Virus record (IMG/VR): IMGVR_UViG_3300047564_005571 | Span: 1 to 32,796 of that record | Source: a virus | Length of the DNA stretch: 32,796 nucleotides | Reading direction: 5' to 3' (one strand) | Shown here: piece by piece, positions 1 to 32,796 of the stretch | Numbering within the stretch: position 1 is the stretch's first letter | Layout: each line of letters begins with the position of its first letter | Translations under genes and position numbers: made by a program | Notes under the pieces: generated by a model | Database searches by the model: none | Told to the model about the DNA's origin: nothing | What the model saw: the letters and a program-made list of their open reading frames with translations, nothing else

Positions 1-2
1 TT

Positions 3-263
3 CCCGTTAATTTCAGCAGCGCAAACCCTGCCTTCACCAGCAACAGTAATCCCGTATTTCACAGTATGCCGTTCATGCCGTACATCACGGACCCGCTGCC
101 TGCTGACTTCGGCCTGACCTTCCACTACGCCACCAACACTTTCAGTCCTGGCGATACGTTCGTCGTGAGCGCAGGCACTGAAGAGTGGGAGGTGCTTGAC
201 TTCGCCGCCAACACTTCCGCCGTCACAGGCGCCTCTCCGCTGTTCCTGGCGAGGATGGTCTGA
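3..263 (+). CDS. C-terminal end of a putative structural (tail) protein, partial
   Basis: The reading frame is open to the left edge and ends at TGA 261-263, so this is the last 86 residues of a longer protein. The fragment is rich in Ser, Thr, Asn, Phe and Pro, with short beta-like stretches and no catalytic motif I recognise. It is followed by the next gene with a one-base TGATG overlap, so the two are translationally coupled. The position upstream of a fibre-like protein and the lysis cassette suggests a tail or baseplate component. The function is inferred from position only. Confidence 0.6.
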   Translation, partial: PVNFSSANPAFTSNSNPVFHSMPFMPYITDPLPADFGLTFHYATNTFSPGDTFVVSAGTEEWEVLDFAANTSAVTGASPLFLARMV

Positions 264-478
264 TGGCCACCATCAATCAAAGCCCGGCAGGGCAGGCCAG
301 TGTCACGCTCTCGGGCATCAGCCTGAATGGCATCACCGCCACTACTTCGCCTTACTGGCAATCCACGAAGATTGTGCAAGGCGGCAGCTTTGCCGTCTCC
401 TTTAGTGGAGAAACTCCTGCTCCGCCCCCTCTTGCAATTCCCACAACTGGCCAGATCTGGCCGCTTGGATTCGTTTAA
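263..478 (+). CDS. Small structural-type protein ending in a GQIWPLG motif
   Basis: A 71-residue protein starting at the ATG that overlaps the previous stop (TGATG). The first 50 residues are Ser/Thr/Gly-rich and beta-like, followed by a proline stretch and a C-terminal motif TGQIWPLG. The same short motif occurs near the start of the next protein (SGQIWPQG, 481-648) and in the fibre-like protein at 1052-1603 (EGIWPLG). Sharing a motif among neighbouring virion-type genes suggests a common docking or assembly tag. I do not recognise the family. Confidence 0.6.
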   Translation: MATINQSPAGQASVTLSGISLNGITATTSPYWQSTKIVQGGSFAVSFSGETPAPPPLAIPTTGQIWPLGFV

Positions 479-480
479 TC

Positions 481-648
481 ATGGTCGCCCCCGTCCCATC
501 TTCCGGGCAGATTTGGCCACAGGGCATTCCAGCCCTGAGATACCTCTACGAAGAACCAGAGGAGCCAGCCCCCGAATTCTGGGATAGCTGGGCGGAGCAA
601 AATTACAGTTGGTGGGCAGAGAGCTATCCCGACTGGTGGGGCTCCTAG
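481..648 (+). CDS. Small Trp-rich acidic protein with GQIWPQG motif
   Basis: A 55-residue ORF, ATG 481 to TAG 646-648, two bases after the previous stop. The motif SGQIWPQG is at residues 8-15 and the C-terminal half is very rich in Trp, Tyr and Glu (six tryptophans in the last 22 residues). The shared motif with both neighbours and the tight spacing argue that it is a real gene in the same structural operon. Function unknown. Confidence 0.55.
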   Translation: MVAPVPSSGQIWPQGIPALRYLYEEPEEPAPEFWDSWAEQNYSWWAESYPDWWGS

Positions 649-692
649 AATATTGATAGCAGGTTTCACTCAGCAGTTTAACTGTAAATTTT

Positions 693-1052
693 ATGGCCGC
701 CCCCAATCTCAAATCGCCAACAACCGTCACAGGTAAAACTGTGGGCTATGCCGTGACGACTTCACTGGCTGCTGCGTTGAGCAATGGTGCCGCATCGGGC
801 AAGGCTCTAAAAGTGGTGTCGGTGTATTGCGCCAATGTGGATGGTGCAGCAGCGGCAGACATTGACCTGACGCACTACAACGGCACAACGGACTACAGCC
901 TGGCCAAGATGATCGCAGTGCCGGCGGATGCCACTCAGATGCTGGTGACGCGAGAGGCGCCGATCTACCTGGAGGAAGGGCACAGCCTTAGGGCCAAGGC
1001 GAGTGCTGCTGGTGACCTGGAGCTGGTGATTTGCTACGAGGAGATCGCCTGA
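693..1052 (+). CDS. Putative virion protein of a family common in cyanophages
   Basis: A 119-residue protein, low in Cys and rich in Ala, Val, Thr and Ser. It opens with MAAPNLKSPTTVTGKT and has an acidic C-terminal part with YLEEGHSLRAKASA and ending YEEIA. Its overall pattern resembles small structural proteins I know from cyanophage and pelagiphage tail regions (start with an MAAPNL-like motif, VPADAT core, YLEEGDSL near the end). That family match is from memory, not a search. The next gene starts inside its stop codon (TGATG at 1050-1054). A 44-base gap upstream holds TTGATA at 651-656 and an AT-rich TGTAAATTTT just before the ATG, which could be a late promoter. Confidence 0.65.
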   Translation: MAAPNLKSPTTVTGKTVGYAVTTSLAAALSNGAASGKALKVVSVYCANVDGAAAADIDLTHYNGTTDYSLAKMIAVPADATQMLVTREAPIYLEEGHSLRAKASAAGDLELVICYEEIA

Positions 1053-1603
1053 TGCTGGGGTTCAATGGCGGGCTGCTTGGGAAGCGCAGGGTGCTGAATC
1101 TTGAGGTGGCATCAGGGCTGTGGTTTCAGAATGAGCAAGGTGTGGCAAAGCGTGAAGGAATTTGGCCTCTGGGCATCACAAACATAAACGTTGCATCTAT
1201 TGCTTATACACAGTCATTAAACTATGGCGCTGGCGTGGCGAATGCTACAAATGCAAACATGACCGATGGTTCGTTTACGAACACAGGCACTGCTACAGGC
1301 AACCCTGGATGGGTGCAAGCGGATTTAGGGCAGCTTTATGTAGTGGGCACCGTCGTCGTGGGAACTGCGACCGCAAACATACCAGGGGGATGGTCAAAGT
1401 TCTACACAGAGAACTGCATTGTTGAGCACTCTCTTGATGGCAGCTCCTGGACGACTGCGTTCAATACTGGCACTTTCGCCGCAGAAGGCATCTATACCTT
1501 TTCTGTTAACTTCACGGCTCGCTATGTGCGAATCAGGAATCCGAATAGCTGGCTTGCAGTGTCCGAGTTTTACGCGCTTGCGCCAGGACAGTCGTATCCA
1601 TAA
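1052..1603 (+). CDS. Tail-fibre-like protein with a discoidin (F5/8 type C-like) carbohydrate-binding domain
   Basis: Start taken at ATG 1052, which overlaps the preceding TGA as TGATG; an upstream in-frame start at 1031 would run far into the previous gene. Residues about 1-45 form an N-terminal region with the EGIWPLG motif shared with upstream genes. Residues about 45-175 look like a galactose-binding, discoidin-type beta-sandwich: a GWVQADLGQ strand, VEHSLDGSSW, and ARYVRIRN near the end. This fold usually binds sugars, so the protein may touch host surface polysaccharide. I am fairly sure of the domain; the role as fibre or adhesin is inferred from position. Confidence 0.75.
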   Translation: MLGFNGGLLGKRRVLNLEVASGLWFQNEQGVAKREGIWPLGITNINVASIAYTQSLNYGAGVANATNANMTDGSFTNTGTATGNPGWVQADLGQLYVVGTVVVGTATANIPGGWSKFYTENCIVEHSLDGSSWTTAFNTGTFAAEGIYTFSVNFTARYVRIRNPNSWLAVSEFYALAPGQSYP

Positions 1604-1644
1604 GCCTTTCAGATCGTTAAGTTTCTTGCCGAGGCTATCCTGTT

Positions 1645-1661
1645 AGCAGAGGCTGCTTTTT
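1645..1661 (+). terminator. Terminator-like hairpin between structural and lysis genes
   Basis: AGCAG (1645-1649), loop AGG, CTGCT (1653-1657), then TTTT. The stem is only 5 bp, so termination may be partial. It lies directly before the start codon at 1663 and would separate the structural operon from the lysis cassette or attenuate read-through. Confidence 0.4.
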
Positions 1662-1662
1662 C

Positions 1663-1941
1663 ATGCCTGATTCCGAAAAACCAAAGGAGCAGGGAAAAAG
1701 CTTTTCTCTGATCCAGGTTGCACAGGGAACTTCAGCAACAGTTCTTGCCGCTGCCATTGTCGGTACTGCAACCGGCATGGGCTGGCTGGTCATGAGCCTG
1801 CCGGGGCGGTTGCAACAACTTGAGAACCAAATTACACAGATCCTGAAAAATCAGGATGTATTTGGTGAGCGTTTTCAAAAAATCGAAGAAACCGTTGACC
1901 AGCTCGACCGTCGAGTTATCAAACTTGAAATCAATCAATGA
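1663..1941 (+). CDS. Small membrane protein with coiled-coil tail, holin or spanin-like candidate
   Basis: 92 residues. A polar N-terminus (about 1-18) is followed by one hydrophobic segment (about 19-47, containing SATVLAAAIVGTATGMGWLV) and then a charged heptad-like helix (about 48-92, LQQLENQITQILKNQ and EETVDQLDRRVIKLE). One membrane span plus coiled coil, encoded two genes ahead of the endolysin, fits a lysis-cassette membrane protein. No holin family is recognisable by eye. It overlaps the next gene by 4 bases (ATGA). Confidence 0.6.
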   Translation: MPDSEKPKEQGKSFSLIQVAQGTSATVLAAAIVGTATGMGWLVMSLPGRLQQLENQITQILKNQDVFGERFQKIEETVDQLDRRVIKLEINQ

Positions 1942-2429
1942 AAATCCTTCAGTCGCTTTTTAACTCAAACACTGCTGCCTCTGTGCTCAATGGGGCTCAG
2001 AACGCAATCAGGAGTCAGCCTTCTCTCGCCCCCGTGGCTCTTGGGGGGCCGATCATTGCAGGCGTAGTTTCAATGTTTATCAGCGGCTACAAAATTGTAG
2101 ACTGCATTCGTTATCAAACCGGCTCGGGCCAGTGCGACAAAGTAGTTGAGGCCAACATGAGCGGCCTCATCTCAGGCCCCCTGATTCTGCTGGCTGGATG
2201 GGGAGGCTTTAATACTTATAACGAAAACCTAAGGAAGGAGGAACCTGCAATTCTTCTTCCGCCCCGAGAACTTGTTCTTGACCCGCCCGAGCCCGAAGAT
2301 GGGCCATCGAGGCAGGAGATCCGAGAGCTTTATGCTCAGGGGATGACGCAGAAACAGGTTGCCGAATACTTTCAAATCAGCAGGCATCAAGTTCAAAAAG
2401 CTCTGAAAAATCAAGACAGAGGGCGATGA
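1938..2429 (+). CDS. Membrane protein with C-terminal helix-turn-helix, holin-position gene
   Basis: 163 residues. Two hydrophobic segments (about 30-50, LAPVALGGPIIAGVVSMFI, and about 75-90, LISGPLILLAGWGGF) are followed by a proline-rich linker and a clear DNA-binding type helix-turn-helix at about 124-158 (QEIRELYAQGMTQKQVAEYF then ISRHQVQKALK), of the kind seen in resolvases and sigma region 4. The place between a coiled-coil membrane protein and the endolysin suggests a holin, but holins do not normally carry an HTH. It starts in the ATGA overlap with the previous gene and ends one base before the endolysin start. A second short membrane-HTH protein is at 22748-22930. Confidence 0.65.
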   Translation: MKILQSLFNSNTAASVLNGAQNAIRSQPSLAPVALGGPIIAGVVSMFISGYKIVDCIRYQTGSGQCDKVVEANMSGLISGPLILLAGWGGFNTYNENLRKEEPAILLPPRELVLDPPEPEDGPSRQEIRELYAQGMTQKQVAEYFQISRHQVQKALKNQDRGR

Positions 2430-2430
2430 A

Positions 2431-3615
2431 ATGACTGGCAAAATCCCCACCAATAACTATGTCGATCATTTCGACAAGAGCAAGTCTCACCATCGAGCAT
2501 TCTTTCAAGCCTTGCTCGATCGAGTCGAGGAGCTTGACCCCAAGGCGCTTCAGGAGGGCGGTGAGCTGAGGGATCTGTGGATTGCAGCAGTGGAGACGAA
2601 GGCGCCCACTCTCTCCCTGGTGCCCACCGTGGGGCCGTCTGGCTGGCCTCAGTTCGTCTCCCTGGCCCAGGAGGCCGGGGCGAGGTTCCCTGATCTCGTG
2701 GCCGCTCAGTGGGCTCTGGAGAGCGGCTGGGGCAAGCACACGTCCGGGGTAAACAACTATTTCGGGCTCAAGGGGGCGGGGACAAAAGCAGGGACGAAAG
2801 AATTTGTAAATGGCAAATGGATTACAACTGAAGCCAATTTCCTTGATTTCCCCACGCCCAGTGAATCGGTAAAATATCTGGTCGATAAGTGGTACAAAGA
2901 CTACAAGGGATACAAGGGCGTAAATAATGCGCCCACAAAGGAAGATGCGGCAAGAATGCTGGTATCTGAGGGCTATGCAACAGACCCCGACTATGCAGCC
3001 AAGCTCATTCGACTAATGAATGAGAACGCTTCTTCGCCCTCCTCTGCAAAGCCTGCAATCCCACCTCTTCCGCCCCCAATCCCAACGGTGATCAAAGGGG
3101 CAGTTGGGCCAAAGAAAACACCTCATTGCTTTGATTTCAAGCCAGGTGATAGTCATGTTATTGTTAATGATATTTCTGAAACTGCGCAGGCTTTCTCATT
3201 CGCAGGGACAAGACTCTGGGAAGTTCCCATGCTTGCCAGGGGGCAGGGCTCTGAAATTGATTTCAGAAGCAAGGGATCTGACACGCCCCCAGGTCTTTAC
3301 AAGATTGGCGACATCTACAAGGATTATGAAAAAGTTGGCGAATCGCCTCAGTTTGACAGAACTCTGATGTCTTATGGCTGGTACAGCTTTGACCTTGTTG
3401 ATCTTGAAAATCAGGAAAGAAGGAATGGGCGGGCCGGTGTAATGATTCACGGGGGCGGATCGGCATGTGGATGGCCCCAGGCATGGGCTCCGATGCAGAA
3501 GCTCTATCCAACCCTCGGCTGCATTCGTATGCACAACCAGCACTTGAGAGACAGGCTTCTACCGCTGACCAGAATGGGCAGAGTGTTTGTGAGCGTCTAT
3601 CAAGAGTCCCCGTGA
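2431..3615 (+). CDS. Endolysin: GH73 glucosaminidase plus L,D-transpeptidase-fold (YkuD) domain
   Basis: 394 residues. Residues 1-65 are a helical N-terminus of unknown role. Residues about 70-200 match the GH73/FlgJ-like N-acetylglucosaminidase domain: WPQFVSLAQ, AAQWALESGWG with the likely catalytic Glu97, NNYFGLKG, and a C-terminal ATDPDYAAKL. A Pro/Ser linker (201-220) leads to a YkuD-like domain, with His340 in VMIHGG and Cys364 in TLGCIRMHN forming the usual H...(S/T)xGCxR pattern. Both domains act on peptidoglycan, one on glycan strands and one on the peptide stem or its cross-links. It sits directly after two membrane proteins, as expected of a lysis cassette. The next gene starts in its stop codon (GTGA). 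Confidence 0.85.
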   Translation: MTGKIPTNNYVDHFDKSKSHHRAFFQALLDRVEELDPKALQEGGELRDLWIAAVETKAPTLSLVPTVGPSGWPQFVSLAQEAGARFPDLVAAQWALESGWGKHTSGVNNYFGLKGAGTKAGTKEFVNGKWITTEANFLDFPTPSESVKYLVDKWYKDYKGYKGVNNAPTKEDAARMLVSEGYATDPDYAAKLIRLMNENASSPSSAKPAIPPLPPPIPTVIKGAVGPKKTPHCFDFKPGDSHVIVNDISETAQAFSFAGTRLWEVPMLARGQGSEIDFRSKGSDTPPGLYKIGDIYKDYEKVGESPQFDRTLMSYGWYSFDLVDLENQERRNGRAGVMIHGGGSACGWPQAWAPMQKLYPTLGCIRMHNQHLRDRLLPLTRMGRVFVSVYQESP

Positions 3616-4472
3616 CAAACCTGACCGCCTCAAGACTTTCAGAACAACTGCTTGAGGTGCGAGTACCTTACGAATGCTCCTCCGGCAAAATAGAAGCCAA
3701 CTTCTTGCTGCTTTCTGACATACACCTGGACAACCCCAAGTGCGACAGAAAGCTACTCATTTCGCACCTTGAAAAATGCAAGGAAATGGGCGGAAGTGTG
3801 TTGATGTTTGGGGATGTCTTGTGTTTGATGCAGGGCAAAAAAGATAGAAGAGGCAGTAAGGGGAGCGTCAGGCCAGAGCATATGGGCGATAATTACTTTG
3901 ATCTTGTCTTTAGAGAATCCGCTGAGTTTCTCCGCCCCTACGCATCAATGATCTTGATGATGGGCGATGGAAACCATGAAACTGCTGTTATCAATAATCA
4001 AGAGATCAATCCGCTCGACAATGTTGCACGCCTTATGAAAGAGGACGGCTCAAGGGTCGAGCACATGAATTACCAGGGGTTCGTAAGATTTGTGTTTAGC
4101 AAGAATGGGGGATCTGTAAGGCGCTGCACTCTCTTTTTCCATCATGGAACTTGGGGAGGGATTATCACGAAGGGCGTAATGGGAGGGGGCAGATATGCGC
4201 AAATTGCCCCGGACGCCGATGTAATTGTAAACGGGCATAACCATGAAAGGTCTATTGTGTCTCACCCTTGCTACAGAGTTGCCGACAATGGCAATGTGTG
4301 GATCGAACAAAGATGGCATGTTCAATGTGGTACATATAAGAATGAATTCAGCTCTGGTGCTGGATGGGCGACTGAAAAGATTGTGATGCCCAAGTCTCTC
4401 GGGGGGATTTGGATGCGTCTGCGCCCAAGAAAGAGTGGGGGCGTGGAAATCTCGCTAATGCCAGCCTGCTAG
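3612..4472 (+). CDS. Calcineurin-like metallophosphoesterase
   Basis: 286 residues from GTG 3612, which overlaps the endolysin stop as GTGA; a longer frame back to 3465 would lie wholly within the endolysin gene. All metal-binding motifs are visible: SDIHLD (about 35-40), GDVL, GDGNHE, FHHGTWGG and GHNHE. The fold cleaves phosphoesters; the substrate could be a nucleotide, a nucleic-acid end or a phosphoprotein and cannot be read from the sequence. It is the last gene of the rightward structural and lysis run. Its stop shares the palindrome CTAG (4469-4472) with the stop of the convergent sigma-factor gene. Confidence 0.85.
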   Translation: MTNLTASRLSEQLLEVRVPYECSSGKIEANFLLLSDIHLDNPKCDRKLLISHLEKCKEMGGSVLMFGDVLCLMQGKKDRRGSKGSVRPEHMGDNYFDLVFRESAEFLRPYASMILMMGDGNHETAVINNQEINPLDNVARLMKEDGSRVEHMNYQGFVRFVFSKNGGSVRRCTLFFHHGTWGGIITKGVMGGGRYAQIAPDADVIVNGHNHERSIVSHPCYRVADNGNVWIEQRWHVQCGTYKNEFSSGAGWATEKIVMPKSLGGIWMRLRPRKSGGVEISLMPAC

Positions 4473-5461
4473 TTATCGAAGCCAAGGCCCATGTTTTTGT
4501 GAGTTTCAATCATTACTCTGCACTTCTCAATTGCTTCTCTTTCGATTCTCTGAAGTCTGATCTTGCTCAAACCAGTGGAGACCTCAAGCTCCCTCCAGGC
4601 TGTAGGTGAGGGGCGAGATCTTTCAACAACCACATACCTTGCGACATCATCAAGAAAGTTTTCAAGGGCGAAAAACAGCTCTTCCATCATTACGTCAAAC
4701 TCAAGACTTTCAATGGTATTTACATTGTTCAGGTCTTCGATGCTATCAGTGATAGTAACACTTGACTCTTCGCACTCGATGGAAGCGTCAAGACTCATAA
4801 TTGCCTGTGATCTTTGAATTACCAACATCAGCACCTCTGCGCTTAGTCCTAGTTCCTCTGCGATTTCATCGAATGTTGGGCGTCGATTCAATTCTTTCGT
4901 CAGCTTTTCTACTGACCTATTCAGCTTGAAGATTGTATCTCTGAAGCTGGTTGGAAGCCTGATGGGCGAGTCAAGAGAGCCAATTGCTCTTTGCATTGCT
5001 TGACGAATCCACCAGTAGCAGTAAGTTGAAAATTTATAGCCTCTGCTGTAATCAAACTTTTCTACCGCCCTTATCAAGGCTATATTGCCTTCCTGGATTA
5101 AATCTACAAGCTCAAGGCTTCTACAGTAATGGTGATAATTTTTGGCTAAGTCAACGACAAGTCTAAGATTTGAATTGACAAATTTTTGCTTTGCTCTTCG
5201 CCCCACGAAGACCTCTGATTCCTCCTGGACATCGAGGGGCTCCCCTGACTTTATCTTTTCTTCAAGTTCGATCAGCCTCTGGACCTTCCGCCCCAGAACT
5301 ACCTCCTCCTCCTGCTTCAGGAGAGGATGCCGCCCGACCTCATTGAGGTAGGCCCTGAGACTCGGATCGGAGTTCCTCACAGCCAGAAGCCAGTCGCATC
5401 CAATGGAGTTTCCATTCTGCTTCTTCTCGGTAGCGGTGTCCGAAAACCATGCCAAGACCAT
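4469..5461 (-). CDS. RNA polymerase sigma-70 family factor, cyanobacterial RpoD-like
   Basis: 330 residues. A short N-terminus leads to region 1.2 at about 32-62 (DPSLRAYLNEVGRHPLLKQE), then region 2 at about 90-162 with the core-binding and -10 recognition signatures (LVDLIQEGNIALIRAVEKFD, YKFSTYCYWWIRQAMQRAI). Region 3 is at about 168-225 (LPTSFRDT, FDEIAEELGLS). Region 4 (about 268-320) is diverged but keeps the end of its HTH (SKIRLQRIEREAIEKCR). The YLNEVGRHPLL and EEEVVLGR pattern is that of cyanobacterial group 1 and 2 sigma factors rather than a T4 gp55 type. It could redirect host polymerase to phage promoters. It is convergent with the phosphoesterase gene and divergent from 5521. 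Confidence 0.92.
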   Translation of the reverse strand: MVLAWFSDTATEKKQNGNSIGCDWLLAVRNSDPSLRAYLNEVGRHPLLKQEEEVVLGRKVQRLIELEEKIKSGEPLDVQEESEVFVGRRAKQKFVNSNLRLVVDLAKNYHHYCRSLELVDLIQEGNIALIRAVEKFDYSRGYKFSTYCYWWIRQAMQRAIGSLDSPIRLPTSFRDTIFKLNRSVEKLTKELNRRPTFDEIAEELGLSAEVLMLVIQRSQAIMSLDASIECEESSVTITDSIEDLNNVNTIESLEFDVMMEELFFALENFLDDVARYVVVERSRPSPTAWRELEVSTGLSKIRLQRIEREAIEKCRVMIETHKNMGLGFDN

Positions 5462-5520
5462 AACATGTCCACTGCCAGCCGTTCTCCTTTTGTGGCGGCT
5501 CTAGCCTCGGAGGGGTATTA

Positions 5521-5802
5521 TTGGGCACACGCCCCCTTGAAATGAATACGTTTCATTATCACGAAGAAGACGGCTTCAGAGAGGAAAGCAACTCAAGGCG
5601 GCTGAAGCAATTATTTGAAGCCAGAGACTATAGAGGGCTTCTTGAATTTGCACTTTTACTTAATCATCAAGCTTCATTCGCCAACAGCAAAATGAAATGG
5701 GCGCTGAGTGAGGCACTCAACGCCGCAAGACCTGGCAATTTCAACTACGAAATCCCAGAAGACCTTAAAGCAGAAATTGACGCGATGGGCTGGGAAGCTT
5801 AA
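5521..5802 (+). CDS. Small conserved-looking protein, unknown function
   Basis: 93 residues from TTG 5521, which has a strong ribosome-binding site GGAGGGG at 5509-5515; the alternative ATG 5542 has none, giving 86 residues starting MNTFHYHEED. The protein is helical, with RLKQLFEARDYRGLLEFALL and NSKMKWALSEALNAA, and ends in an acidic tail. It looks like a small cyanophage protein, but I cannot name it. Its stop TAA shares the palindrome TTAA (5799-5802) with the stop of dcd on the other strand. Confidence 0.65.
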   Translation: MGTRPLEMNTFHYHEEDGFREESNSRRLKQLFEARDYRGLLEFALLLNHQASFANSKMKWALSEALNAARPGNFNYEIPEDLKAEIDAMGWEA

Positions 5803-6314
5803 CCCTTGCTGGGCTCAACGGTATCGCAATTGTTATATCGCCCCACCAGGGAATAACTCTTGTGAGGAGGGGCGACCATCGTACCAAATACCATTTGCCC
5901 AATAGGCATGTTATGCCAGATCGGAATTGAATGATACTGGCGAACAGAGTGAAGCTCAAGTGTAAGCCTGCTGTTTCTCCAGCCTGCATCACAGAAGCCT
6001 GCAAGTACGTGCGAAATTCCTTCACGCCCCCTACTGCTTTTTAGGGCGAAAAAAGCGCAAAGTGTGTCGGGGATGTTGAAAAGTTCAACTGTATGGGCGA
6101 GAATGAATTGCTGTGGTTTTAGCAGGTATGGATTTTGCTTGGTAGTTCCCCGGATTGAGAAACGCACAAGATCTTGCGAATCTGGTGTTTCCACCATAAT
6201 TTTTTCGCCAAGGCGGACATCGAGGGAGCACGGCCCGACGTATTCATCGAGATAGTCTTCGACCATCCCATCTTTGCAGAGCTTTCTGATTTGAGAGTCA
6301 TGAAGAAAAGACAT
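5799..6314 (-). CDS. dcd: dCTP deaminase (Dcd/dUTPase superfamily)
   Basis: 171 residues. Family motifs appear in order: GPCSLDVRLG (about 27-36), ALKSSRGREGISH (about 90-102), AGFCDAGWRNSRLTLEL with the expected catalytic Glu at about 120, and PIGQMVF (about 137-143). The enzyme converts dCTP to dUTP, which feeds dTTP synthesis. Together with the dNMP kinase and the MazG-like gene it forms a nucleotide-metabolism set. It lies three bases downstream of an NrdR-like zinc-ribbon gene in the same leftward run. Some family members are bifunctional dCTP deaminase-dUTPases, which cannot be excluded. Confidence 0.88.
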   Translation of the reverse strand: MSFLHDSQIRKLCKDGMVEDYLDEYVGPCSLDVRLGEKIMVETPDSQDLVRFSIRGTTKQNPYLLKPQQFILAHTVELFNIPDTLCAFFALKSSRGREGISHVLAGFCDAGWRNSRLTLELHSVRQYHSIPIWHNMPIGQMVFGTMVAPPHKSYSLVGRYNNCDTVEPSKG

Positions 6315-6317
6315 TGA

Positions 6318-6677
6318 TTAGCGTCGGTCGTAAAGACTGCATTCCTCGGCAAATCTACCCCCTGCCTCGGGGAAGTCAAAGTCACATCCTCCATTCTTCC
6401 ATTGAACGCAGGAATCACAAGTTACTTGACTGCTGGACTTTGCATTTTTGGCGCCCGAAAAGATTCTTTCGACCGCCCTGGCCTTGTTCAGGAATTGATA
6501 ATCAGCAGAGCTGATTTCATAGGTGGTTTCGCGGTGATTGCAGTCTTTATCACCGCAAATCCTCCTCCTTCTCTTGATCCCGTTGACATTGCGAGATTCG
6601 GCAACTCTAAAGAGATGCTCTCCGCATTTTGGACACTTTGAAGACTTTGCGAATCTTGCACTGTCGTCTTCAAACAT
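6318..6677 (-). CDS. Zinc-ribbon protein resembling the NrdR N-terminal domain, without ATP-cone
   Basis: 119 residues from ATG 6677, which overlaps the preceding TGA as TGATG. Residues about 15-55 form an NrdR-like ribbon: CPKCG, an ESRNVNGIKRRRRIC arginine-rich stretch, then a second Cys pair (C-x4-C) and HRETTYEI. NrdR represses ribonucleotide reductase genes, but its ATP-cone is absent here. A second Cys set follows at about 87-115 (CDSCVQWKNGGC and EECSLY), so the protein probably binds two zinc ions. Its position next to dcd fits a role tied to nucleotide genes, but this is inference. It could be a general DNA- or protein-binding zinc protein. Confidence 0.7.
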   Translation of the reverse strand: MFEDDSARFAKSSKCPKCGEHLFRVAESRNVNGIKRRRRICGDKDCNHRETTYEISSADYQFLNKARAVERIFSGAKNAKSSSQVTCDSCVQWKNGGCDFDFPEAGGRFAEECSLYDRR

Positions 6678-6838
6678 CAATCCTCGCCCATGAAGTCTTC
6701 ATTTGCCACAAGGAAGTGTTTCATCACTTCAGTTGCAAAAGCAACATGTGAATCAACAGTGTGATTTGACGGCTTCACCCTTGGGTAGCTGTCAGTGAAC
6801 CATTCGTAGAAAAAGTCAGTCAGTTCTTCCTTGTTCAT
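6677..6838 (-). CDS. Small acidic protein (53 aa), unknown function
   Basis: MNKEELTDFFYEWF at the start and FLVANEDFMGED at the end. The start has a good ribosome-binding site (AGGAGG about 8 bases upstream) and overlaps the previous stop as TGATG; its own stop overlaps the next ATG in the same way. This chain of one-base overlaps supports a real gene. No domain recognised. Confidence 0.6.
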   Translation of the reverse strand: MNKEELTDFFYEWFTDSYPRVKPSNHTVDSHVAFATEVMKHFLVANEDFMGED

Positions 6839-6996
6839 CACGCCGCCTCCTGCTCCTGAGAAGCGATGTGAGCCTGATACAGGCCGGTGTAGAGGCCGTG
6901 CATGGGGTGGCCTTTCTCGTGGCGCCCATCGGCTCGATACAGGCTTTCCAGCAGTGCCACCTTGGGGTCTTCCTCTGACGGGTGACAGTTTTTCAT
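6838..6996 (-). CDS. Small His-rich protein (52 aa), unknown function
   Basis: Starts MKNCHPSEEDPKVALLESLY and ends in QEQEAA. The ATG at 6996 overlaps the stop of the mazG-like gene as ATGA, and its TGA overlaps the next ATG as TGATG. Coupled translation is the main support. No domain recognised. Confidence 0.55.
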   Translation of the reverse strand: MKNCHPSEEDPKVALLESLYRADGRHEKGHPMHGLYTGLYQAHIASQEQEAA

Positions 6997-7394
6997 GAAT
7001 CGGATTCGGGGCTATGAAACACCAAATCTAGCAGCTCGGGCGGTTGGTAGTTCGGTCCCTTCAGAACTTTTCCATCTTCTCGCCTCACCGGCTTTCCGTC
7101 CTCGCCCAGCTTGCTCATGTTGCTTTCAAAGACACGAGACATTGCAGTATCGAGATCAATGTTCATGTATGCAGCCATTTGGTAGCAAACAAAAACAAGG
7201 TCCGAGAGTTCCTTCAACAGCTCGATTTTGCTGCCAATGTTAAATTCTTTGTCCTGGCACTCTACGCAAGCGCAGACTACTTCGTAATACTCTTCATTGA
7301 TCAAGCGCTTTTGAAGCTGAAATCCAGCAATGCTGAAATGATTACTGAATCCAAAAGCCTCTCTAAATTCGTTGGCCTGCTGAAGAAGGGACAT
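6993..7394 (-). CDS. MazG-like nucleotide pyrophosphohydrolase
   Basis: 133 residues from ATG 7394 (MSLLQQANEF). An earlier in-frame start at 7448 would lie beyond a terminator hairpin and is rejected. The all-alpha NTP-PPase pattern is visible: INEEYYEV (metal-binding EExxE type) and KELSDLVFVCYQMA (ExxD type), followed by the KVLKGPNYQPPEL tail common to phage members. Such enzymes hydrolyse NTPs or dNTPs; a link to ppGpp control has been proposed for cyanophage MazG, but substrate is not readable here. It is first in the leftward run mazG, 52 aa, 53 aa, zinc ribbon, dcd. Confidence 0.8.
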   Translation of the reverse strand: MSLLQQANEFREAFGFSNHFSIAGFQLQKRLINEEYYEVVCACVECQDKEFNIGSKIELLKELSDLVFVCYQMAAYMNIDLDTAMSRVFESNMSKLGEDGKPVRREDGKVLKGPNYQPPELLDLVFHSPESDS

Positions 7395-7410
7395 GGGGGC
7401 AAAAAATTGT

Positions 7411-7436
7411 AAAGAAAAGCCCCGACGAATCGGGGC
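7411..7436 (-). terminator. Intrinsic terminator after the cyAbrB-like gene
   Basis: On the minus strand GCCCCGA, a four-base loop TTCG and TCGGGGC form a perfect 7-bp stem with a stable UUCG-type loop, followed by TTTTCTTT. It lies 28 bases after the stop codon of the 7464-8006 gene. Confidence 0.85.
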
Positions 7437-7463
7437 CAGGAATCTCATGACGAGATCTTTGTA

Positions 7464-8006
7464 TCAGAGTTCCAGTTCGGCGGAAGTGTCGGCAGCTTCA
7501 GTGTCACCGTCTGCGAACGCGATGATGGTGATACGACCAGGCTCGGCCTTCACTTCAACCTTGGTCTCGGGGGCAAAGCCGGCGACCTCGCTGTGACGGC
7601 CTCCGACCACGATGCTGCCCTGCTTGCCCAGCTTGATCACCGGGGAACGGTTCTTGCGGGGGGCGTAGGCACGGGTGGCGGGGGCCAGCTCGATGCCGTT
7701 GGCGGCGTTGATGGCCTCGTGGAAGGTCTGCTTCTGGTAGGTGATCTTCTCTTCCCCAGTCTCGGGGTCGATGCGCTTGGAGTAGTAGCCAGCGCCGAAC
7801 ACGACCTCGTTGCTCGGGAGGCTGCGGTTGGCAAGAACGTAATCAAGCAGGGCTTGACCAACCAGACGCTCGCCCTTGATGATTTTGGGCTTTGCGGTTT
7901 CGGTGGTTGCTTCCATTTCCAGGGTGGCTTCAGCGGTAGGCATTTCGGTTGACTCGGGGGAAGTGGCGGTGTCGGTTTCTTCTGTGGTGGGTTTGCGGCG
8001 AGGCAT
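7464..8006 (-). CDS. cyAbrB-type transcriptional regulator
   Basis: 180 residues. Residues 1-40 are a low-complexity Thr/Glu/Pro tail. Residues about 42-110 match the cyanobacteria-specific N-terminal part of cyAbrB proteins (ERLVGQALLDYVLAN, EVVFGAGYYSKR, a helix of the type FHEAINAANGI). Residues about 122-165 form an AbrB-like swapped-hairpin core (KLGKQGSIVVGGRHSEVAGF then TKVEVKAEPGRITI). In cyanobacteria cyAbrB regulators control carbon and nitrogen genes, so a phage copy may reset host metabolism or act as a chromatin-like regulator. It has its own promoter (8031-8059) and terminator (7411-7436), so it is probably a single-gene unit. Confidence 0.8.
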   Translation of the reverse strand: MPRRKPTTEETDTATSPESTEMPTAEATLEMEATTETAKPKIIKGERLVGQALLDYVLANRSLPSNEVVFGAGYYSKRIDPETGEEKITYQKQTFHEAINAANGIELAPATRAYAPRKNRSPVIKLGKQGSIVVGGRHSEVAGFAPETKVEVKAEPGRITIIAFADGDTEAADTSAELEL

Positions 8007-8030
8007 TTGCCTTTTGTTGACTGCCTGCTA

Positions 8031-8059
8031 ATCCTACAGCATGAGGGGCGGGCTTGCAA
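8031..8059 (-). promoter_or_regulatory. Sigma-70-type promoter for the cyAbrB-like gene
   Basis: -35 TTGCAA (8054-8059), a 17-base spacer and -10 TAGGAT (8031-8036), about 25 bases before the ATG at 8006. The start codon is preceded by AAAGG. The spacer lacks the dyad operator found in other promoters of this window. Confidence 0.5.
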
Positions 8060-8067
8060 GTAAAAAG

Positions 8068-8595
8068 TCAGAAGAGCAGAGCTTGGATTTGCCGCGAGGC
8101 GGCGACCTCATCAAGACGAGTCACAGCGATTCGCGCCCCAGGCCCGTCTTCGCCTGCATAGACCTTGAGGCCAGAGACCGAAACAACCAGGGCGTCGTCG
8201 TCGTAACAGACTTCTGTTAGAGCGTCGCCAATAGCACGGAGCATCTTATCACAGTCTTTGCGAGATGAGTGAAAAACGGGGGCGCTTGCTCTTACCTCGC
8301 CCCTTGCATCAAGATGGGACTTGGGGCGTGGCATGTAAAATATTGCCGAAACCATAAAAATGCCCTTCCTGTCCCAATCCTTTGGTTTCATTAGTCGCCC
8401 CATCTGAGCAACGGAATATCGCCACTCGTTCAGGCCCTTGTCCTGCTCGACCATGTTCACGATCGCCTTGGGCTTGCCGTCCTTGCCTGGAACCACTCGC
8501 CCGAAAGCGGTTTTGCTGCCCTGAGCAGCAGGGGCGCCAGAAACGAAGAACTCGATCTCGTTAGTCTTCGTCTTCCGAAGGGTCGATGATAACAT
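8068..8595 (-). CDS. RusA-like Holliday-junction resolvase
   Basis: 175 residues. The beta-rich N-terminal half has VSGAPAAQGS, and the second half has the RusA pattern of acidic residues: SSRKDCDKMLRAIGDAL at about 110-126 and CYDDDALVV at about 130-138. RusA cuts four-way DNA junctions during recombination and before packaging. It overlaps the preceding gene by 35 bases, and no later start exists before the conserved part. It belongs to the recombination set with ERF, the exonuclease and SSB. Confidence 0.82.
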   Translation of the reverse strand: MLSSTLRKTKTNEIEFFVSGAPAAQGSKTAFGRVVPGKDGKPKAIVNMVEQDKGLNEWRYSVAQMGRLMKPKDWDRKGIFMVSAIFYMPRPKSHLDARGEVRASAPVFHSSRKDCDKMLRAIGDALTEVCYDDDALVVSVSGLKVYAGEDGPGARIAVTRLDEVAASRQIQALLF

Positions 8596-9304
8596 GGTTT
8601 TCGACTGCCTCGTTGATCTTGTAAATCTCGATCAGCTTAGCAATCAAAACTCTGTTTTTTAGCTTGTCAAGCCTTGAGTTCAGCTCCCTGGCCAGGGCCT
8701 CGACCTCCTTGTAGGTGGGGGCGTGAGAAAGCCTAAGTGTCTTTACAGACTTAGCCTCTACAATATATCCTTCTTTTTTGTAAGCTTCTGGAATTGACTG
8801 GTATTTGCGCCCAGGCCCTATGTGAATTAAGATCTCGGGGTGGGTATTATGGATAATTGAAAGCATGTCATAGTATCTCATCCTTCTGTCCTCGCCCCCT
8901 TTCATTTCGGAAATGGCGATCGTCAGTCGCCTAAATTCCCAGTACGAGGGCGGAAAAACAAAAGATTTGGGATCTTCATTTTTGAGCCAGTCAATAAATC
9001 TTCTTGCGTATTTCCGCTTCGATTTATCGGCAAGTTCAAGGTGGGCGCAGTTGCCTAAAAACTCTGGCAAGTTTCTGATGCCAAGCCCATGACGAACATT
9101 AAACAAAAAGTCTTTGATTCCCGAAAGTTTTATTTCCCGCCCCTTGACGTTTTTGTAACCTTTGTAAACTTTTCTTTCTACGATTTCGTTCATCACCTCA
9201 AAAAAGAAAGGTGATTTCTGCCTGTTCATGATGGCAGGAAGATGCAGCTTTGCAGTGGCTACAAGCCTTGCATCGTAGAACTCGTCATTTTTGTCCTTCA
9301 GCAT
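8561..9304 (-). CDS. Unknown 247-residue basic protein
   Basis: Mostly helical and Lys/Arg-rich; a Lys/Arg-rich middle (ADKSKRKYARRFIDWLKNED) and a C-terminal helix with acidic end (IIDPSEDED). The gene starts inside the end of the dNMP kinase gene (20-base overlap) and runs 35 bases into rusA, so the three are co-translated. No Cys or metal motif stands out and I do not recognise a family. A DNA-associated role is possible from charge and context only. Confidence 0.6.
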   Translation of the reverse strand: MLKDKNDEFYDARLVATAKLHLPAIMNRQKSPFFFEVMNEIVERKVYKGYKNVKGREIKLSGIKDFLFNVRHGLGIRNLPEFLGNCAHLELADKSKRKYARRFIDWLKNEDPKSFVFPPSYWEFRRLTIAISEMKGGEDRRMRYYDMLSIIHNTHPEILIHIGPGRKYQSIPEAYKKEGYIVEAKSVKTLRLSHAPTYKEVEALARELNSRLDKLKNRVLIAKLIEIYKINEAVENHVIIDPSEDED

Positions 9305-9842
9305 TGATCAGGAAGCTGCTCAGCTTGTCGTGCAGATCTTGAATTGACCCGTCGTTTACGATAATACGAGAGAAACCATCCCAATGATCAAGCTGGCCCT
9401 CGGAGGAATGATTTTCGCCATTCTCGGTTCCGGGGCGAATAATCTTCCATATTTCCCCGCCCATCTCCTTGATAGCCATTGCTTCATTGAGAAATCTCAC
9501 ATCGTCTGCTACCACGAAAGAACCAAGAGATTTCACTTTCGCCTCCCAACATTTAATCCAAAATCTTTTTTCGATTTTTTCTCGCCCCCACTCTGTTCCA
9601 AGTGTTTGCATTAGCGTTCTGATTCTTACGCCAAGCTCAGGGACGATATATTCCTTCTTCAGGATCAGCTCTTCCGCTTCGCACATTGAATAGCCGATCT
9701 CCATCAGCATGGCCTTCAACATTCTTTTCAGGGTTGAAGCAAATGGGACAATCTCCCAGCCATAGTCTTCTAGGTAGCTTGCAACAGTTGACTTGCCCGA
9801 GCCGGGGGCGGGGCTGTAAAGACCAATGATTTTGATGCTCAT
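9285..9842 (-). CDS. Deoxynucleoside monophosphate kinase, T4 gp1-like
   Basis: 185 residues. The Walker A loop is SPAPGSGKST at about 10-19. RTLMQTLGTEWGRE (about 74-87) is the typical dNMP-kinase segment, followed by FVVADDVRFLNEA (about 109-121), which carries the lid and substrate-side acidic residues. The enzyme phosphorylates dNMPs, often from degraded host DNA, to supply replication. It follows a terminator-like hairpin at 9863-9882 and overlaps the next gene by 20 bases. Confidence 0.85.
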   Translation of the reverse strand: MSIKIIGLYSPAPGSGKSTVASYLEDYGWEIVPFASTLKRMLKAMLMEIGYSMCEAEELILKKEYIVPELGVRIRTLMQTLGTEWGREKIEKRFWIKCWEAKVKSLGSFVVADDVRFLNEAMAIKEMGGEIWKIIRPGTENGENHSSEGQLDHWDGFSRIIVNDGSIQDLHDKLSSFLINAEGQK

Positions 9843-9862
9843 TGCAAAAGTTGATAGTTGAA

Positions 9863-9882
9863 AGCCCCCTGTTACGGGGGCT
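9863..9882 (-). terminator. Terminator-like hairpin upstream of the dNMP kinase gene
   Basis: AGCCCCC, a 6-base loop and GGGGGCT make a perfect 7-bp GC-rich stem. On the minus strand it is followed only by TTTC, so termination may be weak and serve to reduce read-through from the ERF-exonuclease-SSB unit into the kinase genes. Confidence 0.5.
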
Positions 9883-9978
9883 ATGCCTGGGCTTACAAGC
9901 TTATTCCTTGATGCCGCCCAGAATACCTGACTTGGTACGGAACCGCGACATTCCCTTCAGAGACCGCTGATTGCATCT

Positions 9979-10077
9979 TTACCTTTCGCCTGCCACATGG
10001 CCCGAGTAGCAGAGGTTTTGATGCGCGGAGGAAAGCTCCTGCCATGAGTCGAAGCATTCGCTATGCCAGGCTTTCAT
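9979..10077 (-). CDS. Tiny ORF (32 aa) coupled to ssb
   Basis: Starts MKAWHSECFDSW at an ATG that overlaps the ssb stop as TGATG, the overlap type used repeatedly in this genome. The product is short, with Trp, Cys and His residues, and matches nothing I know. Support is the coupling only. The stretch from here to 9883 holds no other convincing gene. Confidence 0.4.
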   Translation of the reverse strand: MKAWHSECFDSWQELSSAHQNLCYSGHVAGER

Positions 10078-10451
10078 CAGAACGGCACTTCGTCCTCTTC
10101 TTCCTCGTCAGAGGAACGCAGAGGGCGCAGCGGGGCGGGGGCATCCTTGGAGGGATTGGGCGGGATCGAGAAACCAGATCCGTTCATGTAAACCTGGGAA
10201 TACTTCGTCCCATCCTTCTTGGTCTTTTCGATTACAGCAGAAATGGTGCCGCTTAGCGTGACCTGATCCCCATCGTTGATAAACTTTTCGATGGGCGCCA
10301 TTCGCTTGCCATAAAACTTGGCGTTCACATAGAAGACATTTTTGCCTCCATCGCCCTTGCAGCGAATGCCAATTGAAATCGAATCCCCATAATCGCTGTT
10401 TTCGATTCTGGGTTTGCCGGAGACGTAACCGACAGCAGTGAGAGAAAGCAT
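10077..10451 (-). CDS. ssb: Single-stranded DNA-binding protein
   Basis: 124 residues. The N-terminal 90 residues form an OB-fold with alternating strands (ISIGIRCKGD, NVFYVNAKFYGKR, GDQVTLSGTISAVIE, YSQVYMNGSGF). A Pro-rich linker follows, and then an acidic C-terminal tip DEEEEDEVPF, close to the DDDIPF tip that recruits partner proteins in bacterial SSBs. It coats ssDNA during replication and annealing. It follows the exonuclease by 18 bases and is coupled to a 32-aa ORF. Confidence 0.85.
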   Translation of the reverse strand: MLSLTAVGYVSGKPRIENSDYGDSISIGIRCKGDGGKNVFYVNAKFYGKRMAPIEKFINDGDQVTLSGTISAVIEKTKKDGTKYSQVYMNGSGFSIPPNPSKDAPAPLRPLRSSDEEEEDEVPF

Positions 10452-10469
10452 GATTGTTTTGCGAGTGTG

Positions 10470-11255
10470 TTAGATAGAAAGTTCTTCGGCTTCCTCTTGC
10501 ACCGGGCGAGGAAGTTTACAGTCAATCAGTTCGCAATAGGCGGAGAACCGCTCAACAAACCCAAGGACTGCCTTCTTCAGCTCGGCTGAATCAAGAATGT
10601 GAAGCTGTGGCTCTCTCCAGTCGTAACAGACGCATATTACACCCTGTTTGATCAAAGTGTCAAGTTCGCCGTTTCTGACCCCGATGTTGTGAGCCAGGGC
10701 GTAGGCCCCGATCTGCAGGAAAGCATCCTTGTACTTTGACTTAGGCTTTGTTTTTTTACCCTTCTCCTCGTTTTCGTATTCCTTGTAAGACCTGACCGTT
10801 TTCCAGTCCCAAATAGAATATTTATCTCTAAACTTAAATCTTGCATCAGCGGTCCCGGCGTATCCCTCAGGGCAAAACAGCACACCCTCAAGAGAGAAAT
10901 CTTTCCTGAGTTTTTCGCCCTCGGTATTCTCTCGCTTAATCTCTTCAAGCAGTGGGTTGATGTAAAATAAATACTCGTTAATGTTGTAGTTTACGATTTC
11001 CTCATAAGTTCCTTCGTCTTCGTGACCAGCAGTAGAAATTCCGAGCAAAGTGCTTTCAATCTCTGCGTGAATGATCTTCCCCCTGCGCTGCGCTCTAATT
11101 ACAATCTCCTCCCAGTCTGGTTCATTTCTACGCCAAAACTCAAGACCCTTTTGCTTGCTGGGGTCAAACATTTCACTTGTCGCCCCTAGCACAATACTAA
11201 CAGAAGCGTACTCCTCGTTGTCTTTGATGTAAAAACCTGAAGTTGGGTGAACCAT
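10470..11255 (-). CDS. PD-(D/E)XK exonuclease of the RecB/Cas4-like type
   Basis: 261 residues. The nuclease core is readable: GKIIHAEIES (about 59-68), GYAGTADARF with Asp137, SIWDWKT with Asp150 and Lys152, and AFLQIGAYALAHN with Gln181 and Tyr185. This matches phage exonucleases that resect DNA ends for single-strand annealing. It lies between ERF and ssb, the classic partner set. Cas4-type iron-sulphur cysteines are not evident. Confidence 0.82.
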   Translation of the reverse strand: MVHPTSGFYIKDNEEYASVSIVLGATSEMFDPSKQKGLEFWRRNEPDWEEIVIRAQRRGKIIHAEIESTLLGISTAGHEDEGTYEEIVNYNINEYLFYINPLLEEIKRENTEGEKLRKDFSLEGVLFCPEGYAGTADARFKFRDKYSIWDWKTVRSYKEYENEEKGKKTKPKSKYKDAFLQIGAYALAHNIGVRNGELDTLIKQGVICVCYDWREPQLHILDSAELKKAVLGFVERFSAYCELIDCKLPRPVQEEAEELSI

Positions 11256-11294
11256 TTTGAAAACCTGCTAGAATTTAGTAAATGACTGATTCAG

Positions 11295-11600
11295 ATGCAG
11301 TCCAGAATCGAGGAAACAGTTCTCGTCCACTCTCGCACGGTTCGCTCTCGGTTCAGACAAGACATCTTTGAAAGTTGGGATTACAAGTGTGCTTATTGTG
11401 GCGAGCACGCTGAAAGCCTTGACCACGTACTGCCAAAAATGAAAGGGGGGCTGACAGTCGCCAAAAACCTTGTTCCCGCATGTTTGCCCTGCAACAGAAA
11501 GAAGGGGCATCGAGAAGTTTTCAGTTGGTGGCGAGAGCAGCCCTACTGGTCTGAAATTGGGCGGGATAAGCTAATTGACTGGCTAGTTAGAGAGGCTTGA
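11295..11600 (+). CDS. HNH endonuclease
   Basis: 101 residues on the strand opposite to its neighbours. The core is CAYCGEHAESLDHVLP (about 36-51), GGLTVAKNLVPAC and CNRKKG: two zinc Cys pairs, the DHxxP metal-binding strand and the conserved Asn. Such small HNH proteins may be free-standing homing nucleases or packaging-related. It lies between the exonuclease and a membrane-protein gene and overlaps the convergent gene 11583-11927 by 18 bases. The inverted orientation suggests a later insertion into the recombination operon. Confidence 0.82.
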   Translation: MQSRIEETVLVHSRTVRSRFRQDIFESWDYKCAYCGEHAESLDHVLPKMKGGLTVAKNLVPACLPCNRKKGHREVFSWWREQPYWSEIGRDKLIDWLVREA

Positions 11601-11927
11601 TTCCTCTTTCCACTGGACTTCTGCTGGTTGGCACTTGCGAAGGAGGTACAGAACACGTTGCGCTTGCTTGCCGTTCAGCAACTGAGTTACGTCAACCTGA
11701 ACTGCATGTTCAGTATCAACGATGATTTCAATTGCTGTGGTTTGACTTGGATCAATTCCAAGAATCTCTGACAGCTCTTTTGCAAACCAACCATGCCCCG
11801 TAACAAATCCAAGCTCGGGCTCGGGCTCGGGCTTTTTCTTTGCGGGGGCGTAAACAAACTGAATTGCGATCAGAGCTGGAAGGGTAAGGATCAGGCAGCA
11901 AATTGCATACTGAAAAGTATCAATCAT
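11583..11927 (-). CDS. Small membrane-anchored protein, unknown function
   Basis: 114 residues from ATG 11927, which overlaps the ERF stop as TGATG. One N-terminal hydrophobic segment (about 7-28, AICCLILTLPALIAIQFVYA) is followed by a Lys/Pro/Glu linker (KKKPEPEPE) and a soluble domain of about 75 residues with no motif I know. It probably sits in the inner membrane with the domain in the cytoplasm or periplasm. Co-transcription with ERF suggests expression in the same phase. Confidence 0.6.
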   Translation of the reverse strand: MIDTFQYAICCLILTLPALIAIQFVYAPAKKKPEPEPELGFVTGHGWFAKELSEILGIDPSQTTAIEIIVDTEHAVQVDVTQLLNGKQAQRVLYLLRKCQPAEVQWKEESSLSN

Positions 11928-12703
11928 CACTCGTCCTCATCGCCCTTGAACAGGCTTTCGGCTGCTTTCTCAAGAGCCTCGATGCTATTGCTCTTGGGCT
12001 TGTCAACTACGGGGGGTTGAACAATCTGTTCGCCCTTGCTATTTTTTCCAGCGTTCAAGTTTGAGATCAACTTGGAATCTGCAATCTTGTAAGCCTGAGT
12101 TGCTTTGGAGTCAGCAATCTCAGAGAAGTTGCTTGCACTGCAGAGCTTCAGGAAGGTTGTCTGGCCAAATGCCGTCAGCCCAAGCTCCTTCAGCTTCATC
12201 TCCAGCTCCTCCTGGATCGGGGCCTGGCGGGCCGGGGCGACGGAATCCCCTGGGGAGTAGGCGCGGGTCTTCTTGGCGGCCTGAGTGGGCTCCTGGGCGG
12301 GGCCTGGGCCGCTCTTGGGCGCCCCGAGAGTGGCGTCAAGCTCATCGTGCTCAACGATCTCCATTGCCGTTACCCAGAGATAACGACGGAGATATGTTTG
12401 CACCGCCCCAAGGTTTTGAATGTCATGAGCCCCCTTGAGGGCGGCAGAAGACATCGGGCTGTTAATTTGAATCCCAGGGCCTTCGGGGTCTTCCGTATCA
12501 AGAATCGTCAGATTTGCACTTTCCGCCCCATAGCTCACGATTCCGCACAGGCCAACCTGAGCAAAGATTTCTTGAACTGTTGGCAGGAAGTCGCCAAGTT
12601 CAAAGTAGTTGTAACCTGCAAATTTATTGCGCCCGGTCTTTTTCAGCTCACGACGCTGAAGCTCGGTGCGGGCCTGGTTGAGCTTGGAATAGACGTTGGC
12701 CAT
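11927..12703 (-). CDS. ERF-family single-strand annealing protein
   Basis: 258 residues. The N-terminal about 135 residues carry the ERF pattern: an amphipathic start, NKFAGYNYFELGDFLPTVQE, a beta stretch with ANLTILDTED, and HDIQNLGAVQTYLRRYLWV. A long Pro/Ala/Gly linker (about 143-180) leads to a C-terminal helical region and an acidic tail (KGDEDE), possibly a partner contact. ERF proteins anneal complementary ssDNA and, with the exonuclease and SSB encoded downstream, form a phage recombination system. It is the first gene after promoter 12754-12782. Confidence 0.8.
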   Translation of the reverse strand: MANVYSKLNQARTELQRRELKKTGRNKFAGYNYFELGDFLPTVQEIFAQVGLCGIVSYGAESANLTILDTEDPEGPGIQINSPMSSAALKGAHDIQNLGAVQTYLRRYLWVTAMEIVEHDELDATLGAPKSGPGPAQEPTQAAKKTRAYSPGDSVAPARQAPIQEELEMKLKELGLTAFGQTTFLKLCSASNFSEIADSKATQAYKIADSKLISNLNAGKNSKGEQIVQPPVVDKPKSNSIEALEKAAESLFKGDEDE

Positions 12704-12753
12704 AGATTCTGTCTCTGAGGGGCGTAGGATGGTCGAATCCCCCTTCGGCTAAC

Positions 12754-12782
12754 AAGGTAGGACCATTGGGGCCATTTGTCAA
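12754..12782 (-). promoter_or_regulatory. Promoter P1 with dyad operator, ahead of ERF
   Basis: -35 TTGACA (12777-12782), 17-base spacer AATGGCCCCAATGGTCC, -10 TACCTT (12754-12759). The spacer fits nnnGGnnCCAnnGGTGC, shared with four further promoters here (16515, 22993, 24473, 29724). The start codon of ERF is about 50 bases downstream. Confidence 0.8.
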
Positions 12783-12793
12783 GAACCGGGGCG

Positions 12794-13081
12794 ATGCACA
12801 CAAGAGGAAGCACGAACCTGAATCGAATCCTCCGTGTCACCGCGCACCTTCTTTTTGAGAAGGGGCAGGATGTCGGAGAAGTCTACGGTCTGATGCAGGG
12901 GTTTGTTGACAGATATATGCTGCAAAAGTGGTACGAGGCGTACTGCTCTCACAACGGGCTGCCGAATGATGTGAATCGGGCGAAGAATAAATTTCGCCTG
13001 CCGATGCCCCCGATCAACTGGGACGAGATCACCGTGGAGGCATTAGAAGAAAAAACTCAGTCGCATCTTGACTGGCTGTGA
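12794..13081 (+). CDS. Unknown small protein (95 aa)
   Basis: Start taken at ATG 12794; a TTG at 12776 falls in the -35 box of the divergent promoter. The product has RILRVTAHLLFEKGQDVGEV, a basic centre and an acidic C-terminus ending HLDWL. No domain recognised. It leads a short rightward group of three genes and lies back to back with the ERF operon. Confidence 0.5.
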   Translation: MHTRGSTNLNRILRVTAHLLFEKGQDVGEVYGLMQGFVDRYMLQKWYEAYCSHNGLPNDVNRAKNKFRLPMPPINWDEITVEALEEKTQSHLDWL

Positions 13082-13131
13082 CCCCCTGGCCTGACGGCTA
13101 ACCTGAGGGATGCCGATACGCTGCTTCAGTC

Positions 13132-13347
13132 ATGGCATCTGCCCTTGCTTTTTCAAATGGCAACCAGGGCGAAACAGAACAGAAAACCGTACACACCATT
13201 CCACCTATCATCCGAGATCTGCTCGGTGATCTTGCTGAAATCAGGCGCGTTACTCTGACTGAATCACCTCAAATCCTTCCCTTGATCGCCCCCTCTCTGA
13301 TCGAGGCAGAAGTTCACATTCGGCAACTCTGGGCCTCTCAAATGTAA
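13132..13347 (+). CDS. Unknown small protein (71 aa)
   Basis: ATG 13132. A polar N-terminus is followed by a helical part (PIIRDLLGDLAEIRRV, LIEAEVHIRQLW). It ends five bases before the next gene. No family recognised. Confidence 0.5.
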   Translation: MASALAFSNGNQGETEQKTVHTIPPIIRDLLGDLAEIRRVTLTESPQILPLIAPSLIEAEVHIRQLWASQM

Positions 13348-13352
13348 TCATC

Positions 13353-13616
13353 ATGGCTGGTCGCAGCAGGACATCTCGCTACTACGCCTCCAACCCGGAG
13401 GCCAGGCGCAAGAGGAATGCGTATCAGCGCAAATACAATAAAAAGCCCTCGGTGAAAGACGCCTCAGAAGAGAGGTGGACCGAGAGACGGCGGAGGGGGA
13501 TTGCTGGCAAAGGGGGGAAAGATCTAAGTCACACCAAAGATGGGAAAATGGTGCTTGAAAGCCCCAAAAGGAATAGGGCGAGAAACGGCAGTAACGGTAA
13601 GAGCACCAAAAAATAA
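13353..13616 (+). CDS. Very basic small protein of a family common in cyanophages
   Basis: 87 residues, strongly Lys/Arg-rich throughout: SRTSRYYASNPEARRKRNAY, then KPSVKDA, GKGGKDLSHTKDG, and a tail RNRARNGSNGKSTKK. The YYxSNPEAR, GKGGxDxSHTKxG and KNRARNxxxGKSTKK pattern is one I know from cyanophage and T4-like genomes as a conserved hypothetical. High charge suggests nucleic-acid binding. Function is not established. The convergent gene 13620-13991 ends 3 bases away. Confidence 0.7.
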   Translation: MAGRSRTSRYYASNPEARRKRNAYQRKYNKKPSVKDASEERWTERRRRGIAGKGGKDLSHTKDGKMVLESPKRNRARNGSNGKSTKK

Positions 13617-13619
13617 GGG

Positions 13620-13991
13620 CTACGGGATAATACCCAGATAGCCCTGTGTTTCTGCTGCGTTGGCCACAGAAAGCGTTTCGATGCAGTCAAATACAGTTGA
13701 CCAGCAAGCTGTCACTGATCTGATTGCTTCTTTTTGCGCCATCATGTCACCGTCTTCCTTGGCCTCGATTTCATCCAAGAAGAAAGCCATCTTTCTTTCG
13801 CACCCGAGAAGAATAACCTGAGCCAGGTAAACCTTCTCCGAGAATGAGATGTTGAGGCTCTCTGCCATGCTCACCACTAGGGCAACTGACGCTGATGGCT
13901 TTGCAACCTGGGGATCATCCAGTTCGTCTCTGAAGTTATCGTCGTCGTTGAGATAGCTGTTCATCTTGCTCGTGGCAAGTTGCGTAATCAC
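13620..13991 (-). CDS. Unknown helical protein (123 aa)
   Basis: Starts at GTG 13991 (MITQLATSKMNSY), one base after the stop of the upstream gene, with GGAGG about 18 bases before it; ATG 13964 is an alternative. It has SVALVVSMAESLNISF, KVYLAQVILL and a polar C-terminus. No motif recognised. It is the last gene of a leftward run of small genes. Confidence 0.5.
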   Translation of the reverse strand: MITQLATSKMNSYLNDDDNFRDELDDPQVAKPSASVALVVSMAESLNISFSEKVYLAQVILLGCERKMAFFLDEIEAKEDGDMMAQKEAIRSVTACWSTVFDCIETLSVANAAETQGYLGIIP

Positions 13992-13992
13992 T

Positions 13993-14160
13993 TTAACAGT
14001 CTTCCCTCCTCCTCCAGGTGCGACTGTGACACCAGAACTCTCTGAGCCTTACGCCCTTCCAATGCATTAACGTTTCAGGTTCCTGCTTGCCCCATCTCAC
14101 CATTCCACGGGGATCTGCATCTTCCGCCGTTGGTAGCCTGTCCTTGATCCACTCTGTCAT
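13993..14160 (-). CDS. Small Trp/Arg-rich protein (55 aa)
   Basis: ATG 14160 overlaps the upstream stop as ATGA; stop TAA at 13993-13995. Starts MTEWIKDRLPTAEDADPRGM and ends CHSRTWRRREDC. The WI-x-DRLP opening recalls the start of DUF551-type phage proteins. Overlap with the upstream gene supports it. Function unknown. Confidence 0.55.
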   Translation of the reverse strand: MTEWIKDRLPTAEDADPRGMVRWGKQEPETLMHWKGVRLREFWCHSRTWRRREDC

Positions 14161-14576
14161 TGATCCTCCCCGATAAGATTGGTGATTTCTTGCATTGTCA
14201 TTGTTTTAAGTTCTGACAACTGAATTGTATCGCCCTTCAGTTCGGCAATTGCCTGAGCGCGCCCATGCTCGTAGCCAAGCTTCATTTCAGCCTTGTAACC
14301 CTCCTGGGTGTCGAGTCTCAAATTTCGTAGTGTTCTGTGGGCGTCTATTAGCTTATGAATTGTCAATGTTTCCGGGTGATTGTGGATCTCGATTGAATAG
14401 GCTCTTAGTGCTTGCACCTCAGACGAGATTCGATTGTTTACCCACGAGGCCCCGCAAAATATAAAATCTTCGACAGACCAAAACAAAACAGATGTAGAGG
14501 ATTCCAAAATCTCTTTCCATATCTTTCTAATATCATCTTCGTTAGGCAAGATTGAAAGTTTGTTCAAAAAAGTCAT
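14157..14576 (-). CDS. Unknown protein (139 aa)
   Basis: Starts MTFLNKLSILPNEDDIRKIW, with a hydrophobic aromatic patch (TSVLFWSVEDFIFCGASWV) and a helical C-terminal half (YKAEMKLGYEHGRAQAIAEL). It overlaps both neighbours by 4 bases (ATGA). No family recognised. Confidence 0.5.
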   Translation of the reverse strand: MTFLNKLSILPNEDDIRKIWKEILESSTSVLFWSVEDFIFCGASWVNNRISSEVQALRAYSIEIHNHPETLTIHKLIDAHRTLRNLRLDTQEGYKAEMKLGYEHGRAQAIAELKGDTIQLSELKTMTMQEITNLIGEDQ

Positions 14577-14929
14577 TGGTCTCTCTCGTTCATTTTTTGA
14601 TAAGCAGTAGCAAGTAGGTCATTAACTGACATTGACTCAGCCGTTCTGAAAAGCCTGTCGGCTTTCTCCTTCGGAATAGACTCATAATTACTGCATCTGA
14701 TCTCAAGGCCAATCGCTACAGATGTGCGCCCTGATACCTGCATAGTGTACGGACTGCCATAGGTAGATACATCAAAGCAGTCATGGTCTACGTTAAGAGT
14801 TAAGCTAGTCACCATGAATCCATCACAGAAAATGGAATGACTCCAACTTGGCCACTTAAGACAAAGCCTTTGCCCGTCCGAGAGAAGCAGCGTGCTCCAA
14901 TCGGAATAGTTGCGAGTGAGGGCGGACAT
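14573..14929 (-). CDS. Unknown beta-rich protein (118 aa)
   Basis: Alternating strands (SDGQRLCLKWPSWSHSI, GFMVTSLTLNVDHDCFDVST, VSGRTSVAIGLEIR) then a helical tail. The ATG overlaps the previous stop as TAATG, and the stop overlaps the next ATG as ATGA. Its layout faintly recalls phage tail-domain folds, but nothing secure. Confidence 0.5.
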   Translation of the reverse strand: MSALTRNYSDWSTLLLSDGQRLCLKWPSWSHSIFCDGFMVTSLTLNVDHDCFDVSTYGSPYTMQVSGRTSVAIGLEIRCSNYESIPKEKADRLFRTAESMSVNDLLATAYQKMNERDQ

Positions 14930-15162
14930 TAGTAATTGATCATCAAGATTTCTTCGACGCCCAGTTTCAGGAGCTTGGCGAGATCGGCCTTGGACCTTTC
15001 AAGGAGAATCTCAAGGCGCTTGATTTCGCGCAATCGCTCTTGAATGACTTTCTTGGCGGCAGCTCGCTCTTCAGACTCAAACTCCGCAAGAGCTTCATCA
15101 AGAAGTTGCTGAGTTTCTTCGGAAAGAGAAAGATTGTTGCTGATGGTAGAAAGAGAAGACAT
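14929..15162 (-). CDS. Small coiled-coil protein (77 aa)
   Basis: After a Ser-rich start the product is almost entirely a charged helix with heptads (TQQLLDEALAEFESEERAAA, RLREIKRLEILLERSKADLA). It probably self-associates or binds a partner. No domain recognised. It is 38 bases downstream of the GY-repeat gene. Confidence 0.55.
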   Translation of the reverse strand: MSSLSTISNNLSLSEETQQLLDEALAEFESEERAAAKKVIQERLREIKRLEILLERSKADLAKLLKLGVEEILMINY

Positions 15163-15200
15163 TGCTTTTGTCGATTGATTTGCTGAGTTGTGAGCGTGAG

Positions 15201-15427
<227 letters not shown>

Positions 15428-15428
<1 letters not shown>

Positions 15429-15748
15429 CACAACCCCCACTGATCATTTACCGGCACGCAGAAAATCTCAGCGCCCTCGGGCATGTCCACATCGGCCATT
15501 GGGCGAATGTCAGCGTTGCTGGGGTCTTCAATAACCTTTGCGAAACCACAGCTTTCCCAGCGAAACACCCACACAGCACGACTGATCTTGATGCGGCCAT
15601 TTTCGCGGGTGATGTCACCAGCAAAAATCCAACCACGATCAACAACAATTACAGCGCGATTACCATTGGGCTTGGCGGCAGGAAGAGAATCGGCCCTGAC
15701 GTATTGAACGCCATTGACAGAAATGGAGGACAGTTCAGCGGAAGTCAT
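15428..15748 (-). CDS. Small phage protein resembling DUF6948
   Basis: 106 residues. The central part AVIVVDRGWIFAGDITRENG and AVWVFRWESCGFAKVIEDPS recalls a phage-associated domain that I believe is DUF6948 (VDRGWIFAGD, WVFRWES-GFA); this is memory of the pattern, not a search. Compact beta structure, function unknown. Its stop overlaps the start of the GY-repeat gene. Confidence 0.6.
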
Positions 15749-15787
15749 GAGAAAAAATGATTAACCGAGAGATTGAATGAACAGACT

Positions 15788-15985
15788 TTAGGCTTCGGGG
15801 TGTTTAACCCATTTCCCACACCAGTAAGCTGCAGGCGTCGGAGGGGAAAGCTCTGTCATATTTGACAGAGAAGGGGCGTGGTAACAGCAAACTTCATGAC
15901 AAGTGCCACCTGGGCCGATTGCATCTCGCATGTAGTAGCAATTCCCGCAGTTTTGAAGATCGAGTCGCATTGAGCCAAAAGTCAT
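15788..15985 (-). CDS. Cys-rich putative zinc-binding small protein (65 aa)
   Basis: Six cysteines: NCGNCYYM, GGTCHEVCCYH and WCGKW, plus two His. It starts in the ATGA overlap with the upstream gene. The spacing suggests a zinc or metal-bound small domain. No family named. Confidence 0.55.
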   Translation of the reverse strand: MTFGSMRLDLQNCGNCYYMRDAIGPGGTCHEVCCYHAPSLSNMTELSPPTPAAYWCGKWVKHPEA

Positions 15986-16212
15986 GAACCTGCAAGAATT
16001 GGCTGAATTTTCACCCCATGCTGCGGAAGCTCCCAGGACATCGAGGGACGATCACGAGGCCCGCAACGATCATCAAGGATGTGGAACCTGATTCCATTGC
16101 TGAGAATTACATAATTGCCAATCCTTGTCTTGACGGTTACGATCTCTTGTTCTTCGTTGTCAAAAGAAGAAACAATCGCAGTGCTATCAGGCGAGAACAG
16201 GAGCTTGTTCAT
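15982..16212 (-). CDS. Unknown small beta-rich protein (76 aa)
   Basis: Short strands (TAIVSSFDNEEQEIVTVKTR, IGNYVILSNGIRFHILDD) and a C-terminal loop. It lies 26 bases inside the end of the winged-helix candidate gene and is coupled to 15788-15985 by ATGA. Function unknown. Confidence 0.5.
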   Translation of the reverse strand: MNKLLFSPDSTAIVSSFDNEEQEIVTVKTRIGNYVILSNGIRFHILDDRCGPRDRPSMSWELPQHGVKIQPILAGS

Positions 16213-16462
16213 TGAGAGTTACCGTGGATGCAAGGTGCCACTTTCCGCCTTTCCTGTCATAGGAAACAAAGCCTTTTCTCTTCAGGGATTTCATCCTCCC
16301 CTCGGCCAGAAAATAAAACCTATCTGGCAATGTTTTGGCTTTTTGCCTTGAAGAGAAATTCCGCCCCACATAAAGATAAACATCATCAAATGCGGCAGGC
16401 CCCTTGGCGAGATGCTCAACAATGAGCGACTCAACCTTTGCGTGGATTTCAGGCTGTTCCAT
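16187..16462 (-). CDS. Winged-helix-like small protein, candidate DNA-binding regulator
   Basis: 91 residues from ATG 16462; a longer frame to 16534 would cross promoter P2. Residues about 1-75 look like a small winged helix: a first helix (KVESLIVEHLAKGP), a DVYLYVGRNF turn, a recognition-type helix (AEGRMKSLKRKG) and a beta wing (FVSYDRKGGKWHLA). It is the first gene after P2, whose spacer holds the shared operator, so autoregulation by this protein is possible. A replication or structural role cannot be excluded. Confidence 0.55.
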   Translation of the reverse strand: MEQPEIHAKVESLIVEHLAKGPAAFDDVYLYVGRNFSSRQKAKTLPDRFYFLAEGRMKSLKRKGFVSYDRKGGKWHLASTVTLNEQAPVLA

Positions 16463-16486
16463 GTCGGAAGCTGTGTGTGCCCATGA

Positions 16487-16515
16487 ATAATGGCACCGTT
16501 GGTTCCGTCTGTCAA
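16487..16515 (-). promoter_or_regulatory. Promoter P2 with dyad operator
   Basis: -35 TTGACA (16510-16515) overlaps the TGA stop (16512-16514) of the upstream gene. Spacer GACGGAACCAACGGTGC (17), -10 CATTAT (16487-16492). Same nnnGGnnCCAnnGGTGC pattern as P1, P3, P4 and P7. Drives the winged-helix candidate at 16462. Confidence 0.75.
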
Positions 16516-16709
16516 CCCTCTTTTGCAAAATCAAGGAGCGAAAGCTGAACCGGCTTTTGGCGCCTGCGCTTCTTGGCAGCTTTTTTCTTTTCTATGACAG
16601 GCTGAGTATGGGGCGAGTAACTATCAATATATGGTTGAATGCCAGGTATCACAATCTGATCGCCCCTAAAAAGCTTAATTCTCCGAATTGTTTTTGCAAT
16701 ATCGTTCAT
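16512..16709 (-). CDS. Small basic protein with clamp-binding-like C-terminus (65 aa)
   Basis: N-terminal part MNDIAKTIRRIKLFRG, a Lys/Arg-rich middle (EKKKAAKKRRRQK) and a C-terminus PVQLSLLDFAKEG. QLSLLDF resembles the Q-x-x-L-x-F type peptide by which proteins bind the beta sliding clamp. This is only a motif resemblance. It starts in the ATGA overlap with 16706-16918 and its stop lies within the -35 box of P2. Confidence 0.5.
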   Translation of the reverse strand: MNDIAKTIRRIKLFRGDQIVIPGIQPYIDSYSPHTQPVIEKKKAAKKRRRQKPVQLSLLDFAKEG

Positions 16710-16918
16710 CTAGTTTGTCCTCGCCCCAGCTTTTTTTTCTTTTTCTTTTCAAGATTTTGCTCCCACATCATTTCTTTTTTGCTTTTGATAGGATTTTCAA
16801 GGCAATCCAAAAAAGTTTCGTCATAGCCGGGCGGGGAAAGATGATAGTGAACGCTGAAAATAGCCCGCCAGTTTGGGAGCGGATGGGGTTTTGGGCGTTG
16901 TTGACTTTCCTCTGTCAT
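16706..16918 (-). CDS. Small Lys-rich unknown protein (70 aa)
   Basis: MTEESQQRPKPHPLPN, a central part with Tyr/His/Pro, and a Lys-rich tail with a six-Lys run encoded by an A-rich stretch. Coupling to the next gene (ATGA) is the main support; it could be spurious. Upstream is the regulatory region of the ribbon-helix-helix gene. Confidence 0.4.
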   Translation of the reverse strand: MTEESQQRPKPHPLPNWRAIFSVHYHLSPPGYDETFLDCLENPIKSKKEMMWEQNLEKKKKKKLGRGQTR

Positions 16919-16947
16919 TGCGATAGCCTGGAGTCCCTAATGGTCCC
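16901..16947 (+). promoter_or_regulatory. Promoter and GTCCC repeat ahead of the ribbon-helix-helix gene
   Basis: -35 TTGACT (16901-16906), 17-base spacer, weak -10 TAGCCT (16924-16929). Just downstream is GTCCC-taatg-GTCCC (16933-16947), two direct copies ten bases apart, one helical turn, as ribbon-helix-helix repressors often use. Read on the other strand it also resembles the operator (GGGACCATTAGGGAC against GGGACCAATGGTGC in P7). Confidence 0.45.
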
Positions 16948-17017
16948 TCGGACAAATCATAGTATGCCAGAAGCAGGTTTTCAAGCAGAGGAAGTCACCA
17001 CGAAAAGGAATTCCGTG

Positions 17018-17170
17018 ATGACTGTAAAAATGCGGATCGAAGAGGAAACTGCTTTTAAGATTGCAACTTTCAAACCTAGAACGCTTTCAATGAGCACCTT
17101 TTGTGCAATGCTCGTTGAATACGGGTACAAGGAGTGGGAGAAGGCCCACTTCAACAACCCTGCCAGCTAG
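17018..17170 (+). CDS. Ribbon-helix-helix (Arc/CopG-like) DNA-binding protein
   Basis: 50 residues from ATG 17018, with AAGGA about 9 bases upstream; the open frame extends back to 16688 but its N-terminal part runs antisense through another gene. The pattern is that of an RHH repressor: a beta strand TVKMRIEE, helix A (ETAFKIATFK), a turn RTLSMS, and helix B (TFCAMLVEYGYKEWEKA). It would act as a dimer on repeated sites. It is a leading candidate to bind the GTCCC repeat upstream and possibly the operator promoters. Stop TAG shares CTAG (17167-17170) with the convergent gene. Confidence 0.65.
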   Translation: MTVKMRIEEETAFKIATFKPRTLSMSTFCAMLVEYGYKEWEKAHFNNPAS

Positions 17171-17772
17171 GCCCCGGAGCCCCGAGAAGGCGGCACGATC
17201 GCCTCCCCCAGGAACTCCTGCCGGAAGTGCAGAACGTCGCCCTGGAGGGCCTTCAGCAGGCAGTGCATGTGCTTCAGCCGCCCCCTGATCGCCCCGAGCG
17301 GCTTGAGCGTGATTCGATTGAGAGAAAGAAAATCATCTAGGTTTTTGCAAAGTTCAATCAACCTAGAAGTGAAGAACTCAATGTAGTCAAGTTCTTCTGG
17401 CGGCAACGATAAAAAGTCTTTGGGGGCGAGAAAAAAGAAAAATTCGCTCTCAATTTCTCTAAATGCAGTTATTGCCTTTCTGGCCAGGGCAACTTTTTTT
17501 CTATTTAGCTGGCTTTTTTCTATGGGCGAAAGTCTCTTATACCTGCCATCGTCTATGACAAACAAATAAGATGAGCCGGAGAACCCCGCGTCGTAACCAA
17601 TAAGTAGCCAACTATTGCCAAGAGCTTGTATTTTATCGCCCTTCTTGAGTGAATTACCTGGGCCAAATCTATCGCCGGAATAACAAAGAATGCTCTCATC
17701 ATTCCAGCGACACTTATCGTCTGAATCTCGCCCACAGATAGGACAAGGGGATTTTTTAGAAGAGGATTTCAT
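17167..17772 (-). CDS. Zinc-finger protein downstream of DnaB, unknown replication role
   Basis: 201 residues. N-terminal zinc motif CPICGRDSDDKCRWNDESILC (C10, C13, C21, C30), a pattern like the zinc-binding start of primases and DUF3854-type phage or plasmid replication proteins. The rest is helical (KVALARKAITAFREIE, DFLSLPPEELDYIEFFTSRL) without a visible TOPRIM or AEP core. It begins directly after the helicase stop codon, so the two are probably made together. It may help priming or DNA recognition; this is inference. Confidence 0.6.
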   Translation of the reverse strand: MKSSSKKSPCPICGRDSDDKCRWNDESILCYSGDRFGPGNSLKKGDKIQALGNSWLLIGYDAGFSGSSYLFVIDDGRYKRLSPIEKSQLNRKKVALARKAITAFREIESEFFFFLAPKDFLSLPPEELDYIEFFTSRLIELCKNLDDFLSLNRITLKPLGAIRGRLKHMHCLLKALQGDVLHFRQEFLGEAIVPPSRGSGA

Positions 17773-19194
17773 CTACCACTTCTTACTTTCAAACATTGCA
17801 TAACATTCTGCTGCAAAGTTAATCTGACATGTCCCTGTCGCCCCCTTTCTGTTCTTGGCGATGGCGTACTCATATGTCATCTGATCTTGGCCTTTATCGT
17901 AATAATATGGCCAATAGTTGAAAACAACCAGATCGGCATCTTCTTCAATCTTGCCCGATTCCCTTAGGTCTGAAAGCATTGGCCTTTTATCATTCCGCCC
18001 CTCAACACCTCTATTGAGCTGACAAACAAGCAAAATATCAACCCCCGTTTGCAATGTTATCTTTTTGAATTTTCTCGTTGCCGCCCCCACTGCGAGAGCC
18101 CTGGTCTCAGCTTTCATTGAATCTGAATCAATATCCATGAGAGTCAGGTAATCAACAACCACCAGCGAAAGGTTTGGGTTTTTACGCTTTTCAGACTTGA
18201 TCTTATTGGCAACCTGAGAGGGCGTGACATCGTAAGTATTGGCAAAGAGCAGATTATCTGCAATCGACTCTACGCCTGTCTCAATTATCCTTCTGCCTTG
18301 CGCCTCATCTTTTACCTGCCTGATCACATGCCCGTAAGTCAGTGGGCTGCCCCCAATGTCGAGGCAGTTCATGTAATCCATGCAAGAAAGCATTCTCTGG
18401 CAAACTTCTCGATCTGACATTTCAAGGGTGTAGTAGAGAACCTTGAAACCGTTCATAGCAACGTCAAGAGCAAGGTTCATCGCCCAGGTCGATTTACCGC
18501 TGCCGGGGCGGCCTGCAACAACCATCAGTCGCCCATCAGTTCCCACGCTCGGGTGGTTCAACCCACCCCCCAGGGCGCTGTTGAGCCCAGAGAAACGAGT
18601 TTTGATCACTCGGTTGGCGATCTTTGGCCCAAGGAAAAGCTCTTTTGCTGCAATTAAGGGGTGAATCTCTTTTTTGTAAGTTTCCGCCCCCTCAATCAGG
18701 TCAACTGCCTGCAGGAGATAGGAGGTTGCTGTTCTCGATTCGGTAACGCTGCAGCTCCTGTTGATGATGTCAGAGGAGTTTTGGATGTAATCTTTAATCC
18801 TTGAGCGAGAATGATGAAAATACCAGATAGGCATAATCTTTTCCGCCCAGACCTCCAGACTTTTCTCGACTGGATATGAGGCGATTAGCTCGATGTATTC
18901 TTCAGCCGCTCGTATCTCACAGCCTGAGATGTCCCTCAGCAGAGTTGCAAGAGTAATGTCATTCGTGGGCGACTGATGAAAATTGGCGTATTCTTCACAT
19001 AGACAGTCAAACATGTATCTATTGAAGGGGTTAGAAAACAGCTCCCTGCCCTTCGGCATTTCCATAAACTTATCCGCCCACTCCTGCTCACCAAAGGCGA
19101 AACAGAAATGATTGTAAGCGGCAGCAAGAAAGTGCCTTTCAATTTCAGAGGAGTCTTGCTGTGACTCAAGTTGCTCGATTTTGATTACGGTCAT
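17773..19194 (-). CDS. dnaB: Replicative DNA helicase, DnaB family
   Basis: 473 residues, full length for the family. The N-terminal helical domain covers about 1-180. The RecA-like motor has Walker A GRPGSGKST at 228-236, VLYYTLEMS (about 252-260), Walker B LVVVDYLTLM at 344-353, and the LLVCQLNRGVEGR and DLRESGKIEEDADLV motifs (about 388-423). The protein is a hexameric helicase that unwinds DNA at the fork. It follows the probable helicase loader (3-base gap) and precedes the zinc-finger gene. Confidence 0.93.
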   Translation of the reverse strand: MTVIKIEQLESQQDSSEIERHFLAAAYNHFCFAFGEQEWADKFMEMPKGRELFSNPFNRYMFDCLCEEYANFHQSPTNDITLATLLRDISGCEIRAAEEYIELIASYPVEKSLEVWAEKIMPIWYFHHSRSRIKDYIQNSSDIINRSCSVTESRTATSYLLQAVDLIEGAETYKKEIHPLIAAKELFLGPKIANRVIKTRFSGLNSALGGGLNHPSVGTDGRLMVVAGRPGSGKSTWAMNLALDVAMNGFKVLYYTLEMSDREVCQRMLSCMDYMNCLDIGGSPLTYGHVIRQVKDEAQGRRIIETGVESIADNLLFANTYDVTPSQVANKIKSEKRKNPNLSLVVVDYLTLMDIDSDSMKAETRALAVGAATRKFKKITLQTGVDILLVCQLNRGVEGRNDKRPMLSDLRESGKIEEDADLVVFNYWPYYYDKGQDQMTYEYAIAKNRKGATGTCQINFAAECYAMFESKKW

Positions 19195-19197
19195 GGA

Positions 19198-19932
19198 TTA
19201 AGCGAGATCCTCTTCAAACATGTTGACTATTCGTTCTGTTGAGGGCCTAGAATTTTGCTCCCAATGCTGTTGCTTTTTCCTGCCAAATTTATCCCAGTTG
19301 GAATAAGTAATAGAATCCCACTTCTTTTCCCCAGACTTCGATCTTTCGATTGCAAGTTCAAGCTGCTGCTTGACTGCATCAATTCCGCCCCCTTTATCAT
19401 CAAAAATCTGCATCAATGAATTAAGCAGGCTGTCAAACGATCTTTTACTTTTTACGCCCCCTTTGTGATCATTGAAGAAGTCACAGATAATTGAGGCAAC
19501 ACTACTGAGCTGAGGCGGAATAAAAGGAGTGCCAAATGGAGTGGCTACAAACTTTCTACTGCCTTGCTTGACTGGTGGGAGAGAAACGGATTTGTTTGCC
19601 TTTCTTAAGGCTTCGGAAGCATAGGAGTAACGTGAAAGATCCGGGGGGAAAGCGCCCTCAACACTAAGCAGGTAAATACTGTTTTCATTTTCGTCAACTG
19701 TTTTCTTGACATATCCATTCTCCCTTAGCCACTGCAAAGCGTCCCTAACCTGCTGAGGCGTCAAGCGAGAAGCCTCGATCAACTGACTGCCAGAAATAGA
19801 TGCAGCCTTTGAATTGCTAGCTTTTTCCAGCAAAATCATAAAAATCCAAATATAATCCCTATTCTCCTGCAGAAGCTCTGAAGGGGCGATGATAAACTTA
19901 TGGGCTGAAAGTGGGACGGAATTCTTGCTCAT
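19198..19932 (-). CDS. Winged-helix replication protein, probable helicase loader (DnaD-like)
   Basis: 244 residues. The N-terminal about 90 residues look like a winged helix (IWIFMILLEKASNS, SGSQLIEASRLTPQQVRDAL then WLRENGYVKKTVDE with a wing). The C-terminal part ends with SGEKKWDSITYSNWDKFGRK, close to the W-x-x-I-x-x-x-W signature of DnaD-type helicase loaders. It lies directly upstream of dnaB. The name helicase loader is inferred from order and this motif. Confidence 0.6.
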   Translation of the reverse strand: MSKNSVPLSAHKFIIAPSELLQENRDYIWIFMILLEKASNSKAASISGSQLIEASRLTPQQVRDALQWLRENGYVKKTVDENENSIYLLSVEGAFPPDLSRYSYASEALRKANKSVSLPPVKQGSRKFVATPFGTPFIPPQLSSVASIICDFFNDHKGGVKSKRSFDSLLNSLMQIFDDKGGGIDAVKQQLELAIERSKSGEKKWDSITYSNWDKFGRKKQQHWEQNSRPSTERIVNMFEEDLA

Positions 19933-19933
19933 T

Positions 19934-20239
19934 TCACGCCCCCGCCGAAAGGTCAGTATCGACCTCTTTAATTAACTTGTAGCCTAGCATTGCAAGCTCA
20001 AGCTGCTGTTTTTGAATGTGAGATACCTTACTGTTTTTATCGTTTGCTAACATGCTTAGTTTTCTGACAGAAAACCTGCACAGTTTATCTGATATGTCTT
20101 CCGCCCTAACAGCTTGATCTTCAGTCATGAGTGGATTGATCTCAGCCAAGCGAATCGCTACTGAGATATGGAAGAATTGGTCCGAGGGATTCAAATCTTC
20201 GCTGAACGATTGATTTAATTGTTCTGTCGATTTGTTCAT
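19934..20239 (-). CDS. Unknown helical protein upstream of the replication genes
   Basis: 101 residues from ATG 20239 (MNKSTEQLNQSF), chosen because promoter 20268-20296 is just upstream; a TTG start at 20296 would coincide with the -35 box. It is acidic then polar, with HISVAIRLAEINPLM and LAMLGYKLIKEVDTDL. It overlaps 20142-20474 by 98 bases. No domain recognised. It is the first gene of the unit leading to the loader, DnaB and the zinc protein. Confidence 0.5.
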   Translation of the reverse strand: MNKSTEQLNQSFSEDLNPSDQFFHISVAIRLAEINPLMTEDQAVRAEDISDKLCRFSVRKLSMLANDKNSKVSHIQKQQLELAMLGYKLIKEVDTDLSAGA

Positions 20240-20474
20240 CTGTTTTTGAAAGGAAGCTTCGGAATTTAAGATAGCAAGAAAATTCTTCGTTGTCAAGTAA
20301 ATCTAGTTGTCTGTAAACTTCATCAATTGCTGGCGTCTCTTCTTGTAGTTGAGCCGCTTTGTAAAAAAGATTGGCTCTTTGATCGTCAATCTCAGAAAGT
20401 TTCTTTTTATAGCTTTCTCGGCTTAGCTTAATCAACCTATGAAGCTCGGCAACTTGTTTCAATAAGTCGTTCAT
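20142..20474 (-). CDS. Coiled-coil protein (110 aa), unknown
   Basis: MNDLLKQVAELHRLIKLSRE and KKKLSEIDDQRANLFYKAAQ form a charged helix, followed by acidic turns and a basic patch (IKSIVQRRFESLGP). It overlaps the upstream stop as ATGA (20471-20474). No family recognised. A promoter for the next genes is embedded in it. Confidence 0.5.
   Translation of the reverse strand: MNDLLKQVAELHRLIKLSRESYKKKLSEIDDQRANLFYKAAQLQEETPAIDEVYRQLDLLDNEEFSCYLKFRSFLSKTDEQIDRTIKSIVQRRFESLGPILPYLSSDSLG
20268..20296 (-). promoter_or_regulatory. Promoter for the dnaB unit
   Basis: -35 TTGACA (20291-20296), 17-base spacer ACGAAGAATTTTCTTGC, -10 TATCTT (20268-20273). It lies within the coding end of 20142-20474. 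The spacer does not carry the dyad operator, so the replication genes may be controlled separately. It also contains a dyad GAAGAATTTTCTTC-like element. Confidence 0.65.
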
Positions 20475-20779
20475 TGACTCCCCTCCAGCTCGGCGGCGAT
20501 GGTATCCAAGGTGCTTGTGCGGATGTATTCGACGCCGCCTATGAACTCAGTGTCTACCCGCCAATCGTTCGCAGCAGCTCGCAGGGCGGCGGCAATGGCT
20601 AAACGATCTTCATGTTGCAAGCATGGATCCCACGGGCTTTTCAAGTAGGCATCCAGAACCGCCTGCGCGGCGGGCGATAACGGCTGAGCTGGTCCAGGTG
20701 CATGATGGCCTTGTGGACACAACGCATTGAACTCCTCATCACTGAGGTGGCTTAGATCGTTGGGGGTGAGGTTAGTCAT
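20471..20779 (-). CDS. Unknown protein (102 aa), GC-rich block
   Basis: Pro/Ala-rich: SDEEFNALCPQGHHAPGPAQ, then AAQAVLDAYLKSPW and a helix rich in Ala (LAIAAALRAAANDW). The gene overlaps the previous one by 8 bases. Codon use is visibly GC-richer than in the replication genes. Similar Ala-rich small proteins occur in marine cyanophage siphoviruses as far as I recall. Function unknown. Confidence 0.5.
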   Translation of the reverse strand: MTNLTPNDLSHLSDEEFNALCPQGHHAPGPAQPLSPAAQAVLDAYLKSPWDPCLQHEDRLAIAAALRAAANDWRVDTEFIGGVEYIRTSTLDTIAAELEGSQ

Positions 20780-21110
20780 CGAGTTGCTCCAAGGCTCGGC
20801 GGATGGTGTCGGTGATCTCTGGAATCACGACATCCATTCTTTCAATTGTCCCCAGCATTTCTAGTGCAATGCTGTTCAGTGTCTGGGGCTTTGGGCGGCG
20901 GGCGGCGCGGAGTGCGTTTGCACCAATGTTGGGATAGTCATGCTGTAACCACTCACAGCACGCCTCCAGTTCAATGTCGGCGCCCCACTTGGCGGCGCGG
21001 TTGGCGACATAGATGTCTGGACCCACCCCTTTAATGGACTTGTCACAAGTCCACTCCAGAAACCACTGCCGCACCAGCTCCGGCGGTGGTGTGATGCTGT
21101 GGTCAGCCAT
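20772..21110 (-). CDS. Unknown protein (112 aa), cyanophage-type
   Basis: ATG 21110 overlaps the upstream stop as TGATG. SITPPPELVRQWFLEW, KWGADIELEACCEWLQ and LRAARRPKPQTLNSIALEML. This arrangement (PPPELVxxW, WGADxELEACCEWL, LRAARRPKP) resembles a family common in cyanophage genomes with no known function. Overlaps the next gene by 8 bases. Confidence 0.6.
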   Translation of the reverse strand: MADHSITPPPELVRQWFLEWTCDKSIKGVGPDIYVANRAAKWGADIELEACCEWLQHDYPNIGANALRAARRPKPQTLNSIALEMLGTIERMDVVIPEITDTIRRALEQLDD

Positions 21111-21772
21111 CACTTCACCTCCTGCTGCGGCACCGGCAGCGCGTGGTGGGGTCGAGGCGGAAGCGGCTGCCAGTGCGTAATCATGCCTTCGTGAACAAAC
21201 ACAGCCCCGTAATCATCCCAGTTCTCAATGCTTTCATACCAGCCTTCCGGCCAGTAGTATTCATCGGCTTCTTCGTCGTATTCGGCAAAGTCGTCATCCA
21301 CTAAGCAGTCATCGGTCCGTGACTTTGCTGGCACCCACTCAGCAAGAATGGTCCGAGAATTTCCGAGATCGTTGAGATAGTGGGCGATGACTTTCGTGTG
21401 GGGTTCCGGCAGCCGCTCGCTCACCGGCACCGGCTCGATGGCCGGGCGGGCAAAGCGGGCTAGGACGGCGCGGGCAAAGCTGAGAATCTCGCCGGGCTCA
21501 GCCATAATCCTTCCACCATCAACGATGTATGAGTCGGGTTCAGGAAGACCACTGGCACGACTAAGCAATTCAAGCAATTCCTCATCACTCGGCCCCTGCG
21601 GCTCGGGCTGGGCCAGCAAATCATCCTTGTTTTCCGAAGCCAATTCCAGTTTTTCAATGCGGGCGCGGAGTTCAATCAGTCCTCGCGACCATGCGGCATC
21701 GCACCTGTCGCAGGTTGAGTTTCCTTCAAGCCACGCCCAGTCCGATGGCGTGGCGCGGTGTGGCGTGGTCAT
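21110..21772 (-). CDS. DUF551-like protein with N-terminal Cys motif
   Basis: 220 residues from ATG 21772 (MTTPHRATPSDWAWLEG), which overlaps the upstream stop as ATGA. A small Cys pair CDRC is near the start. The middle and end fit DUF551: PVSERLPEPHTKVIAHY, an acidic Asp/Glu/Tyr-rich insertion of about 45 residues, and GMITHWQPLPP. DUF551 proteins are common in phages and their role is unknown. Belongs to the GC-rich block. Confidence 0.65.
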   Translation of the reverse strand: MTTPHRATPSDWAWLEGNSTCDRCDAAWSRGLIELRARIEKLELASENKDDLLAQPEPQGPSDEELLELLSRASGLPEPDSYIVDGGRIMAEPGEILSFARAVLARFARPAIEPVPVSERLPEPHTKVIAHYLNDLGNSRTILAEWVPAKSRTDDCLVDDDFAEYDEEADEYYWPEGWYESIENWDDYGAVFVHEGMITHWQPLPPRPHHALPVPQQEVK

Positions 21773-22284
21773 GCCGCCTCCTGTGCAACAGACTGCAGCC
21801 ACTCAATGGCGTCGTTCTTCTCGTCGTAGAAGTGCGCAGCAGCATCAGCGCCTAACAACAGCAATCCAGCCATGTATGGGCCATGAAGTTCCTCCAAGAC
21901 TTCGCCTAGCGTTCCAGCCTGGTGAATAGCCCACCCCGCCAAGCAGTGAGTAGTGCCGCACTCGCTATGCCATTTTCCCATTTGCAGGATTTGGGGGTGA
22001 GCCAATACATGGCTGGCAACCGCACGCAGCCGTTGCTTGGCATCTGCAGCAATTGGCAACCCGTTGGCGCCGCTCAGATTGGCGCCGCTCAGATTGGCGT
22101 CGCTCAGATCAGCGCCGCTCAGATCAGCGCCGCCCAGATCAGCGCCGCGCAGATTGGCGCCGCTCAGATCAGCGCCGCTCAGATCAGCGCGGATGCCAGC
22201 AGGATCAACGGCAAGCCATAGCTTGTGTGCTTCAAGGATTTGGTCTAGCTCAGTTTGTGTCATGTGTCTTTGTGATTCAGGCAT
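21769..22284 (-). CDS. Pentapeptide-repeat protein
   Basis: 171 residues from ATG 22284, with GGAGG 8 bases upstream (ATG 22263 is an alternative). Residues about 32-76 hold nine to ten A(D/N)LSG-type repeats, which form a right-handed beta-helix. The C-terminal half is different: SECGTTHCLAGWAIHQAGTL and NDAIEWLQSVAQEAA. Some pentapeptide proteins mimic DNA and inhibit gyrase, but this one is short in repeats and common versions in cyanobacteria have no known role. It is in the GC-rich block. Confidence 0.75.
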   Translation of the reverse strand: MPESQRHMTQTELDQILEAHKLWLAVDPAGIRADLSGADLSGANLRGADLGGADLSGADLSDANLSGANLSGANGLPIAADAKQRLRAVASHVLAHPQILQMGKWHSECGTTHCLAGWAIHQAGTLGEVLEELHGPYMAGLLLLGADAAAHFYDEKNDAIEWLQSVAQEAA

Positions 22285-22687
22285 CAAACGCCCCTCCTTC
22301 ACGAAGCTGCTGGTAGTGGTAGCGCCCCGGCTGGTCACGGTCCACTGGGATGATGACCGTGAAATCAGGCTCGGGAAACTGGTCCGAGCATTCGACACCC
22401 GGATAGCCAGGCTGGGTGAGAAACGTCCGGCACTCAGCGGCTCCGAGCAGCGTGCCGCTGGTGGTCTGGTACTCCCAGACCATCCAGCCATTGATGGTGT
22501 CCATCCGCAGGTTGCTGTGGCACAGGGTGGAGAGGGGATTGAAAGTGCGACGCGCTTCCCACGATGCAATCGCCGCCCACATGGCCACCTTGACGTCGGC
22601 TTCGGTGGCAACGGGTAAACCTACGAACCGAATGAACTGCTCGCGGGTGAGCACATAGGGCTCGCCGGGTTGGTGGTTTTCAAACAT
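22277..22687 (-). CDS. Unknown protein (136 aa)
   Basis: MFENHQPGEPYVLTREQFIR at the start, VKVAMWAAIASWEARRTF in the middle and a beta-rich C-terminus (DFTVIIPVDRDQPGRYHYQQ). Its stop overlaps the pentapeptide gene start by 8 bases. No family recognised. A 60-base gap separates it from the membrane-HTH gene upstream. Confidence 0.5.
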   Translation of the reverse strand: MFENHQPGEPYVLTREQFIRFVGLPVATEADVKVAMWAAIASWEARRTFNPLSTLCHSNLRMDTINGWMVWEYQTTSGTLLGAAECRTFLTQPGYPGVECSDQFPEPDFTVIIPVDRDQPGRYHYQQLREGGAFDA

Positions 22688-22747
22688 GGCGTGTGATGGG
22701 TTGAAGGGATGCTGCCGGATTGAATAGGCTCCGGCGGGCCGTTGCGC

Positions 22748-22930
22748 TCAGGCTGCTACCAGCCGTCGCGCCGTTGTCTGGCTGCAGCCGATGCGCTCCG
22801 CAATCAAGCGGTACGTCATCCCGTCGCGCCGCCAGCGACGGGCGCGTTGCTGCCTGGACTCAGTAGCCCAGAGCAAGAACAGAACAAGGAACAGCAGCAG
22901 CACCAGGATGGTGCAGGTGATCGTGGTCAT
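22748..22930 (-). CDS. Short membrane-anchored helix-turn-helix protein (60 aa)
   Basis: One transmembrane segment at about 5-22 (TCTILVLLLFLVLFLLWA) is followed by a basic stretch and a complete HTH at about 33-60 (RWRRDGMTYRLIAERIG then CSQTTARRLVAA), like the C-terminal HTH of resolvases. It is the first gene behind P7, which carries the shared operator. A membrane-tethered DNA-binding protein could sense envelope state or anchor phage DNA. It resembles in layout the larger protein at 1938-2429. Confidence 0.65.
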   Translation of the reverse strand: MTTITCTILVLLLFLVLFLLWATESRQQRARRWRRDGMTYRLIAERIGCSQTTARRLVAA

Positions 22931-22964
22931 GGCTGGTGCGCTTCAACGGGCTAACAACTTTCAA

Positions 22965-22993
22965 ACAGTAGCACCATTGGTCCCAGTGCGCAA
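22965..22993 (-). promoter_or_regulatory. Promoter P7 with dyad operator
   Basis: -35 TTGCGC (22988-22993), spacer ACTGGGACCAATGGTGC (17), -10 TACTGT (22965-22970). The spacer fits nnnGGnnCCAnnGGTGC exactly. The membrane-HTH gene starts about 35 bases downstream. Confidence 0.7.
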
Positions 22994-23007
22994 CAGGTTT
23001 GCAAATC

Positions 23008-23036
23008 TGCACACGAAAAACCCCTGCAGCTAAAAT
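23008..23036 (+). promoter_or_regulatory. Candidate promoter, divergent from P7
   Basis: -35 TGCACA (23008-23013), 17-base spacer, -10 TAAAAT (23031-23036), then ATG 23059. The -10 matches the consensus in five of six positions, the -35 in four. No operator pattern seen. Confidence 0.4.
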
Positions 23037-23058
23037 CTTGATAGGCAAAACCAGCGAA

Positions 23059-23355
23059 ATGGCAGTTAAGGCAAGTATCCTCAAAAGACTCGTAACCCAG
23101 CTTCGTCGCAATGGGATGTCAGAGGGGGCGGCAAATGCAACAGCTAGAAAAAGATTGCAAGATTCCGGTATTTTGAAAAAAGGCAGCGACGAATTAACCG
23201 AATATGGCAAGAAGAGGCAGGCAATGGGCGCGGCGGGAAGAGCGAAGGATCGGGCGGCAAAGAGAAGTGGCAGAAAACCGAGTGAATATAAATATAACGC
23301 TAAAACCAATAGAGCGACGCTGAAGAAAAAACAAACGGATCATGGCATGACTTGA
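23059..23355 (+). CDS. Basic phage protein of a conserved hypothetical family
   Basis: 98 residues from ATG 23059 (MAVKASILKRLV). Helical N-terminus with MSEGAANATARKRLQDSG, then KGSDELTEYGKKRQAMGAAG, KDRAAKRSGRKPSEYKYNAK and TNRATLKKK. The RAAKRSGRxxSxYKYNxxTNRATLKK ending is one I recognise from many phage genomes, often close to packaging or structural genes. Strongly basic; function unknown. Its stop codon is overlapped by the -35 box of the next promoter. Confidence 0.65.
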   Translation: MAVKASILKRLVTQLRRNGMSEGAANATARKRLQDSGILKKGSDELTEYGKKRQAMGAAGRAKDRAAKRSGRKPSEYKYNAKTNRATLKKKQTDHGMT

Positions 23356-23380
23356 CAAAGAGAAAACTGCGTGATAGAAT
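23352..23380 (+). promoter_or_regulatory. Near-consensus sigma-70 promoter
   Basis: -35 TTGACA (23352-23357), 17-base spacer AAGAGAAAACTGCGTGA, -10 TAGAAT (23375-23380). The TGA stop of the upstream gene lies inside the -35 box. No dyad operator in the spacer. It leads to ATG 23411. Confidence 0.75.
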
Positions 23381-23410
23381 TAAGATGCCAAGCTTCTTAA
23401 CCCCTCAAAC

Positions 23411-23659
23411 ATGGAAAGATGTTTGTATTTTACCGACAGTGAAGGCAATAAGACATTTATTGGAAAGCTTGTAAAGATAGTGGTTTCTATTAAAGATAAA
23501 AGTGAATCGAAAAGAGTTATTTGGCATCAGCCAGATCGAGATCAGCTCTGGTGGTTTGGTTGTCAGCCCGAAAAGGGATGCTTTGGGCGCATTCGCTGGT
23601 TCAACTCGGACCAAGATGAGGGCTCATGGGGCAGGGTCTTTCTTTCACGCAATCCGTGA
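23411..23659 (+). CDS. Unknown aromatic-rich protein (82 aa)
   Basis: MERCLYFTDSEGNKTFIGKL, a hydrophobic strand (KIVVSI), then a Trp-rich part (VIWHQPDRDQLWWFGC, IRWFNSDQDEGSWGRVF). Beta-like small domain. It is monocistronic behind a strong promoter, so probably made early and abundantly. No family recognised. Confidence 0.55.
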   Translation: MERCLYFTDSEGNKTFIGKLVKIVVSIKDKSESKRVIWHQPDRDQLWWFGCQPEKGCFGRIRWFNSDQDEGSWGRVFLSRNP

Positions 23660-23684
23660 TAGAATCCCTGAGCGACTCAAAGCC

Positions 23685-23771
23685 CCTACCGGGCCGTAGG
23701 CCGCAACAAAGACCCTGCTTAGGCGGCAGGGCGGTTTCCGGGGAGTTTGCCAGTGTTGCAACCGGAAAACC
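23685..23771 (+). other. Three consecutive hairpins, possible structured RNA
   Basis: H1 CCTAC/GTAGG (23685-23700, 5 bp), H2 CCCTGC/GCAGGG (23713-23731, 6 bp), H3 GGTTTCCGG/CCGGAAAACC (23733-23771) with an inner TTGC/GCAA stem stacked on the 3' side. None is followed by a U run, so they do not look like terminators. They lie in the transcript from promoter 23352, between a gene and a terminator at 24072. They may be an RNA element or a DNA site. Confidence 0.5.
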
Positions 23772-24071
23772 TAGTAAATACTGGAAATGAAGATGGATGC
23801 TCGCCCGGTGATTTCAAAGCTTGTCATTAGCCATGGCATTCTCTCGCCAACTTCGAGCTACCCATCTTCGACGCAACCCTTTCTTTGGTTCTGAATCCGC
23901 GCCAGACGCGACAGTAGGAATCTCCGGGTTGTGTTCCCGCTCTGCATGGACCGGAAATCTCCAGTCGCCGCATCGGGCTAAGTCCTGTGTTTGCAGGCCA
24001 GAGGTTGATCATCTCTGCCAGTTGATCCGCTGGTGCGCCCTCGACCCATTTGGCAAGCGCGAAGGTCACGG
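23772..24071. other. Stretch without a convincing gene
   Basis: Open frames of 60-106 codons exist on both strands (plus 23821-24138, minus 23827-24069), overlap almost fully, and neither has a known domain or a good start. A tRNA-like clover fold was looked for and not found. I see some weak hairpins (near 24000-24035) but nothing I can name. Confidence 0.4.
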
Positions 24072-24107
24072 AAGGGCCCGGGGGATTGACTCTCGGGCCT
24101 TTCTTGT
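24072..24107 (+). terminator. Intrinsic terminator
   Basis: AAGGGCCCG (24072-24080), 13-base loop, CGGGCCTTT (24094-24102) with one G-T pair, then CTTGT. The stem runs into a T-rich end on the plus strand, so it should end rightward transcripts from 23352. On the minus strand it may also serve the gene ending at 24117. Confidence 0.55.
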
Positions 24108-24116
24108 ATCTATGGA

Positions 24117-24422
24117 CTACGGCTTGAAAAGTTTGTGAGGGGCAACCTGAACATCAAATGGCAGCCAATGCGTATCAATATCAAGCGGTTTCTTTTGCAA
24201 GTCCCAGCACCAAAATTCGTTTAATCCATTCCAGCACCCATAAAGACACCGACCGTATTCATCAAGATCGGAATCCTCCGGCAACCGCTCTGCCAACGCA
24301 ACCGGCTTATCAATTGGGAGCGTATAAAGACCGATAGCGATTGCGTTCAGATTTTTTTGCTTACTTGAAAATCTTTCAATTAGTGACCTGAATTTCTGGA
24401 CTGACATTTTGCGATAGAACAT
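24117..24422 (-). CDS. Unknown protein (101 aa) behind promoter P3
   Basis: ATG 24422 (MFYRKMSVQK) or ATG 24407; an open frame back to 24473 would include P3. Basic start (VQKFRSLIERFSSKQ), then acidic and Trp-rich (GCWNGLNEFWCWDLQ, DTHWLPFDVQVAPHKLF). Resembles DUF551-like layouts but not firmly (LPEDSDLDEYGRCLYG). Under the shared operator. Confidence 0.5.
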   Translation of the reverse strand: MFYRKMSVQKFRSLIERFSSKQKNLNAIAIGLYTLPIDKPVALAERLPEDSDLDEYGRCLYGCWNGLNEFWCWDLQKKPLDIDTHWLPFDVQVAPHKLFKP

Positions 24423-24444
24423 TGAAAAGAATGCGAACCTTTGA

Positions 24445-24473
24445 AGCCTAGCACCGATGGTGCCATGTGTCAA
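24445..24473 (-). promoter_or_regulatory. Promoter P3 with perfect dyad, inside the end of the primase-like gene
   Basis: -35 TTGACA (24468-24473), spacer CATGGCACCATCGGTGC (17), -10 TAGGCT (24445-24450). The dyad GCACC-ATC-GGTGC is perfect. The whole site encodes the last residues of the upstream primase-like protein, whose TAG stop is the first half of the -10 box. Confidence 0.75.
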
Positions 24474-25932
24474 CCACTGGTAAATCTCTTGGGGGCGAGG
24501 AACTGCAAAGTATTGAGCTATCTAGCAATTTTTTAAGTGGATTTTTGATAAAGCAATCGAATTCATCAAGGTAAACAAAAGCCTGATCGAATTTTGAAGC
24601 AATTTTTCTGCAAATATACCTACCAGAAGGCGACATTGCCTTCCTGTACCGGCTGCCCCCCTGGCGGACACCGTTACTAGGGGGGGTGTAGGCCAGTAGA
24701 GAAACCCAGTATTCCCAGTGCTTCTCAAGGGTTGCCCTGGCCATTCCGGCTGCTTTGGCAACCTGCCTCTTGCTCCACTTGCCAGCTTCCTTGTATTTTT
24801 TCCATAAACGTTGAAGTTTGACTCGACTTTGCTTGAAAAGTCTTTCATTGCGTTTTTTATCACCGCCCAGACCCGTTTCGTTTTCTGATGCACGCCCTCT
24901 GAATTCTTTTCTTAGTGAAGAACGCGCCCATCTTTCATGTATGCCCCCATTCTCGCGCATCAAATCTTTTTTGGTGTTATTTGAGGCGTATCTATCAAAG
25001 CCTTCCAGGCGCACTACCGTTTCACGAATAATCCGCCCCAGCTCAACCGGGCAATTTATGTTGGGGTGGGCAAATCTTACAGTGGTTGTGACTTTTTTAA
25101 GTATCTCTTGACTTTGCCCTGATTCGGTCCACCTTAAATCTTTTGCATTTACGCATTCATTGCTCGCCCCCGGTTTTCTGTTGCGCAATTTGCGTTGTGA
25201 TTTTGCGCTCTCAATAAAATTTTGCCATTCATAGCAGATTTCCGTGTTTTCCAAATCTTCATTCAACTGTTTATATATCAAATCCCCATCTTCCACCATC
25301 GCCCCATTCACCACCAGGGCGCTGCCCTCCTGGCCTGGCAGCCTGAACCCGTGGCTCCTTGCCCGCCCCTGCTCCAGGTAGTCGAGGCGGCTCGGGAAGA
25401 CCTCTGCCTGCCCTTGGCCCTCCTCCATGCCGGAGGCCCTCAGGAGAGCCACCCCGGCCCAGTGAGCGACCCAGCAGGGGATCGCCTCAGGCAGAGAGAC
25501 ATAGAGGTGAAGCCCCCCTGAATAGCTGCTGCGAATTACAGATAAGGAGCAACCAATTTTTTCTACTTGTTCTTGCAGCAAAAGAATTTCTTTGCTCTCT
25601 CCGCCCTTGTGCCAGTATTTGCTGCGATAGCCTTTTTTGTGGTCAATGTCAATTACGATTGCCCGAGTGTTCTTTTCGGGGCGGTAGCCTGTAATCTTGC
25701 GTTCATCTGCAAGATGTTTTAGAGCGCCTTCAATTTTGTACGGCTTCACTAGCGAGCGCCACTGCCCGCCGGCTGTTTTCTCAATCAGCTCGTACCACTC
25801 CCCGGTGTAGGCCGCCCTGAGCCATTGTTCCTGGGGGGTGAGTTGCTGATTCGGGTGAGGGGCTGTTATCATTTTGGGAGCGGCGGTATCCGCTATCGAA
25901 GCCCAGAGAGTTTGCCGCTCTCTGGGTTTCAC
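24448..25932 (-). CDS. Primase-like replication protein (archaeo-eukaryotic primase type) with HTH
   Basis: 494 residues from GTG 25932; ATG 25872 (MITAPHPNQQ) is an alternative start and would leave two hairpins in the leader. The N-terminal half shows an AEP-like core: AIVIDIDHKKG (about 91-101) as the metal-binding DxD, SSYSGGLHLYVSLP (about 135-148) with the conserved His, and AEVFPSRL and HGFRLPGQEG (about 176-203). The C-terminal part is basic with an HTH at about 385-409 (KWSKRQVAKAAGMARATLEK). Similar proteins act as primases or replication initiators of phages and plasmids. Upstream inverted repeats fit a replication region. Confidence 0.65.
   Translation of the reverse strand: MKPRERQTLWASIADTAAPKMITAPHPNQQLTPQEQWLRAAYTGEWYELIEKTAGGQWRSLVKPYKIEGALKHLADERKITGYRPEKNTRAIVIDIDHKKGYRSKYWHKGGESKEILLLQEQVEKIGCSLSVIRSSYSGGLHLYVSLPEAIPCWVAHWAGVALLRASGMEEGQGQAEVFPSRLDYLEQGRARSHGFRLPGQEGSALVVNGAMVEDGDLIYKQLNEDLENTEICYEWQNFIESAKSQRKLRNRKPGASNECVNAKDLRWTESGQSQEILKKVTTTVRFAHPNINCPVELGRIIRETVVRLEGFDRYASNNTKKDLMRENGGIHERWARSSLRKEFRGRASENETGLGGDKKRNERLFKQSRVKLQRLWKKYKEAGKWSKRQVAKAAGMARATLEKHWEYWVSLLAYTPPSNGVRQGGSRYRKAMSPSGRYICRKIASKFDQAFVYLDEFDCFIKNPLKKLLDSSILCSSSPPRDLPVVDTWHHRC
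25879..25926 (-). other. Two hairpins at the start of the primase-like gene
   Basis: CCCAGAGAG, 7-base loop, CTCTCTGGG (25902-25926) is a perfect 9-bp inverted repeat beginning 6 bases after GTG 25932. A second, AGCGG/CCGCT (25879-25894), lies next to it. Both precede ATG 25872. They could hide or select a start codon, or bind a protein. Confidence 0.55.
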
Positions 25933-25948
25933 CCTTTTCAGGGGTCGT

Positions 25949-25976
25949 GATCTAGTCAGTGTAGCCCCCTCCGCAA
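25949..25976 (-). promoter_or_regulatory. Candidate promoter for the primase-like gene
   Basis: -35 TTGCGG (25971-25976), 16-base spacer starting AGGGGGCT, -10 TAGATC (25949-25954), about 17 bases before GTG 25932. The AGGGGGC start of the spacer is shared with P4 and P6, but the dyad is not present. Confidence 0.45.
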
Positions 25977-26091
25977 CCCAGGGGCCGCCTCGATCTGTTC
26001 CTTGCGCCCAAATCTGTTAAGTCGCCAGCAATGGTGGATTTTGATTTTTAATTGCACGGGGCGCCGAAGGAAGGTAAATCGGGCAAAGTCT

Positions 26092-26118
26092 CTTTGTACT
26101 TATGACAGTAGTACAAAG
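26092..26118. repeat. Perfect 9-bp inverted repeat upstream of the primase-like gene
   Basis: CTTTGTACT, 9-base spacer, AGTACAAAG. The gene-free stretch 25977-26200 also holds an AT-rich patch (26036-26054). This is a plausible operator or replication-origin element for the primase-like protein. Nothing else was recognised in the stretch. Confidence 0.6.
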
Positions 26119-26200
26119 TGTCCTCAGCGGCTCGGCAAAAGAAAAGCGACTCAGGGGCCGCCAGTGAATCAGGTAAGCCAGCATGGTCTCGGCTTGCAAG

Positions 26201-27202
26201 TTAGGCGCCTGTAACAAAAACAGGTCTGTACCACTGAACCCTTCTTTCAGACTTCTTTGGGCCGCATAGAACTGTATGCCAGTGCCCCCTTCTCCAGTGC
26301 GCCCTGACGTTCTTTTTCGTTCCTGCTTGCTCGACGCTTTTCTTTCTTTCTCTCTGATACTTAAAGCCTTTGCCAATCCAGGTTGGGGCGAGAGGTTGCT
26401 TGTTTCCGCCCCCACCAAAACCCATGCCTCTTGTGATGGGGCGAGAGTCTGTAGTAATTAGCTCCGGCTCGTATAGATGCACCAGTAGCGAGTTGATTGC
26501 AATTCTGATGATTCTCTCCGTGCTCTCATGCTGATACCCAGACTTATCTGTATATTTTACGTTTTCCTCGTGCCAGCTCTTTGCATTTTCGTCAATGAAT
26601 TCCTGCCAGAAGTTGCTGCCGCCAGGCGTGATTGTCCCTATTTGTATTCCCTTCGCCCCGTGAAAATCTTGTGGGGCCAGCTTCTCGCCTGGGAAAAACT
26701 GCTTGCAGATTTCTCTGCTTCTTTCTGCTTCTTCGCTGTTCCCCTCGGGGAAAAGCTCACCAGCCTTGATGATAAGTGAAATTACTTCGTCACCCTGGTG
26801 GTCATAAATAAACTTTCTGGGCAGAAACAGGTGAACGTATGGCAGCACCTCAAGAATGTCTTTCGTGAGCGTGGGGATTGGCGTATTGCAAAATGCCTCG
26901 CACATTTCTTTTGTGATGAAACGCGCTGGGGCGTGACTCAACAAGGTTTCCCTGCTCAGCTCCCCAACTTTCACCGCAAGTATGTCGCGTGTTTCGTAAC
27001 CACGCAAGATTACTCCAGTGCTACCTGCTGCAAAACATATCTTCAGGTGCAGGTTCCAATCGGTGTAACCACTGGGCGACCGATAAAGAGATTCCTGGCT
27101 TGTTATTGCATCTATGTAGGGCTGGCTGCTGTCAAGAGCATCGGTCAAATTCTTGACTGATAGCTTATTGAAGTTTTGAATGGTAAGAGTTGGCGCTGTC
27201 AC
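26201..27202 (-). CDS. Unknown 333-residue protein with HWRRGHW C-terminal motif
   Basis: A helical N-terminal and middle region (residues 1-260; e.g. YVHLFLPRKFIYDHQGDEVI, ERIIRIAINSLLVHLYEPEL) and a C-terminal module VRAHWRRGHWHTVLCGPKKS followed by QWYRPVFV. That ending (HWRRGHWR...G...R..W..P..V) is a recurring module in phage and plasmid proteins of unknown function, known to me by pattern. The gene overlaps the upstream one by ATGA. No catalytic motif found in the N-terminal part. Confidence 0.6.
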   Translation of the reverse strand: MTAPTLTIQNFNKLSVKNLTDALDSSQPYIDAITSQESLYRSPSGYTDWNLHLKICFAAGSTGVILRGYETRDILAVKVGELSRETLLSHAPARFITKEMCEAFCNTPIPTLTKDILEVLPYVHLFLPRKFIYDHQGDEVISLIIKAGELFPEGNSEEAERSREICKQFFPGEKLAPQDFHGAKGIQIGTITPGGSNFWQEFIDENAKSWHEENVKYTDKSGYQHESTERIIRIAINSLLVHLYEPELITTDSRPITRGMGFGGGGNKQPLAPTWIGKGFKYQRERKKSVEQAGTKKNVRAHWRRGHWHTVLCGPKKSERRVQWYRPVFVTGA

Positions 27203-27573
27203 TTTCTCTTCTCGCTAGGGTGTGCAATCACAATCTTTTTGTTCTTCTCCTTTTCTTCTACCTTTTGCTGCTCTGCGTGCATTGCAAGATGCTTCTCAAG
27301 AGCGTTCATGTGCGGGCATTTGCTGCCAACCTGATGGCGCTTGAAAAACTCTCTCATTTCTTCAAGGATGCCAAACTCGTATTCACTTCTTTCAGGCCCC
27401 CATTTGCCATACGTCTTATGAAGCTGATGGAGCTTGTACCATTCTTCTTCATCGAGATACCTTCTCTTTGCCGCCCACATCAAATCTGAATAGGCCAGCT
27501 TGTCTGCTCTCTTTTGTTCTCGTTCCGCTGACTTTCTTTCTTGTGCTTCTCTTTTGGTGAGGAAGGTTGCCAT
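27199..27573 (-). CDS. Charged helical protein (124 aa)
   Basis: Lys/Glu-rich at both ends (FLTKREAQERKSAEREQKRA, EQQKVEEKEKNKKIVI) with an aromatic middle (EEEWYKLHQLHKTYGKWG). Likely an extended coiled coil. It overlaps 26201-27202 by ATGA. A terminator-like hairpin just upstream (27609-27631) separates it from the previous unit. Function unknown. Confidence 0.5.
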   Translation of the reverse strand: MATFLTKREAQERKSAEREQKRADKLAYSDLMWAAKRRYLDEEEWYKLHQLHKTYGKWGPERSEYEFGILEEMREFFKRHQVGSKCPHMNALEKHLAMHAEQQKVEEKEKNKKIVIAHPSEKRK

Positions 27574-27608
27574 TTTGATGTAGTTAAAGAATTGATTTGA
27601 AGATTTAA

Positions 27609-27631
27609 GGCCGGCGCAGTATGCGCCAGCC
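27609..27631 (-). terminator. Terminator-like hairpin after 27637-28119
   Basis: GGCCGGCGCA, loop GTA, TGCGCCAGCC with one mismatch, followed on the minus strand by TTAAATCTT. The T run is interrupted, so termination is probably moderate. Confidence 0.5.
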
Positions 27632-27636
27632 GCATG

Positions 27637-28119
27637 TCACCACAAACCCCTGCACATCGGAATAATTGAGCCCTTTGCAGCTCTCCAGACGGACAGATAG
27701 CCCTCTTCCGTTAAATCTCCTTTTCTGATGATGCGCCTGATTAGCTCAGATCCGGGCGCAACTGAAATACCTGAGATGTTTGCGTCTGATGCGGTCTGAC
27801 AGAATTTGATAATGCTGTTCGACTCGCCTGCTTGCGCCACTCCGGTAAAAAACATTGTTGCAATTGCAGTAAAGCTTGCAATAGCTGAAAAGGGTTTCTT
27901 GCTGACGTGAATAGCTGGAACCCTCCAGTTCTGGTCGTCAGTCAAAAACGTACAACGGAGGCGGCAGACGATATTCGGAAATGCCCGCGTCTTAAATGTT
28001 TTGCCGTTGTCGAGCTTGACAAGGGCGACGGGCTGATTTGCCTCGTGCTTGATCAATTCAAACTCTTGATCATTAAAACCTCTGACGTAAACCTTGGTTC
28101 CTGGGCGAAGCTCTGACAT
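27637..28119 (-). CDS. Two-part protein with internal signal-like segment
   Basis: 160 residues from ATG 28119 (MSELRPGTKVYV). Residues 1-75 look like a small beta domain (VALVKLDNGKTFKTRAF). Residues about 72-98 have a basic patch and a hydrophobic stretch ending TGVAQAGES, which looks like a signal peptide with an AQA cleavage site. The C-terminal 60 residues (CQTASDANISG and GYLSVWRAAKGSIIPMCRG) could be exported. Either a membrane protein with a periplasmic tail, or two nested products with an internal start. Behind P6. Confidence 0.5.
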   Translation of the reverse strand: MSELRPGTKVYVRGFNDQEFELIKHEANQPVALVKLDNGKTFKTRAFPNIVCRLRCTFLTDDQNWRVPAIHVSKKPFSAIASFTAIATMFFTGVAQAGESNSIIKFCQTASDANISGISVAPGSELIRRIIRKGDLTEEGYLSVWRAAKGSIIPMCRGLW

Positions 28120-28154
28120 GTGAGACATGAGAAGTGTTTCATGGATCGCTTTCG

Positions 28155-28183
28155 ACGATACATGGTACGAGCCCCCTTGTCAA
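28155..28183 (-). promoter_or_regulatory. Promoter P6
   Basis: -35 TTGACA (28178-28183), spacer AGGGGGCTCGTACCATG (17), -10 TATCGT (28155-28160). The spacer keeps a GGGGGC start and a GTACC half-site but not the full dyad, so it may be a variant operator. Leads to ATG 28119. Confidence 0.65.
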
Positions 28184-28190
28184 GGCTTTT

Positions 28191-28463
28191 TCAAAGTATT
28201 TCTGTTGGTTTGCCGGAAAGCTCTCTTTCCTGCCCTTGCAGTTTTACTCTTTGCACATTAAGCTTAAACATGTTGGCGCAGATGCCGGTCACATGTTTTT
28301 CAAGTTCGCCCTGAAGCTCTTTTGAGATGGAACAGTGTTCAGATTTAAGGCACTCAAGAAGTTCCGTGGTTTCTTTTGATGCAAGTTTAAGAGCTTGTTC
28401 AGTTTTCTTCAATTGATTCAGAATCGTTTGCTTTTCTGATTCTGAAATCGCAAATTTGATCAT
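28191..28463 (-). CDS. Coiled-coil protein (90 aa)
   Basis: Start taken at ATG 28463 (MIKFAISESEKQ); a TTG at 28517 is in frame but coincides with a TTGACA box. The protein is one long charged helix (QLKKTEQALKLASKE, SKELQGELEKHVTG). A possible promoter lies upstream: TTGACA 28512-28517, 19-base spacer, TACAAT 28487-28492. It overlaps the next gene upstream by 65 bases. Confidence 0.5.
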   Translation of the reverse strand: MIKFAISESEKQTILNQLKKTEQALKLASKETTELLECLKSEHCSISKELQGELEKHVTGICANMFKLNVQRVKLQGQERELSGKPTEIL

Positions 28464-28617
28464 GAAGCTCTTTGGTGATTTTCCTGATTGTAACTTGAGC
28501 GTACTCCATGCTGTCAAGAAAATGCACTGCTTGGCTCATGGTGCAGCAAGATTCAGGTAGAATCCCGGATTCGGATTCCCCTTTAAGCGTGACTGCTTCG
28601 TAAATGAAGGCGTACAT
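28399..28617 (-). CDS. Small unknown protein (72 aa)
   Basis: ATG 28617 (MYAFIYEAVTLKGESE) or TTG 28647. Contains CCTMSQAVHFLDSM and a charged C-terminus. It is divergent from 28659 and its 3' end overlaps the coiled-coil gene by 65 bases. No family. Confidence 0.4.
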   Translation of the reverse strand: MYAFIYEAVTLKGESESGILPESCCTMSQAVHFLDSMEYAQVTIRKITKELHDQICDFRIRKANDSESIEEN

Positions 28618-28658
28618 GGGAACATTGAGCTGAGACCACCAATTCAAGTTTTGCTGTC

Positions 28659-29180
28659 ATGGCGAGAAAGCGCAACAAATGGTCTTCGTTTGCCTACAAG
28701 ATCAGTGTTCGTGATAAAAGCACCTACGAATCAGAAAAGGCGAGACGGGCGCAGAGCAGGGGGAGGTTTATTCACGAATCGGACAGGTGGCGAGCAATCA
28801 GGCATGAAGACGCAATCATGTTTTTTGTATTTCAGATTCTCAGGTTAAAGCAGCAAATAAAACGCCCCTGGTATTGCTACTACAAAGTTACTGGTTATGG
28901 GGCGCCAGGGCACAAAGAGTTTCTCTGCCCATTTACTTTCATGAGAGCAAGGACAATCGAGGAGTCACAAGCCGTTGCTTATCGAATGTGGTATGCTCGT
29001 TGCATTGAGAAGTCTCGACTGATTCTCAATTGGCTCCTTCATTTGGAGCCAACAGAATACACGGAAGACTTGCATCATTATCTGCTTAGACTTTTAATTT
29101 TTCCTCGCCCCACCTCTTATCAGGTTGATGCCTACAGGACGAACAGGGAGTCAAAGATTTCAAGAGCGCTATTCAGATAG
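28659..29180 (+). CDS. Unknown basic protein (173 aa)
   Basis: MARKRNKWSSFAYKISVRDK, then SRGRFIHESDRWRAIRHEDA, aromatic-rich (RPWYCYYKVTGYG) and a C-terminal part ending SKISRALFR. Basic overall. The next gene starts 53 bases before its end. Right-hand unknown region; no family recognised. Confidence 0.5.
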   Translation: MARKRNKWSSFAYKISVRDKSTYESEKARRAQSRGRFIHESDRWRAIRHEDAIMFFVFQILRLKQQIKRPWYCYYKVTGYGAPGHKEFLCPFTFMRARTIEESQAVAYRMWYARCIEKSRLILNWLLHLEPTEYTEDLHHYLLRLLIFPRPTSYQVDAYRTNRESKISRALFR

Positions 29181-29673
29181 TGGTCATTTTTATTTTTCAC
29201 TTACTCAGGTAGATAACAGATTTGCCTTGTGCAAGGAATGTTTGAGATTTAAGAAGGGCGTGAAGATCAGACTGAGAAGAGTTTATGCTTCGACTCAGGA
29301 TGTTGAGCGGTCAGCGGTTGTAGAGTACCGATCTGTCAGAGATTTGCACACAAGGTATTTTGATCTTGCAGTGCGTGCTGATGGGGGCGAGTATTACAAA
29401 TACGATAAAAGTTATTGCCCTGAAGGCTCTCTGTTCCCATTTGTGAGAACCGCCGCCTCTAGTTTTGTCCCAATCGACACGGGTTGTATTTGGCTGGGCA
29501 CAAGGTTTGAACACCCAAGAATCTTCGTTGACAATCAAGTTGCAAAATGGATCAGCCCTTATTCACCTGGGGGATTTCCTAGACTTGATCCTTTTCGCCC
29601 CTACTCAGAAGTTATTGACATTTTTTCAAAGTTGATGAATCAGTCTCGTTATCCAGACCTTGATCTTGAGTGA
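29128..29673 (+). CDS. Unknown protein (181 aa)
   Basis: ATG 29128 (MPTGRTGSQRFQER). A CxxC pair near residue 35 (FALCKECLRFKKG) may bind zinc. Later: VEYRSVRDLHTRYFDLAV, KYDKSYCPEGSLFPF and IDTGCIWLG. It overlaps 28659-29180 by 53 bases. Function unknown. Confidence 0.5.
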   Translation: MPTGRTGSQRFQERYSDSGHFYFSLTQVDNRFALCKECLRFKKGVKIRLRRVYASTQDVERSAVVEYRSVRDLHTRYFDLAVRADGGEYYKYDKSYCPEGSLFPFVRTAASSFVPIDTGCIWLGTRFEHPRIFVDNQVAKWISPYSPGGFPRLDPFRPYSEVIDIFSKLMNQSRYPDLDLE

Positions 29674-29723
29674 TTTCCCGCAGTTGTACTTGCTGGTAAA
29701 GATGCAAATTGTTTTATTTATGC

Positions 29724-29752
29724 TTGACAAGGGGGCCGATTGGTGCCATACT
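29724..29752 (+). promoter_or_regulatory. Promoter P4 with dyad operator
   Basis: -35 TTGACA (29724-29729), spacer AGGGGGCCGATTGGTGC (17), -10 CATACT (29747-29752), preceded by TTTATTTATGC, the same 11 bases as before P5. Leads to ATG 29779 and the cluster to 31351. Confidence 0.8.
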
Positions 29753-29778
29753 GTAAGAGTCCAAGGCACCAGCCCTGC

Positions 29779-30282
29779 ATGACCACTTCCAGTCTCCAAA
29801 TTATTTCACATCAAGAACAGGTCAAGGTTGCGCCCGCAGCCAACGAAAAACAAACTCTGCATGAACGCATGTGTTTCATGGCAGATGACATTGTTAGGCA
29901 CAACCTTTCCGATGTCGCAGTTCACGATGCACGCATTCTCAAGAGGATGTGTCGCGGCGAAGTCAGGCTCTGGATTGTTACTGAGTTTGGCACTCACTTT
30001 CTCCCTATGTCCTGCAAGGTAGGCGAATGGAAAAAGCAGGAGTCGAAAGATTATGTATTTTCTTCTGCTGAGGTGATGATTGCAAGGCTGCTGAGGATTG
30101 ATCTTGATGGTGCGATCCTCAATAAATCTCTTTTCGCGTCAGCCAAGTTTTACATGGTTGCCAAGGGTTATGACAGCTTCGGCGGTTCTATCACGCCCAT
30201 CTCTTTTGCCGATCTCACCAGCTTGATTTTTCCGAGCTGGAACAATGCAGAAATTCCCGAGCATCTTCATGAATTCATTTGA
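29779..30282 (+). CDS. Unknown protein (167 aa), first of the P4 cluster
   Basis: MTTSSLQIISHQEQVKV, DVAVHDARILKRMCRGEVRL and FTS-type strands (WIVTEFGTHFLPMSCKVG), ending EIPEHLHEFI. ATG 29779 is chosen because the promoter lies just upstream; a longer frame to 29740 begins inside the promoter. No domain recognised. Confidence 0.5.
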   Translation: MTTSSLQIISHQEQVKVAPAANEKQTLHERMCFMADDIVRHNLSDVAVHDARILKRMCRGEVRLWIVTEFGTHFLPMSCKVGEWKKQESKDYVFSSAEVMIARLLRIDLDGAILNKSLFASAKFYMVAKGYDSFGGSITPISFADLTSLIFPSWNNAEIPEHLHEFI

Positions 30283-30637
30283 CTATTCTGACTCAAGGCA
30301 GGCAAAAGTTTCTCTTTTCTATCAAAACGTGAAAACTCCCGAGCTTTATGTTGGTGACGTTCTTGCGATTATCGAGGCCCTGGACAAAAGGGCTCGATCT
30401 GTTGCGGAAGAAACAGTGGGCCTTTCAAAAACAGTAAAGCGCAAAATGTTCTTTCAGTTCTGGAGGCGCGACTATCTTCGTGAATTCTTGCTTTCTAAAA
30501 GCAACATGGCCTTGGCACATCTTCATCACCTTCGGGAGATCAGGGAGAAGATGATGCAAAGTACGGGCGTCGATGACGACATGCGCCCCATCACTCTTGA
30601 ACAAATTCTCAAGGATCATGAATCAGCAAGTCATTGA
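30269..30637 (+). CDS. Unknown protein (122 aa)
   Basis: ATG 30269 (MNSFDYSDSRQAKV). Helical, with VGDVLAIIEALDKRARSVAE, then a basic part (TVKRKMFFQFWRRDYLREF). Overlaps both neighbours (14 and 20 bases). No family. Confidence 0.45.
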   Translation: MNSFDYSDSRQAKVSLFYQNVKTPELYVGDVLAIIEALDKRARSVAEETVGLSKTVKRKMFFQFWRRDYLREFLLSKSNMALAHLHHLREIREKMMQSTGVDDDMRPITLEQILKDHESASH

Positions 30638-30935
30638 TGAAGCCGTAAAGTTTGTTCTTTATCTGGAGAATGTAGATGGCCCCTCTTGGAATTCTCTAAT
30701 GAGGGAGTTGTCTTCTATTCATCAGGCAAATTTCGGGTATTGCTATTTCGGGCTAGGAATGGAACCCTGTCTTCAGTTTGTCGATAAGTGGTTTGGGCAG
30801 TATTGGTACAGTTTCTGCCCCCAGGAGCTGAAATACGATTTCAGGCTTTATCAGAATACGGTCATTCTTTTTGCTGCCGCAGAGATTCTTGCTGGGGCGG
30901 AAAAAGAATTCAAAATCGGCAACTACTTCAATTGA
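30618..30935 (+). CDS. Unknown protein (105 aa)
   Basis: ATG 30618 (MNQQVIDEAVKFVLYLE). Aromatic-rich (FGYCYFGLGMEPCLQF, WFGQYWYSF) with a helical end (AAAEILAGAEKEF). AAGGA just before the start. No family. Confidence 0.45.
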   Translation: MNQQVIDEAVKFVLYLENVDGPSWNSLMRELSSIHQANFGYCYFGLGMEPCLQFVDKWFGQYWYSFCPQELKYDFRLYQNTVILFAAAEILAGAEKEFKIGNYFN

Positions 30936-30940
30936 TTCAA

Positions 30941-31351
30941 ATGACAACCATTAAGAACCCTACGGCTCTTGCACTTGTTGACGCAATGCTGTCAACTTCA
31001 ACTGATGATTTTGGCACGCCCCTGGACAAAGTTTTTTCCCCGGCAGAGGTTGACCCAGATTCCGTCAAGAGAATTTATCTTGAATTTCAGCAATTCATTG
31101 ATAAAGTCGAGGGCGAGATTGATGAGGTAGTCGATCATGCCTGGGAAAGCGTTGATGATTTTTACATTGGCGCCCACCCCGAAGGCTGTTCTGAGTTTTA
31201 CTTCATTTGCAGCAGGAATTATGAGGGAACTGGTTTCTGGGATTCCTCTATCTGGGATGAAAAAGTTGGGGGGTTGCTAAATGCTGCCGCCAAGACTTTT
31301 GGTGAGATTACGGCTTGTTTGAGCGATGACGGGAGAATCTATTTCAGCTAG
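30941..31351 (+). CDS. Unknown acidic protein (136 aa)
   Basis: ATG 30941 (MTTIKNPTALALVDAML), five bases after the previous stop. Acidic helix (IDKVEGEIDEVVDHAWESVD) and a beta end (DDGRIYFS). No family recognised. The last gene before P5. Confidence 0.5.
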   Translation: MTTIKNPTALALVDAMLSTSTDDFGTPLDKVFSPAEVDPDSVKRIYLEFQQFIDKVEGEIDEVVDHAWESVDDFYIGAHPEGCSEFYFICSRNYEGTGFWDSSIWDEKVGGLLNAAAKTFGEITACLSDDGRIYFS

Positions 31352-31375
31352 ACTCAGCAATTCATTTATTTATGC

Positions 31376-31404
31376 TTGACAGCCGCCCCCATTGATGGTA
31401 CTAT
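31376..31404 (+). promoter_or_regulatory. Promoter P5 with related operator
   Basis: -35 TTGACA (31376-31381), spacer GCCGCCCCCATTGATGG (17), -10 TACTAT (31399-31404), preceded by TTTATTTATGC as in P4. The spacer keeps the CCA and part of the second half-site of the shared pattern. Leads to ATG 31454. Confidence 0.75.
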
Positions 31405-31453
31405 TGAGTCTGTGGGGGCATCCTGCCATCACTTTTCAACTGCTTTATTTATC

Positions 31454-31828
31454 ATGTCAGTTTCCATGAATCCTCAGATGAGCCCGGACAGAAACTGGGA
31501 GGATCACTATTTAGAGGGCGAAGACGCTTCCAGGTTTGAGTCAATTCTTATTGTTGACGATCACCACGGGATCTATGTTCCGCAGGTTTTCTGCGAGCGT
31601 TACGAGAAAACCGAAGATGTTCCGCAAGAAGATTGGGACATTTGCCTTTCGGGGCCGGATCATGAATACTATTGGGAATCCTGGGAAATTATCTTGGACA
31701 ACTGGGGTTTCCAGGAGTCCGATGATGCAGGAAACAAGTGGCAGATTGCTCTTTATCAAGACGGCTGCCTCTTTCAAACTCGACACCTCTTTCAAACTCG
31801 ACAAATTATTCGCTGGACTAACGAATGA
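31454..31828 (+). CDS. Unknown acidic protein (124 aa)
   Basis: ATG 31454 (MSVSMNPQMSPDRNWED). Asp/Glu-rich and Trp-rich (YYWESWEIILDNWGF), ending with two near-identical copies of LFQTR(H/Q) encoded by an 18-base duplication. Highly acidic small early proteins are often host-takeover or DNA-mimic factors; this is only a possibility. Overlaps the next gene by ATGA. Confidence 0.5.
   Translation: MSVSMNPQMSPDRNWEDHYLEGEDASRFESILIVDDHHGIYVPQVFCERYEKTEDVPQEDWDICLSGPDHEYYWESWEIILDNWGFQESDDAGNKWQIALYQDGCLFQTRHLFQTRQIIRWTNE
31769..31804 (+). repeat. 18-base tandem duplication
   Basis: CTCTTTCAAACTCGACAC is followed directly by the same 18 bases with one change (final A). It adds six residues (LFQTRH / LFQTRQ) in frame near the C-terminus of 31454-31828, a recent slippage event. 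Confidence 0.8.
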
Positions 31829-32274
31829 CATTTGCAACGGACGAACGCTGGCTCAACACTCCTGAGTTTCAAGATAAGAAAGGGCTTTATTTTAAGAGTA
31901 ATTCTCTTGAAAGAGAAATTGCTTTGCCCGACGTACTTTCAATGCACATTGATGATCTCAGGAGCTTGATGCTTGAGATTGAGGCGGAAAACGCAATTCA
32001 GCGATTTCATTCCGATGTCAACTCGGAAATTGAAAAAATTGATCCTTCCCACGAATGGAAGGAATCACATAAGCGTTTTGCGTTTAAGCGTTTCGTCCTG
32101 GTTTTCTTCGGTAAGGCAATTTCCAAGGAGATCAAGTACAGGACTCAAGTTGAAAGAAGCAAGAGTTTTTCTGCTATGGACAAAGAGATTATTGTTCTTG
32201 CCAGGAAGGCTCTCGGGCCGGAAAAGTTCTCTCAGATTATTTCACAAGCCAAAACATCACTTTCTGACAAATGA
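31825..32274 (+). CDS. Unknown protein (149 aa)
   Basis: MTFATDERWLNTPEFQ, MHIDDLRSLMLEIEAE and a basic centre (WKESHKRFAFKRFVLVFFGK), ending in a polar helix. ATGA overlap with both neighbours. No domain recognised. Confidence 0.5.
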   Translation: MTFATDERWLNTPEFQDKKGLYFKSNSLEREIALPDVLSMHIDDLRSLMLEIEAENAIQRFHSDVNSEIEKIDPSHEWKESHKRFAFKRFVLVFFGKAISKEIKYRTQVERSKSFSAMDKEIIVLARKALGPEKFSQIISQAKTSLSDK

Positions 32275-32582
32275 AAATGAAAAAGATTGCTCGTGCTAAG
32301 GATTGCTCGCTTCAGTTTTCCGTGCCGGAGGGTCAGACTCTTTGGCCAACGGATCAAGTAATTCTTTTGGCCCAACAATTGAAGGCGATAAATGATGCCG
32401 ACCAGAAACGCGGCATGGATGCACTTTTTCCTTTTCTCCACGATGTCATTGATGAATTTGTTTTCAATTTGACGGAGATCGTTGATTGCGACCCAACCCC
32501 CGAGTATTCAGGGGAGCCGCCATTGAGCGCAAAGGAAATGGCAGACATTTCTTTTCGGCAAAAGCTTGAACTTAAAGGCTGA
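32271..32582 (+). CDS. Unknown small protein (103 aa)
   Basis: MKMKKIARAKDCSLQFSVPE, an acidic middle (FPFLHDVIDEFVFNLTEIVD) and EYSGEPPLSAKEMADI. Starts in ATGA, ends in TGATG overlap. No family. Confidence 0.5.
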   Translation: MKMKKIARAKDCSLQFSVPEGQTLWPTDQVILLAQQLKAINDADQKRGMDALFPFLHDVIDEFVFNLTEIVDCDPTPEYSGEPPLSAKEMADISFRQKLELKG

Positions 32583-32796
32583 TGTCTCTTACCAAGCGCC
32601 AGCGTCAGATCATTTTGATGTCGCTCAATTTCTTTCATGATTACGGGTCCATGTTTACTGGGCTCATCAAAGAAAGGTATGTGGGGCATCGGAAGGATAA
32701 TGCAAGGGCGTGGGTAAAGTTGAAGGAGGAAATTGCTGAGCTTAGAACTCAGTTAATTCTCAAGTTTCATTCTTCCGCCCCCAGAGAAGATTCCCC
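32582..32796 (+). CDS. N-terminal part of an unknown protein, partial at the right edge
   Basis: ATG 32582 overlaps the previous stop as TGATG. MSLTKRQRQIILMSLNFF, then a helical charged stretch (KLKEEIAELRTQLIL). The frame stays open to the edge, so length and function are unknown. Confidence 0.5.
   Translation, partial: MSLTKRQRQIILMSLNFFHDYGSMFTGLIKERYVGHRKDNARAWVKLKEEIAELRTQLILKFHSSAPREDS

Follow-up and report, generated by a model that had tools for sequence, protein, structure and literature searches.

The Arc repressor of phage P22 is a very small phage protein of the ribbon-helix-helix (RHH) fold whose operator lies between the −35 and −10 elements, with two dimers bound per operator. 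TrcR of Anabaena PCC 7120 is an autoregulated RHH repressor whose sites overlap the −10 element of several promoters or lie close to it, and TrcR homologs are reported in two Nodularia phages (PMC10272220); SvtR and F55 of archaeal viruses are likewise virus-coded RHH regulators, and SvtR acts as a repressor at its own promoter besides binding other promoters of the viral genome (PMC5569661). Among the titles listed by literature searches on cyanophage RHH proteins, none describes the system considered here.

Here we analyse an entire IMG/VR virus record of 32,796 bases (the window), which is probably a fragment because positions 15628–32796 are identical to part of a 66.6-kb contig. It carries a conserved small gene, a candidate RHH regulator, and a set of promoters whose spacers hold a shared palindrome that the product of this gene may recognize.

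Results

Setting of the regulator gene

Megablast of 14000–25932 against isolate phages gave no match at the DNA level. Two scans of genome contigs found no relatives, and the host is therefore only a guess: the clues that make us guess at a cyanobacterium are a phage-encoded sigma-70-type factor, for which the tblastn matches listed (32–39%) belong to phages of several hosts, including Microcystis and Synechococcus phages, and the C-terminal part of a protein from a different phage group (group 2, see below), which is 32–33% identical to Prochlorococcus phage proteins. Tyrosine integrases (PF00589) were detected in none of eight records, which may be fragments, and HTH_3 gave weak matches in six of the eight with none above its cut-off, so that a role in lysogeny is unsupported. 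Coding repeats also lie at 15201–15440 and 22052–22216 of the window: a frame rich in Gly-Tyr/Gly-Asn (GCCGTA units), and 15-bp repeats in a row whose translation looks like pentapeptide repeats.

The regulator gene (Table 1) adjoins DnaB, with a replication-initiator-like protein nearby. Its immediate neighbours are divergent (16706–16918) and convergent (17167–17772), and it is therefore not part of a usual toxin–antitoxin pair; identity as a type II antitoxin was rejected for want of a co-directional neighbouring toxin gene. Orthologs of the divergent gene occur in the close lineages defined below, in G009, G022 and G023/G024 and, partially, in G025; the leftward promoter predicted to face it has a −35 that is weak in relatives by our reading of the alignment.

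Table 1 Features of the window, with one set of look-alike promoters from another contig
Feature	Position	Strand	Basis or remark
Sigma-70-type factor	4469–5461	−	Phage-encoded; most of the same relatives have it
Erf-like ssDNA annealing protein, first gene behind the 12782 promoter	11927–12703	−	Pfam ERF E 1.2e-9; PHROG 155 E 7e-24
Spacer operator promoter TTGACA-AAT-GGCCCCAATGGTCCT	12759–12782	−	Kept upstream of the Erf gene in five close lineages
Winged-helix-like protein, 91 aa, behind the 16515 promoter	16187–16462	−	ORF and distance; winged helix is our sequence reading
Spacer operator promoter TTGACA-GAC-GGAACCAACGGTGCC	16492–16515	−	14.9 bits; kept in five close lineages
Divergent conserved gene, 70 aa, function unassigned	16706–16918	−	ORF; no Pfam or PHROG match
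Predicted regulator promoter TTGACT, 17-bp spacer, TAGCCT	16901–16929	+	Sequence, kept in alignment
Operator-like site GTCCCTAATGGTCCC	16933–16947	.	At predicted start of regulator promoter; minus strand GGGACC-N4-GGGAC(T)
Predicted leftward promoter TTGAAA-17-TATGAT facing the divergent gene	16956–16984	−	Consensus match in window
Candidate RHH regulator, 68 aa (50 aa if ATG 17018 is used)	16964–17170	+	Conserved ORF
60-aa protein, hydrophobic N-terminus and HTH-like segment, behind the 22993 promoter	22748–22930	−	ORF
Spacer operator promoter TTGCGC-ACT-GGGACCAATGGTGCT, weak −35	22970–22993	−	Pattern and matrix
101-aa protein behind the 24473 promoter	24117–24422	−	ORF; no Pfam or PHROG match
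Spacer operator promoter TTGACA-CAT-GGCACCATCGGTGCT	24450–24473	−	Pattern and matrix
Spacer operator promoter TTGACA-AGG-GGGCCGATTGGTGCC	29724–29747	+	Weakest of five, 11.4 bits
167-aa protein behind the 29724 promoter	29779–30282	+	ORF; no Pfam match
G011 look-alike promoters (L075)	110637–114490 of contig 3300025889_017816		Sequence pattern

A conserved small gene with a probable upstream start

The preliminary description of this locus gave the regulator as a 50-residue protein. An open reading frame from ATG 17018 to the stop at 17170 is indeed present, but an in-frame ATG at 16964 probably marks the true start and a 68-aa product: an equivalent ATG occurs in all five close lineages with the frame open up to that point, and the free-standing homologs G009, L095 and L097 lack the internal methionine at 17018, which together make the longer form more likely. 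Against it, AAGGA precedes ATG 17018, and the N-terminal tail carries no purifying signal (nine nonsynonymous vs two to three synonymous codons of 14, window vs others).

Searching viral contigs with the 50-aa protein recovered nine loci, eight of them true relatives; the ninth, L010 (57% over 23 residues, with differing upstream sequence), was dropped as a chance match. By DNA identity, these eight IMG/VR contigs and the window make up five close lineages, the best segments being 72–78% identical. Judged by its codons, the regulator core is under purifying selection, with differences between the window and the other lineages at 18–23 third, 9–10 first and 2–3 second positions of 45 core codons. 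More diverged homologs are those of G009, G022, G023/G024 and G025. An alignment search that included G009 yielded 35 loci from 86 candidate stretches: the eight close relatives, G009, four more free-standing proteins (L094–L097) and 22 loci (L098–L119) where the domain forms the N-terminal part of a longer ORF, of 202–221 codons stop to stop in 21 of them, L103 being cut by a contig end. Two of these were scanned, and in both the C-terminal part is similar to replication initiators (PHROG 270); 21 of the 22 loci have a divergent CopG-like RHH gene.

A putative palindromic operator fills the spacers of several promoters

Listing the TTGACA promoters of the window revealed a palindrome repeated in the spacer. 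This operator consists of two boxes, GGNNCC-ANN-GGTNCY, that fill the 17-bp promoter spacer, and the pattern TTGNC-N4-GG-N2-CCA-N2-GGT-N-CY with one mismatch occurs five times in the window vs 0.05 expected. Requiring at least 12 of 15 matches gave 26 sites over six lineages vs 0.8 expected, a count for which the consensus came from the same data, in which not all sites are independent because many in lineages B–E are orthologs, and of which one, the same palindrome on the other strand, was dropped from the matrices. A leave-one-lineage-out matrix found 28 sites of at least 15 bits vs 1.0 in shuffled sequence; a −35-like hexamer stands at the exact offset in 26 of them, compared with 10.7% of window positions. 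The strong matrix sites sit mostly in promoter spacers, and relatives too have operator promoters, with an unchanged distance to the −35. The G020 ortholog of the weakest window promoter (29724–29747) keeps an operator. Three of the five window sites pass 15 bits (the others scoring as in Table 1). The trait that marks Arc, a palindrome between −35 and −10, is thus found five times in the window at a fixed offset, and in each case an ORF has its first ATG 51–79 bases from the −35 start. Three further window promoters, at 28183, 31376 and 23352, have TTGACA but degenerate or absent boxes and were not counted.

Across viral contigs, a loose operator pattern matched 19, several of the matches looking to us like coding sequence. 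Two strict patterns, drawn from the family's own sites, matched five and eight IMG/VR viral contigs, all of this phage group. A near-perfect palindrome, GGGACCAATGGTCCT, was also noted at G009:43408–43422 beside TTGAC on the other strand, lacking the usual 3-base gap. As to the genes behind the operators, the 16187–16462 protein has no Pfam match and falls in PHROG 7185, of unassigned function, and the HTH matches of the 22748–22930 protein are all below curated cut-offs.

Such palindromes might instead be promoter parts, read by a host factor or by the phage sigma factor rather than by a repressor. The sigma-70-type gene is shared by most of the same relatives, several operator sites have weak −35 hexamers (TTGCGC, TTGCTG), and the apparently unrelated G011 and G014/G021 possess similar promoters, as this explanation would have it. 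We nevertheless regard it as unlikely: many other −35/−10 consensus matches in the window (matches, not proven promoters) have no palindrome, we know of no sigma recognition element that is a dyad-symmetric 15-mer, and neither the cyanobacterial LexA box nor the TrcR motif matches the sites, so that a LexA identity is unsupported.

A related site at the regulator's own promoter

The predicted regulator promoter pairs a −35 TTGACT (16901–16906) with a −10-like TAGCCT (16924–16929) that matches TATAAT at three of six positions and reads TAGTGT in the other four close lineages. As the preliminary description had it, this promoter is followed by two GTCCC copies (16933–16937 and 16943–16947), ten bases apart start to start. 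GTCCC as such was rejected as an enriched word, being rarer than expected (28 in the window vs 49.8), and exact GTCCC-N5-GTCCC occurs once vs 0.04 expected, with 4 of 100 shuffles reaching one. Nor is the exact 10-bp direct repeat the conserved feature, since the second GTCCC reads GGTTCC in four of the five close lineages; what is conserved in all five is a unit AGTCCC-N4-GGTYCC directly after the −10, and its right half, GGTCC, is found just after the −10 in G009, G023 and G022 as well.

On the other strand the site reads GGGACC-ATTA-GGGACT in the window, GGAACC-AACA/G-GGGACT in the other close lineages and CGGACC-AATA-GGCACT in G009 and G023. Its likeness to the operator spacer of a promoter called P7 had also been remarked on (P3 and P7, left undefined in that description, are taken here to be among the spacer-operator promoters), and the reverse complement, GGGACCATTAGGGACT, does resemble such operators, for example GGGACCAATGGTGCT at 22970–22984. 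We prefer to see the site as an incomplete copy of the operator family, with one strong half (GGGACCA) and one degenerate half. The half-site GGGACCA ranks 14 of 65578 in the window, whereas the full site is weak by score (9th in the window and 9 to 159 in seven relatives, with 9-bp spacing); in our reading it has two hexamer boxes 10 bp apart vs 9 bp in the spacer operators. A GGNNCC box comes close to being a palindrome in its own right, so that calling the repeat "direct" or "inverted" makes no difference; by analogy with known RHH proteins one dimer may occupy each box.

The GTCCC repeat at 16933–16947 could alternatively be there by chance, with the regulator not autoregulated through it. 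The exact repeat is not conserved and the full-site score is modest, as chance would predict, but the retention of AGTCCC-N4-GGTYCC in five lineages and of GGTCC at the same place in G009, G022 and G023 makes this account improbable.

The fold of the regulator

The preliminary description called the product an RHH protein. In proteins of this class a short strand precedes two helices, and the dimer inserts a two-stranded sheet into the major groove. The alignment begins with a strand-like segment containing [VI]-K and a short first helix, after which come K-P, F-C-A and a second helix; the strand segment is M-T-V-K-M-R in the regulator and L-I-V-K-I-S in its G009 ortholog. AlphaFold2 with 19 sequences predicted compatible helices (27–35 and 43–63; core pLDDT 85–90, pTM 0.52) with no strand assigned; a lone RHH chain is without its partner strand. 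The model from five sequences was poor, with one long helix, 3–35, in addition to helix 43–63 (pLDDT 67). Searches of family libraries gave little: RHH models in Pfam and NCBIfam had no match to the 19 members at E ≤ 1, TraM being the sole Pfam/NCBIfam match of the RHH-family search (two members and one member, E 0.08–0.22), and PF01402 had no match in this genome, nor in any of G000, G001 and G009. PDB sequence searches returned nothing beyond one spurious match. Foldseek gave only two matches (E 7.8 and 9.1) and VIA-align among four chains none with Z of 2 or more, both comparisons being made without a single-RHH-chain positive control. In hhalign, the regulator family aligned to the group-2 CopG-like family over 50 collinear columns with one gap (E 0.0013, probability only 18%), this family itself matching Pfam CopG_antitoxin below cut-off (E 0.009). 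We rate an RHH fold likely rather than proven: the predicted helices and the weak profile match are compatible with the original assignment, but the Pfam, NCBIfam and PDB searches gave it no backing.

Proposed pairing of protein and operator

A link between the two is given by G009, a 98-kb contig that was fetched by the operator pattern alone and encodes a 38%-identical ortholog of the regulator in the same gene order. Together with the purifying selection on the core, the operator family and the related, conserved site at its own promoter, this agrees with the proposal that the regulator is the protein most likely to bind the operators; the title of "master regulator", also given to it, goes beyond the evidence in view of a possible second DNA-binding protein (16187–16462) and of the genomes G022, G011 and G014/G021.

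In several genomes the protein and the operators part company. G022 encodes a regulator homolog at 51% identity and has no operator by pattern in 69 kb, and G023 has the regulator and no operator by pattern; a single operator was found by pattern in G024, which carries the same protein. Of the best matrix hits, the two inspected in G022 and the one in G023 had no −35 at the offset. G022 (L121) carries AATTTA[GC]TTGACA with different spacers at 8194−, 9747+, 11032+, 12928+, 14039+, 15594+ and 17465+, and since it also carries the homolog, these seven promoters may be a diverged operator set. Conversely, among the 19 contigs of the loose pattern the regulator was found in three (G001, G002 and G009), plus G020 through its overlap with G008, and searches of the remainder, whole or in part, gave no regulator match. 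(G008 and G020 overlap over 26.5 kb at 99.99% and seem to belong to a single phage genome.) The apparently unrelated 119-kb G011 packs 9–10 look-alike promoters (TTGACW-N3-GGTNCCANNGGTGCTATATT-like) into 4 kb, and G014/G021, also apparently unrelated, have two; in neither case was a regulator homolog detected. G013, related through other genes, has an operator and no homolog detected in 32 kb.

In lineages B and E, a CopG-like RHH protein (G002:6139–6582, G020:20389–20595), with PF01402 below cut-off, lies directly behind one operator and could be a rival binder in those relatives; the window lineage yielded no relative of it. Boxes upstream of the group-2 genes (ACC-N3-GGT-like), examined in 13 of the 22 loci, were not used as proof of binding, as they vary between members and the divergent CopG-like RHH gene shares the promoter.

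The operators might also be bound by another phage protein, most plausibly the winged-helix-like product of 16187–16462 in classical autoregulation, with the 16964 protein doing something else. The operator before 16187–16462 is kept in five close lineages, and orthologs of its product occur in these, in G009 and in G023/G024. Yet in G009 and G023 the 130 bases before the ortholog hold no spacer operator, whereas the site at the 16964 gene is kept there, and no family match supports DNA binding by this product. We hold its role as the operator's binder to be improbable, yet count it as a serious rival. That the RHH protein instead serves replication, segregation or another role, at most regulating itself, with the operator family unrelated, would accord with the adjoining DnaB, the replication-initiator-like protein nearby and the homologous domain that heads longer proteins in 22 loci (the two scanned resembling replication initiators), but the high-ranking operator half-site at its own promoter speaks against it; we consider it very unlikely.

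Discussion

We favour, with reasonable though far from full confidence, the reading that the 16964–17170 protein is a small, autoregulated RHH repressor of the spacer-operator promoters in the manner of Arc and TrcR. In the mechanism that we propose, the protein would bind the two-box operator GGNACC-ANN-GGTGCY and its variants as paired dimers. The operator fills the gap from −35 to −10 in some five promoters of the fragment, and protein bound there would block RNA polymerase, repressing by spacer occlusion, as Arc does on its target promoter, rather than activating. At the regulator's own promoter, a weaker operator overlapping the predicted transcription start would limit the regulator's own synthesis and perhaps also that of the divergent 70-aa gene. 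Its repression would thereby set the timing of a group of small genes and of the Erf recombination operon. The gene and its conservation, the operator family with its fixed offset from the −35 and the related site at the gene's own promoter are evident from sequence, whereas the RHH fold, binding, repression and autoregulation are inferred.

A bolder and distinctly tentative extension, which we think could well be wrong, is that the protein belongs to an RHH subfamily not described before and overlooked by current profile libraries. In one (possibly cyanobacterial) phage group it would repress promoters phage-wide through two-box spacer operators, while in another group its DNA-binding domain would have been transferred to a replication-initiator-like protein. 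If so, the same kind of domain would govern promoters in one lineage and probably an origin, or the initiator's own promoter, elsewhere, and RHH phage regulators would be extended to a subfamily missed by the profile libraries searched. The present analysis proposes a specific assignment of protein to operator for a group of uncultured phages, and the regulon that it predicts is open to testing with a single purified protein and some short DNA fragments.

Among described systems, the repressor of cluster A mycobacteriophages offers a parallel in that one phage protein serves numerous copies of one site across the genome, as proposed here; its stoperators are asymmetric and also stop elongation, whereas the strong sites of the present family sit mostly in promoter spacers. 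SvtR and F55 act at archaeal promoters with different motifs. TrcR, compared here by description, resembles our candidate in the proposed RHH class, the possibly cyanobacterial setting, possible autoregulation and sites at several promoters; its own-promoter motif, ATACTACACTTGTATTAC, has no match in the window within three mismatches, and identity of the present sites with the TrcR site is thus unsupported. From P22 Arc the locus differs in that at least five promoters share the operator, with boxes 9–10 bp apart, and in that no RHH family or PDB match links the sequences; like Arc, it pairs a very small candidate RHH phage protein with an operator placed between −35 and −10.
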